A stretch of DNA of 64,000 bases from a virus. A program made the position numbers and the translations under genes. The first letter of the stretch is position 1. The number at the start of each line of letters is the position of its first letter. Location: positions 1 through 64,000 of IMG/VR virus record IMGVR_UViG_3300027869_000006. One strand, 5' to 3'. Positions 1 to 64,000 of this stretch are shown piece by piece. Under the pieces are notes generated by a model. That model made no database searches, had not been told where the DNA came from, and saw only the letters and a list, made by a program, of their open reading frames with translations.

Positions 1-1
1 C

Positions 2-376
2 ACCCAGGTGACCTGGGTGAAGGCTGTGGCTACTGCTCGTATAGACTGGCATTATAGCAGTGGAGTGGCACAGGTCTTGTACCTGGGGGATGAGAGTGAC
101 AAGACGCGGATTATACTCGCAATGAGGAAACTAGCATCTACCCTTCAGGGAACGATCTTACAGATGTTTACCCATACTGAGCCTTCTGGGCTCTATCGTG
201 CGGAAGTGACAGAAGTTCCGGCGGGGACGATTGCCACTTACTATGATGGTGGGGATACCTCAGCATATATTGTGGAGAAGCCTGTAAAGCCGTCTTGGCG
301 TAAGATCGCTTCCCAGGGGACTAGAACAGGAAGGAAGAAATGGTATGGAGCAGGAACGCTTTTTCCTCGCCCTTGA
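2..376 (+). CDS. Unrecognised protein, 5' end cut by window
   Basis: The frame is open from base 2, so the first visible GTG (base 8) is probably internal and the true start lies outside the window. The 122 or so visible residues match no family I recognise; the C-terminal 30 residues are basic. The last 32 bases overlap the start of the next gene, which suggests translational coupling, and the purine-rich stretch that serves as the next gene's ribosome-binding site lies inside this one. Confidence 0.6.
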   Translation, partial: TQVTWVKAVATARIDWHYSSGVAQVLYLGDESDKTRIILAMRKLASTLQGTILQMFTHTEPSGLYRAEVTEVPAGTIATYYDGGDTSAYIVEKPVKPSWRKIASQGTRTGRKKWYGAGTLFPRP

Positions 377-2324
377 TTGTGGTGTCATCTCGGATGAAGA
401 AGTCCGAACGTATGAGACTGCCCCTGCTTATAGGCGTGCAAAAGCTGTCTGGCAACTGATGTATGATCAGGTGACTGGCAAGGGTGGATACCTCTCTACT
501 CGTACGACGATGGTGCATGGGCGCTGTTATTGCATAGCCTTCGGACATGACGTTCCTCGTGCTATTCAAATGCAGGTATTTCATCTCATGGATCGGTATC
601 GACAACAGCATCCTGGTCTTTCCTTTGCTCAGTTTCCAGAGCACACCATCGCGCTGAGTTTCCGAGATCGTGAACAAGTCCGCAAGGGTCGGAGTCCTGT
701 TGCGCTTTCCGTTTCTGAAACCGATGCTGGTGCATTGTATGAGCACCATGAGGCGCGAGTCATTGAGCAGGAAGCAGAGGCACCTGTTCCTATTGATCCA
801 CCATTTGAGAGTATCTCCCTTCTTCAGGCAGTCTGGTACCTCTGTCTTGACTTTGGAAAACATGATACTGAGTCAGACCGATGCTATCAGGAGACTCGTG
901 CACAACTTTCACGGGAACGCCTGGGGATTGGTGCACAGCAATGGCTGCTCGAAGGCCACCGCTATCTTCTCATTATCGGTGAAGAGGTCAGGCAATCCGT
1001 CAAGGATACTGTGACACTCCGGTTCCTTGGTTATCACTCTCGGTATGGTGCGGACTTTGTGAGATTACCGGAGCCACTTCTTCTTCGTCTCTGGATACAA
1101 CAGGAACCTCTGGTGGCAAAGACAGCACATGGAACCTCATTTGCGGAAACGAGTGCCCCCGATTTCCTTGAGATGGATGAGGCGATGCTTGCTATTGAGC
1201 CTATTTCTCCGCCTTCTCCTCCCGCATCTCCTGATTTCAAAGCCAAGAAGACCCGTCCCTTCTTGGAACGCTACTATACTGTGCGCCGCCTCTACAGTGA
1301 ACGCAAGGCGGGAGAAATGGAGCGAAGTGGAGCAACCCGTGAAGAGAAACGCGCCACTATTGCGGTCGAGCAGGCGCTTATCCTGGCCGCCAGCACTGCC
1401 AAAAAGTACCGCTTTGCCAATTCCGCCCTGGCTATGATTACGACACTCATGGAGCAGGAAACAGGGACGACGATCAGGACGCTCCCTGAGATGGGTATCT
1501 TTCTTGAGTTTGCTGCCCCGCTCGACCTGGGGGTCTATTCCCCCATCGGTGGCCTCTTCTTTGTCTCGCCCGTCACTGCATTCCGGCAGTTCACCGATAA
1601 CCTCCGATCAGTTTTTGCTCTGGCTCAAGCATATCAGGAAGCCGCGCAGGGCATTTGGATACTGAACGTTTTGGAAGAGGACGGTGACATTCTTCTCTCT
1701 CTCATTTATGATAGCGAACGGCGGGCCTGGAAACTGCCGGAAATTCGCACGTGCCCTGACAATGCATGTAAGCAAATCATGACAGTAGAGGAGCAGGTCA
1801 AGAACGGGGCATTCACGATCTGGCAGATGTGTCCCAAGTGCGAGAAGATTGCTCGCTACTTTGCACGGTGGCTTCCGATTGCACTGCTTGCCATTGAGGG
1901 CGAGTTTGCTGAAGAAGCAGAACCTGTTGAGCGGGAAGTCACTGAGACCATCACGCGCAAGGAGAAGCGTAAGGACAGTGGCAAGTATGACGAACGCAAG
2001 GAAGAGGTATGGTTCAAGATCGTCACGTTCGATGCCTCAGTGAAACGCAAAGAAAGAGAGAGAGAGACCGGGGCAGAGCGGAGCGAGGTATCAGGTACGT
2101 CCTGGCTTGATCTTGCAATTGCTCAGAATACCGTGGTGTATGTCCGCAGGCACTTTGGGAAGAGTACCAGAAACCTTGACCCGGCTCGTAATTCCCGTTG
2201 GAAGTATGCTCGCGAAGTCAAGGTGCGCGATTATGACAAACGTGTGCCTATGACGGTGGCTCACTTACAGAAGGTCATCACCAAAGTAGTGGCGAGCAAG
2301 TATGAGCAACCTGTAGAGGTGTGA
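345..2324 (+). CDS. Large protein of unknown function with a zinc-ribbon-like segment
   Basis: A 659-residue protein starting at ATG 345 behind a GGAAGGAAG ribosome-binding site. I do not recognise the family. Around residues 470-500 there is a C-x4-C pair followed by a C-x2-C pair (CPDNAC and CPKC), a plausible four-cysteine zinc site. The C-terminal third (from about residue 540) is highly charged, rich in Lys, Arg and Glu, and may be disordered or bind nucleic acid. There is no signal peptide or membrane segment. It is the longest gene of the early accessory cluster and is followed after 14 bases by a small cysteine-containing ORF, probably in one transcript. Confidence 0.75.
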   Translation: MEQERFFLALDCGVISDEEVRTYETAPAYRRAKAVWQLMYDQVTGKGGYLSTRTTMVHGRCYCIAFGHDVPRAIQMQVFHLMDRYRQQHPGLSFAQFPEHTIALSFRDREQVRKGRSPVALSVSETDAGALYEHHEARVIEQEAEAPVPIDPPFESISLLQAVWYLCLDFGKHDTESDRCYQETRAQLSRERLGIGAQQWLLEGHRYLLIIGEEVRQSVKDTVTLRFLGYHSRYGADFVRLPEPLLLRLWIQQEPLVAKTAHGTSFAETSAPDFLEMDEAMLAIEPISPPSPPASPDFKAKKTRPFLERYYTVRRLYSERKAGEMERSGATREEKRATIAVEQALILAASTAKKYRFANSALAMITTLMEQETGTTIRTLPEMGIFLEFAAPLDLGVYSPIGGLFFVSPVTAFRQFTDNLRSVFALAQAYQEAAQGIWILNVLEEDGDILLSLIYDSERRAWKLPEIRTCPDNACKQIMTVEEQVKNGAFTIWQMCPKCEKIARYFARWLPIALLAIEGEFAEEAEPVEREVTETITRKEKRKDSGKYDERKEEVWFKIVTFDASVKRKERERETGAERSEVSGTSWLDLAIAQNTVVYVRRHFGKSTRNLDPARNSRWKYAREVKVRDYDKRVPMTVAHLQKVITKVVASKYEQPVEV

Positions 2325-2338
2325 GAGAGAAAAAGATC

Positions 2339-2494
2339 ATGGAACTACACGTCGGTATGTACATCGAGCGCACGCAGGCCTGTCATCCTGATACTGGTGA
2401 TGGGCACATGAATAGTCTGTGCGGAGCTACGTTTCAGATTACAGAGATGGCAGAGGGCTTTCTCATGACGACCTGTTGTGCAAGTAACGAGTAA
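2339..2494 (+). CDS. Small cysteine-containing protein, 51 residues
   Basis: ATG 2339 follows a GAGAGAGAAAAAG purine tract 14 bases after the preceding stop. The 51-residue product has four cysteines (Cys15, Cys28 and the pair at 46-47) and could bind a metal, but this is not demonstrable. No family is recognised. The stop codon overlaps the first base of a strong hairpin, which supports the ORF being the last of its transcript. Confidence 0.5.
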   Translation: MELHVGMYIERTQACHPDTGDGHMNSLCGATFQITEMAEGFLMTTCCASNE

Positions 2495-2530
2495 GGGTAT
2501 CCCCCAGTAGGCTCGGTCTGGGGGCACCCT
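2494..2530 (+). terminator. Strong hairpin after the first gene group
   Basis: Arms AGGGT..CCCCCAG and CTGGGGG.ACCCT form a 12-bp stem with one small internal loop and a 10-base loop. No T-run follows, so it may be a processing or stability hairpin rather than an intrinsic terminator. The 100 bases after it hold no ORF, only a copy of the CCTGTA-type repeat (2578). Confidence 0.4.
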
Positions 2531-2634
2531 ACCAGGTACTTTCTGGATGATACGTACTATAGAATACTGTCGCATGGCCTGTAGCACCAATCTAAACAGA
2601 AGTGCAGATATCAAAAGACAAGAAGGATGAGGGA

Positions 2635-3378
2635 ATGTATCTAGATTTGGAAGGTATCATGAGAAAAGTGCCACCCCCGCCTGATTTGCCAGTTTCCCAG
2701 ACGGAGAATCCGTACTGGGATATTGTGCGTACCATCCCTGGCAATGGCATTGACTGGAAATATGACCGTATATGGGCACCTGATTGGACTGCTACGTACT
2801 TCGATGATGATGGAAGACTCTTGCCGCCGAAGCAGCACATTGACCGCAATGAACTGAATGGAGAGTATACCTGGGCAATCCCCGATCCTATCTCACTTGA
2901 GTTTGTGGCAAAGTGGCTTGCACCCAAAGCGGTAGAAATGGGAGCAGGGACAGGGTATTGGTGTTGGCAACTAACCCAACTAGGGGTTGATATGCTCGCA
3001 TTTGATAAGAAGCCACCAAATAAGACTATCAATCACTGGCATAGCCCGCGTACCCCCGAAGGGGATGCCTTCTCAGGTGAGATGCGACAAACGTACCATG
3101 AAGTCCGGCAAGGCACGCCCTTACAACTTCGCCGAATGCTTGATCGCACCTTGTTTCTCAGTTGGCCGCCAATGGACACGATGGCCGCCCTTTGCCTGAA
3201 GCACTACCAGGGCAAGCGAGTGGTGTATATCGGTGAGGGTGACGGCGGCTGTACTGCCACTTCTGCCTTTTTCGAGCAACTAGAAGCAGAGTGGAAAGAG
3301 GTAGCAGAGCATAGGATTGTGCAATGGTGGAGTATCCATGACTACATCACCGTCTATGAGAGAGAGAAAGATGTATGA
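2635..3378 (+). CDS. Probable SAM-dependent methyltransferase
   Basis: The ORF is open from GTG 2602, but ATG 2635 has the better ribosome-binding site (AAGGATGAGG), giving 247 residues. Near residues 100-125 it has a Rossmann SAM-binding motif I (EMGAGTGYW) followed by an acidic strand end (MLAFDKK). Further on, LSWPPMD resembles the [DNS]PP[YW] catalytic motif IV of amino-methyltransferases, and a GEGDGGC loop follows. The substrate could be DNA, RNA, protein or a small molecule and cannot be told from the sequence. The stop overlaps the next start by ATGA. Methyltransferase fold likely; DNA as substrate is only a guess. Confidence 0.6.
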   Translation: MYLDLEGIMRKVPPPPDLPVSQTENPYWDIVRTIPGNGIDWKYDRIWAPDWTATYFDDDGRLLPPKQHIDRNELNGEYTWAIPDPISLEFVAKWLAPKAVEMGAGTGYWCWQLTQLGVDMLAFDKKPPNKTINHWHSPRTPEGDAFSGEMRQTYHEVRQGTPLQLRRMLDRTLFLSWPPMDTMAALCLKHYQGKRVVYIGEGDGGCTATSAFFEQLEAEWKEVAEHRIVQWWSIHDYITVYEREKDV

Positions 3379-3578
3379 TACCGCCTGAAGAAATGACCCT
3401 TGAATTAGCAATAGCGGAACTTCGTTCTATGGCCGAATCACTGGAAATCGATGTACCAAGTGATGCGGGATATGTGGAACAATTGCAGGTGATTATTGAC
3501 TTCCTGGTTCTTTTCGGTGACGCGCTTAAAGAGGGTATGAACGGGCTAATTGAGTCATTATCACCAAAGACCAATTGA
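3375..3578 (+). CDS. Small acidic helical protein
   Basis: ATG 3375 overlaps the methyltransferase-like stop (ATGA), with ribosome-binding purines AGAGAGAAAG inside that gene. The 67 residues are acidic and predicted helical, with a hydrophobic stretch IIDFLVLFGDAL in the second half that could be amphipathic. No family recognised. Coupling to the methyltransferase-like gene suggests a shared transcript, possibly a shared function. Confidence 0.6.
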   Translation: MIPPEEMTLELAIAELRSMAESLEIDVPSDAGYVEQLQVIIDFLVLFGDALKEGMNGLIESLSPKTN

Positions 3579-3628
3579 TTACCATCAACCCCGATTTTTA
3601 GTACACGAAGGAAGGAGCAGAGAGAGGT

Positions 3629-4012
3629 ATGCCAAGAACCTGGACAGAAGTTGTTACCTTACAAGAAACGAGCTGCTGTGTATGTGGCATCACATTTGCC
3701 GTTCCCAAAGATTGGCTAGAAGCCAGGCACCGGAGCGGCAAAGAGTTCCGGTGTCCAAATGGAGATGTGTTGTTGTACCATGAAACAACCGAAATGCAAC
3801 TCCGCAAGGAACTGACAGCCGAGCAGAAACGCATCCAGGCGCTTGAGTTGCAACTGACAAGCGCACAAGATCAGTTAGAGGCGTCCAAGCGTGAGATGAA
3901 GCGACACCAGAAACGCATTGCCAATGGTGTGTGCCCCTGCTGCCATCGCTCATTTGTGCAATTGCAACGGCATATGAAGACGCAACACCCTGAGTATGTC
4001 AAAGGCAAGTAG
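3629..4012 (+). CDS. Two-zinc-finger protein with central coiled coil
   Basis: ATG 3629 follows GGAAGGAGCAGAGAGAGG. The 127-residue product has an N-terminal zinc-ribbon-like unit (CCVCG near residue 17, Cys at about 42), a heptad-like charged coiled coil at about 55-95, and a C-terminal C-x2-C...H-x4-H finger (CPCCHRSF...HMKTQH). Proteins of this arrangement occur as small orphans in many phages; a DNA-binding or regulatory role is plausible but unproven. Strongly charged central helix and intact finger ligands support a real gene. Confidence 0.75.
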   Translation: MPRTWTEVVTLQETSCCVCGITFAVPKDWLEARHRSGKEFRCPNGDVLLYHETTEMQLRKELTAEQKRIQALELQLTSAQDQLEASKREMKRHQKRIANGVCPCCHRSFVQLQRHMKTQHPEYVKGK

Positions 4013-4083
4013 CCCTTCAAATGGCCTGTAGAGCCAGTCTTGATGTAATGTGCATTGCCAATAATACGGAAAGGAAAATTGAG

Positions 4084-4278
4084 ATGTCACCCTTTATACT
4101 ATTGTGTATCAATCTTACAGCCTGCTTGATAAGTATGTTTATGACAGGTTGGTCGCTGGGAAGAATATCACGCATCGGGAAGCGGTTCTATATCGCTGTT
4201 CTTGGAAATGCAGGGGCTTTTCTTTTGAACTTTGTGCTCGTGTTGGTACATTTACAAACGTTAGGGGTATTCCATTGA
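4084..4278 (+). CDS. Small membrane protein, two transmembrane segments
   Basis: ATG 4084 is preceded by GGAAAGGAAAATTGAG; the longer upstream ORF (from 4021) reads through a dispersed repeat and is unlikely. The 64 residues contain two hydrophobic segments (about 4-22 and 36-56) separated by a basic loop with Arg and Lys, so both ends probably face the same side. Function unknown. Its size and topology could suit a holin or superinfection-exclusion protein, but it lies far from the lysis genes. Confidence 0.6.
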   Translation: MSPFILLCINLTACLISMFMTGWSLGRISRIGKRFYIAVLGNAGAFLLNFVLVLVHLQTLGVFH

Positions 4279-4283
4279 AGCGG

Positions 4284-4331
4284 CCTGTGAAGCCAGAGTA
4301 GCTATAATGCGCGTTCCCAAGAGTTAAGGAA
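4284..4331 (+). repeat. Dispersed intergenic repeat, copy B
   Basis: Starts CCTGTGAAGCCAGAGTAG, then TATAATGCGC and TTCCCAAGAGTTA. The next copy (4547) shares almost the whole unit, and looser copies start at 278, 2578, 4025, 4600 and 5052. The unit lies between small genes, just upstream of ribosome-binding sites, and contains a TATAAT-like hexamer in this copy. Confidence 0.55.
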
Positions 4332-4345
4332 AGAGAGGGAGAGAG

Positions 4346-4564
4346 ATGATGCGAGACCGTCAACTCATGCCAGTTGCCAAGGCTGTTGAGCGAGTAGAAC
4401 GGGCTACTGATGAACTTGAGGAATTGCTCAATCGCCACGATGGAACCCCTGGAAAGAAAGACAAGCAGCGGCGGGCGGAACTTGCTTCCACACTCATGTC
4501 CTTGTTGGCAGAGTGGTATGAGATTGTGCCACCGTACTTAGATCAGCCTGTAGAGCCTGAGTAG
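4346..4564 (+). CDS. Small helical protein of unknown function
   Basis: ATG 4346 has an extended GA-rich ribosome-binding site (AAAGAGAGGGAGAGAG). The 72-residue product is mostly charged helix (RVERATDELEELLNR) with a basic central turn. No family recognised. Its last codons (QPVEPE, stop) are written by the dispersed repeat copy at 4547, so the repeat has either supplied or overrun the C-terminus. Confidence 0.6.
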   Translation: MMRDRQLMPVAKAVERVERATDELEELLNRHDGTPGKKDKQRRAELASTLMSLLAEWYEIVPPYLDQPVEPE

Positions 4565-4594
4565 ACATAACGGGCCTTCCCAAGAGTTACCTAA
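4547..4594 (+). repeat. Dispersed intergenic repeat, copy C
   Basis: CCTGTAGAGCCTGAGTAG followed by ACATAACGGGCC and TTCCCAAGAGTTA, nearly the same as copy B at 4284. It overlaps the 3' end of the preceding gene. A partial copy (CCTGTAAAGCG) starts 53 bases later at 4600. Confidence 0.55.
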
Positions 4595-4652
4595 ATCAGC
4601 CTGTAAAGCGGAACAGGAAATGTCTCTCTCTCGCCTTCAAGAAGGAGTATCT

Positions 4653-5033
4653 ATGGCAACTATCAAATATCTTGACCCCGAATGGTGGGTAGCAAATACG
4701 ATCAATGTGACCACGTTTCGCTATAAGGGTAAAACCTATACCATCTCTACCGTGAGACTTTCAGCAGTAGCCGATCCGGTGATGCGCCGCTATTCGCGAT
4801 TCCTGACCGAACTTGGTGACACGATGACGGGCAATACTGCCTTGACCGATAAGGACTATGAGACCATGCTTTTCATTGATGGGGAAAGTACTGGTGATGC
4901 GGTCTATCCCTTTGGTGATCTCCCAGGAAACAAGAAACAAGGAACCTACGTGCGCTATGATACAGAGGATCAGGCACGTGATGGACATCAGGAGTTTGTA
5001 AGTCAGGTCAAGCACATACTCACAGGAGAGTGA
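4653..5033 (+). CDS. Unknown protein, 126 residues
   Basis: ATG 4653 follows AGAAGGAG at good spacing; the longer reading from 4620 lacks a ribosome-binding site. The product is a mixed alpha/beta soluble protein without signal peptide, membrane segment or visible metal site, and I do not recognise a family. It lies among small early-type accessory genes; the stop TGA is followed by GA-rich sequence and another copy of the dispersed repeat. Confidence 0.6.
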   Translation: MATIKYLDPEWWVANTINVTTFRYKGKTYTISTVRLSAVADPVMRRYSRFLTELGDTMTGNTALTDKDYETMLFIDGESTGDAVYPFGDLPGNKKQGTYVRYDTEDQARDGHQEFVSQVKHILTGE

Positions 5034-5122
5034 GAGAGACTCCCCACCCCGCCTATAGAGCCGAAGTAGGTATATGGGCACTTGCCAGCCATCACTTTGC
5101 TATTGTACAGAAAGACACAGAC

Positions 5123-5491
5123 ATGAGAATAATCAAGTTTCGAGCTTGGAGTATCACATCGAAAAAGATGCTAGACAGAGTGCTTGCAGGGCCAGGCGAC
5201 CCGTGTAGCATCGTATGGGATGAAGGACGTGAGGAATGGCTCAACTTTGATGAGTTTTGTGGCAGCATTATGCAATTCACTGGACTCACTGACAAGAATG
5301 GCAAAGAAATGTATGAGGGTGATATCGTGATGTGGGATGAAGGACAATACACGATTACCTTTTCGCAACAGGACGGGAGTTGGATTTTGAAAGATGATCG
5401 AGATGACTGGGAATGTCCCTCTCTCTATGGAGTCAGTAGTCCAGCACAATCAAGGATAGAAGTCATTGGTAACATCTATGAGACAGTATAA
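5123..5491 (+). CDS. YopX-family protein, first copy
   Basis: ATG 5123 begins the typical YopX N-terminus (IIKFRAW). The 122-residue product has the family core: MQFTGLTDKNGKEMYEGDIV in the middle and a terminal IEVIGNIYE. YopX proteins are widespread in phages and prophages of many hosts; their molecular function is not established. The next gene is a second, shorter YopX protein starting inside the last codons of this one, so the pair looks like a tandem duplication in one transcript. The ribosome-binding site (GAAAGACACAGAC) is weak. Confidence 0.85.
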   Translation: MRIIKFRAWSITSKKMLDRVLAGPGDPCSIVWDEGREEWLNFDEFCGSIMQFTGLTDKNGKEMYEGDIVMWDEGQYTITFSQQDGSWILKDDRDDWECPSLYGVSSPAQSRIEVIGNIYETV

Positions 5492-5804
5492 ATATCGTGC
5501 CTGGGATGGCAAGCACATGGACTATGACTATCGTGATGTTAGTCTGTGGAATGGGATATTGGTTGCAGAAGGTGATACCATCCTCATGGAGTGGACGGGT
5601 CTAAAAGACAAACAGGGCAGGGAAATCTATGAAGGGGATGTTCTCTACTGGAATGGATGGAAGGGCTCAGTCTACTGGGATGAAGTCTTTGCATCTTGGC
5701 GTGCTTTTAAGATCGGCTCACTGGGTGGCATTCCAAATCTTGAGGTTATTGGCAACTTCTATGAACAGTCTGGACTACTTGACAATCCGCAAAGTGTCCT
5801 TTGA
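5478..5804 (+). CDS. YopX-family protein, second copy
   Basis: ATG 5478 overlaps the 3' end of the first YopX gene by 14 bases and begins RQYKYRAWDG. The core MEWTGLKDKQGREIYEGDV and LEVIGNFYE are present; 108 residues. The two copies are diverged to perhaps half identity by eye, so the duplication is old. An earlier in-frame GTG (5466) exists, but the conserved N-terminus fits ATG 5478 better. Function unknown. Confidence 0.85.
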   Translation: MRQYKYRAWDGKHMDYDYRDVSLWNGILVAEGDTILMEWTGLKDKQGREIYEGDVLYWNGWKGSVYWDEVFASWRAFKIGSLGGIPNLEVIGNFYEQSGLLDNPQSVL

Positions 5805-5864
5805 TATCAGGGCTTCTGAGTACACTAGAAAGCTCAACCATACCTAGAGAGGAAGGAAGGTACC

Positions 5865-6116
5865 GTGGTCTCTTTTGCGGAACTCTACCACCATCAACTC
5901 AATGAAGTGCTCAAGTGGCAGGAACGCGCGAATACTCTCCACCTGGAAAACCTGAAGTTGCGAACACTCCTACAAGAGTATCAGATCCTCATTAAGTCAG
6001 GTGCCTACGTGCCCGTGCCTTTTCAGGAAGAGAGGACACACTTTGAGCAGTGGCTCTTGCAACGAAGCGACTTGTACGAGCGTGGGAAGATACTGCTCGG
6101 AAAAGAGGAGGAATGA
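5865..6116 (+). CDS. Small coiled-coil protein
   Basis: GTG 5865 lies behind a strong GAGGAAGGAAGG ribosome-binding site. The 83 residues begin with a helical stretch with leucine-like heptads (about 8-40), then a loop with Pro and a second charged helix. No family recognised. The stop TGA overlaps the ATG of the next gene, which is interrupted by a TnpB element. Confidence 0.65.
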   Translation: MVSFAELYHHQLNEVLKWQERANTLHLENLKLRTLLQEYQILIKSGAYVPVPFQEERTHFEQWLLQRSDLYERGKILLGKEEE

Positions 6117-6232
6117 CCATTGACGATGCCCTACGCTTTACAGAACGGGCGCGGGAAAGCCCCTGTGTTTTAACCAGGGGATGAAAGCGCCCTTCCTTCT
6201 TTGGGGCATGGGCACCGGGGCACCCTTGCCAC

Positions 6233-6261
6233 TTGACATTTGTTCTAGTTTGTGCTAAAAT
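6233..6261 (+). promoter_or_regulatory. tnpB promoter, probably giving a leaderless mRNA
   Basis: TTGACA, 17-base spacer, TAAAAT. Only 6 bases (CTGAGT) separate the -10 box from the tnpB ATG at 6268, so transcription would start at or next to the start codon. The second TnpB element and the gene at 62181 have the same layout. Confidence 0.7.
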
Positions 6262-6267
6262 CTGAGT

Positions 6268-7389
6268 ATGCGTAAAATGTTTCAGTATCGGATTCTCCCA
6301 ACGAAGAAGCAAGAAAAGAAGCTGAACGAGACGCTCGAAGAGTGTCGTTGGCTGTATAACCATCTGCTTGCTACTCGCAAGGATACCTATGAGCAGCATG
6401 GGGAAAGTCTCTCGCTCTATGAGCAACAAGCCACCTTTCCGATACTGAAACAGGAGCGCCCCTCCCTTCAAGATGTCCATTCCCAGGTGTTGCAAAATGT
6501 CGCAGTGCGCGTTGACCTGGCCTTTAAAGCCTTCTTTCGTCGCATCAGGGAGCGTGCTGAAGAACCTGGGTTCCCCCGCTTCAAGGGCTATAGGCGCTAC
6601 GATAGTTTCACGTTTCCGCAATCGGGCTTTTCCATCACACATGACAACCGTATCTGCCTCTCCAAGATTGGCAGTATCAAGATGGTCTACCATCGCCCGA
6701 TCAAAGGGAAGATCAAAACCCTCACTATCCGCAGAAGTAGTACAGGCAAGTGGTATGCCTCGTTCTCGTGTGAGGTAGAACCTCTTCGTTTGCCAGAACG
6801 CCCCGAACAGGTTGGGGTTGACGTAGGACTCAAGACCTTTGCCACGCTTAGTACAGGTGAAGAGATTGCGAACCCTAGGTTTTTCCGCAAGGAAGAGAAG
6901 GCATTGGCAAAAGTCCAACGCAGACACTCCAAACTTGCCAAAGGCTCCCCCGAACGGCACAAGCACCGCAAGGTAGTCGCCCGCGTCCATGAACGTATCA
7001 CTTTTCGACGGGAGAACTTCACCCATCAGCAAAGCCGTCGCATTGTCGATAGCTTCGGCGTGATCTGCGTCGAGGACTTGCAGGTCAACCGAATGGTACA
7101 TAACCATTGTCTTGCTAAAAGTATTGTAGATGCCTCGTGGTCGGCATTTTTCAGTCAACTTTCTTGCAAAGCGGAAGAAGCTGGTAGGAAGTACGTGGCT
7201 GTGAACCCGGCCTATACGAGTCAAACATGCAACACCTGTGGACATCGCCAGCAGATGCCTTTGGATATCCGTGTATTCGATTGTCCGTGCTGCTCTGTTC
7301 ATATCGATCGAGACTTCAATGCTGCCTTGAATATTCGTGCCGTGGGACTACACGGCCTGGGCTTGTCCCTAGAAGCCCCCGTGCTTTAG
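6268..7389 (+). CDS. tnpB: TnpB, RNA-guided RuvC nuclease of an IS605-type element
   Basis: The 373-residue product has the usual TnpB layout: N-terminal HTH_OrfB-like region (QYRILPTKKQEKKLNETLEE), the beta-barrel part, then a RuvC-like nuclease with all three catalytic positions: Asp185 (GVDVGLKTF), Glu269 (ICVEDL) and Asp near 347-349 (HIDRDFNAALNI). A zinc ribbon sits between the last two (CNTCGH...CPCC). TnpB cuts DNA next to a short target motif guided by an RNA made from the element's right end and helps to retain the element. The stop codon lies inside the right-end hairpin, as expected when the guide RNA overlaps the gene. It seems intact, unlike the second copy at 56-57 kb. Confidence 0.93.
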   Translation: MRKMFQYRILPTKKQEKKLNETLEECRWLYNHLLATRKDTYEQHGESLSLYEQQATFPILKQERPSLQDVHSQVLQNVAVRVDLAFKAFFRRIRERAEEPGFPRFKGYRRYDSFTFPQSGFSITHDNRICLSKIGSIKMVYHRPIKGKIKTLTIRRSSTGKWYASFSCEVEPLRLPERPEQVGVDVGLKTFATLSTGEEIANPRFFRKEEKALAKVQRRHSKLAKGSPERHKHRKVVARVHERITFRRENFTHQQSRRIVDSFGVICVEDLQVNRMVHNHCLAKSIVDASWSAFFSQLSCKAEEAGRKYVAVNPAYTSQTCNTCGHRQQMPLDIRVFDCPCCSVHIDRDFNAALNIRAVGLHGLGLSLEAPVL

Positions 7390-7406
7390 CCGGGGGAGTA
7401 GTCACA
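7270..7406 (+). ncRNA. Probable omega RNA (TnpB guide RNA scaffold)
   Basis: In IS605-type elements the guide RNA covers the 3' end of tnpB and the right end, with the guide taken from the flanking DNA. Here the right-end hairpin (7376-7396) ends in GAGTAGTCAC. The guide would then be the downstream host sequence beginning near 7407. The 5' limit of the RNA is a guess. Confidence 0.4.
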
Positions 7407-7609
7407 GGTTGTGCCGTCTATGAAGATGGGCACTGTATCACTTCTGTAGAGCGCCTAACAGATGACTCATTTCTTGTTATGACCAGGCGTGGGGTTTGTA
7501 TCTTGCAGTGCCAGTTGGTCTCGAAAAGCAACCTCGTGCGCGTCCTCCCTCTCCACTATACAAGTGAATGGATACCAGGCAGGGTATACTTTGAACTCCT
7601 TCACACCCC

Positions 7610-7637
7610 TTGACTGCTCTTTTTCGTATGGTACACT
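7610..7637 (+). promoter_or_regulatory. Promoter of the HTH gene pair
   Basis: TTGACT, 16-base spacer, TACACT, 31 bases before ATG 7669, which has its own GGGGGAGAGC ribosome-binding site. The -35 box overlaps the stop codon of the interrupted gene. Confidence 0.55.
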
Positions 7638-7668
7638 AGTGAGCATCAACGCACAAAAGGGGGAGAGC

Positions 7669-8247
7669 ATGACACAAGATGAAACAGGGGAGGTCACCTT
7701 AACGACGGAGCAGGTAGCACATATCATTGGCCGCGCCCCTTCCACGACGCGCAATATGTTGGCGGAGAACGAGATCATCTCTACACTCGTGATGGGTCGA
7801 GGACATGGTAAACGCCAGGTGGCCCTCCAGGATGTGCTGGACTACTGCCGGAAAGCAGGTATCACCCCCGATCTTTCCGGTCTCTCTCTCACTGCTCTCC
7901 CCCAAACGGTACAAGAGTCTGGGACGGTGACCAGCTCGCCCCCACTCACCGAGCAACATGCCGACGCTGATCCGTTCCTGGGTGACAAGAAGTATGAAAA
8001 CTTGGAGTATTACGACGTAGAAGAGGAGCAGGGTGATGGCTATAGAGATGAGGAAGGCTATACCTACGAGGATGAGTTCGGGAATCAGATCGGCAATGAA
8101 CACCACGAGTTTGTCTTCATCGACCGGCTGAACATGCTGCACTGCCGGTTCTGTCCCCTGGCCTATCACTTTGAGCGTGATGCAAACAAACATCCAGCAA
8201 CCTGGGTCATGGTGCAGGTGCCGGTACGGGAGCATGCCGATGTATGA
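7669..8247 (+). CDS. HTH-containing putative regulator with a C-terminal zinc-finger-like segment
   Basis: ATG 7669 follows GGGGGAGAGC and a promoter. The 192-residue product has an N-terminal MerR/excisionase-like helix-turn-helix (LTTEQVAHIIGRAPSTTRNML, then VALQDVLDYCRKAG). A low-complexity acidic linker at about 105-140 is rich in Asp, Glu and Tyr. A C-terminal segment has C-x2-C...H-x6-H (CRFCPLAYHFERDANKH). It could be a transcription regulator of the genes nearby. The stop overlaps the next gene, which has another HTH of the same general type. Confidence 0.6.
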   Translation: MTQDETGEVTLTTEQVAHIIGRAPSTTRNMLAENEIISTLVMGRGHGKRQVALQDVLDYCRKAGITPDLSGLSLTALPQTVQESGTVTSSPPLTEQHADADPFLGDKKYENLEYYDVEEEQGDGYRDEEGYTYEDEFGNQIGNEHHEFVFIDRLNMLHCRFCPLAYHFERDANKHPATWVMVQVPVREHADV

Positions 8248-8461
8248 GCACGAGGAAACCGATGAGTTGTTAACGGTCCATGAGGTTGCGAGACGGCTAC
8301 GGGTCGATGATACCACTGTCCGAAGATGGCTCAAATCCGGGGCGATGGAATCGGTAACACTCCCTCACAAAGGCAAGCGGCGGGCCTATCGTATCAAAAA
8401 GTCCACACTCACAGCCCTCCTGAATGCTCCCATCATTGAGGCTCCTTACATCGATGGGTAG
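8240..8461 (+). CDS. Excisionase/MerR-like HTH protein
   Basis: ATG 8240 overlaps the previous stop by 8 bases. The 73-residue product is one winged HTH of the HTH_17/excisionase type: LTVHEVARRLRVDDTTVRRWLKSG followed by a wing with basic residues (KGKRRAYRIKKSTL). Small proteins of this family act as recombination directionality factors or as repressors. No integrase is visible in the window, so the role stays open. A perfect 14-base palindrome lies just downstream and might be its operator. Confidence 0.75.
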   Translation: MYEHEETDELLTVHEVARRLRVDDTTVRRWLKSGAMESVTLPHKGKRRAYRIKKSTLTALLNAPIIEAPYIDG

Positions 8462-8470
8462 ATAGATCGT

Positions 8471-8484
8471 ACATACCGGTATGT
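8471..8484. promoter_or_regulatory. Perfect 14-base palindrome, possible operator
   Basis: ACATACCGGTATGT is fully self-complementary and lies 10 bases after the small HTH gene. The rest of the 8462-8750 gap holds a 6-bp GAGACC/GGTCTC hairpin (8568-8586) and no convincing ORF. Confidence 0.35.
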
Positions 8485-8750
8485 CTACAATCACCATAAT
8501 TTCTCTCTGTCCCTATTTTGGCTCCAAAACATTTGAGTAGTGCGCTTCTTTTCCGTCTTCTCAGGTAGAGACCACCAACGGGTCTCGTGTTGAGAGATGG
8601 ATACTCATCCTGTAGCCCGCCCTTTACGCCGCCTCGTACCTGTCCTGCTTCACCTGGCCTTGTGTTATGTCTTTTGTCACGCGGCTTTCCACGAAAGGGT
8701 GGAATGATGAGGAGCGGGTAGCTATGCTGGTGCTGCCCGCTCGCTCTTCC

Positions 8751-9068
8751 TCAGTTCTTTTCCAACTTTGTGGGCTGTCCTTTTCCGCGTCGAGGAACAA
8801 GTGAGAGCTGAAACACATCTTCCATCCTGTAGGTATTGTAGCGGCTGGTACTTTGTTTACCTCCGATAGGAATGAGACTATTGGTGAAGACCCGGCTACG
8901 TACTGTCCCTGATGTATAAGTATAGTCGATGCCCTGCTCCGCCTTAGCCCGCCAGGTGAGTAAGCGAGCCGTCTCCTCCGTTGAAATGCCCTGCTCCACC
9001 CCCACCGGTGAAATTCCTAACTGATGTAAGATTGCCAGCATTCTCTGCTGCGTATAATAGCGGGCCAT
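8751..9068 (-). CDS. Minus-strand HTH-like putative regulator
   Basis: The only minus-strand gene in the first 50 kb. On its own strand the ATG follows AAGGAAGGATG and a consensus promoter. The 105-residue product has a segment reminiscent of a MerR/HTH_17 winged helix: EETARLLTWRAKAEQG, a wing-like middle, then YRMEDVFQLSLVPRRGKGQ with a basic tail. Divergent transcription from the gene at 9240 with back-to-back promoters suggests a switch-like regulator, but no family match is certain. Confidence 0.6.
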   Translation of the reverse strand: MARYYTQQRMLAILHQLGISPVGVEQGISTEETARLLTWRAKAEQGIDYTYTSGTVRSRVFTNSLIPIGGKQSTSRYNTYRMEDVFQLSLVPRRGKGQPTKLEKN

Positions 9069-9109
9069 ATCATCATCCTTCCTTGTTCCTGCTCTCTCTG
9101 CTTCTCTTA

Positions 9110-9139
9110 ACTATACCAGATATGAGTTTCCTTTGTCAA
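9110..9139 (-). promoter_or_regulatory. Promoter of the minus-strand regulator
   Basis: Read on the minus strand: TTGACA, 18-base spacer, TATAGT, ending about 40 bases before the regulator's ATG. Its upstream edge is 33 bases from the -35 box of the divergent + promoter. Confidence 0.65.
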
Positions 9140-9171
9140 CGTCAAACTCATGTAAATGTACCCTAAAACTA

Positions 9172-9200
9172 TTGACAAACTAACGATAATGTAGTATACT
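9172..9200 (+). promoter_or_regulatory. Strong sigma70-type promoter
   Basis: TTGACA, 17-base spacer, TATACT: one mismatch to consensus with ideal spacing. It would drive the gene block that begins at 9240 and probably leads to the sliding clamp gene. Confidence 0.75.
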
Positions 9201-9239
9201 TACTAGGTAAGAACAAAACAAACATGAAGGAGAACGACA

Positions 9240-9503
9240 ATGACAGAAGAGATCAGATACATCCAAGTAGATGAGACGCACAAGATTGAAGTGATGCCGA
9301 GTGGCAACTTTTATCCCCAACAGTTAGTGAATCCTCAATGGAAAGAGCACTATGAAGGATGGGGTTACTACAAAACTGGAAACCAACAAAAGCACTTCAA
9401 GACCGAAGTTGGAGCTCATAAGTTTCTAGCAGAGCAAGCGAATGCAGCAGTTATGAATCCCCGCCGATTGCCCGCTACAACGAAGCGTGGGTATCGCGGA
9501 TAG
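9240..9503 (+). CDS. Unknown small protein, first gene after the divergent promoters
   Basis: ATG 9240 follows AAGGAGAACGACA, an almost perfect ribosome-binding site. The 87 residues have a beta-rich first half and a helical HKFLAEQANAAV segment, with a basic C-terminus. No family recognised. Its position right behind the strongest promoter of the window suggests early, high expression, as for small host-takeover or regulatory proteins. Confidence 0.65.
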   Translation: MTEEIRYIQVDETHKIEVMPSGNFYPQQLVNPQWKEHYEGWGYYKTGNQQKHFKTEVGAHKFLAEQANAAVMNPRRLPATTKRGYRG

Positions 9504-9528
9504 TTTTCAAAGCAGGAAGGAAATAGAC

Positions 9529-9822
9529 ATGAATGCACAGATGAACCAGGCTCCCAATGGGAGAGAGAAAGTAACCGTTGAACTTGTAGGTCAAGATGGA
9601 AATGCTTTTGCAGTGATAGGGAGATGCGAGCGAGCGATGCGTCAGGCACGCTGGACGGCACAGGAAATCACCGCATTCCGCATGGAGGCAACATGCGGAG
9701 ACTACAATCACCTCCTGGCAACGGTCATGGAGTACTGTGAGGATGCAAGTGAAGATGAGGAGGAAGAGGAGTTCAACTTTTATGCCGATGACGAAGATGA
9801 GGAGGAGGATACCGATGACTAA
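9529..9822 (+). CDS. Small protein with very acidic C-terminal tail
   Basis: ATG 9529 follows AGGAAGGAAATAG. The 97-residue product has an ordered-looking N-terminal part with a helix (CERAMRQARWTAQEITAF) and ends in about 25 residues that are mostly Asp and Glu, which could mimic DNA or bind basic proteins. No family recognised. The next gene starts inside its last codons. Confidence 0.65.
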   Translation: MNAQMNQAPNGREKVTVELVGQDGNAFAVIGRCERAMRQARWTAQEITAFRMEATCGDYNHLLATVMEYCEDASEDEEEEEFNFYADDEDEEEDTDD

Positions 9823-10204
9823 GCAGCAACGTATCCTTGCCCCCGTTCAACTTGCCTACATCACGGCTCGTGCCACCTACGAAGAATTGACCGAAGCCGC
9901 CGCCGCAATCTTGGGTGAGTGTACCGCCGAGACCGTGACGGAAGTCGAAGCCTTTTGCGAGAGAGAGGCCCAGGTGCATACTGAACTTGGTACCCTGCGT
10001 GCAAGGATCGCCCTACGTGATACCGAGCAAGCTCTGCTTGATTGGGGCGTGGCTTATGCGAAGACCGCGAAGGGCTATAAGCCTGAGTATCAGGACATGT
10101 TTGAGCGAATGGCAACGACACCCCTGTTAAAGTATCGGCACAGGGCGATTGATTTGTTTATGAAATTGGATGTTAGTCCAATCATCGAAAAGAAAGCGAG
10201 TTAA
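9815..10204 (+). CDS. Unknown helical protein, 129 residues
   Basis: ATG 9815 overlaps the previous gene by 8 bases, with GAGGAGGAT as ribosome-binding site. The product is almost wholly helical with heptad-like stretches (ATYEELTEAAAAILGE; EVEAFCEREAQVHTELGTL). No family recognised. It is part of the 9240-11695 block ending in the sliding clamp gene. Confidence 0.6.
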   Translation: MTKQQRILAPVQLAYITARATYEELTEAAAAILGECTAETVTEVEAFCEREAQVHTELGTLRARIALRDTEQALLDWGVAYAKTAKGYKPEYQDMFERMATTPLLKYRHRAIDLFMKLDVSPIIEKKAS

Positions 10205-10207
10205 GCT

Positions 10208-10495
10208 GTGGAAAGCACAACGTATCATGAGCAGGTATGCTGTCTCTTAGAACAGGCAGTGATCCTTATCCGAGCGAATAGCTTTGTTCCTAAGTATCAG
10301 GAGAAAGCAACATGAGAAGAATGTCTCGGTCTCGCCGTCTCTCAGTATCTCGAATGGACAGGCGAGGATATCTTACAGGTAGCGCAAGCTGCCCTTGTGG
10401 ATGCAAATTTCTCAACTGAAGCATCCGTTCTGCAATTGCTTGTTGATGCACCAGACTCAACCGCACTTGCCCAGAAAATCTTTGAGGAGAATTAA
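10208..10495 (+). pseudogene. Small gene with an in-frame TGA at codon 36
   Basis: From GTG 10208 the frame reads 35 codons (VESTTYHEQVCCLLEQAV...), meets TGA at 10313-10315, and then continues without a stop for 59 codons (EECLGLAVSQYLEWTGED...) to TAA at 10493-10495, four bases before the sliding clamp start. Both halves have protein-like composition, and the block is otherwise tightly packed. An ATG overlapping the TGA reads another frame and gives only 35 poor codons. A nonsense mutation is the simplest explanation; sequencing error or TGA readthrough are the alternatives. The family is unknown. Confidence 0.5.
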
Positions 10496-10498
10496 TAC

Positions 10499-11695
10499 AT
10501 GACTACCATCTCAGAAGAAACTACCGTTGAAGTCATCCCTGGTATACCGTCCTTCTACGTCACCGTTGAGCAAAAAGCCCTGGTCAATGCCTTAACTGCT
10601 CTTGCACCTGCCGTTCCTAAGAGACCGAGTCTCCCTATTCTCTCCAACGTGAAGATCGAGGCAAGTACCCTTGGAGTGAAGCTCGCCGCGACCAACCTGG
10701 AACTCTACATGAGTACCCGTCTCCCTCTCTCAACCGTGCATGTGCGCCTCTATGGAGCATGTACCACGAACTACAAAGAGTTCGTGGCACTTGTCAAACC
10801 CTTGAAGGGACAGTTCCTGACACTTAGTTTCCAGGATGAGATGCTGACTGTTGAGACGGCCCATCTAACCGTTACCCTCGCGACTCTGCCCGTTGAGGAG
10901 TACCCCGCCGATCCGAAGGGGTTGCACGAGAAGAAAACCTGGGCCGTACCCCAGACGCTGACCTTACCCGTTGCGACCTTGCGGCATGCCGTGAGCATGG
11001 TAGAGTATGCCGCCTCAAATGACTTCAATCGGCCTGTCTTCACGGCCATTCGGATGAAGCTTTCTCAGGATGTGCTTGACCTGGCCGCCGCCGACCAAAA
11101 ACGCATGAGTATCATGCGCGAGCAGATTGAGGGTGCAGGCACTTGGAATGTTGATCTGCTTCTTCCCGTGGTGAGCTTGTGCGAAGTCCTGAAGAAGCTA
11201 CCGAAAGCGGGAGACGTGACCCTCTCCGCTGCATCTCCGGTGTCTGCTACCCTCACGTGTGGGCCGATAGTTGCCCATCTCCGGCAAGTGGAGGGCACCT
11301 ATCCCAATGTGGAAGTGGTTATTCCGCGTGAGGATGCTGACGTGACGACCGTCCTGGTGGAGCGAGCAGTCTTGAAGCAAGCACTTGAAACGGTTGCATC
11401 CATTGTGAAGGACTCCGGCAAGTGTGTCCATCTCCATTTCATGCAGGAGCGTATCGAGGTCAAGGCGCAACGCGATGAGATGAAGGAACCGATGGTGGTT
11501 CAGGTTCCTGCCGAGGCGACGGGACAAGAGATGGAAGTCATCTTCCATTGGCGGAACGTGATGGATATCGTGCAAGCCTCTTCCTATGGGTCGCTCCAAT
11601 TCCATCTACAAAGTCCGCACCATGCAGTTCGGATCACCATTCCTGAGTGTCCTGGGTTTGTTGGGGTGACGATGCCGATGAATACTCATCGCTAA
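10499..11695 (+). CDS. dnaN: DNA polymerase III beta subunit (sliding clamp)
   Basis: A 398-residue beta-clamp homologue; bacterial clamps have about 365-390 residues. Recognisable stretches are RPSLPILSNVKIEA with LAATNLEL in domain 1, SNDFNRPVFTAIRMKL with LAAADQKRM in domain 2, and the terminal GVTMPM in the place of the usual PMR-type end. The clamp is a ring-shaped dimer that tethers a polymerase to DNA. No polymerase gene is in the window, so it may serve the host replicase or a phage polymerase encoded elsewhere. ATG 10499 lies three bases after the preceding stop, and GAGGAG is the ribosome-binding site. A hairpin follows at 11739. Confidence 0.92.
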   Translation: MTTISEETTVEVIPGIPSFYVTVEQKALVNALTALAPAVPKRPSLPILSNVKIEASTLGVKLAATNLELYMSTRLPLSTVHVRLYGACTTNYKEFVALVKPLKGQFLTLSFQDEMLTVETAHLTVTLATLPVEEYPADPKGLHEKKTWAVPQTLTLPVATLRHAVSMVEYAASNDFNRPVFTAIRMKLSQDVLDLAAADQKRMSIMREQIEGAGTWNVDLLLPVVSLCEVLKKLPKAGDVTLSAASPVSATLTCGPIVAHLRQVEGTYPNVEVVIPREDADVTTVLVERAVLKQALETVASIVKDSGKCVHLHFMQERIEVKAQRDEMKEPMVVQVPAEATGQEMEVIFHWRNVMDIVQASSYGSLQFHLQSPHHAVRITIPECPGFVGVTMPMNTHR

Positions 11696-11705
11696 TCTTC
11701 CTCGC

Positions 11706-11766
11706 TTGTTTTCTCATCACATCTACGATATACTTACTGACAGGGAGCCGTTCACTCCCTGTCTTT
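11706..11766 (+). promoter_or_regulatory. Promoter followed at once by a hairpin
   Basis: TTGTTT, 17-base spacer, TATACT (11706-11734), then GACAGGGA/TCCCTGTC (11739-11763) and TTT. The hairpin could end transcripts of the sliding clamp gene, or, since transcription from the promoter should begin about there, form the 5' stem-loop of the next mRNA. Confidence 0.45.
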
Positions 11767-11800
11767 GTATGACTGTCCTGTTATGGTGCGGAGGCGGCGC

Positions 11801-12418
11801 ATGTCCACCGTTGATATTCCTCATTTTTCTTTGCATGAACAATTCGCAGATCATGGGTTTGCTACTTGTCATGGTGCCCTCCCACTCCCGCGCACGTGGG
11901 CCGCTCAGCTACGGAACTATGCCAGTAACTTCCTTGATGGCACCATGACCCAACCGCTCGCTCAACTCTTCCCCTGGCTCTATTCCTGGTACTGCGATGT
12001 GGTTGCACACCTGGTGGATGTCACGTTCCAGACCCAGGTCGCCCTTGCCCCACTTGACCGTTGTCTGACCCTGCACCTTGGACTTGGTCGAGGGTATCAA
12101 ACCAAAGAAGAGCGAGAGAGAGACCTGGCAGGCCCCGCGACCAAGCCTGGGGTCAGCGGCGTCCTGTTTGCCTGTCATCTACCGGAGACCCACGGAGGCT
12201 CCTTGGAACTCCATCTCCCGAAACAGCCACCGGCGCTGATTGCCCCCATCGAGGGGTTGCTGGTGTTGTTTGATGGCAGTGTCACGAAGTATCTGCTGCG
12301 GCCGGTCATGCGGGCGCTTGATGTGTGCTATGCCGTCGTGATTGAGTTCGCACATGATCTGCTGACGTTGCCTGTGCCACATGTAGAGGCAGGGATAGTG
12401 GCAAGGGTACTCATCTAG
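11801..12418 (+). CDS. Possible degenerate 2-oxoglutarate oxygenase-like (double-stranded beta-helix) protein
   Basis: ATG 11801 follows GGAGGCGGC; 205 residues. The second half recalls the core of Fe(II)/2-oxoglutarate oxygenases of the TET/JBP sort: GVLFACHLPETHGGSLELHL, then IAPIEGLLVLFDGS and LLRPV. The expected HxD motif and the distal histidine are not visible (Tyr or Lys lies where the latter is expected). So it would be inactive as an oxygenase, use other ligands, or only resemble the fold. The neighbours, a ParB/Srx-fold protein and a TET-associated glycosyltransferase, make the idea attractive. By sequence alone it is unproven. Confidence 0.35.
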   Translation: MSTVDIPHFSLHEQFADHGFATCHGALPLPRTWAAQLRNYASNFLDGTMTQPLAQLFPWLYSWYCDVVAHLVDVTFQTQVALAPLDRCLTLHLGLGRGYQTKEERERDLAGPATKPGVSGVLFACHLPETHGGSLELHLPKQPPALIAPIEGLLVLFDGSVTKYLLRPVMRALDVCYAVVIEFAHDLLTLPVPHVEAGIVARVLI

Positions 12419-12454
12419 TCTCGATGGGATGTGAGATGGAAGGGAGGAGGACGT

Positions 12455-13183
12455 ATGGTCAGAGATATGCAGCAAGGAGTGAGAGAAGATAGTCTCTCTG
12501 CTCTACTTCCTCTTGAGGTCATTGCACTTGACCAACTTAAGCCTCATCCACGCAACTATCGAAGTCATCCCGAAGATGAGATTCTTCATCTCATGGAAAG
12601 TATTCGTGCCAACGGGATTTACAAGAATATCGTGATTGCCAATGAAGGGACGATCCTGTGTGGTCGGGGAGTGACTATAGCAGCAGAGCGACTTGAATAT
12701 ACCCATGTCCCTGTCTATCGTGCTCCCTATGGGCCGAATGATCCACGCGCCATCAAACTCCTCGTCAGTGACAATGAGATTAGCCACTTAGCTGAAAATG
12801 ACGATAGAGCACTCACTGAACTTCTCAAAGAACTGAAAGACTCTGAACTTGACCTGCTTGGGACTGGCTACGATGAAATGATGCTTGCCAATCTTGTCAT
12901 GGTGAGTCGGCCCGCCTCAGAGATTGCTGATTTAGATGCTGCGGCGCAGTGGGTAGGAATGCCGGAGTATAACGATGAAGGGGATGAAGAAAGCGCCGAG
13001 TTCTCCGTGATTGTGAATTTCGCTACTGAGGAACATTGTCGGGAGTTTTGTCGTCGTCTTACTATAGATGCCAGTAGTATCCTGATGCGGAAAATACGCA
13101 GACCGATCTGGTGGCCGTCGCAAGTACGTGATGATCTGCTCTCTCTACGATTTACTGCGGAGAAACAGGGAGAAGAGAAATGA
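12455..13183 (+). CDS. ParB/sulfiredoxin-fold protein
   Basis: ATG 12455 follows GGAAGGGAGGAGG; 242 residues. The N-terminal 100 residues form a ParB-like nuclease (Srx-fold) domain: VIALDQLKPHPRNYRSHPED, then the loop TILCGRGVTIAAERLEYTHV that binds phosphate or nucleotide in the family. There is no HTH of plasmid-partition ParB, so this is not a partition protein. Stand-alone domains of this type are common in phages next to DNA methyltransferases and base-modification genes. The C-terminal part has an acidic stretch and a separate alpha/beta region. The stop overlaps the next start (ATGATGA), so it is probably co-translated with the glycosyltransferase. Confidence 0.8.
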   Translation: MVRDMQQGVREDSLSALLPLEVIALDQLKPHPRNYRSHPEDEILHLMESIRANGIYKNIVIANEGTILCGRGVTIAAERLEYTHVPVYRAPYGPNDPRAIKLLVSDNEISHLAENDDRALTELLKELKDSELDLLGTGYDEMMLANLVMVSRPASEIADLDAAAQWVGMPEYNDEGDEESAEFSVIVNFATEEHCREFCRRLTIDASSILMRKIRRPIWWPSQVRDDLLSLRFTAEKQGEEK

Positions 13184-14094
13184 TGAACCCCGTTCTCCCG
13201 CGCTATCCCGTCTATATTCCTAGTAAGGGTCGGGCTGAACAAGGGTTAACCGCGCGTTATCTCGTTGCTAGTGGCGTGCCATTTCATCTCGTCGTCGAAC
13301 CACCGGAAGCGGATGCCTATGCAGCACAGTTTGGGGCTGACCGTCTGCTCGTACTTCCATTTCATGATCTTGGCTTAGGGAGTATTCCAGCACGTAATTT
13401 CATTTGGGAACACGCGAAAGCGAGTGGAGCAGAGCGGCACTGGACACTCGATGATAATATGCGCTGCTTTTATCGGCGCTTTAAAGCGAGGCGTCTCTAT
13501 TGCGATGCAGGGATCGCGCTCCGCGTCTGCGAAGATTTTACCGACCGCTATGAGAATATCGCTATCGCGGGCTTAAACTACGCGATGTTCGTGCCAGATA
13601 AAGAGCGTATCCTTCCCCTCCAAATCAACTGCCATGTCTACTCCTGTATGCTGATCCTGAATAGCCTGCCGTATCGCTGGCGTGGCCGCTATAACGAAGA
13701 CACCGATTTCTGCCTGCAGGTACTAGCGAATGGGTGGTGTACTATCCTTCTCAATACCTTCGTCGTGGAGAAAATTGCGACAATGACGATGAAGGGTGGG
13801 AATATGACCACGCTCTATCAAGGCGATGGACGCCTCAAGATGGCTCGCTCTTTAGAGCGAGCCTGGCCAGGTATAGTTGAAACGAAGCGGCGCTTCCAGC
13901 GACCACAACATGTTATTAAAGATGGCTGGAAGAAGTTCGATACCAAACTGAAGTTAAAACCCGGTATTGATTTATCACGATTAGAGTCTAATGAATATGG
14001 CATGTCACTCGTGCAGGTTGCGGATTCGATCAAAAGCCCGCGTCTCCAGGGTCTGCTCGATGAGTGGCGAGAGACGCACGAGGAGCCGCTATGA
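13180..14094 (+). CDS. TET-associated glycosyltransferase-type enzyme (GT-A fold)
   Basis: A 304-residue protein. The start YPVYIPSKGRAEQGLTARYL and the later FHDLGLGSIPARNFIWEHA match what I know of the TET-associated glycosyltransferase family. HWTLDDNMRCFY holds the metal-binding Asp motif of GT-A enzymes, and RYNEDTDFCLQVLANGW the usual acidic active-site stretch. In phages and fungi these enzymes are thought to add sugars to oxidised bases in DNA. This gene follows a ParB/Srx-fold gene and a possible oxygenase-like gene, which fits DNA hypermodification. The sugar and the base are unknown. It is coupled to the genes on both sides by ATGA overlaps. Confidence 0.75.
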   Translation: MMNPVLPRYPVYIPSKGRAEQGLTARYLVASGVPFHLVVEPPEADAYAAQFGADRLLVLPFHDLGLGSIPARNFIWEHAKASGAERHWTLDDNMRCFYRRFKARRLYCDAGIALRVCEDFTDRYENIAIAGLNYAMFVPDKERILPLQINCHVYSCMLILNSLPYRWRGRYNEDTDFCLQVLANGWCTILLNTFVVEKIATMTMKGGNMTTLYQGDGRLKMARSLERAWPGIVETKRRFQRPQHVIKDGWKKFDTKLKLKPGIDLSRLESNEYGMSLVQVADSIKSPRLQGLLDEWRETHEEPL

Positions 14095-14435
14095 GACGAA
14101 ATACTAGTCACACCCGTGGCACACCTCGCCAGAGTGGTGGCTACCTCTTAGAGGACTCCTGGGTGGATTATTCCGATGGCCAGTCCGTCACCTACTCCAC
14201 CCATGCACCAGACCCGATCCCACTCGGTATCGTCAAGCTGGAACGGGATGCCTCGCTCTCTCCCGATGGGCCGTATGCATTGTACGTGGTGGTCCACGTC
14301 AAGAAGCGCAATGACTGGGGAGCCATCCAGCAGTTCGATATCTGGAAACCGTTATCGCAGAAAAGTCCCTATCGATTGGAGGATGCACGGGCGTACCTGG
14401 AGCAGGCCGTACGAGGCGGGAGGATGAGTTCATGA
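14091..14435 (+). CDS. Unknown protein between modification cassette and terminase
   Basis: ATG 14091 overlaps the glycosyltransferase stop (ATGA), with GAGGAGC as ribosome-binding site. The 114-residue product is beta-rich in the centre (DPIPLGIVKLERD, YALYVVVHVKKRNDWG) with a helical C-terminus. No family recognised. Coupling suggests co-expression with the glycosyltransferase, so a small accessory protein of the modification cassette is possible. Confidence 0.55.
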   Translation: MRRNTSHTRGTPRQSGGYLLEDSWVDYSDGQSVTYSTHAPDPIPLGIVKLERDASLSPDGPYALYVVVHVKKRNDWGAIQQFDIWKPLSQKSPYRLEDARAYLEQAVRGGRMSS

Positions 14436-14456
14436 AGAAGGGGAGAGAGAGATTCT

Positions 14457-15032
14457 ATGCCTGAAGACTACAACACAACATCGCTCCCACGCGTATTGAG
14501 GAAACGGCGGCGTGGCCAACGATTGACTGCCGAGGAGAAGCATCTCGCTCAACAAAAGTTCCTCGACTCCTTCAAGCTCAATGCGAATATCACCGTTGCG
14601 TGCATGCAAGCAGGCATTGATCGTTCGCAGATTTACCGCTGGCAGGAAAAAGATCAACAGTTCAGCTTCCGGTTCAATCAAGCGGAAGCTGAAGCCAATG
14701 ATATGCTACTTGCGGCTGCCTGGCGACGTGGCGTGCAGGGGGTGGAGAAAGCCGTCGTCTCGATGGGCAGACAGGTCTTTGTCGAGGAGGAACTGCCCAA
14801 TGGGACAAAGATACGCAAGCCACTCATGGAGCGAGAATATAGCGATGCCGTCCTCCTGAGACTCATGTCCTACCGTATTCCAGGTTTCCGTGAGAAGCAG
14901 CAGGTGGAAATGAGTGGGAGTCTTGAAGTTTTCCAGGGGGCGCGTGATGCGCTTCTTACTGAGTTAGCGACACTTCCAGATGTTGGTCAAACACACACAG
15001 AAGCTAGCAGTACCGAAGCCAATCCCCTTTGA
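14457..15032 (+). CDS. terS: Terminase small subunit
   Basis: A 191-residue protein with an N-terminal basic stretch and HTH (NITVACMQAGIDRSQIYRWQEKD) typical of small terminase subunits, which recognise the packaging start site on phage DNA and regulate the large subunit. The C-terminal part, with IRKPLMEREYSDAVLLRLM and an oligomerisation-like helix, fits the family. The large subunit gene starts 53 bases before its stop. GGGGAGAGAGATT precedes ATG 14457. Confidence 0.85.
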   Translation: MPEDYNTTSLPRVLRKRRRGQRLTAEEKHLAQQKFLDSFKLNANITVACMQAGIDRSQIYRWQEKDQQFSFRFNQAEAEANDMLLAAAWRRGVQGVEKAVVSMGRQVFVEEELPNGTKIRKPLMEREYSDAVLLRLMSYRIPGFREKQQVEMSGSLEVFQGARDALLTELATLPDVGQTHTEASSTEANPL

Positions 15033-16422
15033 GTTCGCACGGCGTTTTGCCGTGCTTTCCAAAGCAGAGAAACGAGCCTGGGTGCTTGCCCATTGTAATG
15101 ATGAGAAGGCTCTCACCCTGCGCTATACCTGGGCGGCCTGGGCGCGTGAGAAGCAACTCTGGCAAATCGAAGCACCGGAAGATTGGCAAACCTGGCTGCA
15201 ACTCGCCGGACGCGGGTGGGGCAAAACACGCGGTGGCTCTGAATGGGTCATTGAAGAAGCACGTACTGACCCGGAGGGACATATTGCGCTTGTTGGGCGG
15301 ACCGTCGCCGATGTACGCGGGGTAATGGTTGGCGGCAAAAGTGGTATTCTTTCCTGTTCGCCGCCGTGGTTCCGACCGGAATATGAACCATCGAAGCGCA
15401 AGCTGACCTGGCCGAATGGTTGCATTGCTACTACCTATTCAGCGGATCAGCCGGATCAATTACGTGGGCCAGGACATACCAAAGCGTGGGCAGATGAAAG
15501 GGCTGCCTGGCAATACGATGATGCTTGGGATCAATTGCAGTTCGGACTTCGTGAGGGAGCCAAGCCGCAATGCCTGGTCACGACCACGCCACGGGCGACT
15601 AGGGCGATCAAGGAACTCGCGGCTGATGCTGGGACGCATGTCACACGAGGCACGACCTATGAGAATAGGGAGAACCTTGCCCCGAAGTTCATTCGAGAGA
15701 TTGAACGCCGCTATGCTGGCACGCGCCTAGGCAAGCAGGAAATCGAAGGGCGCATCATCGATGATGTTGAGGGAGCACTCTGGAAACGGGAAAGCATGAT
15801 TGAAGCGTATCGGGTGAGAAACTCTCCCTCTCTCATGCGTATCGTGGTAGGTGTTGACCCTGCGGTCTCTGCTGCCGAGGGAAGTGCAGAGACCGGTATT
15901 GTCATTGCCGGCATCACAGAGAACGGACACGCCTATATTCTTGCAGATCGGTCGCTGCGTGGGTCTCCTAACGAATGGGCGGCATCGGTCATTGCTGGCT
16001 ATCATCTCTTTGAGGCAGATCGGGTGATTGGAGAGGTAAATAATGGAGGTGACTTGGTAGAGACAGTTATTCGCAATATCGACTCACAAATTTCCTATGA
16101 GGCAGTGCGGGCCACCCGTGGTAAGTATCTTCGTGCTGAACCCATTGCCTCATTCTATGAGCGAGGACTTGTCCATCACGTTGGAACACTCCCAGAATTA
16201 GAGGATCAGATGGCATCATGGGTTCCTGGGGAGAAATCACCTGATCGGTTGGATGCCTTAGTATGGGCATTGACCAAGCTGCTCTTGCAGTCTGCTCTCC
16301 CACTTGAAGGGTATGAAGTGCCTGTCGCTGAACCCAAACCTGATCTTCTTGAGGTCATGAAGAAACATCAGCTTGATCCATTTGCTTATGCTGAATCTGT
16401 AGGGTTGTTCAATGACTACTAA
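14980..16422 (+). CDS. terL: Terminase large subunit
   Basis: A 480-residue DNA-packaging motor with the expected two domains. ATPase: Walker A-like GRGWGKTRGG near residue 77, Walker B with catalytic Glu in KAWADERAAW, and coupling motif VTTTP. RNase H-like nuclease: VGVDPA near residue 290, then GEVNNGGDLV and PDRLDALVWA with the later acidic residues. The type resembles the Terminase_6 group of HK97-like phages and gene transfer agents. It works at the portal vertex. The ATG lies 53 bases inside terS, so the true start could be somewhat downstream. Confidence 0.95.
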   Translation: MLVKHTQKLAVPKPIPFEFARRFAVLSKAEKRAWVLAHCNDEKALTLRYTWAAWAREKQLWQIEAPEDWQTWLQLAGRGWGKTRGGSEWVIEEARTDPEGHIALVGRTVADVRGVMVGGKSGILSCSPPWFRPEYEPSKRKLTWPNGCIATTYSADQPDQLRGPGHTKAWADERAAWQYDDAWDQLQFGLREGAKPQCLVTTTPRATRAIKELAADAGTHVTRGTTYENRENLAPKFIREIERRYAGTRLGKQEIEGRIIDDVEGALWKRESMIEAYRVRNSPSLMRIVVGVDPAVSAAEGSAETGIVIAGITENGHAYILADRSLRGSPNEWAASVIAGYHLFEADRVIGEVNNGGDLVETVIRNIDSQISYEAVRATRGKYLRAEPIASFYERGLVHHVGTLPELEDQMASWVPGEKSPDRLDALVWALTKLLLQSALPLEGYEVPVAEPKPDLLEVMKKHQLDPFAYAESVGLFNDY

Positions 16423-16642
16423 GCCTTCTCTCTCGCTTCCCATGACCATGCAGGCCGCCGAGCCATGCCTGGAACTGCACTCGGCCCTCAATAACGCCTT
16501 CCTGGCGACTATCGGAAAAGACGGCATCTACTTCTGGGAAAGAAGGGCGCATACTCGGCACATCCTCACCTGGGAACAGATCATAGAATGCTGCCACCAG
16601 TACCAGGGGAGTTGCCAGGAGTGTGTGAACACGATACAATAG
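16412..16642 (+). CDS. Small protein after terminase
   Basis: ATG 16412 overlaps the terL stop by 11 bases. The 76 residues are compact with four cysteines near the C-terminus (ECCHQYQGSCQEC), a possible metal site. No family recognised. Its position between terL and portal is where some phages carry HNH nucleases, but no HNH motif is visible. Confidence 0.6.
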   Translation: MTTKPSLSLPMTMQAAEPCLELHSALNNAFLATIGKDGIYFWERRAHTRHILTWEQIIECCHQYQGSCQECVNTIQ

Positions 16643-16679
16643 CCTTACCACAACCAGAAGGAAAGTGAGGCGACAATGT

Positions 16680-17315
16680 ATGGCATCTCTTGGGAATAGC
16701 ACGATCAATCCCTATCAACAGGTACGGGAGGTCATTCACTTTGATGGCCTGAAGGATCGGTTTCCACTCGCGTATCCCCCTCTCCTGGGTCAAGCGCAGT
16801 ACGGGTATAGTGCGATCAACTCACGTGGAAACCCAGTATTCATCGGCATCATGGGACAGGACTCTTTTACTACCTATGATGCTCTGCTTGATGTGAGCAT
16901 GCCGTCCACCCCTATGATCGAGTTTCGCTTGGTGCACCGCAAAGGCGAGCAGGTCATCTTCACCTATTACTATGACCCGTTTCAGGCGATGTCCATGCAG
17001 TTGACAAACACCCGACTCAACCAGTACGCGAATGCCAGTGCCTCTGCTTCCTCCTATTCACTCGTCTCCACCATTCCCCCCAAAGAAGAGGAGAGAGAGA
17101 AGTCGCGGCCTGCTGTCCCTGAGTCAGATTACCTGGATTACCTGGATATTGAGGCGGCGATGCGCGAGGGTGGAGAGGTAACGTATGCCCACTGCCAATG
17201 GCTCTTACAGCAAGAGCACAATACACTGCTCTTTACAGAGAATACATGGGAACGCTGGTATACCTATGCTGTCGAGCATTGCCCCAGGTTTGCCAAGGAC
17301 GAGAGGACGCGATGA
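16680..17315 (+). CDS. Unknown protein upstream of portal
   Basis: ATG 16680 (GTG 16665 is an alternative) behind GAGGCG; 211 residues. The first half is beta-rich with aromatic residues (GQAQYGYSAINSRGNPVFIG, QVIFTYYYDP). A serine and alanine stretch follows, then a charged linker (KEEEREKSRP) and a helical C-terminus. No family recognised. The stop overlaps the next start. Confidence 0.6.
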   Translation: MASLGNSTINPYQQVREVIHFDGLKDRFPLAYPPLLGQAQYGYSAINSRGNPVFIGIMGQDSFTTYDALLDVSMPSTPMIEFRLVHRKGEQVIFTYYYDPFQAMSMQLTNTRLNQYANASASASSYSLVSTIPPKEEEREKSRPAVPESDYLDYLDIEAAMREGGEVTYAHCQWLLQQEHNTLLFTENTWERWYTYAVEHCPRFAKDERTR

Positions 17316-17518
17316 AGCACAGCCGCAACAAAGATCGGATTGCCATCTTGGAGAGTCGCATTGGTGCCTTAGAAGTCGCCAACCTCTCCATGACCGAACG
17401 ACTTACCCATATCAACGACTTGCTCGACGTGGCTATGCACGAGGTGAATGAACACGTCCTTTCGCGTCTTGATATCAATGCTATCGCTGAAGAAGAAAGG
17501 CGAGCCATCCAACACTAG
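17312..17518 (+). CDS. Small coiled-coil protein
   Basis: ATG 17312 overlaps the previous stop (ATGA), with GAGAGGACGC upstream. The 68 residues read as one long amphipathic helix (RIAILESRIGALEVANLSMTERL) and a second acidic one, so a dimerising coiled coil is likely. Function unknown. It is the last gene before a promoter and terminator pair. Confidence 0.6.
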   Translation: MKHSRNKDRIAILESRIGALEVANLSMTERLTHINDLLDVAMHEVNEHVLSRLDINAIAEEERRAIQH

Positions 17519-17522
17519 CCTC

Positions 17523-17551
17523 TTGTATTCTTTATTACGATGTGCTATAGT
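17523..17551 (+). promoter_or_regulatory. Promoter-like pair 36 bases before a terminator
   Basis: TTGTAT, 17-base spacer, TATAGT. Transcription would start near 17558 and meet the terminator at 17587-17625, giving an RNA of about 70 bases unless it reads through to the portal gene. Confidence 0.45.
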
Positions 17552-17586
17552 CCCCATAGACGAGTCTTCGTGCTGGGTACATTCAG

Positions 17587-17625
17587 GGCCATTCGTCGGA
17601 CCGACCGACAGGAATGGCCTTTTTT
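17587..17625 (+). terminator. Intrinsic terminator before the portal gene
   Basis: GGCCATTC/GAATGGCC arms, with a GTCGG/CCGAC inner stem, followed by six T. It closes the terminase transcript. From 17626 to the portal start at 17795 I see no gene; the ORF that opens at 17699 is the upstream extension of the portal frame without a ribosome-binding site. Confidence 0.8.
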
Positions 17626-17794
17626 GATTGCCTGAGACAGTCGCACGCCCACCACTCATACCCGCATCCATGCGCCTCTCCACGCATGTACCGTACCCGT
17701 GCCAGCCTTACAACAGGAAGCGCAGACCATTTCGACCTGTTTCTGGATCGACCTTTCCTTCCTTCCGTTGTCCGCTGAAGATGGGAGGGCAGCT

Positions 17795-19948
17795 ATGAGT
17801 CCTCCCATGCTTCTTTCACTTGATGACGCGGCACAGTCTCTCGGTCTTTCTCGGCGGGCGCTCAGTCAGTCCGTCTCTGCGCTCAATCTCAAAACACAAC
17901 GGGGCACTGATCGTCGGGCATACCTGGCTGTCTCTGATGTTGAGCGGATACAAGCATTCAGAGCAGGGGAGACAAAAAACAATCCGATGTATCAAGGGAG
18001 TATTACCTATATAAATGCCCCCCAACCGCAGATGATGCCGCGCAACTATAAAAGTTACATAAAAGAAGGGTACAAGTCCGATCCAACTTTATATAAAAGC
18101 GTGAATTACATTATTACGAACGGCGCGGCTATTCCCCCTCTGCTCTATACCGATGCCACGATGAAGAAGACCATTGACACGCATCCACTCCTTGACCTCT
18201 TAGAAACTCCCAACAATGAACAGAGCGGCGTGGATTACCGTGAAGCCGTGATTGGCTATTTACTGATTGCTGGCAATTCCTTCCAGTTCGCCAGTCGGGT
18301 GACACGCAAGAATGGCCCGCCTGACGAATTATGGACCCTGCCTCCCGATTTGGTCCATCCTGTGCTAGAGCGGCCTCGAGGGATAAGCGGTTACAACTTT
18401 GATAACTTCCAAGAGAAAGATAATCCTATCCCACCGGAGAATATTCGCCATGACAAGTTCTGGGGAGGTGATGACCCGATCTGGGGAATTTCACCGGTAG
18501 AACCAGCAGCCATCATGATTGACATGAATCTTGCCTCTCGCAAGTGGAATCTCTCCGTCTTGCAAAACGGTGGGCGCATGGATGGCGCGTGGGTTGTTCC
18601 GACACCTATGGGCCTCAATGAACGGAACCAGACGGAACAAAAGATACATGGGAAGTATCGTGGGTACTCTAACGCAGGCAAGGCCCCAGTCATGGATGCG
18701 GGCATGACTTTTGTACCAACTGCCTATACTCCTACTGAACTTGACTGGCTTGAGTCCGTCCGGCGCAATGAAGGTGGTATCGCGAATACCGTCAATATTC
18801 CCCCGCAACTCATCGGGGATACCTCTGCCACGACCTATAACAACATGGGTGAGGCCAAGGCAGCATCTTATACTGAAGAGATATTCCCCGTGCTTGATCG
18901 CATCTACGCAGGCTGGCGGCGCTGGCTCGTGCCGATGTATCCCGATCTCAAGAGTGCCTACCTCTACTATGATAAAGAAACCGTTGAAGTCGTGCAGCAG
19001 GTCATTCAAGCACAGAAAGCCGCTCAGGCAGACCGTGCCGTGAAAGCCTACCTTGCCGGTATTATCATGCTCGACCAAGCCAATGTACTCATGGGTCTGC
19101 CACCGCTTCCTAAAGGACAGGGGAAGGTCTATCGCATGGGGGCGGTACTCATCCCTGCCGATGAAATTATGAAATACGCCGAGCAGAGCATGACAACTCC
19201 TGCCGCGCCGCCAATGCCCGTGCCTGAACCGATACCGACGACACTCCCACCAGGCACGCAACCAGCAGCACCAACCCAGGAGCAGCCATCATCTCAACCA
19301 GGAAAGAAGCCGACGAATGAAGCAACCCCACCTGAACAAGAAAAAGAACCCTCCGCACAACAAGGACGTGGCAAGCAACCTGTCAAAGCATCACCGAGCC
19401 TGGGCGAAGTTCGTTCGTTCGGGCGGGAACCTGGACCTGCTCACAGAGAGCGAGAGACAGTACATCATTCACGAAAGCAAGCAGACACTATAACGCACCT
19501 CTTGTGGGAGTGTGATGCTGGTGCATGTGCATTTTGCCTGGAAAATGACGGTATTCTCATAGCGGTAGATGACTCCTTCCCTAATGGATGTAGCGGCCCC
19601 GATGACTCACATCGCTGGTGTAAGTGCCAGGCATACGAGCTCTCTATTCCTGATGACACCGAGGACAGTACCATCTCCCGCATGAGTATCGCCGCCCTGG
19701 CTGCCGCATTTGGAGTGGGACTGATTGCGAGTCGGCATGACCAGGATGTGCAGGAGCAGGAACAAGAGGATGTCCAAGAGGACGAGGACGACGGGGAGAA
19801 AGCAGCCGTCGCCGCGTATCTAGCAAGCAAGCAAGCTCAAGAGATACCAGATGAGACACCTGAGCAGCATATGATCCCCGGTCTCGTCTCGCTCTATGAC
19901 CGAGATAAAAAAGCCTATAAGGCGCTCTTACGAGGAAAAACGGCATGA
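17795..19948 (+). CDS. Portal protein with N-terminal HTH and C-terminal Mu gpF-like segment
   Basis: ATG 17795 follows GGGAGGGC; 717 residues. Residues 1-50 look like an excisionase-type HTH (LLSLDDAAQSLGLSRRALSQ...YLAVSDVERIQAF), not normal for a portal. About 60-470 form an HK97-type portal (VNYIITNGAAIPPLL, THPLLDLLETPN, NIPPQLIGDTSATTYNNM), the dodecameric ring through which DNA is packaged. Then come a proline-rich linker and a cysteine motif (GACAFCLENDG...HRWCKCQ) like the C-terminus of minor head proteins of the Mu gpF/SPP1 gp7 group. A transmembrane-like stretch (ALAAAFGVGLIAS) and an acidic tail follow. The portal part is certain; the fused ends are by motif only. Confidence 0.9.
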   Translation: MSPPMLLSLDDAAQSLGLSRRALSQSVSALNLKTQRGTDRRAYLAVSDVERIQAFRAGETKNNPMYQGSITYINAPQPQMMPRNYKSYIKEGYKSDPTLYKSVNYIITNGAAIPPLLYTDATMKKTIDTHPLLDLLETPNNEQSGVDYREAVIGYLLIAGNSFQFASRVTRKNGPPDELWTLPPDLVHPVLERPRGISGYNFDNFQEKDNPIPPENIRHDKFWGGDDPIWGISPVEPAAIMIDMNLASRKWNLSVLQNGGRMDGAWVVPTPMGLNERNQTEQKIHGKYRGYSNAGKAPVMDAGMTFVPTAYTPTELDWLESVRRNEGGIANTVNIPPQLIGDTSATTYNNMGEAKAASYTEEIFPVLDRIYAGWRRWLVPMYPDLKSAYLYYDKETVEVVQQVIQAQKAAQADRAVKAYLAGIIMLDQANVLMGLPPLPKGQGKVYRMGAVLIPADEIMKYAEQSMTTPAAPPMPVPEPIPTTLPPGTQPAAPTQEQPSSQPGKKPTNEATPPEQEKEPSAQQGRGKQPVKASPSLGEVRSFGREPGPAHRERETVHHSRKQADTITHLLWECDAGACAFCLENDGILIAVDDSFPNGCSGPDDSHRWCKCQAYELSIPDDTEDSTISRMSIAALAAAFGVGLIASRHDQDVQEQEQEDVQEDEDDGEKAAVAAYLASKQAQEIPDETPEQHMIPGLVSLYDRDKKAYKALLRGKTA

Positions 19949-21828
19949 ATAAAATAGCAGCGGTAGACATCCCTACAGAATATAAGCTCTTCCTTGCTGG
20001 TGACTTTAAGGCAACCAATGATGAACAAGGGATCATTGAAGGCATTCTTAACGCGATTGGGAATGTCGATGATGGGCTCGACCGCACACAGCCAGGGGCA
20101 TTTACCAAGACGATAGAACTCGCCTATCGGCAGAAGAAAGCACAGAACTATGATTACCTCTGGCCCTATATGTGGAACCATGATTATGACCTTATCCCGC
20201 CTGGTGGTATCTTCGATGCCGATGAAGTCAAAGCACAAGGAGATCGACCTGCTGGACTCTTCACGAAGGTGCGTCTTACCCTGGATTATCAACTAGGGCG
20301 CGATTTATACACGGCCTTCAAGGCAGGGACAGTACGGAAACAATCGATGGGCTACAAGACGCTTGAACAAGACTGGGTCAAAGAGCAGGTTGATGGGCAG
20401 AATACCATGGTGCGTAACCTCATTGAGGTACAACTCCTTGAGGGTTCTGCCGTCGTCTTTCCCATGAATCAACTAGCAGATGTCACGAATGTGAAGTCGG
20501 GCGGGTTATGGACACCGCCGAAAGTCTATTTCTTCATGCATGCGACTCCTCCCTCCGAGACAAAGACCGTCTGTGGGAACACATCAGGCCCTATCGGCCC
20601 CCGTGATGAGAGTTGGGATGGCGGTAAAGCCAAAGGCCAGATATGGGCTGCTGCCTATGACGCAGACTCTGGCAAGATCAATACCTCCCTTGCCAAGAAA
20701 TATTTTATGAGTTGTGACGGGGATGCCCAGCAGAAGGGTAGTTATGGACTTCCGTTCTGGTATGTCGGCGACTCCCCGCATATTTGCGTCGGCGCGGTCA
20801 AAGCCATTGCGGGGGCAGTGCAAGGGAGTCGTGGAGCAAGTCTCGATGGGGCTGATGCGATCAAATCCAAAGTAGCCGCTCTCTACGGGAGAATCAACAG
20901 TAAGTACCCAGATGATCCTGAACTCACTCCGCCGTGGAAGGATGACGGGAAAGCAAGCACACGCGCTCGAGAGAAGAAGACCTTCCAGGAGCACTACCAG
21001 GACGAACAATGCGATGACCTGCTTGAGGATTGGCAGGATGTGTTGCTGTGTGCCTTAACCTCTGCCGTGCTTGATGCCTTTCAGATTGGGGATACCCCGG
21101 AGGCTGATGTTGAGGATGCCCTGACTGCTTTCCATGAGGCGGCAATGGCCTGGGTAGCACAAGCACAAGCATACAACCTTTCAGACTATTTAGAGGAGAA
21201 CTCTTACCGTTCTTCACCCGCCGAATACACCATGCAATATGGCTCTGAAAGCCGACCCGATTATGGCTACATGTCCAATCGCGTGATGCGAGAGAGAAAA
21301 ATCATGCTCTCCTCTGATGCAACGATGGGCGGTTTCACTGCCGACCACGTAGACAAACTCAAGAGTGCCGCAAGCAAGGCCATGCAAAAGGTGCAAGACC
21401 ATGCGGACGCACTCCATACCGCTGCCGATACCGTCAAATCCCTGGTGAGCAAAGCGACGGTATCGAGTGAGAAGTCATTCGGACAGAAAGCCGGTCGGGT
21501 TCTCAGCGCGGCCAATGTTGCGACCCTGTCCGACCATGCCGACTCGCTGGATGATGCGGCAGACTCGCTCACCAAATCCATCAAACGCAGTACCAATCAA
21601 GTCCAGTCCGTCGCCGATGACCTTGCCACCATACTGCAAGGGAGTGAGGCGGCGTATGGTACCGACCCAGGAGATGCTGGAGACCAACAAGAGGGCAAAC
21701 ATCGCGGGGCCTCGTACCTCCGTACACGTCCCACCCATCACGCACGCTCGTCTCGCGCAGACACCGTGGATGAGGCAGAGATCGCAGCCGCCCTTGTCAA
21801 GCTCCGCGCACTTACCACCACCGCTTAA
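19945..21828 (+). CDS. HK97-type prohead protease with long C-terminal extension
   Basis: The ATG overlaps the portal stop (ATGA). Residues 1-165 are an S78 prohead protease. His79 (MWNHDYDLIPPGG) and Ser134 (RKQSMGYKTL) are the catalytic pair, with the third residue near 156. It cleaves scaffold and capsid arms during head maturation. The protein is 627 residues against about 200 for the usual enzyme. The rest has a globular middle and a C-terminal region of long helices (about 450-570) that could act as the scaffold, so protease and scaffold may be fused. Confidence 0.88.
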   Translation: MNKIAAVDIPTEYKLFLAGDFKATNDEQGIIEGILNAIGNVDDGLDRTQPGAFTKTIELAYRQKKAQNYDYLWPYMWNHDYDLIPPGGIFDADEVKAQGDRPAGLFTKVRLTLDYQLGRDLYTAFKAGTVRKQSMGYKTLEQDWVKEQVDGQNTMVRNLIEVQLLEGSAVVFPMNQLADVTNVKSGGLWTPPKVYFFMHATPPSETKTVCGNTSGPIGPRDESWDGGKAKGQIWAAAYDADSGKINTSLAKKYFMSCDGDAQQKGSYGLPFWYVGDSPHICVGAVKAIAGAVQGSRGASLDGADAIKSKVAALYGRINSKYPDDPELTPPWKDDGKASTRAREKKTFQEHYQDEQCDDLLEDWQDVLLCALTSAVLDAFQIGDTPEADVEDALTAFHEAAMAWVAQAQAYNLSDYLEENSYRSSPAEYTMQYGSESRPDYGYMSNRVMRERKIMLSSDATMGGFTADHVDKLKSAASKAMQKVQDHADALHTAADTVKSLVSKATVSSEKSFGQKAGRVLSAANVATLSDHADSLDDAADSLTKSIKRSTNQVQSVADDLATILQGSEAAYGTDPGDAGDQQEGKHRGASYLRTRPTHHARSSRADTVDEAEIAAALVKLRALTTTA

Positions 21829-21832
21829 TGTG

Positions 21833-21852
21833 ATGTCAGAATGTTCTGACAT
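21833..21852. repeat. Perfect inverted repeat before the capsid gene
   Basis: ATGTCAGAA and TTCTGACAT are separated by two bases, in the short gap between protease and major capsid genes. There is no T-run. A 5' mRNA hairpin that stabilises the highly expressed capsid message, or an operator, are the obvious possibilities. Confidence 0.5.
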
Positions 21853-21875
21853 GAGGATGATAGGTAGAGGTAGAT

Positions 21876-23204
21876 ATGCCAACCGCATTGCAAGATTTAG
21901 TCGATGAGGTCAACTCTATCGCGTACAAGATGAGTGAACGCGTGGACCTTGCCGACAAGGAACAGAAGAAACGGGGTGAAGAGCTCACCTCGAAAACGGC
22001 TACGATGGCCGCCGAGTTTAAGGCGGGCCTGGACGCCGCCAATGACCGCATCAACCAGTTGCTCGATATGGTAGAACAAGCGAAGAAGGAACTGGCCGAG
22101 GCACGTATCGAAGCCAGCCGACCCCCACTCTGGAGCAAGGATGGCAAGCTCGTTGACAAGGACGGCAAGCGCATCCGCTCCGACCATCACAAGGCATTCA
22201 TGAAGGCGATCCGCAACCACGGACGTATTGAACTGATGCGGCCAGAGGAACGCCAGATGATTGTCTACAACGAGATGCCTGCCGAAAGCAAAGCCCTCTA
22301 CGCGGGTGATGCGACGACCGGCGGCTTCTTCGCCTCGACCGACTTTGTGGCGGAACTCAAAGAGTACGCCTTGCTGATCTCGCCTATGCGCAAGGTCTGC
22401 CGCATTCAGACCACCAGTGGTGAAAAAGTACAGATGCCCGCCCTGGCCAATGACGCGACGGCCTATTGGGCAACAGAGCAAGCTGCCTTTACTGATAGCA
22501 CCGACCCGACCGTCAGCATGATCAACATTCCAGTGCATGAAATCCGTGGCCTCTTGAAGGTGTCCCAACAGAACCTGGAAGATTCCATGTTCAACCTGGA
22601 AGACCTGATCAAAGAACGCTTGATGCTCAAGTTTGCCCAGACCGAAGGCACGGCCTTCATCTCTGGCAACGGTAACGGCAAGCCACGCGGCATCATGAAC
22701 TATCCCAGTAAGGCGAGTTCTTCCTATGCGGGTGGCTCTGCCGGACTCAACAATGTGACCGATGCGATTGCCTATGTCCTCTCCGGGGCGGCGACCGGTA
22801 AGATCAATGCCGATGATGTGCTCAACGTCAAGATGGACCTCAAAGCGACCTATGACAACGTGGCCACCTATGCCTTTACCCGTGGCACACTCAATACCAT
22901 TCGTCTCTTCAAGGACAGCCAGAACCGTCCGCTGTGGCAGCCCTTCGCGGGTGCCAACCTGCCGAGCCTGATCTACGATGCACCCTACATCGAGATGCCG
23001 GATATGGACCAGATCGCGAGTGGCAAACTCCCCATCCTGGTGGGTGACTTCAAGCAGTATATGATCGTAGACCGCATCACACTCAACATCCAGCAACTCA
23101 ATGAACTCTATATCGCGTCCGGCTTGATCGGGTTTATTGCACGCATGCGCGTCGGGGGCGACTTGCTGATGCCCGAGTCGATGCGGACGTTAAAAGTGAA
23201 CTAG
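21876..23204 (+). CDS. Major capsid protein, HK97 fold
   Basis: A 442-residue protein. Residues 1-85 are a charged coiled coil, the delta-domain-like scaffold arm expected to be removed by the protease. From about 125 on the sequence is HK97-like: GGFFASTDFVAELKEYALLISPMRKVC opens the N-arm and E-loop region, and GTAFISGNGNGKPRGIMNYP is a hallmark of the Phage_capsid family. FKQYMIVDRITLNI is in the A-domain. It forms the icosahedral shell. ATG 21876 has GGTAGAGGTAG upstream. Confidence 0.94.
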   Translation: MPTALQDLVDEVNSIAYKMSERVDLADKEQKKRGEELTSKTATMAAEFKAGLDAANDRINQLLDMVEQAKKELAEARIEASRPPLWSKDGKLVDKDGKRIRSDHHKAFMKAIRNHGRIELMRPEERQMIVYNEMPAESKALYAGDATTGGFFASTDFVAELKEYALLISPMRKVCRIQTTSGEKVQMPALANDATAYWATEQAAFTDSTDPTVSMINIPVHEIRGLLKVSQQNLEDSMFNLEDLIKERLMLKFAQTEGTAFISGNGNGKPRGIMNYPSKASSSYAGGSAGLNNVTDAIAYVLSGAATGKINADDVLNVKMDLKATYDNVATYAFTRGTLNTIRLFKDSQNRPLWQPFAGANLPSLIYDAPYIEMPDMDQIASGKLPILVGDFKQYMIVDRITLNIQQLNELYIASGLIGFIARMRVGGDLLMPESMRTLKVN

Positions 23205-23243
23205 TTGTTTATCAACTAGAGATATAAAGGATGAGAAACAACC

Positions 23244-23699
23244 ATGCGTGACATTGTCACTAAGGAGACAGGGACGTTCTTCGGCGGGTTGACCGCGCTC
23301 CCTGTCGTCAAAACCACTCAGACGAGTGCCTGGATTGACCTGGCCAACTATAACGGAGCCACGGTGTACATCCTGACGAATACCTGGACGGATGGCACGA
23401 TGACGCCCTCCATTCATGAAAGCGATGATGCCAGTACCGACCTGGGGGCCGCACCCGTCGCGAACCTGGTGCTGTGGACAGCCACCTCGGCCTCGGTCTA
23501 CACCCCAGTCAGGGTTGGAAACTCACAACCATTGGCCATTAGTAGTGCCGCCACGGCTATCAACCAGCGAGTCGGCTACATCGGCGGGCACCGCTACATT
23601 AATGTGGTCTCCACCATCTCTGGTAGTCCGAGTACCGGCATGGGCTATGACGTGATTATCCAGGCAGGCGAGGCGCGTAATCAGCCTCCGGCTGTCTAG
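23244..23699 (+). CDS. Probable head decoration or minor head protein
   Basis: ATG 23244 follows AAGGATGAG; 151 residues, beta-rich with many Thr and Ala and a C-terminal GGHRYINVVSTIS...GYDVIIQAGEARN. It sits directly after the capsid gene, where head-stabilising proteins are usually encoded. Proteins of this type recur after capsid genes in siphoviruses without a firmly known role. Confidence 0.6.
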   Translation: MRDIVTKETGTFFGGLTALPVVKTTQTSAWIDLANYNGATVYILTNTWTDGTMTPSIHESDDASTDLGAAPVANLVLWTATSASVYTPVRVGNSQPLAISSAATAINQRVGYIGGHRYINVVSTISGSPSTGMGYDVIIQAGEARNQPPAV

Positions 23700-23720
23700 T
23701 CAAGAAAGGCGGCAGAAACG

Positions 23721-24143
23721 ATGCCCTATCCTGTTATTCCTGATATCCCCGCCGCGAACATCAACGGCACGCTCGCGAGCGCATCCTATCCGGCGGGCGC
23801 GACTCCACTCAATGCCACATCGGGGGATGTAGCGGCGGCCACGGCGGCGGCCACGCTCGCGGGAGCGGCCAACAAAACGACCTATATCACCGGGTTTACC
23901 ATTAGCGGCGCCGGGGCAACGGGCGCGTCTGTCGTGCTGGTGACTATCACCGATGGGACCTGGACACTGACCTATGATCTTGCCGTCGTAGCGGGAGCGG
24001 CCCTGCAAAATGCGATGGTCAAGGATACTTTCAACCCGCCACTCCCAGCGAGTGCGCCGAATACCGCGATTGTGGTGTCATGTCCGACGCTTGGCACGGG
24101 CAATCTGCACAACTGTGCCAATGCCTACGGGTACAGGGTCTAA
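23721..24143 (+). CDS. Probable virion protein, beta-rich
   Basis: ATG 23721 follows AAGAAAGGCGG; 140 residues, rich in Ala, Thr and Gly, and clearly a beta-sandwich-like composition (ITGFTISGAGATGASVVLVTI). It lies in the capsid accessory cluster. A role in head decoration is possible; no family is recognised. Confidence 0.55.
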   Translation: MPYPVIPDIPAANINGTLASASYPAGATPLNATSGDVAAATAAATLAGAANKTTYITGFTISGAGATGASVVLVTITDGTWTLTYDLAVVAGAALQNAMVKDTFNPPLPASAPNTAIVVSCPTLGTGNLHNCANAYGYRV

Positions 24144-24155
24144 AGGAGAAGTGTG

Positions 24156-24587
24156 ATGGCACAGTATACCAATGCAGCAAATGAACTCGTCGAGGCCGTA
24201 CAACTGACCGATGAAGAGGCACGTGCTGCCGGTGTTCTACCAGGGAGTTGGCATGTCACCGGCACGGGTACGTCGCATTCCTCGGCGATGCTCGAGCATG
24301 AAGCATTCCTGGCCTCCCATACCCCGGTCGGGCCTGCCGCACCGGCGAAGTATCTCAATGCGGCAGGTGAGGAAGTCGAGGCCGTTGCCATTCCTGCCCC
24401 TCGCCACTGGCAAGTGACCACTGCCGAGGGCGAGGTCTCGACCCTGCCCGATGAGGAGTTCCAGGCATCGCATACCCTTGCGGTCGCCATTCCAGCCGAA
24501 GCCGTGGCCGAAGAGGAAGTCTCCACCGTCCCGGTGGCACCGCTTTCTGTGGAAGAAGACGCGGAAGAGGGTCATCTCGACTCGTAA
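24156..24587 (+). CDS. Small acidic protein with two tandem repeats
   Basis: ATG 24156 follows AAAGGAGAAG; 143 residues. Two imperfect units of about 45 residues are visible: YTNAANELVEAVQL...FLASHTPVG, then YLNAAGEEVEAVAI...FQASHTLAV. An acidic tail of about 30 residues follows. It is probably a structural or assembly protein of the head; no family recognised. Confidence 0.6.
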   Translation: MAQYTNAANELVEAVQLTDEEARAAGVLPGSWHVTGTGTSHSSAMLEHEAFLASHTPVGPAAPAKYLNAAGEEVEAVAIPAPRHWQVTTAEGEVSTLPDEEFQASHTLAVAIPAEAVAEEEVSTVPVAPLSVEEDAEEGHLDS

Positions 24588-24628
24588 TGTGTCCGTGTAG
24601 CGCAGTTTGTAGAGGAGTCTGTTGATCG

Positions 24629-25297
24629 ATGTCATCGAGCTTCATTGTGTTGACACCGCCATCACAGGAGCCAGTTTCCCTGACCGAGGTCAAGGACTGG
24701 TTGAACATAGATTTCCCCGATAAGGATACGTTGCTGGCATATCTGATTACGCGGGCAAGGCGCTATTGTGAGACGGTGACACATCGTGCATTTGCTACTC
24801 AGACGATACAACAAGTGTATACGGTTGAACGGCCTTCGGGGGGCGAACTCTCAGGGCCGATCAATCGTGGCCCTGACTGGTATGCTTATCAACAAATGAT
24901 CGGAGCAAATCCATTCGGAGCCGCGCAATTTTATCTAGATTTAGTCATGCCGCCATTTCAGTCAGGACAGACTTATACGATTGAGACAAAGGTGACGGCA
25001 TTTGATACATGGAAGACATTCCCGCAAGTAACGAACCCTGATGGCTCAACCAATACCTATGTGGACAATGTACAAGAACCCGCCCGGCTCTTTTTCATGG
25101 ACCCGCTTACCGTCAACTTCTGGCGGATGACGTATACCACTGGGTATTGGTCAGGCTATTCACTCGATACAATGGCGCCGGACTTGAAACAATGTCTCTT
25201 TGAGTTAATAGCCGCTTGGTATGACAACAGAGAAGGCGAAGGCGACATCAGTGATGTCACCAGTCGCTTGCTCGCCCGCCGTGTGGATTGGGTGTGA
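24629..25297 (+). CDS. Head-tail connector, gp6-like
   Basis: ATG 24629; 222 residues. The N-terminus VSLTEVKDWLNID..DKDTLLAYLITRARRYCETVT is typical of Phage_connect_1/HK97 gp6-like adaptors, which form a ring below the portal. The C-terminal PDLKQCLFELIAAWYDNREGEGD is the matching end motif. The middle holds the beta insertion seen in the phiE125 gp8-like group. Gene order agrees. Confidence 0.85.
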   Translation: MSSSFIVLTPPSQEPVSLTEVKDWLNIDFPDKDTLLAYLITRARRYCETVTHRAFATQTIQQVYTVERPSGGELSGPINRGPDWYAYQQMIGANPFGAAQFYLDLVMPPFQSGQTYTIETKVTAFDTWKTFPQVTNPDGSTNTYVDNVQEPARLFFMDPLTVNFWRMTYTTGYWSGYSLDTMAPDLKQCLFELIAAWYDNREGEGDISDVTSRLLARRVDWV

Positions 25298-25300
25298 TGG

Positions 25301-25699
25301 ATGCCCGTAAAAGATAAAGTTGCTACTTTTCAATTCAACCGTAAGATTGTCATCCAGAAGCCAACGGCAGGCGTCGATGACGACCAGGGCGGGGGACTTG
25401 GGCCGAGTGCGGCCTCGGAGTATGTCGATTACTATACGTGCTTTGCGGATATCCAGAACCAGCCGCATGGACGAGGACTGTTTCGCAAGTTCCTGTTACA
25501 GCAGTTGTACCCGCAACTCACGACCATCATTCAGATACGGTATCAGCAAACGTTCCCGATAGATGCCACGTGCCAGGTCAAGTACATCGCACACGGCATC
25601 ATGCACATCTATAAAATTCTCGGCATTGAGAATACCGCCGAGGCGAACATCAGTATGTACCTCTTGTGCCGAGAGGATCAAGCGAAGGCGGTGAACTAA
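25301..25699 (+). CDS. Head closure protein (SPP1 gp16-like)
   Basis: ATG 25301 is three bases after the connector stop; 132 residues, beta-rich. FNRKIVIQKPTAG and the final YLLCRE fit head-tail joining proteins that plug the connector after packaging. Position between gp6-like and gp10-like genes supports the call. The stop shares bases with the next start (TAATG). Confidence 0.75.
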   Translation: MPVKDKVATFQFNRKIVIQKPTAGVDDDQGGGLGPSAASEYVDYYTCFADIQNQPHGRGLFRKFLLQQLYPQLTTIIQIRYQQTFPIDATCQVKYIAHGIMHIYKILGIENTAEANISMYLLCREDQAKAVN

Positions 25700-26076
25700 T
25701 GGAACAACGAGAGCAAGCGCGTCGTGCTTTTCAGAAGGCGATGAACAGAGATGACAGCCCGCTTACAGCACTGCTCATGCATGAGCTGACTGATGAGGAA
25801 CAGGAGTTGCGTCGCTTCATCCGCGTCACCGCCGAGAGCCTTGAGATGGGAGGAGAAGAGGAGAGAGAGATGACCATGCAACAGACCGACCAGAGCCAAT
25901 CGGATGCTCCAAGCCAAGGAACCAGGGAGAAGCATTGGACCGACGAACTCCGCGAGACTATTCGCCAGATTGCGCGAGAAGAGGTGAAACGAGCACTCGA
26001 TTCTCTCGCTCATGATCTTGGTGCGGCGACTCGTCCAGGTGCCTGGCCACAGTATGAACACAAGGGGGAGCGGTAA
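25699..26076 (+). CDS. Unknown charged helical protein in the connector cluster
   Basis: The ATG overlaps the previous stop (TAATG); 125 residues, nearly all charged helix with a Gln, Ser and Pro-rich linker near 65-80 and a basic-amphipathic helix (ETIRQIAREEVKRALDSL). No family recognised. The stop also overlaps the next start, so it is translated as part of the head-tail joining block. Confidence 0.6.
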   Translation: MEQREQARRAFQKAMNRDDSPLTALLMHELTDEEQELRRFIRVTAESLEMGGEEEREMTMQQTDQSQSDAPSQGTREKHWTDELRETIRQIAREEVKRALDSLAHDLGAATRPGAWPQYEHKGER

Positions 26077-26435
26077 TGGCTGATGGGATCACGGCTGAGA
26101 TATTCGGGAATATTGCCATCCTGGATCATATGGATGCGCTTGACCTGTTGATCCAGGCACGAGCGCAGGAGAAGCTCGAAGAGGCAGGGCAGATGGCTCT
26201 GGAAGAGGCAGACTCGCTTACCCCTGTCCTGACTGGCTATCTCCTCTCCAGAAACCAACTTCAAGTCAGGCCGGGGCGCGTCATCGTGAGTAATGATGCC
26301 CCATACGCCGGCTTTATTGTACTTGGTCATCTCACGAGAGGGCATCAGTCATTTGTCCCGCCAAATGATTTCCTTTCCCCTGCTATGCATGATGCGGGTG
26401 AATGGCTCAAGGAGCAATTGCGAGGAATGATCTAG
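26076..26435 (+). CDS. HK97 gp10-like tail completion protein
   Basis: 119 residues. The core ALEEADSLTPVLTGYLLSRNQ...IVSNDAPYAGFIVLGH...FLSPAMHDAGEWLKEQL follows the HK97-gp10_like family, a tail completion or joining protein. The usual start of the family, with a helix before the TPVxTGxL motif, is present. Position and coupling (TAATG) agree. Confidence 0.8.
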   Translation: MADGITAEIFGNIAILDHMDALDLLIQARAQEKLEEAGQMALEEADSLTPVLTGYLLSRNQLQVRPGRVIVSNDAPYAGFIVLGHLTRGHQSFVPPNDFLSPAMHDAGEWLKEQLRGMI

Positions 26436-26459
26436 TACGAGAGAGAAGAGGTGAGTGAC

Positions 26460-26564
26460 ATGGCAAGTAGTAAGGGTGGCAAGCCCAAGACCAGTACCCC
26501 ACGGGATGGTCGATTGAAGGAGAATCAGGGCAAGCCCAAACCCGTACCGAAGAAGGGCTCATAA
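26460..26564 (+). CDS. Very small basic protein, 34 residues
   Basis: ATG 26460 lies behind GAGAGAAGAGGTGAG. The peptide is Lys, Gly and Pro-rich (KPKTSTPRDGRLKENQGKPK), very basic and surely disordered, and it fits exactly between two tail genes with 3 bases to the next start. It could bind DNA or the tail machinery; no family is known to me. Confidence 0.5.
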   Translation: MASSKGGKPKTSTPRDGRLKENQGKPKPVPKKGS

Positions 26565-26567
26565 GCG

Positions 26568-26999
26568 ATGGGACTTCCTACGGGCGAGATGCAGGTGGCA
26601 GTGATTTCTACCCTCCGGGGAGATACGTCCCTGCAAACATTGCTAGGCGCAACAGGAAGCCCGTGGGGCATATTTGATGCCGATGGAGTCCCAACGAACC
26701 AGCCTTTCCCGTACGTGGTCATCAGCATGATTATGGCGAGACTCGGCACAGCTTTCGCAATGGACTATGATGCGACTGATGTCTGGATACAGGCCAGTGT
26801 CTTTACCCAAGCCGGGGGTTTCAAGATCGCACGGGGCATTGCCAAACAAATTGATCGTGATGTACAGCAATCCAGCCTCGCGCTGGCCAATGGGTTCACC
26901 AACTTCGGCACACTCCGGGAACTCTACCAGGAGATCACCGAGGCTGATGGACTTACACAACATATAGCAATACGTTATAGAGCCTGGATTATAGGTTAA
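26568..26999 (+). CDS. Tail terminator-like protein (DUF3168/gp17 group)
   Basis: 143 residues. EMQVAVISTLRGDTSLQTLLG, then FPYVVISMIMARLGTAF and a final RELYQEITEADG...YRAWI follow the pattern of DUF3168-like tail completion proteins, which cap the tail tube at the head side. Gene order (after gp10-like, before tail tube) agrees. The ribosome-binding site lies in the preceding small gene (AGAAGGGC). Confidence 0.72.
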   Translation: MGLPTGEMQVAVISTLRGDTSLQTLLGATGSPWGIFDADGVPTNQPFPYVVISMIMARLGTAFAMDYDATDVWIQASVFTQAGGFKIARGIAKQIDRDVQQSSLALANGFTNFGTLRELYQEITEADGLTQHIAIRYRAWIIG

Positions 27000-27027
27000 G
27001 TGGAAAGAAGAAGAGGAGGCACACCAC

Positions 27028-27441
27028 ATGCCATCTCCAACAGCAGGGTTTATCGGTTGGTGTAAGGTAGGCCCCACAACGGCTCCTACCAATAAAGTAT
27101 CGGGCCTCACCGATATCTCTGCCCCGTTTGCGCGAGCAATGTATGATGTCACGAATATGGATAGCGGGGCATCCAATGGTTGGACACAGTCCCTTCCTGG
27201 CCTGGGGAGTGCCAAGATCACACTCAAGGTCAACTATGACCCCTCAGATACGAACGGGCAGGTGGTCCTCACCAATGCCTATGTTGCCCTCACGCTTTTG
27301 TACTTCATTCTCAGTATCAATGGAACCAACACCGCAACGTTCACCGGCTACGTGGATAACTTCACACCCCACGCCCCGGTCAATAATAAGACAGACGCTT
27401 CCTACTCCATTACGATGACATCGAGTGTGGTGTTTAGTTAA
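27028..27441 (+). CDS. Major tail tube protein
   Basis: ATG 27028 follows GAAGAAGAGGAGG; 137 residues with the tail-tube signature: an early FIGWCKVG strand, GASNGWTQSLPGLGSAKITLKV and a terminal YSITMTSSVVF. It polymerises as hexameric rings around the tape measure. A second, longer protein (29139) has the same GWTxxxPGL motif, so the phage may have two tube-like proteins. A promoter for the homing endonuclease begins four bases after the stop. Confidence 0.8.
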   Translation: MPSPTAGFIGWCKVGPTTAPTNKVSGLTDISAPFARAMYDVTNMDSGASNGWTQSLPGLGSAKITLKVNYDPSDTNGQVVLTNAYVALTLLYFILSINGTNTATFTGYVDNFTPHAPVNNKTDASYSITMTSSVVFS

Positions 27442-27444
27442 AAC

Positions 27445-27482
27445 TTGACTACAAGCTGCTTCACGTGCTATACTTAGTATAG
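27445..27482 (+). promoter_or_regulatory. Promoter with overlapping palindrome, homing endonuclease gene
   Basis: TTGACT, 18-base spacer, TATACT. The -10 box is part of the palindrome CTATACT-T-AGTATAG (27468-27482), so a dimeric repressor could block it. A CTTCACG/CGTGAAG pair flanks the site and could pair in RNA. Confidence 0.6.
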
Positions 27483-27519
27483 GAAGCATCAAATTAGTAT
27501 ACCGCGTGAAGGGAGCTAT

Positions 27520-28641
27520 ATGGCACTATCAGAAGAGCATCGGTGCAAAATCTCAGAGGCTAATCGGGGGCAAAAGCGATCTGAAGAGACAAAGCGCAAG
27601 ATGAGGGAAGCGAGAAAAGGGAGAACCTATTCAGAAGAATCGCGCCGCAAGATGAGCGAGACACATAAGAAGCTTCCTGGTCATCCGCATACTGAAGAAG
27701 AAAAGCGCAAGATCAGCGAGGCCAATAAGCGAGAGAACAGGGAAGTTCCAAATAAAGGATGGGCTAACCATACGATATCTGAGGAAGGCAAGCAGAGGAT
27801 TCGAGAATCAAAGTTAGGGAAGAAGCGAGCTCCTTTTTCAGAGGAATGGAAACGCAAGATTAGTGAATCTCAGAAAGGGCACATGGTTTCTTCAGAAACA
27901 CTTCAGAAACGTCAAGCGACACGAGCCGCACATGGAGCCTATGAGACATTACGACAAAGTGCTTATAGGATGGGGAAAGCCAATCAAGGAAGAAAGCCAA
28001 CTGAGGAAGTCAATCAAAAAAGACGTGAAGCGTCACTGCAACTCGCAAGTGATCCTGAACACTTGGCAAAGATCAGTCGAGGGGTATTGAAAGCCTATGA
28101 AAATCCAGAGTTTCGAGCACGGAATCGGCAGATACTCGATGAGGCACGAGCGAAGTCAGTTGCAGCGATAACGGGTGTACCTCTCTCAGAGGAGCGAAAG
28201 GCCCGACTCTCGGAAACATCAAGAAAAGCGAGGCTTGAATACTGGAAAGACAAGTCATATGAAGAACGTCTCGCTTATATGCACACTGCGACAGTAGCCT
28301 CAGAGAATATCAGAATATCTTCTCTAGAGTTGCAAGTCAAAAAGTTGCTTGATGCGATGGGTATTCAATATGAGCAACAAAAGCAGATAGGAATGTACTG
28401 GGTTGATTTCTATCTACCAGCAATGAATACAATTGTAGAGGTTTACGGGTGTTGGTGGCACGGATGCGAACAATGTGGGAAGGCATATCCAAAGAAAAAT
28501 GCTCGTGATCGAAGTCGTGAAGCCTATATCAAGGCATGTGGGTATCAACTTGTCATCCTTTGGGAGCATGACCTTGTAGAGAATATGGAGTGGATGCAGT
28601 ATAATGGTAATGAGACAGACAGCGCTACCAGAACGGATTGA
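27520..28641 (+). CDS. Free-standing homing endonuclease, NUMOD3 repeats plus Vsr-like nuclease
   Basis: ATG 27520 follows GAAGGGAGC; 373 residues. The first 130 residues hold about six NUMOD3-type repeats (SEExKRKISExxxG), which bind DNA in phage homing enzymes. The C-terminal 100 residues are a Vsr/EDxHD-like PD-(D/E)xK nuclease: LELQVKKLLDAMGIQYEQQ, YWVDFYLPAMNTIVEVYGC with Asp and Glu, WHGCEQCG, then a terminal helix and strand. It has its own promoter between two tail-tube-like genes and a lower-GC, Lys-rich composition than its neighbours, all typical of a mobile intron-less homing gene. Confidence 0.88.
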   Translation: MALSEEHRCKISEANRGQKRSEETKRKMREARKGRTYSEESRRKMSETHKKLPGHPHTEEEKRKISEANKRENREVPNKGWANHTISEEGKQRIRESKLGKKRAPFSEEWKRKISESQKGHMVSSETLQKRQATRAAHGAYETLRQSAYRMGKANQGRKPTEEVNQKRREASLQLASDPEHLAKISRGVLKAYENPEFRARNRQILDEARAKSVAAITGVPLSEERKARLSETSRKARLEYWKDKSYEERLAYMHTATVASENIRISSLELQVKKLLDAMGIQYEQQKQIGMYWVDFYLPAMNTIVEVYGCWWHGCEQCGKAYPKKNARDRSREAYIKACGYQLVILWEHDLVENMEWMQYNGNETDSATRTD

Positions 28642-28861
28642 GTGTGAGATTACACGTAAGACACTTGCAAAACGAGATGAGCAGGGCATTTGGTTCTGGT
28701 GCCGTGGCTGTCATCGTGAGCATTTGATAGTATGGGAGCATATACCGTACCATGCGTCTACTCAACTTGCCGGAGCCGATACAACCAGCAGACACGACCG
28801 ATCAGCTCACCTCTTTTCAGGTGAGCCTGAATGGAGCGTGGTTAGATCAGGTGGAATTTGA
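28610..28861 (+). CDS. Small zinc-ribbon-like protein overlapping the homing endonuclease end
   Basis: ATG 28610 (ATG 28604 is the alternative) lies inside the last codons of the endonuclease; 83 residues. The first half has C...W-C-x2-C (CEITRK...WFWCRGCHREH), a plausible zinc site. The last 36 residues overlap another ORF in a different frame and look less protein-like. So the gene may be truncated or end by frameshift into the next ORF. Confidence 0.45.
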   Translation: MRQTALPERIECEITRKTLAKRDEQGIWFWCRGCHREHLIVWEHIPYHASTQLAGADTTSRHDRSAHLFSGEPEWSVVRSGGI

Positions 28862-29024
28862 GTGCGCTTCCTGTCATATACGCTATTGGAGGGGAATCAT
28901 CGGAGAAGAATCCTATAGTGAAGTAGTGGAGGTTGAAGGTATTGGAACCTATGCCCTCAACCCAACGATCCGCTTTACCTATGCGCCCTCTCCACATGTC
29001 CATGCACTAGGTTTTCCTACCTAG
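28752..29024 (+). CDS. Unknown protein with C-x2-C motif
   Basis: ATG 28752, no clear ribosome-binding site; 90 residues, beta-rich (QLTSFQVSLNGAWLDQVEFECASCHIRYW). It overlaps the preceding ORF by 110 bases in another frame. The stop codon lies within a perfect ACTAGGT/ACCTAGT hairpin (29006-29025). Both overlapping ORFs look real in their non-overlapping parts, which would fit one original gene with a frameshift near 28750, or the join of foreign DNA brought by the endonuclease. Confidence 0.45.
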   Translation: MRLLNLPEPIQPADTTDQLTSFQVSLNGAWLDQVEFECASCHIRYWRGIIGEESYSEVVEVEGIGTYALNPTIRFTYAPSPHVHALGFPT

Positions 29025-29062
29025 TCATTTCACGAACAACTCAATAACTCGGAGCCCTAGAG

Positions 29063-29102
29063 GCCATACCAATGAACGAAGAGTTCACGGTATGGCTTTT
29101 TT
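29063..29102 (+). terminator. Intrinsic terminator before the second tail-tube-like gene
   Basis: GCCATACC/GGTATGGC arms, an 18-base loop and six T. It would end the homing endonuclease transcript and much of the upstream tail transcription. Confidence 0.75.
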
Positions 29103-29138
29103 ATTGTCATGCTTCTCCTGGAAAGGAGATGTCAACCT

Positions 29139-29810
29139 ATGCCAAATAGTGCGCTCCCCGGCTACAAAGCGGCGGTGAACATTGCAGTAGGTCCTAGCGT
29201 GGGGAGTACTGATCTCATCTTGACTGATGCAGGTGACCACGCGACATTCACCGTGCCACTTGCCTCATCCATGCGCTATATCGATAGAAACGTGGCAGTG
29301 ACGGTAGAGACCTCGCTTGATAATGGGGTCACCTGGTCAAGTGTGCTGGACCCCAGTACCTATACACTGCGGTACCTCACTGCCCAGGTCGTCCTCACGA
29401 CGCCGCTTGTAGGAGGCACGACCTATAAGGCGCGTCTGCATGCTTTCAACTACTATGCCTATGCCCTGATTGCCCAGGCCACCGATATCACCTTTGCACC
29501 GACGCGGGCAATGCTCGATAGCACCACGTTCCAGGGGGCATCGGGCGCGGGCTGGACGACCTATGTGCCTGGACTCTCAAGTGGCGGCAAGTTTACCTGT
29601 AAGACCTGGCAACTGACACCGGGGGCAACCATCTTCGTGGGCTATCTCACGGCGAGTAGTCTGCTGATCCTGTCCTTTGTTGCCCCCAACGGCACCAATG
29701 CTTTTGAGAGTTATTGTTACCTGGATATGACAACCTGGACCAGCAACCTCACGACACTTGCATCGGAAGATTTGTCCTTCACCTGCGATGCCGTCGTGGC
29801 CCTGCTCTAG
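29139..29810 (+). CDS. Second tail-tube-like protein
   Basis: ATG 29139 follows GAAAGGAGATG, one of the best ribosome-binding sites here; 223 residues. The C-terminal half (GASGAGWTTYVPGLSSGGKFTC...LTPGATIFVGYL) resembles the GWTxxLPGL segment of the 137-residue tail tube protein. The N-terminal 120 residues are an extra beta domain (DNGVTWSSVLDPSTYTLRYL). It might be the major tube subunit with a decoration domain, a minor tail protein, or a duplicated tube protein. It precedes the chaperone genes, the usual place of the tube gene. Confidence 0.6.
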   Translation: MPNSALPGYKAAVNIAVGPSVGSTDLILTDAGDHATFTVPLASSMRYIDRNVAVTVETSLDNGVTWSSVLDPSTYTLRYLTAQVVLTTPLVGGTTYKARLHAFNYYAYALIAQATDITFAPTRAMLDSTTFQGASGAGWTTYVPGLSSGGKFTCKTWQLTPGATIFVGYLTASSLLILSFVAPNGTNAFESYCYLDMTTWTSNLTTLASEDLSFTCDAVVALL

Positions 29811-29837
29811 TGAATACAATGAGAGAGAGACACGTGT

Positions 29838-30305
29838 ATGACGTTTGACTTACGCAATCTGACCCTTGGGAGTGCCTTTTCCCCCAAAGTCGAGGATATT
29901 CCTACCCCTGACTTCCTCACGGCACGGGGAGTGCCCGATGATCTCTTGCGGCTCGTGGGCATGTCTGCCACGGCTCGGTTACTTATTGCCACGACCTTTG
30001 GCACCGATGAAGCAGAGAATACTGCACGCCTGGTGTGTGCCACGCTGCGCTATCGGGATGCAGGTGGCACTGATGGACAGGGAACCCCAGTCTATTTCAT
30101 GAGTGACGCGGCTGCCTTGGCTGAGAAAGACTTTGATCTCTTGAATGCCCTGGCGCAACTGGTGAAGCCGTTCCTCGGCCTGGGGGCGATTGCCACAGCA
30201 GTTGAGCACGCAAAAAACGGCTTGGCGAGGACCTCATCCTCGGATGGTGGTACCGCGTTGCCCATGAGCTCGGACTCCCCACCGTCCGAGCCTGTCAGTC
30301 CGTGA
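29838..30305 (+). CDS. Tail assembly chaperone, short form (G-like)
   Basis: ATG 29838 follows GAGAGAGAGACACG; 155 residues. N-terminal strand TFDLRNLTLGSAF and helical core (LLRLVGMSATARLLIATTFGTDEAEN, FDLLNALAQLVKPFLG) suit the G-type tail chaperone encoded just before the tape measure. A slippery heptamer near its end allows a -1 shift that gives a longer form. Confidence 0.75.
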   Translation: MTFDLRNLTLGSAFSPKVEDIPTPDFLTARGVPDDLLRLVGMSATARLLIATTFGTDEAENTARLVCATLRYRDAGGTDGQGTPVYFMSDAAALAEKDFDLLNALAQLVKPFLGLGAIATAVEHAKNGLARTSSSDGGTALPMSSDSPPSEPVSP

Positions 30306-30403
30306 TGAGTGATGATGACTTCGCCTCCTGGATCGCCTTTTTCCAGTTGAAGGATGAACATGAGTTGTCCAGGTGGAAGGCCATGATGGGACAGCAGGAG
30401 TAA
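29838..30403 (+). CDS. Tail assembly chaperone, frameshifted long form (GT-like)
   Basis: At AAAAAAC (30212-30218; zero frame GCA AAA AAC) a -1 shift would continue as CGG CTT GGC... for 61 codons to TAA 30401-30403. The T part reads like known ones: LGWWYRVAHELGLPTVRAC, MSDDDFASWIAFFQLKDEHE. In lambda-like tails the rare GT form binds the tape measure while G coats it. The coding quality of the shifted frame and the exact slippery heptamer make the shift very likely. Confidence 0.8.
30212..30218 (+). promoter_or_regulatory. -1 frameshift slippery site
   Basis: A AAA AAC in the zero frame of the G gene; both tRNAs can re-pair one base back. A GC-rich stretch with CCTCGG...CCGCG and GAGCTCGGACTC...GTCCGAGC downstream could form the stimulating structure. 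Confidence 0.75.
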
Positions 30404-30421
30404 GGAGACAGGGAGAGGAAG

Positions 30422-33400
30422 ATGGCAGGGAGCGACTTTTCTCTTGGTACGGCCTCAATTGGACTTGGGGTGAATACTGATGGATTAACCTCCGGGTTTG
30501 CGCGTGCCAAGGAGATGGTTGGGAGTTTTGGCGGTGCCGTCGGCGGACTACTGATTGGTGCGACCGTCGCAGCCGTTGGGCTAGGCGCTGCGACGGTCAA
30601 GATGGCAGGTGATTTTTCCGCATCTATGACCCAACTCGTGACGGGTGCTGGCGAATCACAATCCAACCTCAAACTCGTCTCCGATGGTATCCTCCAAATG
30701 GCCGGGACGACCGGCACCTCGACCAAAGACCTCGCAGCAGGTATGTATCTCATCGAGAGTAGCGGCCAGCATGGTGCACAAGCCCTGACAACGCTCCAAG
30801 CCGCCGCCGAGGGCGCAAAGGTAGGTGCAGCCTCGCTCGCCGAGGTTGCCAATGGCGTGACCACCATCATGACCGATTACGCCAGTGCGAATGTGACCGC
30901 CGCCAATGCCACCAATGCCCTCATCGAGGGTGTCGCGCTCGGCAAAGTCCACCTGGGTGACCTCTCTACTTCGATGGCAACCGTACTTCCTACGGCCTCC
31001 GCGCTTGGGATCGGACTCAATGATGTGATCGGGGCCATGTCCACCATGACCGCCGAAGGGGTTCCTGCCGCCAATGCCGCCACCTACTTGCGGCAAACCA
31101 TGATGTCCCTCGAAGCCCCGGCCAGTGCGGGGGCCAAAGCCATTGCTGCCATTGGACTGACGACCGCACAAGTTAGCGACGAGATGAAGGTCTCTCTCCC
31201 CGGTACCTTGCAGATGATTATGGATCACCTGGCCGCGACGTATACGGTCGGGTCCCCGCAATATATTGAAGCCCTCAAAAATATCGCCGGGGGGTCGAAG
31301 CAGATGCAAGGGATGCTCGACCTGACGGGGACGCACCTGGCCATTTTCAAGGATGATGTGCAAGCCGTTGCCGATCAAGTGAAGGCAGGCGGCGATCAGA
31401 TTGCTGGCTGGACGCTGGTCCAGGGCGACTTCAATCAGAAGATGGATGAGGCAAGAGGGGTCATCGAAGCCCTTGGCATCAAGATCGGGTCGGTACTTTT
31501 GCCGGTGGTCTCGCAACTGATGGGGTGGTTGACCCCGATGGTTTCCACGATTGGAGATCATCTGGTCGGGGATGTGACCAACCTGGCCGATGCCTTCCAG
31601 TCCGTCTTTGATCCGATGAGCCAGGTGCAGAGCGTGGCTAAACCCCTGGCCGATACCTTCGATCATGACGCAGCAATGGTGGACAACTTGACTGGAGCCA
31701 TGAACCCCTTCCAGCAAGCCATGTTCAATCTCAAGCCGGACCTCGCGGATATCGGCGGGATGTTCAAGACGGTCGGCGATGTCGTCTTCAACCAGGTCAT
31801 TCCAGCCGTGGTGGGGTTGGCCCAAAAAGTTGAGCCCATCATCACCGATTTCTTCAACTGGGATGAGAAAACCCACTTCATCAGTACCACCCTACACGAT
31901 CTGGGCGGGTTCGTGAGCGCCGTGGCCGGTGATATCGGCAATGACCTCGTCCCACCCATCAGGGCACTGCTCGGACATCTCGAGAACTGGCTTTCTTCTT
32001 CCAACATGATCCATGATGCCCTTGGATTCCTGGCAGGGGCGATTGGGGTTGTCTCCAGTGTACTGGGAACATTGATCGGCTGGGTTGGCGACTTCGTGGG
32101 GGGGCTGGAAAAGGGCAATCCCCTGGCGGTGGCACTTGGCATTGCGCTGGTGACGGTTGGCACGGCTATTGCGGGTATCAAGCTGACGGAGTTTGTGCTT
32201 GGGCTCCAGAACGCCTTTACGCAGGCTGGCGGACTCAGCGGTATCCTGGAGAAATTTATCAGTGATACCTTCCCCAATCTCGCTCGCTCCCTCGGCCTGG
32301 TCAAGACGGCTGAAGTTGAGGTCGGAACCACCGCCGAAACGACGATGGCCGAGGGAGTGGCCACGGGGGCGACGGCGGCAGAGGCTTCCCTCGCGGGTAT
32401 CGGTACTACTGCCGAAACCACGATGGCTGAAGGGGTCGCTACGGGGGCGGTAGAGTCAGTAACTTCGCTCGCGGAAGTCGGGACACAGGCAGAGATCACC
32501 GCCGATACCGTCAAGACCTCCTCACTGAGTATGGCCGCATCCATTGGCTTGATTGGGGGCGCGATTGGACTCGTCCTGGTTGCTATCCCGCTCATCCAAC
32601 AAGGGCTCGCTGCCACCAAACAGAATATGGATGATACCGCCAAAGGCTTGAGTACGCAGATTGATGCCGCTGCCTCCAAGATTCATGACTCCTTTATCCC
32701 GGAAATAGCGAACGTCAATACCATGTCGGTGGCCCAGATCAGTGACATGAAAGCGAAGATCGTCAGTGAATTGGAACAAATCACCGGCAAGAGTCAGAGT
32801 GATGCCGAAAAAATGGCGAATGACTGGATTTATGGGACACAACAAATGCAGACCCAGGTGTCTGCCAATCTTGCCACCATGTCACAGCAGGCCATCCAAT
32901 CCGCGCAGCAACTCGTCAGTGGCGTCGAGCAGGCCCTCGCACAAATGCAGACCAATTCCGCCTCTGATATGGAGAGCATGAAGGAAGGCATCACCTCAGA
33001 ACTGATCTCAACCTACCATCTCTCCTATAGCACCGCGACCCAGATGTCAAGCCAGTGGAGCGCTGAACTGCAAAAGATGCAGAATGCCTCCCCGCAGCAG
33101 ATGGCCAGTATGCGCCAGCAGATGATTGATGAGCTTCAGAAAACGCTTGGGCTTTCCACCCAGGACGCCACGAACATGGCCGATCAGTGGATTGCCCAGG
33201 TCATGCGTGAGAAAGATCAGACCACCTATAACGTCATGCAACTGCATGACCAGGTTGCCCAACAACTCCAAGATACCGAGCACCTTTCAGCCTCAGCGGC
33301 GTCATCGATGGCCGATCAGGTCATTGGATCAGTCCAACATATGAAGGATATGGGCATCTCCGATACCGTCGCCATGAAGATTGCCATCGCGGAGGTCATG

Positions 33401-33865
33401 CAACAGATTACGGGCAATGCCCAGACATGGGGCGCGGATATGCTCAATGCCTACGCGGCGGGCATTGAGGCACAAATCCCCAACCTCCAACAATCGGTCG
33501 GGCAAGTCGCCCACCTGGTGCAGGCCAATCTGGGGTATTCCCTGCCAACGGAAGGAGTCCTGGCACACTCCGATGAGTGGATGCCTGACTTCGGCGACCT
33601 CCTTACACAAGGTCTGCTTGCCCAACAGCCAAAGATCAAGGCTGCCTCATCGGTGCTTGCCACCGCATTTGCTCCCCTGTTTCCTTCCGGGGGTCCTCTT
33701 CTTCCCTACCTTCCATCTATTGGAGGATACCAGGCAGCTCAGATGGCCGCCTCGAGTGGAGCAGGCGGGGTCATTGAAAATCATGTGTACATCATCCTGG
33801 ACAGCGAGCAGATTGGACACAGCGTGGTTCGCAATGCCCAACTACGGACAGGGATGAGGGTGTAG
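30422..33865 (+). CDS. Tail tape measure protein
   Basis: ATG 30422 follows AAGGAGACAGGGAGAGG; 1147 residues. The first 350 residues are a TP901-type tape measure core (MAGDFSASMTQLVTGAGES, AATYLRQTMMSLEAPASAGAKAI, SPQYIEALKNIAGGSKQMQGML). Hydrophobic stretches at about 40-60 and 700-720 are typical. Residues 630-690 contain two near-identical copies of a TTAETTMAEGVATGA unit, and 750-1020 a helical Gln and Met-rich series of loosely repeated segments (STQDATNMADQWIAQV and similar). It sets tail length; at 1.5 Angstrom per residue the tail would be roughly 170 nm. Confidence 0.93.
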   Translation: MAGSDFSLGTASIGLGVNTDGLTSGFARAKEMVGSFGGAVGGLLIGATVAAVGLGAATVKMAGDFSASMTQLVTGAGESQSNLKLVSDGILQMAGTTGTSTKDLAAGMYLIESSGQHGAQALTTLQAAAEGAKVGAASLAEVANGVTTIMTDYASANVTAANATNALIEGVALGKVHLGDLSTSMATVLPTASALGIGLNDVIGAMSTMTAEGVPAANAATYLRQTMMSLEAPASAGAKAIAAIGLTTAQVSDEMKVSLPGTLQMIMDHLAATYTVGSPQYIEALKNIAGGSKQMQGMLDLTGTHLAIFKDDVQAVADQVKAGGDQIAGWTLVQGDFNQKMDEARGVIEALGIKIGSVLLPVVSQLMGWLTPMVSTIGDHLVGDVTNLADAFQSVFDPMSQVQSVAKPLADTFDHDAAMVDNLTGAMNPFQQAMFNLKPDLADIGGMFKTVGDVVFNQVIPAVVGLAQKVEPIITDFFNWDEKTHFISTTLHDLGGFVSAVAGDIGNDLVPPIRALLGHLENWLSSSNMIHDALGFLAGAIGVVSSVLGTLIGWVGDFVGGLEKGNPLAVALGIALVTVGTAIAGIKLTEFVLGLQNAFTQAGGLSGILEKFISDTFPNLARSLGLVKTAEVEVGTTAETTMAEGVATGATAAEASLAGIGTTAETTMAEGVATGAVESVTSLAEVGTQAEITADTVKTSSLSMAASIGLIGGAIGLVLVAIPLIQQGLAATKQNMDDTAKGLSTQIDAAASKIHDSFIPEIANVNTMSVAQISDMKAKIVSELEQITGKSQSDAEKMANDWIYGTQQMQTQVSANLATMSQQAIQSAQQLVSGVEQALAQMQTNSASDMESMKEGITSELISTYHLSYSTATQMSSQWSAELQKMQNASPQQMASMRQQMIDELQKTLGLSTQDATNMADQWIAQVMREKDQTTYNVMQLHDQVAQQLQDTEHLSASAASSMADQVIGSVQHMKDMGISDTVAMKIAIAEVMQQITGNAQTWGADMLNAYAAGIEAQIPNLQQSVGQVAHLVQANLGYSLPTEGVLAHSDEWMPDFGDLLTQGLLAQQPKIKAASSVLATAFAPLFPSGGPLLPYLPSIGGYQAAQMAASSGAGGVIENHVYIILDSEQIGHSVVRNAQLRTGMRV

Positions 33866-33867
33866 AA

Positions 33868-36800
33868 ATGGTAGTTACCACAACAATTGGCTCAACCCCC
33901 GTCTCCTTGCTGAATGGTACGCCGCCAAGTCTGCATGATACGCTTGACCAACGCTCAACAATCCGTCTTGTGGTGATTGACAAAACAGGAACACTCCATT
34001 TTCAACCCATGCAACCCGTGACTATCACCGATAGTTACGCTGGTCGCCTGTTCACGGGCTACGTCAACGATGCGACGGAAACGAATCTCTCCCCGCAAAC
34101 CGCGATCACACATACTGTGACGTGTTTTGACCAACACTGGCTGGCCGATAAGCGCGTGGCATCCGGTGCCTCTGACGACGATGCCATGAGCAACCAGTAC
34201 GCTGGTGATAACGTCGTCTACTTGCTTGCGAACTACCTGGAAGCTGAGGGTGTCACGGCCTCGTATGCACAACGGCGCGAGAGTACGCTCACCGATTTTC
34301 AGGCAGGGACACTGACGAATGTGGTGGCGACCGACAACGTTGGTGATGGGGACCTGGAACTCTCGACGCAGGGGACGCCCGCAAGTACGACCTTTGGCAG
34401 TGGGTTCCGAGACTTTGTGACGGGCGCGACGCTCTCGAGTGTGGATTGCGCGGCAAGTGGGCAGCCCTTCTCGCAACTCAACCTGAAGGCATATAGCGCA
34501 CTCAAGTATAGCGGGACCAATGGCTCATCAAGCGCGGGCAATCTCGGCAATACCTACGCCTATTGGGAAGTGTGCAACGACGGCGCCACCGTGATTGCCT
34601 CGGGCGATACACTGCAATACGACGTGTGGATTTCCTCAACCAGTCCACTCATTCAAGGGGCCGTCGATTTCACCACCACCGATGGTATTGGCCTACGTGA
34701 CTTCCCCAATAACACGCAGGCAATGCATGACCAGAACTTTATCAAAGCGCATCCTGGCACCGATCTCTCCGGCTATGCCAACGATCAGTGGTATCACCGC
34801 ACGATTGATTTGACGCTCATGGCAGGCAAAACTATCTCGCACGTTGATCTCGCCTTTGAGGGCGATACCGGCGGCACGTACCTCGCCTATTTTCGCAACA
34901 TCTTCGTGTACAACAACAGTGGCGGCGTCAAGAAGACGGTCTTCGATAGCTCGCAACACGCCTATTCACCGCAACAACAGAGCATCAGTGGCAACTACCT
35001 GACGACTGATAATGGCTATACCAACCTCTCAGTGATGTTTGTGACGGTCTATGACCAAGTGGGGACCTGGATCAGTCCGGCTCTGAGTATTGATGCCGCC
35101 AAACTGGTGCGGGCAAGCCTGCTCAGTTGGACAACGAGCATGGCGGCGACCACAACTGCCGCGAGTCTTGCCAGTGGCATGGCTTCCCCCAATGTGCCTG
35201 CCGGTACTACGCTCACCTTGTACACGAGCATCGACAATAAGGCGACGTGGCAGGCAGCAACCTTTGAGTCTCCCATTCCAAATCTCTCTGGTGGCTTCAA
35301 CGTGACCAATAGGAGTATGTACGTCAAGGCGGTATTCGCCATCGCCAACCCAAGTCCTGAACTCTCACCGATCCTCACCGCTTTGCAAGCGACCGTTTCG
35401 AGTTCCTGGTCGCAAGTGAAAACCGATAGCATCACGACCGCAGGAGTCCAGGGAGATTTCAACACCGGCAACTATACGAATACCGCCTGGTATAGTGACC
35501 CGGGTGGGGCAAATACGAACCTCTTTCCATCGACTGATGTGGGTGTCACGCTCTCCGGCTATTGGACGGGATGGGATCGGCCTGATGGCACGATTGGCAA
35601 TGTGACGATCTATACGGCCCTTGCCACCACGAATGTCTATACGTGGTATCGGCAACTCAACATCTATGCGATATCCGGCGGGGATATCCGCGTGAAGCTC
35701 AACAATGCACCGAACCTGCAAAACTTTACGGCACAACTGAGTGTGGCTGTGCGTGAAGATGTGAGTCGGGAAAACGGCGTGGGTTTCGTGTATCGCACCA
35801 CGAACTGGGCCAATGCCAACGAGACGTGGGCCTATACGGTGATGCTGGAATTTAACGCGGGGATGGGTTCCACCTTTTCAGCCACGCCCTTTGTGCATGT
35901 GCAACTTGGACGGGCGAATAATGCCGGGACGACCACCGGGACCTATGTCAGTATTGCCGATGTGCTCCTCCCCTTTGTACCCAAAATCAATACCGTCTAT
36001 ACACTCAAAGTCGTCGTGAATGGGAACTCCCATAAGGTCTACGTCGATGACGTGCTGTGGATCAACGCGACCGACAGCACCTGGACAGCCTCCGGCGGAT
36101 TTGGCATTCGCTACTACAACGCCAGTGGGAATGGCTATACCGGCATCTATGACAACTTTGGGGTCGTGCAAAGTCTGTCCGGCCAATGGGATAACGGCTC
36201 AGGTATCGTCCTTGGCTCAGGCATTGGCACGGTCGGCAATTCCCTGGTTGCCTGGGATGCGGATGTACCGTCGGGTGGGACGCTCTCCGCGCTCACCAGC
36301 GTGGATGGTGGGGCTACCTGGCAATCGGCGACCAGTGGCAGCGCCATCCCCAACCTGGCACCAGGGACCAATACGGTGGGGAAATCCGTGCGGATCAAGT
36401 TCCTCCTTGGAGCCAACGCGCCCATTGTGACCCCCATTCTGAAGGGATGGACCATCTGGCTCACCAAACAAACCAACGCAGCAGGGAGCAGAGTCTCCCT
36501 TGGCCTTGACCTCTCAGCCGCCGGGCGTGCCGGGTCCACGCTCGTCAATTGGAATGGGGCAACCCCGCCTGGAACGAACATCTTCATCGATAGTGCGCCT
36601 GATAACACCACCTGGACGAACCTTGGCAGTGGCGCACAAGGCAACGCCCAAATCGCAGGCATACAGAGCCAACTCGACCCGATAGATGATACCTTTGACA
36701 GCAATACGAGTGGCTTCTATGTCTCGACCTTCCAGACCAATGGGACCACCGCCACCTGGGACTTCTCGACGGCGGTGCCTGCCACCTCATATATCAGTGC

Positions 36801-38283
36801 ATCAGGTGGGACGAATGCGTTCCTCTTGTATAACAGCCTGGTTGCCGATGATATCGACCTGGTGACCGACATGGGGCTCTCCGATGCCGGGGGTCTCGTG
36901 TGGCGCTTCGTCGATAGCAACAATTTCTATGACCTGGTGATTGGCGATGCCAGTTCCCCGACACCGAACACCGCGACACTCTGCAAAGTGACCAACACTG
37001 TGCGTGCGACGCTCGCGACCGCGACGCTCTCATGGGTACGTGGCGTGCCGCACAGGATATGCGTGCTGATGCTCGGCGGGTCCATGACGGTTTCCTTCGA
37101 TGGAGTACAACTGCTCACCTACACCGATCACTTCCCACTGGCAGTCGGGCAATGCGGACTGCGTACCAGTACGGTCTCCGGGGCATCGGCGGCGCTCTTC
37201 TATCATTTCCGCGTGACGGCCCTGGGCGATAGTGTGGAGGGACTTGTGGCCTGGACGCAGGTACGTCTCACCAGCACCGATCCGACTGCCACGCCGCAAC
37301 TCTACGATATAACGACCTCGGTGCGTTCTCCCAACATCGGGACAGGGGCGCTCATTCCCAGCACCACGTATAGCGTGCTGAATGGCTCAACCAACACCAT
37401 TGCCACCGATGTAGATGATATGGCCAAACAGAGCAATTCCTGGTGGAAATTACGGTATGATCCCCTCACCGGTGCATCTGCCTCGATGTTCTTCCAATCG
37501 CACACGGCACAACTGGCACCCTTCCTGATTACTGGTGCCGATATTCTGCTGTCAAATAGTCCGGTCACCGTCAATCGTTCCGGTTCGCTCTATCGCAATA
37601 CGCCCTGGATACTCGGCGGCACGGATACGAGCCTCGTTGCGCCCGAAACCTTCAGGACGGATGGCTTTCGCCGCACGTTTACCTTGCAACATCCGGTCTC
37701 CTCACTGGTGGATATTACGGATGGCACGAAGGACTACACCTTTGGCGTGGCCGGTATCGATGTGGGCCGTGACTTCTACTACACCGTTGGCTCCTATGAT
37801 GTCCCGCAAGATGCAAGTGCATTGACACTTGCCCCTGGTCTTCAGTTGACCTTCACCTATAACGGGCAAACCAATGTGGTCGCCACGGTGAGCAATGCCT
37901 CAGAGATTGCCGCACAGGCGCAAATTGAGGGATCAGGCACCGGCATTGTGGAGGTGGCAGAGACGGCGCAAGGACTGACCAGTGCCGCCGCCGCCGCACT
38001 TGCCGCTTCACGTGAAACCATGTACACCGCCAAGCCCACGACGATCAACTTCACGACTCCACGAGGAGGGCTGGCGGTGGGACAACTCACGAGTGTCTTC
38101 CTGCCTCAACATGCACTTGTCGATTTTGAGTGTCTCATTACAGATATAGTCGTGACGTGGCGCAAGGACAACGGGATACCGGATCGTGGTTTTATCGACG
38201 CAACCCCTTACTTTACGATCACGGCAAGCAGCGGCTATCTGATGAATTCGTGGCAAACGACCCTTGCAGGGCTCGGTAGATAG
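33868..38283 (+). CDS. Large tail-tip/baseplate protein with LamG-like modules
   Basis: ATG 33868 is two bases after the tape measure stop; 1471 residues. The start (IRLVVIDKTGTLHFQPMQPVTITDSY...FTGYVND) looks like a distal tail or baseplate hub protein, and the position agrees. The centre contains at least two jelly-roll or LamG-like units with DNFxVxxx ends (YIWVDDVLWI-like strands, VDDVLWINATDSTWTASGGF), and repeats of TxWQAATxxSPIPNL (two copies, about 465 and 815). The C-terminal 250 residues (IDVGRDFYYTVGSYDVPQDA, TPRGGLAVGQLTSVFLPQH) recall baseplate hub ends. It is likely the tail adhesion scaffold. No enzyme motif seen. Confidence 0.72.
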   Translation: MVVTTTIGSTPVSLLNGTPPSLHDTLDQRSTIRLVVIDKTGTLHFQPMQPVTITDSYAGRLFTGYVNDATETNLSPQTAITHTVTCFDQHWLADKRVASGASDDDAMSNQYAGDNVVYLLANYLEAEGVTASYAQRRESTLTDFQAGTLTNVVATDNVGDGDLELSTQGTPASTTFGSGFRDFVTGATLSSVDCAASGQPFSQLNLKAYSALKYSGTNGSSSAGNLGNTYAYWEVCNDGATVIASGDTLQYDVWISSTSPLIQGAVDFTTTDGIGLRDFPNNTQAMHDQNFIKAHPGTDLSGYANDQWYHRTIDLTLMAGKTISHVDLAFEGDTGGTYLAYFRNIFVYNNSGGVKKTVFDSSQHAYSPQQQSISGNYLTTDNGYTNLSVMFVTVYDQVGTWISPALSIDAAKLVRASLLSWTTSMAATTTAASLASGMASPNVPAGTTLTLYTSIDNKATWQAATFESPIPNLSGGFNVTNRSMYVKAVFAIANPSPELSPILTALQATVSSSWSQVKTDSITTAGVQGDFNTGNYTNTAWYSDPGGANTNLFPSTDVGVTLSGYWTGWDRPDGTIGNVTIYTALATTNVYTWYRQLNIYAISGGDIRVKLNNAPNLQNFTAQLSVAVREDVSRENGVGFVYRTTNWANANETWAYTVMLEFNAGMGSTFSATPFVHVQLGRANNAGTTTGTYVSIADVLLPFVPKINTVYTLKVVVNGNSHKVYVDDVLWINATDSTWTASGGFGIRYYNASGNGYTGIYDNFGVVQSLSGQWDNGSGIVLGSGIGTVGNSLVAWDADVPSGGTLSALTSVDGGATWQSATSGSAIPNLAPGTNTVGKSVRIKFLLGANAPIVTPILKGWTIWLTKQTNAAGSRVSLGLDLSAAGRAGSTLVNWNGATPPGTNIFIDSAPDNTTWTNLGSGAQGNAQIAGIQSQLDPIDDTFDSNTSGFYVSTFQTNGTTATWDFSTAVPATSYISASGGTNAFLLYNSLVADDIDLVTDMGLSDAGGLVWRFVDSNNFYDLVIGDASSPTPNTATLCKVTNTVRATLATATLSWVRGVPHRICVLMLGGSMTVSFDGVQLLTYTDHFPLAVGQCGLRTSTVSGASAALFYHFRVTALGDSVEGLVAWTQVRLTSTDPTATPQLYDITTSVRSPNIGTGALIPSTTYSVLNGSTNTIATDVDDMAKQSNSWWKLRYDPLTGASASMFFQSHTAQLAPFLITGADILLSNSPVTVNRSGSLYRNTPWILGGTDTSLVAPETFRTDGFRRTFTLQHPVSSLVDITDGTKDYTFGVAGIDVGRDFYYTVGSYDVPQDASALTLAPGLQLTFTYNGQTNVVATVSNASEIAAQAQIEGSGTGIVEVAETAQGLTSAAAAALAASRETMYTAKPTTINFTTPRGGLAVGQLTSVFLPQHALVDFECLITDIVVTWRKDNGIPDRGFIDATPYFTITASSGYLMNSWQTTLAGLGR

Positions 38284-38292
38284 GAGAACACT

Positions 38293-39045
38293 ATGTTTAC
38301 AATTGCACGCTACGGTTGGCGTCCCGATGTGCCCGACCAAAGAGATCATCTCTACCGCGCCAAGCCACTGGTAGCACTCCCACCAAGCATCGATATGCGG
38401 GGGATGTGCCCGCCTGTCTACGATCAGGGGCAACTCGGCAGTTGCACGGCGAATGCCATCGCGGGGGCCATTGAGTTCAATCAGATCAAACAGAGCCTCC
38501 CGGAGTTTACCCCGTCACGCCTCTTCATCTACTTCAATGAGCGAGTGATTGAACATACGATCCACAGTGACGCGGGGGCCTCACTGCGGGATGGCATCAA
38601 GACGATTGCGAGTACGGGCGTGTGCGATGAGAAGGAGTGGCCCTATGTGATCCGTAAGTTTGCCAAACGCCCGATCCCTGTGTGCTACACGCTCGCCAAA
38701 ACCGACCTCGTGACCGGCTACACGAGGCTCGACAATACGCAACTTGACCAACTCAAATCGTGCCTGGCTTCGGGCTTTTGCTTCGTATTTGGGTTCACGG
38801 TCTATGAGAGCTTTGAAAGTCAGGTAGTCGCGAGTTCCGGCATCGTGCCTCTCCCCGCGTCCCAGGAGACAGTACTTGGCGGGCATGCTTGTGTGGCGGT
38901 CGGCTATGACGATGCGACCGGTCGGTTTACCGTGCGCAACTCATGGGGCGCGAGTTGGGGCACGGCAGGCTACTTTACCATCCCGTATCAGTATCTGAGC
39001 AGTAGCACACTCGCTGCTGACTTTTGGCAAATAAGCAGCAGCTAG
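38293..39045 (+). CDS. Papain-like (C1A) cysteine protease in the tail operon
   Basis: ATG 38293 follows AGGAGAACACT; 250 residues. All C1A catalytic positions are visible: Gln47 and Cys51 (QGQLGSCTANAIAGAIE), His198 (VLGGHACVAVGYDD) and Asn216 (TVRNSWGASWG). There is no signal peptide and only a short pro-region, like bacterial stand-alone C1A enzymes. Lying between tail-tip and receptor-enzyme genes, it is likely carried on or released with the virion, acting on host surface proteins or processing tail proteins. That role is inferred from position. Confidence 0.85.
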   Translation: MFTIARYGWRPDVPDQRDHLYRAKPLVALPPSIDMRGMCPPVYDQGQLGSCTANAIAGAIEFNQIKQSLPEFTPSRLFIYFNERVIEHTIHSDAGASLRDGIKTIASTGVCDEKEWPYVIRKFAKRPIPVCYTLAKTDLVTGYTRLDNTQLDQLKSCLASGFCFVFGFTVYESFESQVVASSGIVPLPASQETVLGGHACVAVGYDDATGRFTVRNSWGASWGTAGYFTIPYQYLSSSTLAADFWQISSS

Positions 39046-39062
39046 GAAGAGGAGGGGAACGC

Positions 39063-42000
39063 ATGACTTCAGTCATACACGGCTGGCCAACAATTGACGA
39101 TAATCCACTGGGGATCACCCACGGCGCATTTACGACGAAGCTGATTAATCCGCAACTGTTCACCGACGCGGTGGCACTCGGCGCGTCGCGTGTGCGGTTG
39201 CAGTTATCCATGATCCTGATCGAGCCGTCCAGTCTTAATTTCAATTGGGCCTATACCGATGATGCCTTCCAGAAGGCCAACGCCGCCGGGTTGCGGATTA
39301 CCTTTCCCTTGCGTGAGTTGAATGTCAAAGGCCCGACCAGCCCATCGTGGGCGGATTATTCCTCTCCGTGCAATCCTGGGGTCTCGTACTGGTTTGGCAA
39401 GGAGAGTAATTGGGCCGACTTTGCTGCAAAGTTTTGCCGCCGCTATAGTGGTGACGGCAACCCAGAAAACGCGATAGCGAATGATGGAAGTAAGCGACCC
39501 ATCTGGGTGGACAACATCGAAGTTGGGAATGAAGATTTCGATACCCACGGCGATCTGGTGAATTGCCGTAACCCCATGCGCTACGTGCTGATGGCGAGAA
39601 CCGTTGTGCCACGCATGCGCCTGGCTGTCTCGGCGGGCGGCGGCGGTTGGACACGAAGAATTGGGACATGGGGATGCTTCTGGCAGGATCAGACGCACAT
39701 CAAAAACGTGTATAACACCCTCGTCAATCCACCCACTGATGCCACCTACAATCCCGGCGGGGATCATACCGATGTACTCACCCTCTTTGATTATGTCAAC
39801 TTCCACAATTATCAGGTACCGGCCTACGGGGGAGGCTCCGCCCCCTATCGCATCGATACGGAACTGGACGACATCCGCGCGATCCTGAACGCCAATGGGC
39901 ATGCCCTCATGCCGATCTGGTGTACCGAGTTTGGGCAAACCGGCCCAGCCGGTGGGGCATCGCCGCAATCGCAGTCAGACTACTACAACACGAGCGGCGG
40001 CCTGGGCGCGCTCCGGACCCTCAAAAATCATGGTGCGCAGCACGCCGATCTCTACACATGCTCCTATGACGCGCCAAATGGTGGCTATCTCGGTGATACC
40101 AAAAGTATTGCCTGTCTCACCAGTGGCGGGACGCCCGTCCGTTTCCAGGCGTTCAGTACGGTGCAGACCTTCCTCAAAGTCGATAACGGCGCATGGGCCG
40201 CACGCGCCATTCCGCTCGGCTTTGGGAGTAGCGGCGGCGGCGGAACGGGCAGGTTTACCCTCACGCCCTCGACACTCTCCTTTGCCGCGACGGTCGGGGC
40301 GGGCAATCCCGCATCGCAACCCATCACCATCGATACTACTGGCACGCTCGACGGTACCTGGGGATTGGCAATCACCGGCGGCGCATGGCTCACGGCCTCC
40401 TCCTCGTCTGGTGCACTGAACGCGGGCGCAAGTACGAGCGTGAACCTCACCGCCGCAACAGGGAGCCTCACCGCCGCAACCTATACCGAGACGGTGACCG
40501 TGACCTTTACGCCAACGGGGCAGTCGCCGCTCACCGCGACCTGTACCGTCACCTTTGTGGTGTCGTCCTCCAGTGGCACGGTCTACTTTGCGAACCCGGG
40601 TGATAACCTCGTGACGAAGATCAACGCGCTAGTGCCTGGCGATACGCTCAACTTGAACGATGGAAGCTATACCGAAACACATTTGATGCTGATCTCTGGC
40701 GTGCATGGGACATCTGCACACCATATCACCATCCAAGCAACCAATGATGGGAAAGCCGTGGTTGACGGAAAGAACACCGGGTCGAATTATCCCTTGTATA
40801 TGGCAGATAGTACCTATGTCGATGTGCAGAGCATTATCTTTCAAAATTCTGGACCTGGCTCCGTCTATGAGTTTTTCGGCGCGACAGGCGGCGGCGTGAG
40901 CAATGTCAACATCCGGCGCTGCTCCGGCTATCACGCGGCTGGTGGCAACGACCACATCTATAACTTACTTGGCCCTGGCCTCAGTAATATCCTGATAGAA
41001 GATGGGGTCGCAAGTGGCCCTGGTCGCTATATGTTTTCGACGTATCACAACTCGACCATCATCTTCAGGCGCTGCTTTGCCTACTGGAATAAAATTACCG
41101 ATACCGCGCAAGAACCACGCTCGTGTTTTAATACCTATGGCAGCGATCATGTGACCTGGGAAAACTGTTATGGCATCAATGCCATCCCCTATCAAGCTGA
41201 AGCCCAACAAAATTATTACTCCGCGACCTTTCAAACATCGGATTCGACGAGCTTGCCAGATACAGCAACACAAGTGCTTGGCTGCATTTTCGTCAACAAC
41301 TACGAAGGCTATTACTTGAACGATCTAGGCGTTGGCAGTACGACCTTCAAGGATTGTTACTTTGAAACGCCGCCACCGGCCAATACGAGCTTCACGAACA
41401 AAGTCTTCGGAGACGGTTTCTATGACAATGGCAACGCGGGTAGCCATACGATCACCAATTGCACGTTTCGCAACTGCGTCACCGGGCTCAATCTCGCCTC
41501 CGGCAGTCAAGCCATCCCAGTGCTGAACAGTGTGTTCGTCGGCAACAAGACGGCCATCACCAATGACAACAGTCATACCTTCTGCGATTTCTTCGATAAC
41601 ACGGCCAACGGTGTCGCGCTCGCTGCCTCTGACCTCTCCGTTGATCCTGGGTACAACATCACGCTCTATGGACGCGGCGGCGCACTCTTTATTCCGAGCA
41701 GTTCGGCACTGGAAGGCGCGGGATCGGGCGGCGCGGATATCGGCGCGAATATTCTCTACCAGTACGTGAATGGGACACTCACGACCACGCCACTCTGGCC
41801 GTGGCCAATGGAAGGCCGGATCATGGCGGAACTCGGGATCAGTCCGACGTTTGCCGCAAATGGGGGCCTCTTCCTCACACTGTCAGGGCTCTATACGGGG
41901 GGTAGCGGTGGAGGTGGAGGAGGGAGCGGAGGTACCCTGACTGGCGCATTCACCGCCCTTGGAGCCGGAACCAGTGTCAATCTGACGGCGCTTGGTACGG

Positions 42001-42218
42001 CTGATTGGATGCATACCGGACTCACGAGTGCGTCCAGTGTGGATCACAAGAGTACCGGCGGATCGCAGATTACCGCGCCATCCATCGTCGGGAGCGGCAC
42101 GCCGGTGCAGAATACCATGGCCATCGTCTCGGCATCCTGGTCCGATGGCACACCTGATAGTAGCGCGGCCAGTACGACCACCGGGAGCAAAATGCTGCCA
42201 GGGCCTATTACGGGCTAG
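39063..42218 (+). CDS. Virion enzyme: glycoside hydrolase barrel, BACON-like domain, beta-helix
   Basis: ATG 39063 follows GAAGAGGAGGGG; 1051 residues. Residues 1-380 form a TIM-barrel hydrolase of clan GH-A type, with Glu157 (IEVGNEDF) and Glu289 (IWCTEFG) as acid/base and nucleophile. About 387-485 is a BACON-like Ig domain (FTLTPSTLSFAATVG). About 490-890 is a right-handed beta-helix of the pectate-lyase/tailspike sort with many parallel N-rich turns. A glycine linker leads to about 95 residues that equal the first half of a module found whole in the next protein (about residues 1020-1185). The module stops at a TTTG motif, so this end looks truncated. Probably a receptor-degrading tail protein. 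Confidence 0.82.
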   Translation: MTSVIHGWPTIDDNPLGITHGAFTTKLINPQLFTDAVALGASRVRLQLSMILIEPSSLNFNWAYTDDAFQKANAAGLRITFPLRELNVKGPTSPSWADYSSPCNPGVSYWFGKESNWADFAAKFCRRYSGDGNPENAIANDGSKRPIWVDNIEVGNEDFDTHGDLVNCRNPMRYVLMARTVVPRMRLAVSAGGGGWTRRIGTWGCFWQDQTHIKNVYNTLVNPPTDATYNPGGDHTDVLTLFDYVNFHNYQVPAYGGGSAPYRIDTELDDIRAILNANGHALMPIWCTEFGQTGPAGGASPQSQSDYYNTSGGLGALRTLKNHGAQHADLYTCSYDAPNGGYLGDTKSIACLTSGGTPVRFQAFSTVQTFLKVDNGAWAARAIPLGFGSSGGGGTGRFTLTPSTLSFAATVGAGNPASQPITIDTTGTLDGTWGLAITGGAWLTASSSSGALNAGASTSVNLTAATGSLTAATYTETVTVTFTPTGQSPLTATCTVTFVVSSSSGTVYFANPGDNLVTKINALVPGDTLNLNDGSYTETHLMLISGVHGTSAHHITIQATNDGKAVVDGKNTGSNYPLYMADSTYVDVQSIIFQNSGPGSVYEFFGATGGGVSNVNIRRCSGYHAAGGNDHIYNLLGPGLSNILIEDGVASGPGRYMFSTYHNSTIIFRRCFAYWNKITDTAQEPRSCFNTYGSDHVTWENCYGINAIPYQAEAQQNYYSATFQTSDSTSLPDTATQVLGCIFVNNYEGYYLNDLGVGSTTFKDCYFETPPPANTSFTNKVFGDGFYDNGNAGSHTITNCTFRNCVTGLNLASGSQAIPVLNSVFVGNKTAITNDNSHTFCDFFDNTANGVALAASDLSVDPGYNITLYGRGGALFIPSSSALEGAGSGGADIGANILYQYVNGTLTTTPLWPWPMEGRIMAELGISPTFAANGGLFLTLSGLYTGGSGGGGGGSGGTLTGAFTALGAGTSVNLTALGTADWMHTGLTSASSVDHKSTGGSQITAPSIVGSGTPVQNTMAIVSASWSDGTPDSSAASTTTGSKMLPGPITG

Positions 42219-42230
42219 AGGGAGAGAACG

Positions 42231-45200
42231 ATGCCGCCACATGTCATGATCTGCGCACTGGAAAACCACTCCTATACCCAGGTGATCGGGAACAGCAACT
42301 TTCCCCACATCACAGCGCTCGCTGCTGCCTATGGCAATTGCACCAATTACTTCGCGGTGACCCATCAATCACTGCCAAACTACATGGCGATCTGGTCGGG
42401 CGATGATCAGTGCGTGGAAGATTCCTTTGTCCCCGGTGCCGGACTCGCGGGCGCGACACTTGCCGATAGCCTGGACGCGGCGGGGATTGGGTGGAAACAC
42501 TATGCGGAGAACTTACCGAGTGCCGGGTATATTGGCCCAGATAGCGGCGGATTTGTGCAGCATCACTGCCCCTCGGCCTATTTCAAGAGCTTTATTGGCA
42601 ATACGACCGCCTATAAGCAGGCGCACCTCGTGAACTACACCAATCTTACCACCGATCTCACTGCCGGGACGGTGCCACCATTTGTCTTTATCCAGCCAAA
42701 TAACGCGCACAACGGGCATACCGATCCGACCAACTCAAGCGACGGGTGGGTGCAAGGATTTGTGACGCTGGTGCAAGGCTCGTCCTGGTATGCAGCGGGT
42801 GGCATGATTATCCTCTGGTATGACGAGAGTCACCCGGATACTGACAATGCAGGCATCGGTGACAAGGGATGCGCAAGTGCCTATCCGGGTGGCGGGAAAA
42901 CCGTGTGTATCGTCATTTCTGCTGCCAACGCCAGCATCGCCCCCATGACCTCCAATATCAATTCGTACGGCATCCTGCGCGGTATCGAAAAGCTCTATGG
43001 CCTGCCCTTCCTCTTGAAGAGTGCTCACACGATTGACGGCGATCTCTCACCACTACTTGGTGTGGGTGTGTCTCCACCTCCACCACCTCCACCCCCACCA
43101 CCGCCAGCAGGCTTTACCGTGACCCCGACCGCGCTCAACTACACCGCGACCGTGGGTGGTGGCAATCCGGCCAACCAAAATCTGACACTGCACAATACGA
43201 GCAGTTCAGTGAGTGGCACGTGGGCACTTGTCTTCTCTGGCGGATCGTGGCTTTCTGCTGCAAGTACATCCGGCACGCTGAATGCGGGCATCTCGTTTGT
43301 GGATGCCGTGAGCGTGAGCATTACTGGTCTCACTGCCAACACCTACACCGAAACGGCGACCTTTACGTTTACACCGTCGTCTGGCGCACCCATTGTGGTC
43401 CCGGTGACCGTGACGCTGTTCCTCTCCACCACACCACCGCCGCCACCGCCGCCACCCCCACCGGCGACCGTTTCAAATCTTGGCAACGGCTTCACCTTGA
43501 CCGCGCCCGCCGATACAACGCCTCGCACGCTCGAGGTGTACTGCGATGTCGATAGAGGCACGGCCACCTTTGCGGCCTCGCTTTCAGATGGAAGTGTGCC
43601 CGACTTTTATGATAGCTCGCTCTCCAATATGTCCGGTGTGTCCGCTGGCCAGTATGCGCTTTCCTACCAGGCGGGGAGTCCAGGGAAACTCCTCTCGGTG
43701 ACCTACGTGCTGGAAAAAGGATTGACCACTGGTGTGGGAGTGTCCTCTGATACCTATAACCGAGCCAATCAAAGCGGACTCGGCACGGCGTCTGACGGCG
43801 AAACCTACAGCCTGGTGAGTGAAAACGGCACGCCCGCCTGGAGCATTGTGGGCAATGCGGGACAGATGGCAGGGAGCGCCGCCAGTAGCGGGATTGCACT
43901 GCTTGGCACGCACACCCTACAGGACGGCGAGGTGCTTGGTATCGTGAATCTTTCCAATCTCGCCAATTCTGGCGGCCTGGTGATGCGTGCGACGGCAGGT
44001 GCCGCTTCCTACTACGCTGCCGTACTGACAGGCTCGACGATACAACTCATCTATATGACCGGCGGCGATGCCATCGTGCTCACCAGCCAGCCAGCCACGC
44101 TCAAGGTGACCACGTCGTATCTGCTGCGGTTTCGCATTGCGAAAAACTGCCTGTGGGCCCGCTACTGGCCAAATGACGGGTCGTCCGAGCCAAAGAAGTG
44201 GTCGGCATTCAAGGTGGACAGCCATCTCACACAAGCCGGACTCTCCGGGCTACGTGGGAGTATCGCAACCAGTTCTGATACCGTGCTCTTCGATACCTAT
44301 AGTACCCTTGACCTCTCGACTCCTGGCGATCCGTCGTCAGTCTCGCTCTACTCGGCGGCGCTTGCGGGTGCACCCATGAACTCGCCCGGGACGCTTCCGG
44401 GGCAAGTCTTTGTGAACGGGGTGTCGAACTACATCTTTGGCACCAATATGAGCACCGACTTTGCCGCCACTACCGTGCGCAATACGCCTGCCATTCAGAG
44501 TCAGATCAAGGCGGCAGGCTTCACGATCATGCGCTGCGCCATCCCCAACGGCTCAAGTAACGCCTATATCGACCTCACCGCAGCCGCGTGCAACGCCTGC
44601 GGGACGGTCATGCTGGTCATTCTCTCCGATACGGATAATGTGTGGAACCAGAGTCTCGTCACCTATCTTGGTAGTCGCTGCTTGTTGTATGAGTTTGGCA
44701 ATGAGCCCGATCTTGCCATTGCCGGAGCCACCTACCTTGCGAACTGGAACAGTTTCATTCCGGTGTTACGAGCACTCAACACCGGTGCGGCCTTCATCGG
44801 ACCTGCCCTTGGTGTCTTTGCCAACGTCAACACCTATCTTGTCCCCTGGCTCCAGGGGTGCGTCACCAGTGGGGTGATGCCATCGGCTATTTCCTACCAC
44901 GTCTATCCCTGCACCAGTTCCACGTGCGATCAGACCTGCTGTACCCCGCTCTCCGGCAATTTTGCGCGTGATGCCGCGACGCTACGAGCGGCGATTGCGA
45001 CGGTCACGCCACTCTCTCTCCCGATTTGCTTGACCGAGTGGAACATCGATGCCAGTAACCCGCAGAAAGCCTATACGCAGCAGAACCCCTTCAATACGAC
45101 CTGGACGGAAGCGGCGATGGAGAGTATGGTCGCCGGGCACCTGGATATGGCCTGCCAGTGGGACGCGGCGGGCAACGCGGGCGGCGGCACCGATGACTTG

Positions 45201-48200
45201 ATCTCGACGCAATCGCCCTACCCACAACAGGTGCAGTACGCGCCGATGGTGGTCGAAATCGCGAAATACCTGGGCAATAGTTCGCCCCCGCCCGCGAACG
45301 GTTCGCTTGCGGTCACCTCCACCACGCCCACCGGGTCGATCAATCTCACCCTTGAGACCGGTGATTGGGCCCACTGGGGCTATCCTGGCGCGTTTGCGTA
45401 TGAGCATAAAGCGGGAGTCACCCCCACCATCAGCAATTTTACGGAAATCGGCAGCAGTGCCATGAGTCAGGATACCGCCACGCCGATCACCTATGTGTGG
45501 ACGGATGGGACCCCGGACGGCAGTGTGACGACGACAACTGGGTGTACGGTCGTGGGCGTGGCGAACGGCTTCTACCTGACGGCGCCTGCAGATACCACCT
45601 CGCGCACCCTGGTGCTCTACGTGGAGGCAAAACTCGCACAAGGGCAACTCACCGCGACACTTTCCGATGGCAGTGCCGCTGCCTTCATCGACAGTTCGCT
45701 CAACGATACCGGTGGGGGTGGCTCTATGCTGCGGTACGTGATCGTCTACAATGCGGCAAGTCTCTCGCAAACGCTCACCGTGCAGTGGACGATGCTGATG
45801 GATTACGGCGTGGCAAGTGGACTCACGACCTATTCAAGCGATACGATGACCCGCGCCAATCAAACCAATTGGGGCACCTCGTCCGGCGGGGAAACCTGGA
45901 CGAAGACCGATGTAGTGGGGACGACAGCAGCCTCCATTGTGAGCAACATGGGGCAAGTCACCGCCTCCTCCGGCAGCCCGTCAGAGGTCGCGCTGTTGGG
46001 GACACAAGTACAAGCGAATGCCGAGAGTTATGTCGAGTGGGAAGTCTCCAGCATCCTTGATCAGCCAAGCCTCGTGCTGCGTGCGACGGCGACGAACACC
46101 TTCTATCGCGCCTGTGTGACCGGCGGCAATACGCTGGAACTTGATCGCAATGTGGCGGGCGCGGTGAATATGCTCAAGAACACGGGTGTTGCCATCAGTC
46201 CGAATACGCTCTACGCCATGCGTTTTCGCATCAATGGCTCTAATTATTATGTCAAGCATTGGCTGAAAAGTGGGAGCGAACCGGCGGGTTGGTCAATCAC
46301 CGGCACCGATAGCGGCGCGACTGCCATTACCGGCGCCGGGCAATGGGGCATCAGAACACGCGTCAACGCCCCATCCGATACGATCAAGTACCAGAATTTC
46401 AGTGTGACCAACTTTGGGACGGGTGGTGGTGGAAGTGCCGGAAGTATTGGATTGCATGCAGCGACAGCGCCAAGCGTCGTGGTGAGTCCTCCACCGCCTG
46501 GGCCACCTCCTCCACCTCCACCTCCACCGCTTCCCCCGCCGCCTGGACCACCTCCCGCGCCCGTGGTCGCGATTGTGGTGAATGCGACTGATGCCAGTTC
46601 GCAGCCGTTTAAGGGCTTTGGCGTGCAGCAGGATGCGTATAACGGGTCCTGGCTGCATGTGGCAAACGGGCAGATCGTCAACGATGCGGGAAAGCCTGTC
46701 TTCTTGCGCGGACTCAATACGGCAGGGTTGGAATATGGGAATGGGACGGCAGGTTTCACCCAGGCCCGCATCAACGCCTTTGCGAGCAATTTTTCGATGA
46801 ACCTCTGGCGCGTGTGTATCAACGTCTCCTGGTGGAACAACAACGTGCTGATGCCTGATGGGATCACGCACTATAAGGATTGGATACAGACGGTCATTGG
46901 GTGGATGAAGGCGGCGGGGAACTACGTTGAGATTGACCCGACCAATTACTGTACCATTCCACCGCAACAGAGCGGGCAGCAGTGTAGTGATCTTGGCAAT
47001 CCGCCTTATTCGACCTCCGATATGTTCAACCGCGCAAATGCTACAAGCACCTGGGGGACGGCTTCCAGCGGGAAGGTATGGGTACAGAAGGCTGGGCTCA
47101 GTAGCTATCTCTCTCTCAGTAGTGGAGAGGGGGTCATTTCGACTGGTGTGTTTGACTTTGTTGACATGATCCTGGGAACAGAGACGATTGCTGATACTGA
47201 AGCACTCGTGCGCCTGGCAATCAACGACCCGACGAATAACCCGTTCGCCGGTATTCTGCTCCGCTATACCGACGAGAATACCTACTACTGGGCACAGATC
47301 AATGGCGGTCATACGTGGCTAGGGAAGCTGGTAGCGGGAGCGAATACCACTCTGGCAAATTCGGCTCTTACACACACGAGCGGCCAATTCTACTGGATGC
47401 GTTTCAACGTCACGGGTACGACACTCAAGGTCAAGACCTGGCCCGACGATGGGAGCCCAGAGCCAGGAAGTTGGGAGATCACCGTGACGGACAGCGCACT
47501 CACATCGGGATATATGGGCCTTACTGCATCCTCGAGCGTTTCGCCCAATGGGGCGCAGTTTGATACCTTCACAGCAGGCACACCGGTCACTGCCTGTATT
47601 ACGAGCCAGGATACACAGAATAATCCACCCTGGACGGATGCGCAAAAACTGACGGCAACTACTGCCTTCTTTAGCGACTTCATTGCGAACTATTACCCGA
47701 GTGATCCCGCCATTCTGTTTGACTCGCTCAACGAGCCGACCGGCTTTGCAGACCAATACAGTGCCAACGGGACGGTGATTGCTGCGATCAGGGCACTTCA
47801 GCCACATTCGCTCATCTTCATCTATTCGGCCTCCCTTGCCGGTATCTACGCCGGGGCAGAGCCAGATTACCCTGAGCCCGACCTGGTATGGGATTATCAC
47901 CTCTATGACGATTACCCGTCAAATACCTGGCAGAACAAGATCATCAATAATGAAGCGAGTGGCTGGCCGTTTGCCCAGGCACACAATAGAGGCGTGAGTA
48001 TCGGGGAATGGAATGCCAACATCACCAATGACCCGGGTGGGTTTGCGGCAGCCATTGCCAGCCTTGCCACCACCTCTGGCTTTGCGACGACGTACTACCA
48101 GGCGGGCAACGTCCTCTCTGGCGATAATGTGACCGTGACCGCCGAGGGCCTGCTTGTGCAAACACCGGCCTTTGGAGCTATTGCGACTGCCGAGGCGGAG

Positions 48201-48590
48201 GTGGCACCAGCATCCGGGACCGGCGTGTCGTCTGGTCCCGCGTCGCCGATTTCACCCACGCAGCGTGCCCTCATCAATAGCAGGCTGGCCTTTATGAACC
48301 CACCGATCATCAGGACAGCAGCCACCTCCGTCGCCTGGTGGTGCCCCACCGGCGTGGTCGGTACCTATGATTTCACGAATGCGCTGATGCAGGAATGGTA
48401 TGCCGTCTTTGAGAATGCCCAGGCCCAAGGTATCGATGTGATCGTGAGCGTGAACTCGCCCGCGCCCTTCACGCTCTTATCAAGTGGCTGGTGTACGGCC
48501 TTTGCCGATTTGATCGATCACCTGGTCAACACGCGTGGCTACACCTGTATCACGTATGTGAGCGGGCTCTCTGAGCCGGATACGTTCTGA
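42231..48590 (+). CDS. Giant mosaic virion enzyme: phosphoesterase, BACON, two hydrolase barrels, repeated LamG-like modules
   Basis: 2119 residues. 1-285: phosphoesterase (phospholipase C/acid phosphatase AcpA type; ENHSYTQVIGNSNFPHI, NYMAIWSG, DESHPDTDN). Then polyproline, BACON-like domain (about 300-400), polyproline. Then the second half of a module whose first half ends the previous protein. Three paralogous LamG-like units begin DTYNRANQ (about 505), DTMTRANQ (1205) and DMFNRANA (1595). A GH-A barrel at about 720-1015 has FGNEPD and LTEWNID. At 1455 begins another hydrolase (PFKGFGVQQDAY), interrupted by a complete GH5 (SLNEPTG, SIGEWNAN). It resumes at about 2003 and stops just after the acid/base Glu (GLSEPDTF). 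Likely a tail fibre acting on surface polymers. Confidence 0.8.
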   Translation: MPPHVMICALENHSYTQVIGNSNFPHITALAAAYGNCTNYFAVTHQSLPNYMAIWSGDDQCVEDSFVPGAGLAGATLADSLDAAGIGWKHYAENLPSAGYIGPDSGGFVQHHCPSAYFKSFIGNTTAYKQAHLVNYTNLTTDLTAGTVPPFVFIQPNNAHNGHTDPTNSSDGWVQGFVTLVQGSSWYAAGGMIILWYDESHPDTDNAGIGDKGCASAYPGGGKTVCIVISAANASIAPMTSNINSYGILRGIEKLYGLPFLLKSAHTIDGDLSPLLGVGVSPPPPPPPPPPPAGFTVTPTALNYTATVGGGNPANQNLTLHNTSSSVSGTWALVFSGGSWLSAASTSGTLNAGISFVDAVSVSITGLTANTYTETATFTFTPSSGAPIVVPVTVTLFLSTTPPPPPPPPPPATVSNLGNGFTLTAPADTTPRTLEVYCDVDRGTATFAASLSDGSVPDFYDSSLSNMSGVSAGQYALSYQAGSPGKLLSVTYVLEKGLTTGVGVSSDTYNRANQSGLGTASDGETYSLVSENGTPAWSIVGNAGQMAGSAASSGIALLGTHTLQDGEVLGIVNLSNLANSGGLVMRATAGAASYYAAVLTGSTIQLIYMTGGDAIVLTSQPATLKVTTSYLLRFRIAKNCLWARYWPNDGSSEPKKWSAFKVDSHLTQAGLSGLRGSIATSSDTVLFDTYSTLDLSTPGDPSSVSLYSAALAGAPMNSPGTLPGQVFVNGVSNYIFGTNMSTDFAATTVRNTPAIQSQIKAAGFTIMRCAIPNGSSNAYIDLTAAACNACGTVMLVILSDTDNVWNQSLVTYLGSRCLLYEFGNEPDLAIAGATYLANWNSFIPVLRALNTGAAFIGPALGVFANVNTYLVPWLQGCVTSGVMPSAISYHVYPCTSSTCDQTCCTPLSGNFARDAATLRAAIATVTPLSLPICLTEWNIDASNPQKAYTQQNPFNTTWTEAAMESMVAGHLDMACQWDAAGNAGGGTDDLISTQSPYPQQVQYAPMVVEIAKYLGNSSPPPANGSLAVTSTTPTGSINLTLETGDWAHWGYPGAFAYEHKAGVTPTISNFTEIGSSAMSQDTATPITYVWTDGTPDGSVTTTTGCTVVGVANGFYLTAPADTTSRTLVLYVEAKLAQGQLTATLSDGSAAAFIDSSLNDTGGGGSMLRYVIVYNAASLSQTLTVQWTMLMDYGVASGLTTYSSDTMTRANQTNWGTSSGGETWTKTDVVGTTAASIVSNMGQVTASSGSPSEVALLGTQVQANAESYVEWEVSSILDQPSLVLRATATNTFYRACVTGGNTLELDRNVAGAVNMLKNTGVAISPNTLYAMRFRINGSNYYVKHWLKSGSEPAGWSITGTDSGATAITGAGQWGIRTRVNAPSDTIKYQNFSVTNFGTGGGGSAGSIGLHAATAPSVVVSPPPPGPPPPPPPPPLPPPPGPPPAPVVAIVVNATDASSQPFKGFGVQQDAYNGSWLHVANGQIVNDAGKPVFLRGLNTAGLEYGNGTAGFTQARINAFASNFSMNLWRVCINVSWWNNNVLMPDGITHYKDWIQTVIGWMKAAGNYVEIDPTNYCTIPPQQSGQQCSDLGNPPYSTSDMFNRANATSTWGTASSGKVWVQKAGLSSYLSLSSGEGVISTGVFDFVDMILGTETIADTEALVRLAINDPTNNPFAGILLRYTDENTYYWAQINGGHTWLGKLVAGANTTLANSALTHTSGQFYWMRFNVTGTTLKVKTWPDDGSPEPGSWEITVTDSALTSGYMGLTASSSVSPNGAQFDTFTAGTPVTACITSQDTQNNPPWTDAQKLTATTAFFSDFIANYYPSDPAILFDSLNEPTGFADQYSANGTVIAAIRALQPHSLIFIYSASLAGIYAGAEPDYPEPDLVWDYHLYDDYPSNTWQNKIINNEASGWPFAQAHNRGVSIGEWNANITNDPGGFAAAIASLATTSGFATTYYQAGNVLSGDNVTVTAEGLLVQTPAFGAIATAEAEVAPASGTGVSSGPASPISPTQRALINSRLAFMNPPIIRTAATSVAWWCPTGVVGTYDFTNALMQEWYAVFENAQAQGIDVIVSVNSPAPFTLLSSGWCTAFADLIDHLVNTRGYTCITYVSGLSEPDTF

Positions 48591-48617
48591 GAGAGAGGAA
48601 GAAAGGAGGAAGCAAAC

Positions 48618-51125
48618 ATGTCGTATACACTCTTACCAGGGCAGTCATTCTTGCCATCGGGCATTTCCAACTATGCGTTAGGCATGGTCACCACCGGCCC
48701 CTATCTCTCGCCGAACTTCCTGGACTCAAGCGCGATCCAAAGCCTGGTCAAGGCGGCAGGCACGACCGTGGTGCGTGTCTTCACCGATGACCTGGGCACA
48801 GACTCGGATGCGACACTCGACACCTACTACACCGCCATCACTAACGCGGGATGTGTGATGCTCGTGAACCTGCAACATCCGTGGGATGACGCCCGCTGCC
48901 AGCATATCGTCACCCACTACGGGTCGCGCTGCTTGTTGTATGAATTTGGCAATGAACCAAGTCTCTACACGTCCCCAACGGTCTCAACCACGCAGTATAA
49001 CTCGTACTGGACTACCACCATCCCGCATTTACGTTCGATTAACGCGGCGGCAGCGTACATGGGTCCGGCCATCATCGTGGGGGACCCTGGTGGCTACCTG
49101 TCCAGTTGGCTGACTGCCGTCGTTTCTTCGGGTATCCTCCCTGATGCCGTCAGCTTCCATATGTACTGCTCAGATACCTCGGAAACAAAGGAGATGGCAC
49201 TTGCCGCCTATTACTATGTCTATACCGAGGATATCCGGCAGCAGGTGACGACGGCACTTGGACACGAGGTAGCGATCTGCCTGACGGAATGGAACTTCGA
49301 TAGCGGGTTTCCCCCTGGCGCATGGGGGACTGATCCCACGTTCATGATCCCTTTCACAACGAACGCCTGGGGGGCTATCACAGCGGCAGGCCCGGCCCTT
49401 GCCTGCATCTTCAATATCTGTAGCGGCGCGGGTGGAGGTGGTGGCCTGCTTGACCTGATTGACTCGGTGACCCAGGCCCCACGTCCCAATGGGCAATACA
49501 GCACGCTTGCTAGCCTGTTTGCCGCTGCCCAGCATGCGCCGGTGACGCCACCGCCCGTGCCGATCAGCGCCTACGCTTCCGTCATCCAGGCTGATACGCC
49601 GCTCTGGTACGGACGCGGGGATAGCCGTGATGTGAGCGGGAACGCGCATAACGGCACGATGGTCGGGTATGTCGAACTGGGGCAAGCCGGACTCCTGCCC
49701 TACGATCCGATGACGAGTATGAACTTCGGGGGCAGTGGCTATATCAGCGTGCCCACAGCTACCCTGCCAACGGGGGCGCATGCCTGGTCAATGGAATGCT
49801 GGTTCTTGTGGCCAACACTCGAGCTCACCAACTACGATGGCTTGATGGACATGGGAACACGCGTTTCTACAGAAGAGGTCTCCTTCTATTACGACCAGGT
49901 GAGCGGCAAGCTCTCCAATGGGACATTTGGGGACGTGGACGTAGAAGCAACGCCAGCAGTCGTCGCGAACCAGGTCTACTACGGGGTCATTACCTACGAT
50001 GGAACGACGAGCACGATTGATCTGTACAGTTCGCTCGGGCGTGTGAGCACATCTGCTGCACGCACCATCAACCTGGTCCAGACCCATGCAGGCATCGGGG
50101 GGACGGCGAATGTGGCCGTGCCGTTTACCGGGCGCGGGCAGGAGTTCGCCTTCTATGGCTACGCGCTTTCGGGAACGCAGAAAGCGGCCCACTACGCGGC
50201 AGGCACGACACCGCCGCCGCCATCCTTTGGGTATGCGAACTACAAAAACATCATTGAACCCAACCTGGTGGCGGCACTTGCCGCGAAGAATCTCTTGAAC
50301 GTGGTTTCCCTCATCGGGCCGGAAACGACGATGCAAAATGATGCCTGGCTCAGCAGTGCCGCCGCCGATCTCTCCGGCACGCTGGAAGGCTACATCCGGC
50401 ATGCTTTCCCGACGGGTGCCACCGATATCAGCAGTGGGGGCATTGAGGTGGCAATGGATACTCTGGTTCCGACCATCTTAGCGCATGACCCAACAGGCAT
50501 CGTCCTGCAGGGTGAGATGGGGTCGGGCTACTACGGGCCTGGGCCGCAAGTCGCGGGCTATCAGTACGGCGTCGAAATGACCGATTTCGCGGTGCAGTTG
50601 GCACGTGCGAAGATGAGTGCCTTCATCGCCTACCTCCTCGACGATGACATGACGGGCACCATGTGGGGCATGTGGAAGCTCACCGATCCACTGGGCGGCG
50701 CTCCACTGCGTCCCTGGTTCTTCCCATGGTCGCTCTTGTGCAAGAGCATTGCCGAGGGAAGCACGCTCTACGCGCCAGCACAGCCCTCGACCAATGATCT
50801 GCGGGTGCTGGCGGCAGAGAGCCCACAAGGGGCCTGGACGTTTGTGCTCGTCAATCGTGCTGGTGGCGCCCGTACTCTCCGGCTGTCCGTTCCATTCGCG
50901 CCACCAGCCACTCAGACCTTGCAGCAGTACATCTATGCAGAGGCCGTGCCACGCGTAGTGGATGGCAATGGCTTCCCGCTACCGGCAGGGACGATCACCG
51001 CGAACCTGGCGCGTGGGTTCAGCGTACCGATGGCGGGCAATTCCGTGCTCATTTTGACGCAGCAGACGGCGACGCAAACCACGATCTATAACGTGAAGCG
51101 TCCACCCCTTCAGAAACGGAGATAG
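48618..51125 (+). CDS. Virion hydrolase: GH-A barrel, LamG domain, and second half of the split hydrolase
   Basis: ATG 48618 follows GAAAGGAGGAAG; 835 residues. 1-310: a clan GH-A barrel with Glu near 112 (YEFGNEPS) and 224 (CLTEWNFD), close kin of the barrel at about 720-1015 of the preceding protein. 315-530: LamG domain (DVSGNAHNGTMV...SMECWFLW). After TTPPPPSF, residues 536-815 continue the hydrolase broken off at the end of the previous gene: FGYANYKNIIEPNLV, LIGPETT, nucleophile-like QGEMGSGY, WGMWKL, and the C-terminal beta domain. The last 20 residues are basic. If both proteins meet in the virion, the split barrel could reassemble. Confidence 0.8.
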   Translation: MSYTLLPGQSFLPSGISNYALGMVTTGPYLSPNFLDSSAIQSLVKAAGTTVVRVFTDDLGTDSDATLDTYYTAITNAGCVMLVNLQHPWDDARCQHIVTHYGSRCLLYEFGNEPSLYTSPTVSTTQYNSYWTTTIPHLRSINAAAAYMGPAIIVGDPGGYLSSWLTAVVSSGILPDAVSFHMYCSDTSETKEMALAAYYYVYTEDIRQQVTTALGHEVAICLTEWNFDSGFPPGAWGTDPTFMIPFTTNAWGAITAAGPALACIFNICSGAGGGGGLLDLIDSVTQAPRPNGQYSTLASLFAAAQHAPVTPPPVPISAYASVIQADTPLWYGRGDSRDVSGNAHNGTMVGYVELGQAGLLPYDPMTSMNFGGSGYISVPTATLPTGAHAWSMECWFLWPTLELTNYDGLMDMGTRVSTEEVSFYYDQVSGKLSNGTFGDVDVEATPAVVANQVYYGVITYDGTTSTIDLYSSLGRVSTSAARTINLVQTHAGIGGTANVAVPFTGRGQEFAFYGYALSGTQKAAHYAAGTTPPPPSFGYANYKNIIEPNLVAALAAKNLLNVVSLIGPETTMQNDAWLSSAAADLSGTLEGYIRHAFPTGATDISSGGIEVAMDTLVPTILAHDPTGIVLQGEMGSGYYGPGPQVAGYQYGVEMTDFAVQLARAKMSAFIAYLLDDDMTGTMWGMWKLTDPLGGAPLRPWFFPWSLLCKSIAEGSTLYAPAQPSTNDLRVLAAESPQGAWTFVLVNRAGGARTLRLSVPFAPPATQTLQQYIYAEAVPRVVDGNGFPLPAGTITANLARGFSVPMAGNSVLILTQQTATQTTIYNVKRPPLQKRR

Positions 51126-51159
51126 TGACCACGTCAGAACAAGGCGAGAGGAGAGAGAG

Positions 51160-51753
51160 ATGCCACCACAAGAAGAGTCGAGTCGAGTACTGGGTTCGCA
51201 AGACATCCGGCCAATCCCAGACCCGACCGTGCTCACAACGGCAGCGAGTCTGCGGTTGGAGGAGATGCTACGCAACTTGATACAAGTAGAGATAGCGCAC
51301 CAGGCTGCCTTGTTTACTGAGAAACTAGCGACCATCGAGACAAAGTTTGAGACACGGTTTGCGATGCTTGATACCCGCACCGCCGAGCAGAAGAAAGACA
51401 CGAAAGATGCTCTAGACGCGGCACTTTCCGCAGCCAAAGAAGCCGTCGCCTCGCAAACGGCTGCCAGCGAGAAGAGCATCACCAAATCAGAGACGGCGAC
51501 GATTGAGCGGATTAAGGCAGTCGAAACACTGCTCGCTACCTCAACCAAGGCGTCAGACGATAAGAGCGATGACTTGAAAAGCCGCATCGTCGCCATTGAG
51601 GCGGTGAAACTCGGCAATATGGAACAGACCACCGCGCAACGTGAGCGAGGTCTGGAGACACGTGGCAGCATGGCCAGCGTCATGAGTATTGTGATGGCCG
51701 TGATCGCCGTTGCCAGCATTATTATTGCGATTATTGTTGTACTCAAACCATAA
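51160..51753 (+). CDS. Coiled-coil protein with C-terminal membrane anchor
   Basis: ATG 51160 behind GAGGAGAGAGAG; 197 residues. Long charged helices from about 30 to 165 with heptads, then one transmembrane segment (SVMSIVMAVIAVASIIIAIIVVL) and a short KP end. This resembles XhlA/hemolysin-type lysis accessory proteins, and a tiny two-segment membrane protein follows. A role in lysis or as a membrane-anchored tail partner are both possible. Confidence 0.65.
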   Translation: MPPQEESSRVLGSQDIRPIPDPTVLTTAASLRLEEMLRNLIQVEIAHQAALFTEKLATIETKFETRFAMLDTRTAEQKKDTKDALDAALSAAKEAVASQTAASEKSITKSETATIERIKAVETLLATSTKASDDKSDDLKSRIVAIEAVKLGNMEQTTAQRERGLETRGSMASVMSIVMAVIAVASIIIAIIVVLKP

Positions 51754-51769
51754 GAAAGGAGTCATTCTC

Positions 51770-51949
51770 ATGCATCTTGACCTAGCTATCGCGTTCCAAC
51801 TCGTGATCCTGGCATTCATCGCCTTATACTGCCTACTTGGTGCGGGCTACCCAGGCTACGTAGGGCGTGGAACAGGCGGGCATGGCTACATCCTGTGGTT
51901 CATCGTCGGGATTGCCGCCATTGTGACGGGCGTCTTGCTCGTCATCTGA
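51770..51949 (+). CDS. Holin-like small membrane protein
   Basis: ATG 51770 follows AGAAAGGAG; 59 residues with two transmembrane segments (LAIAFQLVILAFIALYCLL and LWFIVGIAAIVTGVLLVI) joined by a Gly and Tyr-rich loop. Size and topology fit class II holins or XhlB-like partners of the preceding anchored coiled coil. Another holin candidate lies at 59312, after the amidase. Confidence 0.6.
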   Translation: MHLDLAIAFQLVILAFIALYCLLGAGYPGYVGRGTGGHGYILWFIVGIAAIVTGVLLVI

Positions 51950-52017
51950 GAGAGATTCCCTCTTTCCTTAGAAAGAGGAGAGGAAAGAAGTCAAGCAGTA
52001 AGGAGAAGAGGAAAAAA

Positions 52018-52458
52018 ATGGCAGGTTTAACGACACAGGCACAAAACAACATTTTAAATTGGATGAAAGGCACCACGTGGCCAACATCAGCCGCATGGGG
52101 CGCGGCACCGACCACTGTCTACGTCGGATTGTTCACGACCGCACCGACCACTGATGCATCAGCCTCCTATACAGGAACGGAGGTATCGGGCAATAACTAT
52201 TCGCGTGTGGCCGTGACCACATCCTCCGGCTGGTCAGCCATTAGCGGCGGCTCAACCACACCCTCGCAAATTAGCAATGCCGGTGTGATTACCTTCGCAA
52301 CCCCATCAGGCTCATGGGGAACTATACTGGCAGTCGGTATATTCGATGCCGCAACGAATGGTAATTTATTGTGGTGGGCGACTATTACTTCACAAGCAAT
52401 TGCATCAGGAGTCGTTGCCAGTTTCGCAATTGGTGCTTTAGTTTTGACAATGGATTAG
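52018..52458 (+). CDS. Tail-associated protein (Gp80-like tail fibre family)
   Basis: ATG 52018 behind AAGGAGAAGAGG; 146 residues. The pattern TTVYVGLFTTAPT...GTEVSGNNYSRVAVT...VITFATPSGSWGTILAVGIFDAATNGNLLWW is that of a small protein family very common among tail fibre genes of actinophages and others; molecular role not settled. A hairpin follows. Confidence 0.75.
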   Translation: MAGLTTQAQNNILNWMKGTTWPTSAAWGAAPTTVYVGLFTTAPTTDASASYTGTEVSGNNYSRVAVTTSSGWSAISGGSTTPSQISNAGVITFATPSGSWGTILAVGIFDAATNGNLLWWATITSQAIASGVVASFAIGALVLTMD

Positions 52459-52475
52459 TTGATAATTAGTAGAAT

Positions 52476-52512
52476 ACAGAAGGTGGTGCTAGAACAGTCT
52501 ACCGCCTTCTGT
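52476..52512. terminator. Bidirectional hairpin between converging genes
   Basis: ACAGAAGGTGG and CCGCCTTCTGT pair with one G-T wobble. It lies after the + strand tail gene and overlaps the last codons of the minus-strand gene. T-runs are poor on both sides, so efficiency is uncertain. Confidence 0.45.
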
Positions 52513-52659
52513 CCACTCATCTAGGGGCTTGTTGCAAGTTCGTGAGGAAAAGAGTTTCCGTATGAGGAAGATGATGCCGGTGAGCGTACCCGCTAGCAGG
52601 CAGAGAATGGCGAGCCAGCCAACGAGCCAGATGCGGAAGAGTCGCGTGTCTTCGTCCAT
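52489..52659 (-). CDS. Minus-strand small membrane protein
   Basis: On the minus strand ATG 52659 follows AAGGGAACTGAC; 56 residues. One transmembrane segment (LVGWLAILCLLAGTLTGIIFLI) is followed by a basic stretch (RKLFSSR) and an acidic, soluble tail, so the tail is likely cytoplasmic. A lone minus-strand gene inside the structural operon is often a moron-type gene expressed in the lysogen. Function unknown. Confidence 0.6.
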   Translation of the reverse strand: MDEDTRLFRIWLVGWLAILCLLAGTLTGIIFLIRKLFSSRTCNKPLDEWTEGGRLF

Positions 52660-52719
52660 GTCAGTTCCCTTCTGTGCCGTGTGTCTCGTACAGTATAGCA
52701 GTAGTGGGAAGGGGCACCT

Positions 52720-55700
52720 ATGACCGCGCTCACGACGAACGGTTCGGCACAAGCGGCAACCACGCTCGCTGCTGCTGGCAAGATGTTTGCGGCGACGGGT
52801 GGGACGGGTGGGAATACCTCAACCAAGGTCGCCAAGAACACGACCTATGTGCAGATATTTGCCATTGGTACGACGACGACACAAGCGGGGGTCGGGAGTA
52901 TCCCTGCGCCGACGGATAGCAATTTCGCGGGTTGGATATGGGATGTGACGACCCTTGAAGGGCAGCGCATCGCGGCGGGGACCTGGACGCCGACCTTCCA
53001 CATGCTGGCCTCCTCTGCCGGCACGATTACCCCGACCGTCCAATGGTTCAAACGGTCATCGGCGGGTGTGTATACCTCCATTGGATCGGTCACCGGGTCC
53101 TCGCTCGTGCTCACTTCTTCCGCACAGGCACTTACCTTCACGCCCCCGTCCCTGGCACTCATGGACTTTGCCGTGGGTGACAAGTTCTGCATGTGGTTAT
53201 GGGTCGATATTACCGTGGCCGGTGGGAGTAACTCTGGCACGATGTCGGTCGTGGAGGCGATCAGTGGGAGCACCACGGGTACCGCATCAGAGGCTCAGGC
53301 CGTCACACCGGGGTACGCCCCATCGCCAGTAGCACTCACGGCCACGCTTGCAGGAGTAGGGACGCTCTCATCGTCGTGCTATCGCACCACGATCCTGGCC
53401 GATAACCCGCTGTACTACAACCGCGCTGGCACGGCTGACTTGGGAAGTCTGGGACATACCGCCACCATCCACGGCGGCGTCACGACCGGGCAGGCAGGCC
53501 TCCTGGTCAGCGATGTGCAGTCAAGCGACCTCTTTAATGGCTCGACCGGCTTTCTCACCGCGTCAGATACGGGGTTGCCGACAGGGGCCAGTCCGTGGAG
53601 TATCGAGATATGGATACAGTCTACCAATTTAACAGGTGACCATTCTATTCTCGACTTTGGGACAAGTTCGGGACTCAATTGGGCGGGTATCTATAGCGCC
53701 GCCGATCAATTCGTGGTGGGATCGTGGGCAAGCGGAGTCAATGCAAGTGCGCATGGCATCACGACTGGAACGACGTACTACGTCCTTGGCACATTCGATG
53801 GCACGAACACCTCCCTGTACGTGGGCAATCTCTCGACAGGGGCATTCAGTACCTACGGGCCTGTCGCCATCGCGTTCAGTGTCGTGCTCTCTGGTCTCAC
53901 CATTGGCGCAGATTCCGGTGGCGCCTATATCAGCGGGAATGCGCAAGAACGCGCCATCTATGGCGCAGCACTCACCGTCACGCAGGCAACGGCACACTTC
54001 CTTGCTGGCATCCAGGCGTTCACCCTCTCAACTGCGCTCGCCGACACCCTTGCTGGCGTGGGGACACTCACCGGGACGCTGTCGTTGTTAGGAGTAGCAC
54101 TCACAACGACAGCGGCCGGGACTAGTCTTCTGACCGTCTCTTCCCCAACGCTTGCCACCGCGCTCACGACGACAGAGGTCGGCAGTGGGACGCTTACCGG
54201 GACACTGTCGACCTCATTGACCCTGGGCGGTGCCACTGCCACCGGCGGTGGCACGCTTGCCGGCACGTGCTCGCTCTTCACGGCCCTCTCTATGACGATC
54301 ATACCGGGTGCGGGCATCCTCACCCCAACGATGAAAGCCGCCTACACGCTGAGTGGGGGCACACTCACCGGGTCGGGAACGTTGTCGGTCTCCGCCCCGA
54401 CTCTTGCGACAGCCCTCGCGGTCGAGTGCGATGGGGTGAGCAATCTTACCCCAACCATGATCGCGAGTTTTACCTTATCCGGTACCACGTTGCCAGGCAT
54501 CGGTCAGCTTTCCATCTCCGCACCATCCCTTACCACTGTACTGGCAGGTGAATGTGACGGGAGTGGAGCACTGTCCGGGCAGCTTGACGCTACCTACATG
54601 ATGAGCGGTGGCACGATGGATGGTATGGGGCAACTGTCCGTCACGGTCCCCACACTCACAACAGCACTCTCCGTTGAATACGATGGGGTTGGGATGCTCT
54701 CACCGACCATTTGGGCGAGTCTCTCGCTCGCTCTTACAGAGATAGATGGCATCGGTATGCTCTCTGTCGCTGCGCCTGCACTCACGCCGCCGCTCATGGT
54801 GGAATGTGATGGGATTGGAACGTTCTCCCCTACACTCTCGGCTTCGTACACACTCTCCGGTGCGGAAATGGATGGAGTTGGCACGCTCACGTGCATCACC
54901 AGCCTCTCGGCTGCACTGGCGGGTGAATGCGACGGCGTCGGGGCATTTCAGGCGACGCTGTCGGTCTCAGGGAGCAGTATCGCGCTGTCAGCTGAGTGTG
55001 ACGGGGTTGGGACGCTTGTGGGCACGCTCTCCGCGACGGTTGCACTTGCGATTGAGTGTGACGGTAGCGGGACGCTTTCGGCCTCGCCTTCCCTCTCCAC
55101 GGCACTCATGAGCGAATGTGGTGGGGTGGGTCGGCTTTTCGCCATAGTAGCAGTGACCACCGCACTTGCAGTCGAGTGTGATGGCATGGGGACCTTCACC
55201 CCGATACTCGAGGCATCCGTCCCGCTCAACCTGGCACTCACTGGAAGCAGTGCGCTCTTCCCCACGCTCTCACTGACGACCATTCTTTCCGTCAGTCTCG
55301 CGGGTGAGGGGATACTTGCCGGGACGCTCTCACTGCTGACCGCTCCACTGGGTATGACGCTTGCCGGGACTGGCACACTCGCAGCCACGCTTGAAGCATC
55401 AACCGCCCTGACCGCGCTCATTTCAGGCAGTGGGCAGCTTGCCGGAACGCTTGCACACATCACGGCACTCGCCTGTCTGTGCGCGGGAGTGGGCACACTT
55501 ACCGGGACATACTCACTCTCGGTTGCACTGTTCCTCACGTGCGCCGCTCGCGGGACGTTCGCCTTCATGGTCATTTCCAGGACGGGTGTGCTTGCCCAAG
55601 GCAGGAGTGGAAGTGGAACAGCGACAGGTCAAAGTGGAGTGCCTGGCGTGAGCAGTATCGGTGGGAGTGCTACGGCTCGTGGGCGCGATGGGAGTGAAAC

Positions 55701-55731
55701 CGCTCTCGGTCGTAATGGCATACTTCATTAG
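52720..55731 (+). CDS. Virion protein with LamG domain and long array of short repeats
   Basis: ATG 52720 follows GGAAGGGG; 1003 residues. 1-200: beta-rich head domain. 220-430: LamG-like domain (NPLYYNRAGTADLGSLGHTA, SPWSIEIWIQS, FDGTNTSLYVG). 435-930: about two dozen units of 18-24 residues with the pattern ALxxxxxGxGxLxGTLS. Nine units carry E-C-D-G-x-G or close variants (ECDGVGTL). The last 45 residues are Gly and Arg-rich. Such strict spacing suggests a beta-solenoid or fibrous stalk, and the Cys-Asp pairs could bind metal or form cross-links. No enzyme motif. Probably a tail fibre. Confidence 0.72.
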   Translation: MTALTTNGSAQAATTLAAAGKMFAATGGTGGNTSTKVAKNTTYVQIFAIGTTTTQAGVGSIPAPTDSNFAGWIWDVTTLEGQRIAAGTWTPTFHMLASSAGTITPTVQWFKRSSAGVYTSIGSVTGSSLVLTSSAQALTFTPPSLALMDFAVGDKFCMWLWVDITVAGGSNSGTMSVVEAISGSTTGTASEAQAVTPGYAPSPVALTATLAGVGTLSSSCYRTTILADNPLYYNRAGTADLGSLGHTATIHGGVTTGQAGLLVSDVQSSDLFNGSTGFLTASDTGLPTGASPWSIEIWIQSTNLTGDHSILDFGTSSGLNWAGIYSAADQFVVGSWASGVNASAHGITTGTTYYVLGTFDGTNTSLYVGNLSTGAFSTYGPVAIAFSVVLSGLTIGADSGGAYISGNAQERAIYGAALTVTQATAHFLAGIQAFTLSTALADTLAGVGTLTGTLSLLGVALTTTAAGTSLLTVSSPTLATALTTTEVGSGTLTGTLSTSLTLGGATATGGGTLAGTCSLFTALSMTIIPGAGILTPTMKAAYTLSGGTLTGSGTLSVSAPTLATALAVECDGVSNLTPTMIASFTLSGTTLPGIGQLSISAPSLTTVLAGECDGSGALSGQLDATYMMSGGTMDGMGQLSVTVPTLTTALSVEYDGVGMLSPTIWASLSLALTEIDGIGMLSVAAPALTPPLMVECDGIGTFSPTLSASYTLSGAEMDGVGTLTCITSLSAALAGECDGVGAFQATLSVSGSSIALSAECDGVGTLVGTLSATVALAIECDGSGTLSASPSLSTALMSECGGVGRLFAIVAVTTALAVECDGMGTFTPILEASVPLNLALTGSSALFPTLSLTTILSVSLAGEGILAGTLSLLTAPLGMTLAGTGTLAATLEASTALTALISGSGQLAGTLAHITALACLCAGVGTLTGTYSLSVALFLTCAARGTFAFMVISRTGVLAQGRSGSGTATGQSGVPGVSSIGGSATARGRDGSETALGRNGILH

Positions 55732-55752
55732 AGAGAAAGGAAAAAGAAAACC

Positions 55753-56076
55753 ATGCCCATAAGTCCGTGGTATAAAACCACCCATGTCACCCAGACGGCT
55801 CCACTCTGGACAGAGAACATTGTCACTGATTCAGGAACCGAGAACCTGTTCGGTCTTGATGACGATGATCTCTCTCTCTTTTTTACCAATACCAGTAACG
55901 GAGTCGAGACGCAGGGCGCGGGTACCCTGCACATCACCCAGGCCAATCCTGGCATCGTCACCTACCAGGTGGCCAGTGCCGATGTCGTGGTCGGGATGTA
56001 CCGCGTCACGCTCTGGATCACCTTTACGAATGGCCCCCAGCCTTTCCTATTGGGCATCTGGGATGTCATAGCATAG
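55753..56076 (+). CDS. Small baseplate/fibre protein (BppU-N-like)
   Basis: ATG 55753 behind GAGAGAAAGGAAAAAG; 107 residues in one beta-sandwich: TAPLWTENIVTDSG, LSLFFTNTSNGVE..GAGTLHITQ, GIVTYQVASADVVVGMYRVTLWITFTNG. This order resembles the N-terminal domain of baseplate upper proteins of lactococcal-type phages. The second TnpB element begins about 14 bases after the stop. Confidence 0.55.
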   Translation: MPISPWYKTTHVTQTAPLWTENIVTDSGTENLFGLDDDDLSLFFTNTSNGVETQGAGTLHITQANPGIVTYQVASADVVVGMYRVTLWITFTNGPQPFLLGIWDVIA

Positions 56077-56125
56077 TGCTGTTATGAAAGTCAAATACCC
56101 CATGAATAAATTCAGGGGCTTGCAG

Positions 56126-57205
56126 CTAGGCGCGTCCTGCTACAGTAGGCACTTTGACGGGTGCCCGAGAGATATTGATGGCAGCATTGATGTCAGCGTT
56201 CATCGACATGCCGCACTTGACACAACAGAAGGAGACTTGACTCTTGCGGTTCTCTTTCGCACAGTGCCCACAAGCAGAGCACGTTCGAGACGTATTGCGG
56301 GGGTCTACCGTGTGTAACGACACACCAGCAAGAGCAGCCTTATACGAGAGGAATTGACGAAGTTAAGCAAAGGCCCAGGATGTAAAGCGATTGCGCTGAG
56401 AACGTCTAACCGTGCTATCGGTGCGTTTCCGAATGTGCCTGAGTTCTTCAATCGCTATTCCTTGTTTGTTGGCCTTTGCTTTCGCAATGATCCGTTTGGA
56501 GATCACATGATTGGTATTGCGCTTGAACCTGGCTTCTTTGCCAGAGAGCTTCTTGAGATGCCGTTTGGCGGATTTCGTGCCGCGCTTTTGCAAACGTTGA
56601 CGCAAGGCGTGCATACGTGTACGCACCTTCTCAACCTGCTCACCGCTAAAGGTGTCCCCGTCACTGTCGGTCGCCAGGTTGACGATGCCAAGATCGATGC
56701 CAAGCGTCTCAGTCACTTCATCGGGCGTAGGTTCTGGAACATCAAGCGTGACAGCCAGGTAGAAGGTACCATCACGCCAAATCAAATCGGCCTGTCCTTT
56801 GATCTTGTCCATACGGGCTTGCTGATAGCCACCAATGCGGAAGGGCACAAGTACCCGTCCAGTGGTTGTCAAGAGGGAAACGGTAGTGAGTCCTTTGAAG
56901 GACATCACGCGGGGATCATAGACAATGGCACCTCTGGCATCAAACGTTGGCATGATACTCTTGTCGCGCTTGTAGGCTTCGGTCGCTTTGCTAATACAGC
57001 GGATGGCGAGTTGAGCAGGCAGATTGTACCACTTGCGCAAATAGCCATAGACCAGCTTTTGCAGTGCAAACTTATTGGCACTCTTCTCCAGAAAGGCGAT
57101 TTGCGCCACATAGTTTGCCCCTGCATTGAAGCAATCCATCGTCAACAACAAGGCTTTGTATTGTTCTTCAGTTGGGGCAAGCTTCAAGAGCATCGTTTGT
57201 TTCAT
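56126..57205 (-). pseudogene. tnpB: tnpB with one nonsense codon
   Basis: On the minus strand the frame from ATG 57205 (KQTMLLKL) runs to TAA at 56363-56365 and then on without a stop to 56126. The stop follows RFTSWAFA and precedes LRQFLSYKAALAG, where intact TnpB proteins have a Gln, so a single C-to-T change (CAA to TAA) explains it. RuvC residues (GIDLGIVNLA, IAIEELRHIR, CGMSMNADINAAINI) and the zinc ribbon (CSACGH...CVKCG) are otherwise intact; the first 280 residues alone would lack the third catalytic Asp. The protein would be about 359 residues. Confidence 0.85.
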
Positions 57206-57211
57206 AGACAT

Positions 57212-57240
57212 ATTGTAGCATCATTGATGAAAGTTGTCAA
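57212..57240 (-). promoter_or_regulatory. Promoter of the second tnpB, leaderless type
   Basis: On the minus strand: TTGACA, 17-base spacer, TACAAT, only 6 bases from ATG 57205 (the alternative ATG 57211 would overlap the -10 box's edge). Same design as the first tnpB. Confidence 0.7.
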
Positions 57241-57382
57241 TAGGCGAGATGATACCCAACCCATCTTGCCCATAAGGAAGGGCTTGCTTACCCCATGCTT
57301 AAAAGACAGGGACTTCCGCAAGCCCGATTGGTGAGAGAGACCTCCCTTGACAACCACGTACAATGGGAAGAAGGAGAGAAGT

Positions 57383-58426
57383 ATGCCTGATTACCCCCTG
57401 GCTGAGGAACACTTTGTACCTCGATCATATATGTTCGATAGCAATGCATGCAAAGTTTTGGTAATTCACAAGACGGGTGGAGACGCAACCCCTGCGGCGA
57501 TCCTTCAAACGTTTCTCACGAACCCGGATCGACCATCGGTCCATTATGGCGTAGGCACAGATGGGAGTATCTGGCAGTACGTCCCTGAAGCACTCGGCGC
57601 GGGCGGGAACTGTTGCGTGGAACCGGGCTATGACCCATTCTGGGCACAATTTAACCCGATGGCTGTTGGGTCATCTTCTGGAACCAACCTGAATACAGTC
57701 ACACTCTCTCTTGAGCATTGCGATGCGGCACTTGACAATAGTACGCCACTTACCCCAACTCAGCAAGATGCGAGCTTCAAACTCATTGCCTACCTGGTCG
57801 CCAAGTATAGCATCCCCCTTTCACACATCAAGGGCCACAATACAATTGACCCACAGAGTCGCGCCCGTTGCCCAGGTAACTACCCCTGGCCCGCGTTATT
57901 TGCCTATCTACAAAATGGAGGGAATATGGCAGGAGTACCAATCGGCTGGCAATACGACCAGGCGACGCAAACATTGACGGACCCCAACGGTGGGAAGGTA
58001 GGTCCACCCTATAGCGCACACGTGTTAGCAAGTAACTGGGACCCGCATAACTTTCTTTGGATCGCCGCCTACCATACCAATCAGCTGGAAGCAGCGAACC
58101 CTGGCCTGGGTGCGGGGACACAAATCATCTTCTATGAGTCCATGCTGTGCGTGCCTGATAATCCCCCAGACCCGAACCTTGCGAACCTGAAGGGAAAAGT
58201 GGTCACGGAATATGTCGGGATTGAAGCGGCCTATGCCCGTAGTCAGTGGACCCGCTATTCGGGAATAGCCCAACAGTTTCAAACACAATTCACAGAGGAG
58301 CAGACAAAAAATACGGCCCTGACTGCCCAAGTCGCACAACTGGAAGCACAGATCGCCGCGCTCTCCCAACCCACGGCGGATGCACAGGCGATTGTGCAGA
58401 TCAAGCAGATTGTGGCGGCGCTATGA
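57383..58426 (+). CDS. N-acetylmuramoyl-L-alanine amidase (endolysin)
   Basis: ATG 57383 follows AGAAGGAGAGAAG; 347 residues. The first 180 residues are an Amidase_2/PGRP domain: zinc ligands in VIHKTGG and in HIKGHNTIDPQSRARCPG, with VHYGVGTDGSIWQYVPE between. It cuts the bond between muramic acid and the stem peptide. The middle (about 190-270) has no recognised wall-binding repeat. The last 60 residues are a coiled coil (FTEEQTKNTALTAQVAQLEAQ), unusual for a simple endolysin and perhaps for oligomerisation. Its neighbours are a small ORF, a DUF6065 gene and a holin-like gene. Confidence 0.88.
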   Translation: MPDYPLAEEHFVPRSYMFDSNACKVLVIHKTGGDATPAAILQTFLTNPDRPSVHYGVGTDGSIWQYVPEALGAGGNCCVEPGYDPFWAQFNPMAVGSSSGTNLNTVTLSLEHCDAALDNSTPLTPTQQDASFKLIAYLVAKYSIPLSHIKGHNTIDPQSRARCPGNYPWPALFAYLQNGGNMAGVPIGWQYDQATQTLTDPNGGKVGPPYSAHVLASNWDPHNFLWIAAYHTNQLEAANPGLGAGTQIIFYESMLCVPDNPPDPNLANLKGKVVTEYVGIEAAYARSQWTRYSGIAQQFQTQFTEEQTKNTALTAQVAQLEAQIAALSQPTADAQAIVQIKQIVAAL

Positions 58427-58560
58427 AGTGGTTTTTCAGATGGGTCCATCAAGTGATGTCTTTGTTACACAAGAGGCGCAGCTATAGCGAAACGATCCTG
58501 GCTGAGAAGCCGATCCGTTACTATCGACTCGATGGAAGTGACACAACACGTGAGCAATGA
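58423..58560 (+). CDS. 45-residue ORF with a LamG-like start motif
   Basis: The ATG overlaps the amidase stop (ATGA). The N-terminus (MKWFFRWVHQVMSLLHKRRS) is basic and amphipathic. The rest (ETILAEKPIRYYRLDGSDTT) looks like the opening motif of a LamG-containing virion protein, cut off after some 15 residues. It may be a remnant left by recombination, or a real small gene. Confidence 0.4.
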   Translation: MKWFFRWVHQVMSLLHKRRSYSETILAEKPIRYYRLDGSDTTREQ

Positions 58561-59275
58561 AGAGTGCAAACTGATTGCATACCAACTCTATGATGGTGAT
58601 CTCCCCATGCAAATCGTTCCGGCACCGCGCAAACGGCAGTGGATGGATCAGACGCCACAGAGTTTTGCGAACCGTTGCCTCCCGCTCTTACTGGGAAATG
58701 CGAGCGGCTGGTGGCTCTTGAACACGCACGAGATACAGGTGACCTGGAACGGCGGCACTGATCTCTCCGCGCTCACCATCGCGGGTCGGGGTAGTTCGGA
58801 GACCGGCTATGCACTGAGCCATTTTGGTAACGGTCTCTTAACTTGGAATATTCCCCTGCTCTTTTCCACGCCCCCTGGATATAATTTGCTGGTACGTGGC
58901 CCTGCAAACTGGCCCAAAGACGGGGCATACGCACTGGACGGGCTTGTGGAGACAGATCACGCTGTGGCGACATGGACCATGAACTGGAAGATGACGCGGC
59001 CTGGCCTGACCGTCACCTTTGCCAAGGGCGAACCGATAGCACAAATCGTGCCACAGAAGCGTGGAGAACTAGAGACATTCACCCCGCAAGTACGGAACAT
59101 CAGAGAGGCACCAGAGTTACAAGCTGCATACAATGCGTGGGCATCTAGTCGCTCAACATTCAATATGGAACTGAAGAGACCAGGGTCAGAGGCAGTGAAG
59201 CGGCAATGGCAAAAGGATTACTTCCAAGCATCCCATCAAACAAAGGTCGCATTGAAGGAGTTCACAACTCCATGA
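58532..59275 (+). CDS. DUF6065-family protein
   Basis: 247 residues from ATG 58532; GTG 58550 has the better ribosome-binding site (GGAAGTG) and may be the true start. The family signature is clear: KLIAYQLYDGDLPMQIVPAP, RQWMDQTPQSFANRCLPLLL, GWWLLN, VTWNGG, and a C-terminal helical part. The family occurs widely in bacteria and phages, and its function is unknown. Its place between amidase and holin-like gene may mean that it has moved in as a moron. Confidence 0.8.
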   Translation: MEVTQHVSNEECKLIAYQLYDGDLPMQIVPAPRKRQWMDQTPQSFANRCLPLLLGNASGWWLLNTHEIQVTWNGGTDLSALTIAGRGSSETGYALSHFGNGLLTWNIPLLFSTPPGYNLLVRGPANWPKDGAYALDGLVETDHAVATWTMNWKMTRPGLTVTFAKGEPIAQIVPQKRGELETFTPQVRNIREAPELQAAYNAWASSRSTFNMELKRPGSEAVKRQWQKDYFQASHQTKVALKEFTTP

Positions 59276-59311
59276 CATCTCTCTCTCATTTCTTAGACAG
59301 TTGGAGGACAT

Positions 59312-59896
59312 ATGGCAACGACACCGACAAAAACCCCGAAGCAGCAAGCCTCACTCGCAGGCGTCTGGCAGGGCATTGAGGCACCAATCATCGGTATCCT
59401 CCTCTCCCTTGCCGTAGCTATTCAGCAGTATTTTAGTACCCATAGTGCCCCAAATTGGGGAGAACTGGGAATGATCCTGTTCCCGACCGTCATTGTTGGT
59501 ATTGTGCAAGCACTCAAGCAGTTCAATGCAACACTCGGGCAGGCATCAGTTCCCATCGTCACCGTCCCGCCGCCCGCACCGGTTGTCTCACCATCCGACA
59601 TTGCGGCAGCGATACGACAGCAGGTACCAGGACTGGTCATACAACAGCCACCGGCACCACCGTCGTTCATTGCGCCGTCAGTGCCACCAGGAGGATACGA
59701 TACGACGCTGGTCCAACCCCTCTCATTCGCCCCTCTGACCACGCCTGCCCAGCCACAACAACCGTACACGTGGTCACAGCCAGAACCATCCCCGACACTC
59801 ACGACACCTGCGCCAGTAATTACGCCGGTATTGTCACTGCCAAGTACGTTTCCGCAAACACTCGATTTACCAATCGTACGACCACAAATTGAGTAA
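59312..59896 (+). CDS. Holin-like protein with proline-rich tail
   Basis: ATG 59312 follows AGTTGGAGGAC; 194 residues. Two hydrophobic segments near the N-terminus (APIIGILLSLAVAIQQYF and LGMILFPTVIVGIVQAL) are followed by about 110 residues rich in Pro, Thr and Gln. The N-terminal part fits holins found next to endolysins. The long disordered tail is not usual and might cross or bind the wall. A strong terminator follows. Confidence 0.65.
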   Translation: MATTPTKTPKQQASLAGVWQGIEAPIIGILLSLAVAIQQYFSTHSAPNWGELGMILFPTVIVGIVQALKQFNATLGQASVPIVTVPPPAPVVSPSDIAAAIRQQVPGLVIQQPPAPPSFIAPSVPPGGYDTTLVQPLSFAPLTTPAQPQQPYTWSQPEPSPTLTTPAPVITPVLSLPSTFPQTLDLPIVRPQIE

Positions 59897-59900
59897 TAAT

Positions 59901-59932
59901 AAAGGGTACTACATCTGCATGTAGTACCCTTT
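59901..59932. terminator. Strong bidirectional terminator
   Basis: AAAGGGTACTACAT and ATGTAGTACCCTTT form a perfect 14-bp stem with a CTGC loop, with A and T flanks on both sides. It ends the late operon and can also stop the minus-strand genes coming from the right. Confidence 0.88.
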
Positions 59933-59935
59933 ATT

Positions 59936-60130
59936 CATCCCATACCATACCGCATCCCGCCGGACTGCACCCCACCCAGCCTTGCCAGACATTACCCCGC
60001 ATCGCCACGCCTTACCCCACCGAACTACACCTTACCAACCAGACCATGCCGAACCCGACCGGACCACGCTATACCGTACCTTACCTTACTGAACCCAGCC
60101 AAGCCGGACCTCACCATACCTACCGTGCCA
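59936..60130. repeat. Degenerate 5-base repeat tract, left copy
   Basis: About 195 bases with a 5-base period of the form NNNCC or NNACC (CATAC CGCAT CCCGC CGGAC...), nearly C-rich on the + strand and G-rich on the minus strand. There is no gene. It lies directly 3' of the minus-strand gene at 60131. A larger tract of the same type lies at 60965-61380. Confidence 0.8.
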
Positions 60131-60349
60131 TTAAGCGTATCGTGTTTGGTCTGTCTCCCAGTTCACTAAACGTACAGGTGTCACATCTAAGTCTGTGATA
60201 GGAATGCCATACTTTTCTTCAGCTAAACTCAGTCCTTCCTGAGCATCACTAGCGGTTATCTCACCCACTATAGGCACCTGCTGCTTTCTTAGCTTGGCAT
60301 GCACGGTAGTGTCATGTCCCTTATACCAAACATCGAACCTATGCAACAT
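60131..60349 (-). CDS. Small unknown protein, second gene of the minus-strand pair
   Basis: On the minus strand ATG 60349 overlaps the stop of the gene upstream (TAATG), with AAAAGGTGAAG as ribosome-binding site; 72 residues. It is an alpha/beta protein (HRFDVWYKGHDTTVHAK, VGEITASDAQEGLSLAEEKYG). No family recognised. Confidence 0.65.
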   Translation of the reverse strand: MLHRFDVWYKGHDTTVHAKLRKQQVPIVGEITASDAQEGLSLAEEKYGIPITDLDVTPVRLVNWETDQTRYA

Positions 60350-60897
60350 TACTTCACCTTTTCCCATGACACAAGAGCAAATCTCCCATACGGCCCTTTC
60401 TTTGCAGGACGGAAGTCACCAATGCCAACAAGTCGCCCTGCATCGGTGAGTATGTCACGGATAAGACGTTCACCAACTAGATCGGTATCAATCTGAACAT
60501 CAAACTCCATATTCCACTCATCGAACATTGGCCTGTGGCGTAGAATACGCCCCCCAGTCGCTTTAATGACAACAGCCCGTGAGTCCACATGCCATTCCCC
60601 TACCAGAGGAATTTCAAATGGGCTAACATAGACCCCTGCCGCTACATCAGTTGTCGCAGCCCTCCGTCCAATTTTGTGTCGTGATGCTGCTGCAATCATT
60701 GACTGCCGAATATTCTCAGCCGGATAGAATGGGCTATGTTCATTGGTATACAGGCGACTTGCCGCATCTTCATGAGGAGCCGGATATTCTTTCCGACCAT
60801 GTGTTCCTGAAGTTGCTTCCTCTGCCGCTGCCTCATGAAAACGATTCACGATGAGCGGCGTCAAACTCGTAATGTTGACCTTGTACGTTACAATCAT
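60349..60897 (-). CDS. Conserved-looking phage protein of unknown function
   Basis: On the minus strand ATG 60897 follows AGAAAGGATAAC; the longer reading to 61044 translates the 5-base repeats and is rejected. 182 residues. Notable stretches: YKVNITSLTPLIVNRF, then YPAPHEDAASRLY, IRQSMIAAASRHKIG and a C-terminal VGIGDFRPAKKGPYGRFALVSWE. I have the impression of a protein family recurrent in phages, with a Gly-rich end somewhat like RAMP-type RNA-binding folds, but cannot name it. It is coupled to the 72-residue gene. Confidence 0.65.
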   Translation of the reverse strand: MIVTYKVNITSLTPLIVNRFHEAAAEEATSGTHGRKEYPAPHEDAASRLYTNEHSPFYPAENIRQSMIAAASRHKIGRRAATTDVAAGVYVSPFEIPLVGEWHVDSRAVVIKATGGRILRHRPMFDEWNMEFDVQIDTDLVGERLIRDILTDAGRLVGIGDFRPAKKGPYGRFALVSWEKVK

Positions 60898-60964
60898 GTG
60901 TGTTATCCTTTCTGTGTGAGTAACTTGTGTGGTGCCCTGCCCCAGTGGTAGGGCTACCACGCGA

Positions 60965-61380
60965 AACAAAATGAACAAAACCATACCAGACCGGACCTCG
61001 CCAAACCCGGCCTTGCCAGACCGGGCCTTGCCAGACCGGGCCAAACCCGACTACACTAGACCTCATCATGCCACACCTCCCATACCATACCCATCCTTAC
61101 CGAACTGCGCCAGACCGCAACGTACCAGACCGCGGCAAGCCGGGCCGGACCCAACCTAACCTATTCCTCAGCAAACCATGCTATACCCCACCTGACCGTA
61201 GCACTCCTTCCAAACCGCACCATACCCAACCAAGCAGGACCCCGCGTCACCGCACCTGATCGGGCCATACCCCACCTGACCAAGCCGTGCCTACCTTGCC
61301 GCACCAAACCTCACCTCACTCAGTCTTGCCTCGCTGGACCTAGTCGCACCGAACCTGACCTTGCCGTGCCATAATCCTGC
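60965..61380. repeat. Degenerate 5-base repeat tract, right copy
   Basis: More than 400 bases of the same NNNCC/NNACC period as the left tract, in the same strand sense. CCTTGCCAGACCGGG occurs twice in tandem (three units of 5). It overlaps the last 13 or so codons of the nuclease gene at 61340 and fills the space to the 5' side of the gene at 60897. No other gene. Confidence 0.85.
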
Positions 61381-62005
61381 TATAGGCCAATTTCACGCAG
61401 AACTCAACGTCATTCCATACCTGGGAGCCAGTGAAGCGAAGAACGTACCAGCCTTGATCTTCAATCGTATGCTGTCGCATATAGTCTCTATTTCGGTCTC
61501 TCTTGTGACTATGGAACGCTTGCCCATCAAGTTCGATTACTATCTTTGCTTCAACATGGGCAAAGTCTACACGATACTTACTAATCCGATGCTGTCGCTC
61601 AAGAGGGATATCTGGATACAGCAGGCACCATGCTTCATAAAAGGCTTCCTCGATGGGACTTCCATTCTTGACGGATTGCTGAATTTCCCGTAAACGATTA
61701 CGAGCCTCATTAAGTGCAGCCTCACGTTGTTGATTAGCAAGTCGCAAGGCTTCTACTCGCTCTGCTTCTAGTGCTTGACGACGTTCTAGGGCCTGCTCTC
61801 GCTTCTCCCGAATGGTTGCTACTTCAATCTCTCTCTGGACAGATTGCTGATGCTCATTCGCACGACGCTTCAACTCCCTAGCTTCCTGAATCATACTAGC
61901 TTTCTCTGCCGCAAGTTGACGTTGTATGGCAAGTTCATGCTCTCTGTCAGCTTGAAGTTTTCGTTGTTGTTCTTGATAGTCGTTGAATGCTTGCCAGTCC
62001 ATCAT
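61340..62005 (-). CDS. DUF559/Vsr-like endonuclease with N-terminal coiled coil
   Basis: On the minus strand from ATG 62005; 221 residues. 1-110: long charged coiled coil (AIQRQLAAEKASMIQEAREL...ALERRQALEAERVEALR). 115-210: a nuclease of the DUF559/Vsr-like PD-(D/E)xK type with SPIEEAFYEAW, KYRVDFAHVEAKIVIELDG (Asp and Glu catalytic) and DQGWYVLRFTGSQVW. The last ten residues are encoded by the 5-base repeats. It is preceded by a small RHH-like gene with its own promoter. It may be a mobile or defence nuclease. Confidence 0.75.
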   Translation of the reverse strand: MMDWQAFNDYQEQQRKLQADREHELAIQRQLAAEKASMIQEARELKRRANEHQQSVQREIEVATIREKREQALERRQALEAERVEALRLANQQREAALNEARNRLREIQQSVKNGSPIEEAFYEAWCLLYPDIPLERQHRISKYRVDFAHVEAKIVIELDGQAFHSHKRDRNRDYMRQHTIEDQGWYVLRFTGSQVWNDVEFCVKLAYSRIMARQGQVRCD

Positions 62006-62007
62006 GC

Positions 62008-62181
62008 TTATTGTTCTCGTTTTGTAGGCTTTTGCTGTTTCTGTTGTACTCGTTCTAATTCTTGGTTCGCTAAACGGTCAAGAAGACTCACGATACTCTC
62101 CCCTGTGATGGCATGAAGCATACGCAAGGTGGTAAGTGTCCTTGTCCAGATGCGAGTTGTTTTGTAGTCATCGGTAGCCAT
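62008..62181 (-). CDS. Ribbon-helix-helix-like small protein
   Basis: On the minus strand from ATG 62181; 57 residues. The sequence RTLTTLRMLHAITGESIVSLLDRLANQELERV fits an RHH/antitoxin-like DNA-binding protein, with a basic tail (QQKPTKREQ). The stop is two bases before the nuclease start, so both form an operon. The promoter (62188-62216) suggests a leaderless mRNA. Confidence 0.6.
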   Translation of the reverse strand: MATDDYKTTRIWTRTLTTLRMLHAITGESIVSLLDRLANQELERVQQKQQKPTKREQ

Positions 62182-62187
62182 GAAGTT

Positions 62188-62216
62188 ATTTTACTACAAA
62201 CAAGTGTTCTTGTCAA
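62188..62216 (-). promoter_or_regulatory. Promoter of the RHH-nuclease pair, leaderless type
   Basis: On the minus strand: TTGACA, 17-base spacer, TAAAAT, then six bases to ATG 62181. No Shine-Dalgarno sequence is visible. Confidence 0.7.
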
Positions 62217-62276
62217 GAGGAAAAGAAGACGCCCTTGACACAAGCATATACTAAGAGCAGAAGGGGGAATTTTTCT

Positions 62277-62837
62277 TTGGAACGCGGGTCCGTTATTCTT
62301 TTTGAGAAGGATGGCAGTCTCTTCAATTGGCTCATCACGAAAGCAACTCATGGTCCCTATGTCCATGTGGAAATTTGCCTGGGCGAGGAACGCCTGATCG
62401 GTGCTCACGGTAACCGTCGCGGCATCTATGAGCGTGATTGGGCCGATGCACCTTCGTTAGTGACGGAGGTCTCTCTCTCCCCCTATGCCGATGAAGAGCA
62501 CATCGAGCAGGCCCTTACCTGGGCGCAAGAGCAACAGGGGCATCCCTATGGATGGTGGGATATCGCCAGTCAGTCCATCAAGTTCTTGTGGCCAACGACA
62601 CCGCTCCGGTTCAGCAAGTCAGACGCATGGGGGTGTGCAGACTATGTGACCCGCTATCTGATACAAGCAGGGGTGGCCTTGCCAGAAGACTTCATGGACC
62701 CTGGGAAAAACTCGCCCAACGATATTGGACGGTTGTTCCATCTCGTTCCACAACGGCCACAACGCATCAGAAAACGGGAGAGAGAGTTGAGGAAAGGTCA
62801 TGCCATTGCCGCATTTGCCGCCTCCAGACGAGGATGA
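62277..62837 (+). CDS. Permuted papain-like (NlpC/P60, YiiX-type) hydrolase
   Basis: TTG 62277 follows AGAAGGGGG at good spacing (TTG 62235 is an upstream alternative without a site); 186 residues. RGSVILFEKDGSLFNWLITKATHGPYVHVEICLG is the typical start of circularly permuted NlpC/P60 proteins, with His near 33 (YVHVEI). The Cys comes later in DAWGCADYVTRYLIQAG. Such enzymes cut amide or ester bonds in peptidoglycan or lipids. It could be a second lysis or a virion enzyme. A basic C-terminal tail follows. Confidence 0.75.
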   Translation: MERGSVILFEKDGSLFNWLITKATHGPYVHVEICLGEERLIGAHGNRRGIYERDWADAPSLVTEVSLSPYADEEHIEQALTWAQEQQGHPYGWWDIASQSIKFLWPTTPLRFSKSDAWGCADYVTRYLIQAGVALPEDFMDPGKNSPNDIGRLFHLVPQRPQRIRKRERELRKGHAIAAFAASRRG

Positions 62838-63036
62838 CATCTATCTCACATCGGCGGAACTCGAGCAATTACTGGCCACGACCAAAGAAGTGGAGCAATT
62901 GCAAGAGGGTAATCCGACCGTCACGCAGGCACTTGCCGCCGATAGACAGCGCCGCAAACTCTTACGTCGTCTGCTCCACGGTGTTGCCAGGCAATGGCGT
63001 CACACGCTATCAAGTACCGAGCCAGGAAAGGACTAA
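62800..63036 (+). CDS. Small unknown helical protein
   Basis: ATG 62800 lies within the end of the hydrolase gene, behind GAGGAAAGG; 78 residues. Acidic N-terminal half, then a basic helical end (DRQRRKLLRRLLHGVARQWRH). No family recognised. Confidence 0.55.
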   Translation: MPLPHLPPPDEDDIYLTSAELEQLLATTKEVEQLQEGNPTVTQALAADRQRRKLLRRLLHGVARQWRHTLSSTEPGKD

Positions 63037-63039
63037 CTC

Positions 63040-63423
63040 ATGTACAATCTCTTTGCTCACATCAAGTCTTTGTTCGCACACACACCAGCATCCGTCGTCC
63101 CCATGCCTGCCACCCCCTCGACAGGAGCCCTGACCACTCCTGTCTCTTCCCCTGACCTCGTTTCTGATCCCACCCCTCCTTCGATGAGAGATGATTTGCA
63201 CACACGTCCAGCAGCCTCCACTTCGGCAGCCTCGCCCTTGTCGTTACCGGAGACAGAGGCGTCTTCCGTGCAGGTACCTGCTGTTGTGTTGGATGAGCAG
63301 CAGGTGACGACGGCTCCCATACCAGAGACAGTCAAACCGAAACGAGCGAAACGACCACGCAAGCAGCAGATCGTTCCCATCATCGAGAGGGAAGAGTCGC
63401 CGCCGACTCGGCTAGGACTCTGA
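63040..63423 (+). CDS. Low-complexity Pro/Ser/Thr-rich protein
   Basis: ATG 63040 is three bases after the previous stop, with CAGGAAAGGAC upstream; 127 residues. After a short helical start (MYNLFAHIKSLFAHT) the protein is disordered, rich in Pro, Ser, Thr and Ala, and ends with a basic patch (KPKRAKRPRKQQ). No family recognised. It is the last + strand gene in the window. Confidence 0.5.
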   Translation: MYNLFAHIKSLFAHTPASVVPMPATPSTGALTTPVSSPDLVSDPTPPSMRDDLHTRPAASTSAASPLSLPETEASSVQVPAVVLDEQQVTTAPIPETVKPKRAKRPRKQQIVPIIEREESPPTRLGL

Positions 63424-63459
63424 TCTCTCTCTCCCTTTCTCGTTTGCCCGTCAGATTAC

Positions 63460-63488
63460 TTGACAAGCGGGTGCAGAGCTGATAGAAT
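63460..63488 (+). promoter_or_regulatory. Promoter without a downstream ORF
   Basis: TTGACA, 17-base spacer, TAGAAT. No + strand gene follows before the window end. The predicted RNA starts near 63495 and contains a long hairpin (63514-63555), then runs antisense to the tRNA-like gene. Confidence 0.65.
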
Positions 63489-63513
63489 AGCCGAGGTTCC
63501 CATCCATTACATA

Positions 63514-63555
63514 CATGCCCAGCATCGCCTCGTCTTCACAAGGGTGCTGGGCATG
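63514..63555. ncRNA. Hairpin RNA candidate
   Basis: CATGCCCAGCA and TGCTGGGCATG form a perfect 11-bp stem with a 20-base loop. No T-run follows, so it is not a plain terminator. It may be part of a small RNA driven by the promoter at 63460, or a processing signal between the tRNA-like RNA and its surroundings. Confidence 0.4.
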
Positions 63556-63562
63556 GTTATGT

Positions 63563-63632
63563 TGGTGCCGGTGGCAGGAAATGAGCCTGCGCCTCCGGGT
63601 TTGTAGCCCGGCGCTCTCTGAGCTTCACCGGC
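63563..63632 (-). tRNA. tRNA-like gene, anticodon ACA, encoded CCA
   Basis: On the minus strand a cloverleaf of 70 bases. The acceptor GCCGGTG/CACCGGC is followed by A and CCA. The D arm GCTC-AGA-GAGC has a loop of only three bases. The anticodon arm is CCGGG-CTACAAA-CCCGG, with T33 and anticodon ACA (reads UGU, Cys). The T arm is GCAGG-CTCATTT-CCTGC. The flanking consensus AGCTCAG...AGAGCGCCGGGCT and AACCCGGAGG is excellent. The shortened D loop and the altered T loop (CTCATTT for TTCRANY) make function doubtful; it may be a degenerate phage tRNA. Confidence 0.55.
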
Positions 63633-63643
63633 ATAGGCTCTCC

Positions 63644-63793
63644 TCACCCCAGGTACAGGTAGAGGAACGCGAGCACCGTGCGGAAGACGCCCCGCACAAA
63701 CTCAGTAGGGATGCTATGCGGCCAGACGAGATACAGCAGAGTGAGAAGGATCAAGGTGATCCAGTACCAATAACGACGCAAAACTCCACGCAT
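63644..63793 (-). CDS. Small membrane protein, 49 residues
   Basis: On the minus strand ATG 63793 follows AAGGAGTC, an excellent site; too short for many gene finders. RRYWYWITLILLTLLYLVW is one transmembrane segment after a basic N-terminus, and VRGVFRTVLAFLYLYLG a second hydrophobic stretch. It starts just after the stop of the GIY-YIG-like gene and ends 12 bases before the tRNA-like gene. Function unknown. Confidence 0.6.
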   Translation of the reverse strand: MRGVLRRYWYWITLILLTLLYLVWPHSIPTEFVRGVFRTVLAFLYLYLG

Positions 63794-63795
63794 GG

Positions 63796-64000
63796 TTAGA
63801 CTCCTTCCTGAGCAGGTGCTACTTCATCATTCAGTAGTTCAATACCTGCTTGTACGTATGCCTCTATCCAAGCAACTTCACGCCATCTAGGATTGACACC
63901 TTCATCGACAACTTCTAACGTTAACATCCAAGGAAGCATATGGGCATCTAAAATGGCTTGTATCCTAGCATGCTTGCGTTGATTATTATCAGAGAGCAAG
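63796..64000 (-). CDS. C-terminal part of a GIY-YIG-like nuclease, cut by window
   Basis: On the minus strand the frame is open to the window edge, so only the last 67 or so residues are seen. HAMLPWMLTLEVVDE-like strand order (LPWMLTLEVVDEGVNP), then REVAWIEAYVQAGIELLNDEVAP, match the end of GIY-YIG domains, where Glu in ExxWI is catalytic and GxxLLN is conserved. Many phages carry these as homing or free-standing nucleases. The N-terminal GIY and YIG motifs would lie beyond base 64000. Confidence 0.6.
   Translation of the reverse strand, partial: LLSDNNQRKHARIQAILDAHMLPWMLTLEVVDEGVNPRWREVAWIEAYVQAGIELLNDEVAPAQEGV

What the first reader, a model, noticed from the sequence alone, without database searches (positions are those of the whole stretch)
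11801..14435. Candidate DNA base-modification cassette
Seen: four coupled genes, a double-stranded beta-helix-like protein, a ParB/Srx-fold protein, a glycosyltransferase with LDDN and NEDTDF motifs, and a 114-residue unknown. Known: TET-associated glycosyltransferases and ParB-like domains occur with TET/JBP oxygenases in phage hypermodification clusters. Odd: the oxygenase-like protein shows no HxD...H ligands. Either this phage modifies bases by another chemistry, uses an oxidation done elsewhere, or the first gene is not an oxygenase. The methyltransferase-like gene at 2635 may also contribute.
Basis: partly seen in the sequence, partly recalled or inferred. Interest (0 to 1): 0.75.

Follow-up and report, generated by a model that had tools for sequence, protein, structure and literature searches.

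The report
Phage sugar-transferase with obligate partner domain
This phage carries a sugar-attaching enzyme of a family that decorates viral DNA, always paired with a small unnamed helper domain, yet the phage fragment shows no known enzyme to make the chemical handle the sugar would attach to, so what is being sugar-coated is an open and testable question.

Summary
The four genes at 11801-14435 are real. The 205-residue first gene is an orphan: nothing supports an oxygenase beyond a faint resemblance, and it is absent from relatives. The unexpected result is the partner. The last ~62 residues of the ParB protein are an unnamed domain (here 'MPEF', after its W-x-G-M-P-E-F motif). It is found beside, or fused to, 194 of 203 distinct TAGTs of this clade: C-terminal on ParB, stand-alone, or N-terminal on TAGT. 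A separate scan for the domain alone led back to TAGT in 57 of 58 loci. AlphaFold packs the fused pair as one confident unit (pLDDT 91, pTM 0.89). One contig places MPEF-TAGT in a DNA-hypermodification operon (TET, amino-acid:DNA transferase, kinase). Here, and in nearly all other large contigs, TET and thymidylate-synthase-type hydroxymethylase are absent. Most likely this is a DNA-glycosylating module with an unidentified acceptor; virion-protein glycosylation is the main rival. It belongs to the 'solitary TAGTs' noted in 2026 as unexplained. New variant of a known kind.

The parts
12455..13183 (+). ParB-like protein with a C-terminal MPEF domain (242 aa); partner gene of the TAGT
   Evidence: PHROG 620 E 3e-25 and PHROG 498 (ParB + DNA methyltransferase) E 7e-23; Pfam ParB_N E 0.018, below cut-off; homologues directly upstream of TAGT
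12941..13150 (+). MPEF domain (unnamed in the libraries searched; W-x-G-M-P-E-[FY] ... W-[YFW]-P, about 62 aa)
   Evidence: alignment A6; associated with 194 of 203 distinct TAGTs; no Pfam or NCBIfam family
13180..14094 (+). TAGT glycosyltransferase (304 aa), GT-A type, invariant DDN and RWRG.YNEDT
   Evidence: PF20691 E 1.4e-46, 159.5 bits against cut-off 27.5; PHROG 842 E 4e-41; alignment A1
14091..14435 (+). 114-aa protein of unknown function, translationally coupled to the TAGT; not conserved in relatives
   Evidence: ORF and 4-bp overlap; no Pfam, PHROG or NCBIfam match; no relatives near other TAGTs
11801..12418 (+).
14457..15032 (+). terminase small subunit-like gene downstream of the module (context)
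   Evidence: PHROG 4044 E 8e-26
14980..16422 (+). terminase large subunit (context; TerS/TerL often follow the module in relatives)
   Evidence: PF03237 E 7e-23, PF17289 E 7e-11; neighbour clusters
10499..11695 (+). sliding clamp (context, upstream)
   Evidence: PF00712 E 5e-24

Best explanation
The genes at 12455-14094 encode a two-component glycosyltransferase module: a GT-A enzyme (TAGT) and a small MPEF domain that is its dedicated subunit, here carried on a ParB-like protein. Shown by sequence: the pairing, its three architectures, its independence from the 205-aa gene, and the absence of recognised acceptor-making enzymes in the contig. Shown by prediction only: in a fused relative the two domains form one rigid unit. 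Inferred: the MPEF lobe positions the acceptor or holds the enzyme on its target, ParB (when present) tethers it to DNA, and the enzyme transfers a sugar from a UDP-sugar to phage DNA shortly before packaging, protecting it from host nucleases. The acceptor would be a base hydroxyl made by an unrecognised phage or host enzyme, or by one missing from this incomplete contig.
For: TAGT profile match. T2/T6 TAGT adds the second glucose to glucosylated hydroxymethylcytosine in DNA (PMC13216743 introduction; PMC13390438). MPEF lies within 1.5 kb upstream of 194 of 203 distinct TAGTs, 179 of them within 150 bp; 5 more are at contig edges. Without the loci fetched by MPEF itself: 83 of 87 viral and 41 of 45 bacterial-contig TAGTs. 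A scan for MPEF alone returned TAGT next to it in 57 of 58 loci. Fused on one chain in 6 viral and 9 bacterial-contig loci, and in degenerate form in Aeromonas phage 65, Kuja and Vibrio phages. Joint fold pLDDT 90.7, pTM 0.89, with the GT matching GT-A enzymes. L104: TET - amino-acid:DNA transferase - P-loop kinase - MPEF - TAGT; the L149 prophage also carries TET. The ParB half is related to ParB-DNA methyltransferase fusions. Sugar-supply genes (epimerase/UXS-like dehydratase, UDP-glucose dehydrogenase) lie beside TAGT in relatives.
Against: No TET/JBP in G000 or in any other record of 25 kb or more that was searched. No thymidylate-synthase/hydroxymethylase gene in G000 or the 24 IMG/VR contigs tested. 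The single TS in each of Aeromonas 65, henriette and Kuja keeps the Asn of a thymidylate synthase rather than the Asp seen in T6 dCMP hydroxymethylase, so no hmC route is visible there either. The T6 TAGT is only distantly related to this clade and has no MPEF. The module often sits among packaging and head genes, and FkbM-type methyltransferases or extra glycosyltransferases are inserted in it, which would also suit protein glycosylation.
Confidence: 0.52

Rival explanations
1. The module glycosylates a virion or packaging protein (capsid, portal, tail or terminase), not DNA. MPEF would recognise the protein substrate, and the neighbouring FkbM methyltransferases, second glycosyltransferases and dehydratases would tailor the glycan.
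For: No acceptor-making enzyme in most carriers. Genes sit beside terminase, portal and head genes, for example in Vibrio phage 1.076.O between portal and head morphogenesis genes. FkbM and GT1 genes are inserted between MPEF and TAGT. The best solved-structure match is a protein (hydroxylysine) galactosyltransferase, though all GT-A enzymes score similarly. Phage-encoded capsid glycosylation has been proposed elsewhere (PMC11256854).
Against: MPEF-TAGT lies in a DNA-hypermodification operon in L104 and beside TET in L149. A ParB-type DNA-binding partner is frequent. The only characterised family activity found in the readable literature is on DNA.
Confidence: 0.28
2. The TAGT extends or caps a base modification whose first step is done by an enzyme outside this contig or by the host, as T6 TAGT extends a glucose already on DNA.
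For: G000 is a linear IMG/VR record with no end repeats, possibly a fragment. T6 TAGT acts on an already glucosylated base.
Against: No first-step enzyme in the other 24 IMG/VR contigs, 25 to 107 kb, tested for TET, TS-type hydroxymethylase and PF13640 oxygenase. Fragments cannot exclude it.
Confidence: 0.12
3. The 205-aa gene is a degenerate 2-oxoglutarate oxygenase that has become a structural or regulatory subunit of the module.
For: The stretch GGSLELHLPKQPPALIAPIEGLLVLF aligns by hhalign with prolyl-4-hydroxylase-like oxygenases slightly better than 30 shuffles.
Against: 2% probability; no family match up to E 10; no relatives in any collection; not near any other TAGT.
Confidence: 0.05
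4. The enzyme glycosylates a host surface polymer (lysogenic conversion or superinfection exclusion).
For: GT-A fold close to polysaccharide synthases. An integrase-family protein is encoded.
Against: Placement beside terminase, a DNA-binding-type partner, the TET operon in L104, and occurrence in T4-like Aeromonas phages.
Confidence: 0.05

Closest known systems
T2/T6 TAGT (beta-glucosyl-HMC-alpha-glucosyltransferase, PF20691; gentiobiosyl-hydroxymethylcytosine)
   Same: Same Pfam family and GT-A fold class (PMC13216743).
   Different: Distant: E 5.6e-5 to this clade's profile. T6 has no MPEF partner in the 45 kb examined, and its TAGT lies next to a dCMP hydroxymethylase (Asp type), which this phage lacks.
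TET/JBP - ADDT - kinase hypermodification operons of phages (L104 here)
   Same: The same kind of MPEF-TAGT pair is the last part of that operon in L104.
   Different: The window's contig has none of the TET, ADDT or kinase genes.
'Solitary' TAGTs (288 of 753 phage genomes with these glycosyltransferases; PMC13216743)
   Same: TAGT without alpha- or beta-glucosyltransferase; function unknown.
   Different: The passages of that paper read here name no partner. Here an almost invariable partner domain with three architectures is described.
ParB-DNA methyltransferase fusions (PHROG 498) and phage ParB-like proteins (PHROG 620)
   Same: The N-terminal ParB-like half matches both.
   Different: Here ParB is coupled to a glycosyltransferase through MPEF rather than to a methyltransferase.

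Membership tests
TAGT (PF20691) | Profile match above the curated cut-off over the whole domain | tested here: met
   159.5 bits against 27.5, profile 1-205 of 205
TAGT (PF20691) | GT-A fold with the acidic metal/sugar-nucleotide motif | tested here: met
   Invariant D91-D92-N93; AlphaFold model of a relative matches GT-A enzymes
TAGT (PF20691) | Association with a TET/JBP dioxygenase, the origin of the name | tested here: not met
   None in 109,768 bp. Positive control: the search finds TET in L104's contig. The contig may be incomplete.
T-even-type hmC glucosylation | dCMP hydroxymethylase (thymidylate-synthase family) | tested here: not met
   PF00303 absent from G000 and 24 IMG/VR relatives
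T-even-type hmC glucosylation | Sugar on DNA bases | not testable with these tools
   Needs nucleoside mass spectrometry
2OG-Fe(II) oxygenase / TET-JBP (205-aa protein) | HxD...H iron ligands | tested here: not met
   Only H-x-[DE] is HVE at residue 194, near the C-terminus, with no His after it
2OG-Fe(II) oxygenase / TET-JBP (205-aa protein) | Profile similarity to the family | tested here: not met
   No Pfam match up to E 10; hhalign probability 2%
2OG-Fe(II) oxygenase / TET-JBP (205-aa protein) | Double-stranded beta-helix fold | tested here: inconclusive
   Single-sequence model pLDDT 34; no homologues to build an alignment
ParB/Srx N-terminal domain | Profile match | tested here: met
   PHROG 620 E 3e-25; Pfam ParB_N itself below cut-off (15.5 of 26.3 bits)
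ParB/Srx N-terminal domain | CTPase, nuclease or DNA-binding activity | not testable with these tools
MPEF-TAGT module (defined here) | MPEF domain adjacent or fused to TAGT | tested here: met
   window 12941-13150 immediately before TAGT at 13180

The most novel reading that the evidence does not exclude
MPEF-TAGT modules glycosylate DNA that carries no TET- or hydroxymethylase-derived handle: either a canonical base directly, or a handle made by an enzyme class not yet known. That would be a widespread oxidation-independent DNA glycosylation system with its own specificity subunit.
Probability: 0.2. Interest if true: 0.85.

Novelty: new variant of a known kind. Interest (0 to 1): 0.6.

Why it matters
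Solitary TAGTs are common (288 of 753 glycosyltransferase-bearing phage genomes, PMC13216743) and unexplained. Finding that this clade has one dedicated partner domain, across phages of many bacterial phyla, gives the question a handle: co-express the two parts and ask what they glycosylate. If DNA, phages use a sugar coat whose chemistry is unknown and that host defences must cope with. If protein, a family named for DNA modification has been misnamed in many of its members. It also warns that the annotation 'beta-glucosyl-HMC-alpha-glucosyltransferase' in Aeromonas, Vibrio and Tenacibaculum phages is probably only transferred by homology.

Tried and rejected
Oxygenase role of the 205-aa protein: sequence, profile, structure and homologue searches all failed. 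The one weak hit, Salmonella phage Arash, looks like a chance match to one of a row of small phage proteins. 'TET absent' first rested on a search with no positive control; repeated with a set that rang in L104. C5-methyltransferase as a first step: only 2 of 37 contigs. PF13640 oxygenase: 0 of 30, control rings. TS annotation as evidence of hydroxymethylation: checked by the Asn/Asp residue and rejected for the isolates; this residue rule is from general knowledge, and a dUMP hydroxymethylase in Kuja is not excluded. Mycobacterium phage Tweety as a TET control: no PF12851 match. Literature on ParB plus glycosyltransferase plus terminase: nothing specific. Iyer 2013 and Burke 2021, the main TAGT/TET papers by recollection, are not held, so an earlier mention of the ParB or small-domain link there cannot be excluded. 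A regular-expression count of downstream terminases was too crude and is not used. A first oxygenase alignment for hhalign picked wrong-strand ORFs and was redone.

Full report
OBSERVATION. The window is the first 64 kb of a 109,768-bp linear IMG/VR phage record. The block at 11801-14435 is as described: a 205-aa ORF, a ParB-like ORF, a glycosyltransferase and a 114-aa ORF, the last three overlapping by 4 bp at each junction, between a sliding clamp (10499-11695) and the terminase genes (14457-16422). LDDN and NEDTDF are present. The ORF list gives earlier non-ATG starts; ATG 11801 and ATG 12455 are the better-supported starts because each has a GGAGG shortly upstream (read by eye).

THE GLYCOSYLTRANSFERASE. 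Protein 13180-14094 matches PF20691 (TAGT) at E 1.4e-46 over the whole profile and PHROG 842, labelled beta-glucosyl-HMC-alpha-glucosyltransferase, at E 4e-41. It is the only TAGT in the contig. Among isolated phages there are 24 records, mostly Aeromonas and Vibrio.

THE PARTNER. In the loci fetched by TAGT similarity a ParB-like gene almost always lies immediately upstream, and in some loci the profile of that gene hit the TAGT protein itself. Following this, the constant element is not ParB but the last ~62 residues of the ParB protein (W-x-G-M-P-E-[FY]...W-[YFW]-P; alignment A6), called the MPEF domain here. It occurs C-terminal on ParB, as a stand-alone gene of about 75-148 aa, or N-terminal on TAGT. 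By six-frame ORF search 194 of 203 distinct TAGTs have it within 1.5 kb upstream on the same strand, 179 of them within 150 bp. Five more are at contig edges. Of the other four, L103 and L137 have it just downstream, L176 has it 1.7 kb upstream with another gene between, and L157 is a truncated match. That total includes loci fetched by MPEF itself; without those the figures are 83 of 87 (viral) and 41 of 45 (bacterial contigs). The reverse test was a collection scan with MPEF alone: of 58 distinct loci, 51 have TAGT at +1, 6 have it within two genes, and the last is at a contig edge. All 216 MPEF profile hits in 2.08 Mb of fetched DNA lie within 2.5 kb of a TAGT; this last figure is weakened by the loci having been chosen for one or the other. 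MPEF has no Pfam or NCBIfam family. Limits: only the 80 nearest loci per scan were examined, so the rule holds for this clade, not for all PF20691; and the MPEF profile was built iteratively on these loci.

STRUCTURE. A natural fusion (L081, 373 aa) modelled with 126 aligned relatives gives pLDDT 90.7 and pTM 0.89, with high confidence across MPEF (residues about 21-70) as well as TAGT. The high pTM means the two parts are predicted in a fixed arrangement. The best solved-structure matches are GT-A glycosyltransferases, in line with the GT-A assignment for T6 TAGT in PMC13216743. That the window's separate ParB-MPEF and TAGT proteins assemble the same way is inference.

WHAT SUPPORTS DNA AS SUBSTRATE. 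T2/T6 TAGT adds a second glucose to a glucosylated base in DNA. L104 reads TET/JBP (PF12851), amino-acid:DNA transferase (PF18724), P-loop kinase (PF18751, just below cut-off), MPEF, TAGT, a recognisable hypermodification operon. The Winogradskyella prophage locus L149 has a fused MPEF-TAGT, a further gene that looks like a glycosyltransferase, a TET and a ParB fragment. The ParB half of the window protein is related to ParB-DNA methyltransferase fusions (PHROG 498).

WHAT DOES NOT FIT. No TET/JBP was found in G000 or in any other record of 25 kb or more that was searched; the method is shown to work by L104. PF13640-type oxygenases: 0 of 30, with control. Thymidylate-synthase-family genes: absent from G000 and 24 other IMG/VR contigs, present in Aeromonas 65, Kuja and henriette, where each is annotated thymidylate synthase and keeps the Asn where T6 dCMP hydroxymethylase has Asp. 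C5-methyltransferases: 2 of 37. Pfam scans of the predicted genes of the whole contig (proteins above 760 aa and a few edge genes left out; one table cut at 25 of 36 families) show no recognised base-modifying enzyme. So the hydroxyl acceptor is unaccounted for in this phage and in most carriers examined, with the caveat that many contigs are fragments. Neighbours in other loci look like glycan supply and tailoring: an Epimerase-family SDR in 13 loci, a UDP-glucose dehydrogenase, FkbM methyltransferases, a GT1, and radical SAM/SPASM proteins. These suit either a DNA-borne or a protein-borne glycan.

THE FIRST GENE. The 205-aa protein has coding-like composition but no relatives in IMG/VR, GTDB genomes or phages, no family match, no usable structure model, no iron ligands, and only a faint hhalign resemblance to prolyl-4-hydroxylase-like oxygenases (2%). 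The homologue scans need short exact peptide matches, so distant relatives could be missed. It should not be counted as part of the module on present evidence.

MECHANISM. Most likely a GT-A enzyme with a dedicated MPEF lobe, held on DNA by ParB where that domain is attached, transferring a UDP-sugar to an acceptor on phage DNA around the time of packaging. Pairing and anatomy are shown; the joint fold is predicted; substrate, sugar and timing are inferred. The main rival is virion-protein glycosylation.

NOVELTY. The family is known, and its solitary members are explicitly unexplained in the 2026 literature. The partner domain and its near-perfect association were not found in the papers that could be read; the two key earlier papers are not held, so priority is uncertain. 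Rated a new variant of a known kind.

Noticed in passing
window 2602-3378: 258-aa protein, weakly methyltransferase-like (Methyltransf_23 E 0.077) and a clear member of PHROG 19090 (E 1e-35, unknown function), with a GAGTG motif and a later SWPP motif; nothing ties it to the TAGT module.
   Followed up: partly
G000 64001-109768, probably 97732-99384: The rest of the contig encodes a Ro60-type protein (TROVE E 2e-42, Ro60 vWA E 2e-45), unusual for a phage. The gene was assigned by eye.
   Followed up: no
window 6268-7389, window 56363-57211 (minus strand), G000 82394-83599: Three IS605 OrfB/TnpB-type proteins in one phage contig (families; genes assigned by eye).
   Followed up: no
L046, L070, L085, L096, L114 near TAGT: Radical SAM, in L114 radical SAM/SPASM, proteins adjacent to MPEF-TAGT (a short fragment only in L096); a candidate source of an unknown acceptor or sugar modification.
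   Followed up: partly
L191, L208, L217, L236, L176, L225 between MPEF and TAGT: FkbM methyltransferase (L191, L208), GT1-type glycosyltransferase (L217), another methyltransferase (L236) or unclassified genes inserted between the MPEF gene and TAGT.
   Followed up: partly
L014, L015, L016, L018, L021, L022 ParB genes: ParB proteins of about 353-359 aa that match the window ParB twice, suggesting two ParB domains in tandem before MPEF.
   Followed up: no
L068, L126, L028: Two TAGT genes side by side in one locus (L028: both MPEF fusions in Vibrio phage Kuja), possibly adding two sugars.
   Followed up: no
window 63563-63632 minus strand: ARAGORN calls a tRNA-Cys with the unusual anticodon ACA.
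   Followed up: no
Aeromonas phages 65, phiAS5, Ah1, Aeh1; Vibrio phage Kuja; Tenacibaculum phage PTm1: RefSeq name 'beta-glucosyl-HMC-alpha-glucosyltransferase' on proteins of this clade; in phage 65 no dCMP hydroxymethylase was found, so the name is probably a transferred one.
   Followed up: partly

What the first reader, a model, noticed from the sequence alone, without database searches (positions are those of the whole stretch)
46590..51060. A glycoside hydrolase domain split over two consecutive genes, and nested with other enzymes
Seen: the giant protein (42231-48590) has PFKGFGVQQDAY (nt ~46600), then a whole GH5 domain, then NSRLAFMNPPIIRTAAT...GIDVIVSVNSPAPF and stops right after the acid/base motif GLSEPDTF. 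The next gene (48618) begins with an unrelated GH-A barrel and a LamG domain. After a PPPPSF linker (nt ~50220) it continues FGYANYKNIIEPNLV...LIGPETT...QGEMGSGY...WGMWKL and a beta domain. Known: in clan GH-A hydrolases of this type these pieces form one barrel in this order. Inference: two insertions hit one ancestral gene. The second brought stop, Shine-Dalgarno, start, barrel and LamG, so acid/base and nucleophile Glu are now on different chains. Either the halves reassemble in the tail or the enzyme is dead while the proteins serve as fibres.
Basis: partly seen in the sequence, partly recalled or inferred. Interest (0 to 1): 0.87.

Follow-up and report, generated by a model that had tools for sequence, protein, structure and literature searches.

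The report
Phage tail enzyme split between genes
In one uncultivated phage, two neighbouring gene borders in the tail operon each cut straight through a protein domain, one of them a sugar-cleaving enzyme whose two catalytic residues now lie on two different proteins, so the tail proteins are probably held together by domains that must reassemble from two chains.

Summary
Confirmed, and the pattern is wider than reported. The window lies in a 109.8-kb virus record. The C-terminus of protein 1 (42231-48590) and the C-terminal third of protein 2 (48618-51125) are complementary parts of one GH-A enzyme. Joined, they match intact single-chain bacterial proteins end to end (E 3e-50, 29% identity, almost gap-free at both seams). 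A profile built only from intact homologues places the halves at positions 71-185 and 195-509. Acid/base Glu2115 lies 4 residues from the end of protein 1; the nucleophile Glu633 is in protein 2. The first seam holds a GH5 domain that is itself interrupted by a lectin-like domain, so three enzyme or lectin domains are nested.

New: the preceding border (protein 3/protein 1) also cuts a domain. Half lies at the end of protein 3 and half at residues 413-503 of protein 1, and an intact copy sits further along protein 1. Three successive tail proteins may therefore be joined by two split domains.

Function is inferred. The halves most likely reassemble as in genes-in-pieces NrdA. Activity is doubtful: N-E-P, invariant in all 50 homologues, reads S-E-P, and the protein-1 half is unusually diverged. 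No second isolate or relative carries the arrangement. New variant of a known kind.

The parts
39024..42218 (+). Protein 3 (1064 aa from TTG; likelier start ATG at about 39063): GH-A-like barrel, BACON-like domain, beta-helix, ending in the first half of domain D
   Evidence: ORF; Pfam Beta_helix, Chondroitinas_B and BACON_2 weak
41946..42185 (+). First half of split beta domain D (protein 3 aa about 975-1054)
   Evidence: 37% identity to the first half of the intact D copy; Smith-Waterman 124 against 43+-7.5 shuffled
42216..42230 (+). Border 1: TAG stop and AGGGAGAGAACG (Shine-Dalgarno-like) before ATG 42231, inside domain D
   Evidence: sequence
42231..48590 (+). Protein 1 (2119 aa) multi-domain tail protein
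   Evidence: ORF
42231..43085 (+). Phosphoesterase domain that follows the start at border 1
   Evidence: PF04185 E 2.3e-22
43113..43415 (+). BACON-like domain between poly-Pro linkers
   Evidence: similar to protein 3 411-510
43467..43739 (+). Second half of split domain D (protein 1 aa 413-503)
   Evidence: 42% identity to the second half of the intact D copy; 159 against 35+-6 shuffled
43746..44330 (+). Lectin (ConA)-like domain 1
   Evidence: alignment of three copies
44394..45332 (+). GH-A-like barrel A (GNEP / TEWN motifs), paralogue of protein 2 N-terminal barrel
   Evidence: 37% identity to protein 2 5-328, E 1e-42
45309..45815 (+). Intact single-chain copy of domain D (internal control)
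45816..46520 (+). Lectin (ConA)-like domain 2 and poly-Pro linker
46563..46643 (+). Outer GH-A enzyme, piece N (beta-1 region, PFKGFGVQQDAY)
   Evidence: aligns with homologue L078 GFGAEWDSRAYN; not significant alone
46647..46955 (+). Inserted GH5 domain, first part
   Evidence: PF00150 profile 1-85, E 1.2e-4
46959..47543 (+). Lectin (ConA)-like domain 3 inserted inside the GH5 domain
   Evidence: alignment; hits Streptomyces phage minor tail proteins
47640..48107 (+). Inserted GH5 domain, second part (LNEP / GEWN)
   Evidence: PF00150 profile 95-269, E 2.4e-13
48246..48587 (+). Outer GH-A enzyme, piece b; acid/base Glu2115 codon 48573-48575
   Evidence: profile 71-185; Glu invariant in 39/39
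48588..48617 (+). Border 2: TGA stop, AAAGGAGG Shine-Dalgarno (48602-48609), ATG at 48618
   Evidence: sequence
48618..51125 (+). Protein 2 (835 aa)
   Evidence: ORF
48618..49562 (+). GH-A-like barrel A' that follows the start at border 2
   Evidence: PF00150 E 1.6e-5; paralogue of barrel A
49563..50201 (+). LamG-like lectin domain
   Evidence: PF13385 E 6.9e-7
50217..51071 (+). Outer GH-A enzyme, piece c (alpha-4 to beta-8 and beta-sandwich); nucleophile Glu633 codon 50514-50516
   Evidence: profile 195-509; Glu invariant in 39/39

Best explanation
This is a phage tail-fibre or tail-tip operon whose proteins grew by inserting domains inside domains. At two successive borders (protein 3/1 and protein 1/2) the insertion carries a stop, a ribosome-binding site and a start, so the interrupted host domain is encoded half by one gene and half by the next. 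SHOWN: the two halves of the outer enzyme and the two halves of domain D are complementary and together correspond to a domain that is intact elsewhere; the enzyme is cut in the beta4-alpha4 loop four residues after its acid/base Glu; both catalytic Glu are kept. INFERRED: the chains are made next to each other on one mRNA and the halves re-associate non-covalently (beta1-beta4 from protein 1 with beta5-beta8 plus sandwich from protein 2; the two halves of D from proteins 3 and 1), as in phage Aeh1 NrdA. The reassembled domains would act as joints linking proteins 3, 1 and 2, with the inserted GH barrels, GH5, phosphoesterase and lectin domains displayed on them against host surface polymers. 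The outer barrel may keep little or no catalytic activity of its own.
For: Profile from intact homologues hits the two chains at adjacent, non-overlapping positions. The joined sequence aligns with single-chain L078/L080 over its full length at 29% identity, E 3e-50, with almost nothing missing at either seam. A confident AlphaFold model of homologue L011 (pLDDT 93.5) puts both interruptions in beta-alpha loops, i.e. sites that tolerate insertion (seam 1 between beta1 48-52 and alpha1 72-85; seam 2 between beta4 186-190 and alpha4 206-222). Both Glu are kept, as are 14 of 19 fully invariant positions, and three of the five changes are Y>F, W>Y, Y>F. In the read-through AlphaFold model both outer halves are predicted with pLDDT mostly 75-95 while the insert, which had no homologues in the alignment, is mostly below 50. 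Domain D is cut the same way, with an intact copy in the same protein and an intact phage homologue in L071. Nested insertion is a habit of this lineage: the tail hub protein (33868-38283) has about 1030 aa inserted and relatives share it. Precedent: split phage NrdA and split gene 43 proteins work as two chains (PMC2988022); half-barrels of a GH-A beta-glucosidase fold and become active (PMC4591997); TIM barrels are preferred hosts of domain insertions (PMC13114784).
Against: No complex could be modelled (one-chain folding only; the model files are not readable here), so reassembly is not shown. The N of the N-E-P motif, invariant in all 50 homologues, is S in the phage. The protein-1 half is unusually diverged: 23-28% identity to homologues that are 31-71% identical to one another there, while the protein-2 half is about as diverged as homologues are among themselves, which suggests relaxed or changed constraint. 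No related phage carries the arrangement, so conservation of the split cannot be tested.
Confidence: 0.55

Rival explanations
1. The halves are relics: the insertions destroyed the outer enzyme and domain D, the two pieces no longer meet, and they persist only as spacers or fold on their own as small structural modules.
For: N-E-P became S-E-P; the EWG motif of beta3 is missing; half b is diverged beyond the family norm. The lineage has many other GH domains with intact motifs that could do the enzymatic work.
Against: Both Glu and most invariant residues of both halves are kept, the frames are intact over 110 and 285 residues, and nothing is lost at the seams. A free half barrel would expose its core. 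The same arrangement occurs twice side by side.
Confidence: 0.28
2. Reassembled and still an active glycosidase, with acid/base and nucleophile supplied by two chains.
For: Both catalytic Glu, the conserved His, the DD pair and the RPWF motif are retained. Two-chain NrdA from a split phage gene is fully active (PMC2988022).
Against: Asn before the acid/base replaced by Ser, against 50 of 50 homologues; missing EWG and NGxW loop residues; deep insertions at both beta1 and beta4 on the catalytic face could block the active site.
Confidence: 0.22
3. Stop-codon read-through joins proteins 3, 1 and 2 into one chain, so the domains are continuous in a minority product.
For: All three genes are in one frame with no other stop between them.
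Against: Both starts have good Shine-Dalgarno sequences. Same-frame neighbours are common in this genome (9 of 17 pairs), so the shared frame is not evidence. No Rfam element was found.
Confidence: 0.05
4. Assembly chimera: unrelated tail genes from several phages joined by the metagenome assembler.
For: The record is a single uncultivated contig and no second assembly with the seam was found.
Against: Both borders are clean intact frames with ribosome-binding sites; pieces have similar GC and GC3; complementary halves meeting in order at three seams is not expected of random joins.
Confidence: 0.05

Closest known systems
Genes-in-pieces phage enzymes: Aeromonas phage Aeh1 NrdA split by mobE, phage 25 gene 43A/43B, T4 topoisomerase large subunit split by mobA (PMC2988022)
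   Same: A phage enzyme gene is cut by an insertion into two chains that must assemble; critical regions fall on both sides.
   Different: There the insert is a self-contained homing endonuclease gene (or untranslated spacer) between the two parts. Here it is virion enzyme and lectin domains fused in frame to the second half, it happened at two successive borders, and assembly is not demonstrated.
Domain insertion / nested domain architectures (PMC13114784), and cyanobacterial rpoC1/rpoC2 named there
   Same: A1-B1-C-B2-A2 nesting with TIM barrels as preferred hosts; rpoC shows that nesting and gene splitting can occur together.
   Different: Here the chain is broken at the insertion seam, so host-domain halves lie on different gene products, in a phage tail.
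GH30-type glycosidases (clan GH-A barrel plus side beta-sandwich), e.g. 6iuj, 4fmv, 1nof, and GH79-type enzymes such as 3vny and 7pr9
   Same: Fold of the outer enzyme's intact homologue (Foldseek E 4e-22, TM by target 0.67-0.80).
   Different: Only 10-16% identity; Pfam GH30 not reached. Intact relatives are uncharacterised Bacteroidota proteins with no solved homologue by sequence.
Artificial half-barrels of a GH-A beta-glucosidase (Sfbgly-N/-C, PMC4591997)
   Same: A GH-A (beta/alpha)8 barrel divided into N- and C-terminal halves.
   Different: Engineered, no inserted domains; there each isolated half became active.

Membership tests
Split (two-chain) form of the uncharacterised GH-A family found intact in Bacteroidota | Both halves match consecutive parts of one single-chain protein family | tested here: met
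   profile 71-185 on protein 1 and 195-509 on protein 2; full-length alignment to L078/L080
Split (two-chain) form of the uncharacterised GH-A family found intact in Bacteroidota | Acid/base and nucleophile Glu conserved | tested here: met
   Glu2115 (p1) and Glu633 (p2), each invariant in 39/39 homologues
Split (two-chain) form of the uncharacterised GH-A family found intact in Bacteroidota | N-E-P motif at the end of beta4 | tested here: not met
   S-E-P in the phage; N in all 50 homologues. Sequence membership stands, catalytic competence is in doubt
GH30 | Fold: (beta/alpha)8 barrel plus side beta-sandwich | tested here: met
   Foldseek hits of the homologue model
GH30 | Sequence match to GH30 family models | tested here: not met
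   only PF17189 at E 0.17, below its cut-off; 10-16% identity to GH30 structures. Not filed as GH30
Genes-in-pieces enzyme (split by insertion, functional as two chains) | One ancestral coding region separated into two reading frames by an insertion | tested here: met
   enzyme; domain D
Genes-in-pieces enzyme (split by insertion, functional as two chains) | Insert is a homing endonuclease or other mobile element | tested here: not met
   insert is a GH-A barrel plus LamG; no target-site repeats
Genes-in-pieces enzyme (split by insertion, functional as two chains) | Chains assemble into a functional protein | not testable with these tools
   needs co-expression; only single chains can be folded here
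Intron or intein splitting | Self-splicing RNA, or in-frame splicing domain without stop | tested here: not met
   no Rfam match up to E 1 in 38000-52000; a stop codon separates the halves
Nested domain insertion | Inserted domain itself interrupted by another domain | tested here: met
   outer enzyme contains GH5, GH5 contains a lectin-like domain

The most novel reading that the evidence does not exclude
A virion assembly principle: successive phage tail proteins are joined not by interfaces between complete domains but by single domains whose two halves are encoded at the end of one gene and inside the next (protein 3-protein 1 through domain D, protein 1-protein 2 through a glycosidase barrel), with new enzymes and lectins added inside these split joints.
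Probability: 0.38. Interest if true: 0.82.

Novelty: new variant of a known kind. Interest (0 to 1): 0.66.

Why it matters
Gene borders normally respect domain borders. Here two successive borders do not, and an active site that is always on one chain in relatives is divided between two. If the halves reassemble, it would be a natural case of split-domain coupling between structural proteins and a natural test of how (beta/alpha)8 barrels tolerate large insertions and chain breaks. It also warns that per-gene annotation misses such domains: Pfam finds nothing in either half alone.

Tried and rejected
Intron or intein: rejected. Target-site duplications at four insertion sites: only chance 8-mers. 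Shared reading frame as evidence for read-through or secondary fission: rejected after a control, since 9 of 17 neighbouring gene pairs share a frame. Composition shift marking a recent insertion: none, pieces have GC 0.54-0.61 and GC3 0.61-0.74. Relatives in IMG/VR by the C-terminal part, by the joined alignment and by the Persicobacter protein: none; named phages: none for the joined sequence. Phages related by major capsid protein (15 contigs) lack the outer enzyme, so the age of the split cannot be dated. Adding the LamG and barrel relatives to the folding alignment misaligned it, so the cleaner alignment A3 was used. Foldseek with the read-through model aligned only about 260-380 columns, about half of each target, so it does not show whether the halves pack together. 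PDB search by sequence: no relative.

Full report
What is there. The window is positions 1-64000 of a 109,768-base IMG/VR virus record, a tailed phage with terminase, portal, protease, major capsid, tape measure and hub genes. Downstream of the hub protein lie three large genes: protein 3 (39024-42218), protein 1 (42231-48590, 2119 aa) and protein 2 (48618-51125, 835 aa).

Is the enzyme really split? Neither half is recognised alone by Pfam. Joining the three outer pieces and searching plasmids found one protein of Persicobacter psychrovividus that matches through all of them. Scanning bacterial genomes found 38 loci, each one open frame of about 490-530 aa (one, L033, is at a contig end) and each with the N-E-P motif. 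A profile made only from those 38 proteins was run against every six-frame ORF in the window: protein 2 scored E 7.9e-31, protein 1 E 1.2e-8, nothing else better than 0.45. The matches are to profile positions 71-185 (p1 2015-2117) and 195-509 (p2 539-815), adjacent and not overlapping. The selection of homologues used the joined sequence, but the profile does not contain it. A further search of 396 Bacteroidota genomes gave nearer relatives (L078, L080; 469-472 aa) that align with the joined sequence at 29% identity, E 3e-50, practically gap-free at both seams: AYN/SPISPTQ against AYNLNGVTDED, and SEPDTF/PPSFGYANYKN against NEPNFEVGNFERWKN.

Where the cuts fall. The AlphaFold model of the intact homologue L011 (pLDDT 93.5, pTM 0.91) is a (beta/alpha)8 barrel with a beta-sandwich. 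Cut 1 lies between beta1 (48-52) and alpha1 (72-85); cut 2 between beta4 (186-190) and alpha4 (206-222), just after the acid/base Glu. Protein 1 ends four residues after this Glu; the nucleophile Glu is p2 633. Both Glu are invariant in 39 of 39 homologues and kept in the phage. The closest solved folds are GH30 enzymes (6iuj E 4e-22; 4fmv TM by target 0.80), with GH79 glucuronidases further down the list, at 10-16% identity. I therefore call it a GH30-like clan GH-A enzyme, not a GH30 member.

Nesting. Cut 1 is filled by a GH5 domain, but that domain is itself interrupted: Pfam Cellulase positions 1-85 and 95-269 flank a lectin-like domain that is one of three copies in protein 1 and resembles Streptomyces phage minor tail proteins. 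So the order is outer enzyme [GH5 [lectin] GH5] outer enzyme | stop-start, barrel A', LamG | outer enzyme. Barrel A' is a paralogue of the internal barrel A of protein 1 (37% identity, E 1e-42), so the piece placed at border 2 came from within the same family of domains.

A second split border. Protein 1 contains one intact copy of a beta domain, here D (aa about 1027-1195). The end of protein 3 (975-1052) matches its first half (37% identity; score 124 against 43+-7.5 for shuffles) and protein 1 413-503 matches its second half (42%; 159 against 35+-6), meeting within about three residues. A phage protein in another contig (L071) has D intact in one chain; the composite of the two halves scores 144 against 45+-8 with it (the first half alone is weak there, 64 against 41+-7). 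Between the halves of D lie TAG, a ribosome-binding site, ATG, a phosphoesterase, a BACON-like domain and poly-Pro linkers. Border 2 has the same anatomy: stop, site, start, new domains, proline linker, remainder of the host domain.

Is it a habit? The hub protein (33868-38283) matches a 611-aa archaeal-virus protein on either side of an insertion of about 1030 aa, and four related contigs share it. The related phages reached through the capsid protein lack the outer enzyme; they share only single lectin domains with proteins 1 and 2. The split is thus known from one record only.

Does it work? For reassembly: nothing is lost at the seams, both Glu are retained, 14 of 19 fully invariant positions are retained with three of five changes Y>F or W>Y, both outer halves are predicted with mostly good confidence in the read-through model, and split phage enzymes are known to work as two chains (PMC2988022). 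Against activity: S replaces N in N-E-P, seen in none of 50 homologues, and the protein-1 half shows 23-28% identity to homologues that among themselves show 31-71% there, whereas the protein-2 half is in line with the family. My reading: the halves most likely still make one fold and couple the chains (0.55 for the whole statement), with true catalysis less likely than not. A two-chain model could not be computed here, and the read-through model does not decide it.

Alternatives. No intron or intein. Read-through is possible but the shared frame is not evidence, as 9 of 17 neighbouring pairs share a frame. An assembly join cannot be wholly excluded, since no second assembly was found, but composition is similar throughout and random joins would not produce complementary halves at three seams.

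Verdict. Real, unusual, and broader than reported. Kind: genes-in-pieces and nested domain insertion are both known; two successive gene borders placed inside domains, with virion enzymes as the insert, is a new variant as far as the papers searched here show.

Noticed in passing
33868-38283: Tail hub-like protein with about 1030 aa inserted between its two conserved parts; insertion shared by four related contigs (G013, G002, G012, G003), short form in archaeal virus vir515.
   Followed up: partly
38293-39045: Papain-family (C1) cysteine peptidase gene inside the tail operon, directly upstream of protein 3; could process virion proteins or act on the host surface.
   Followed up: no
27520-28641: NUMOD3/HNH-like homing endonuclease gene between the head and tail genes.
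   Followed up: no
6268-7389: Transposase-like gene (phrog_506) in the phage genome.
   Followed up: no
58532-59275: Strong DUF6065 protein (E 8e-84) next to an Amidase_2 endolysin candidate (57347-58426).
   Followed up: no
52720-55731: Large protein with a LamG domain like that of protein 2 and a long C-terminal region rich in repeated 'ECDG(V/S)G-L' motifs.
   Followed up: no
39024-40223: Protein 3 begins with another GH-A-like barrel (GNED / CTEFG motifs) that Pfam does not recognise.
   Followed up: partly
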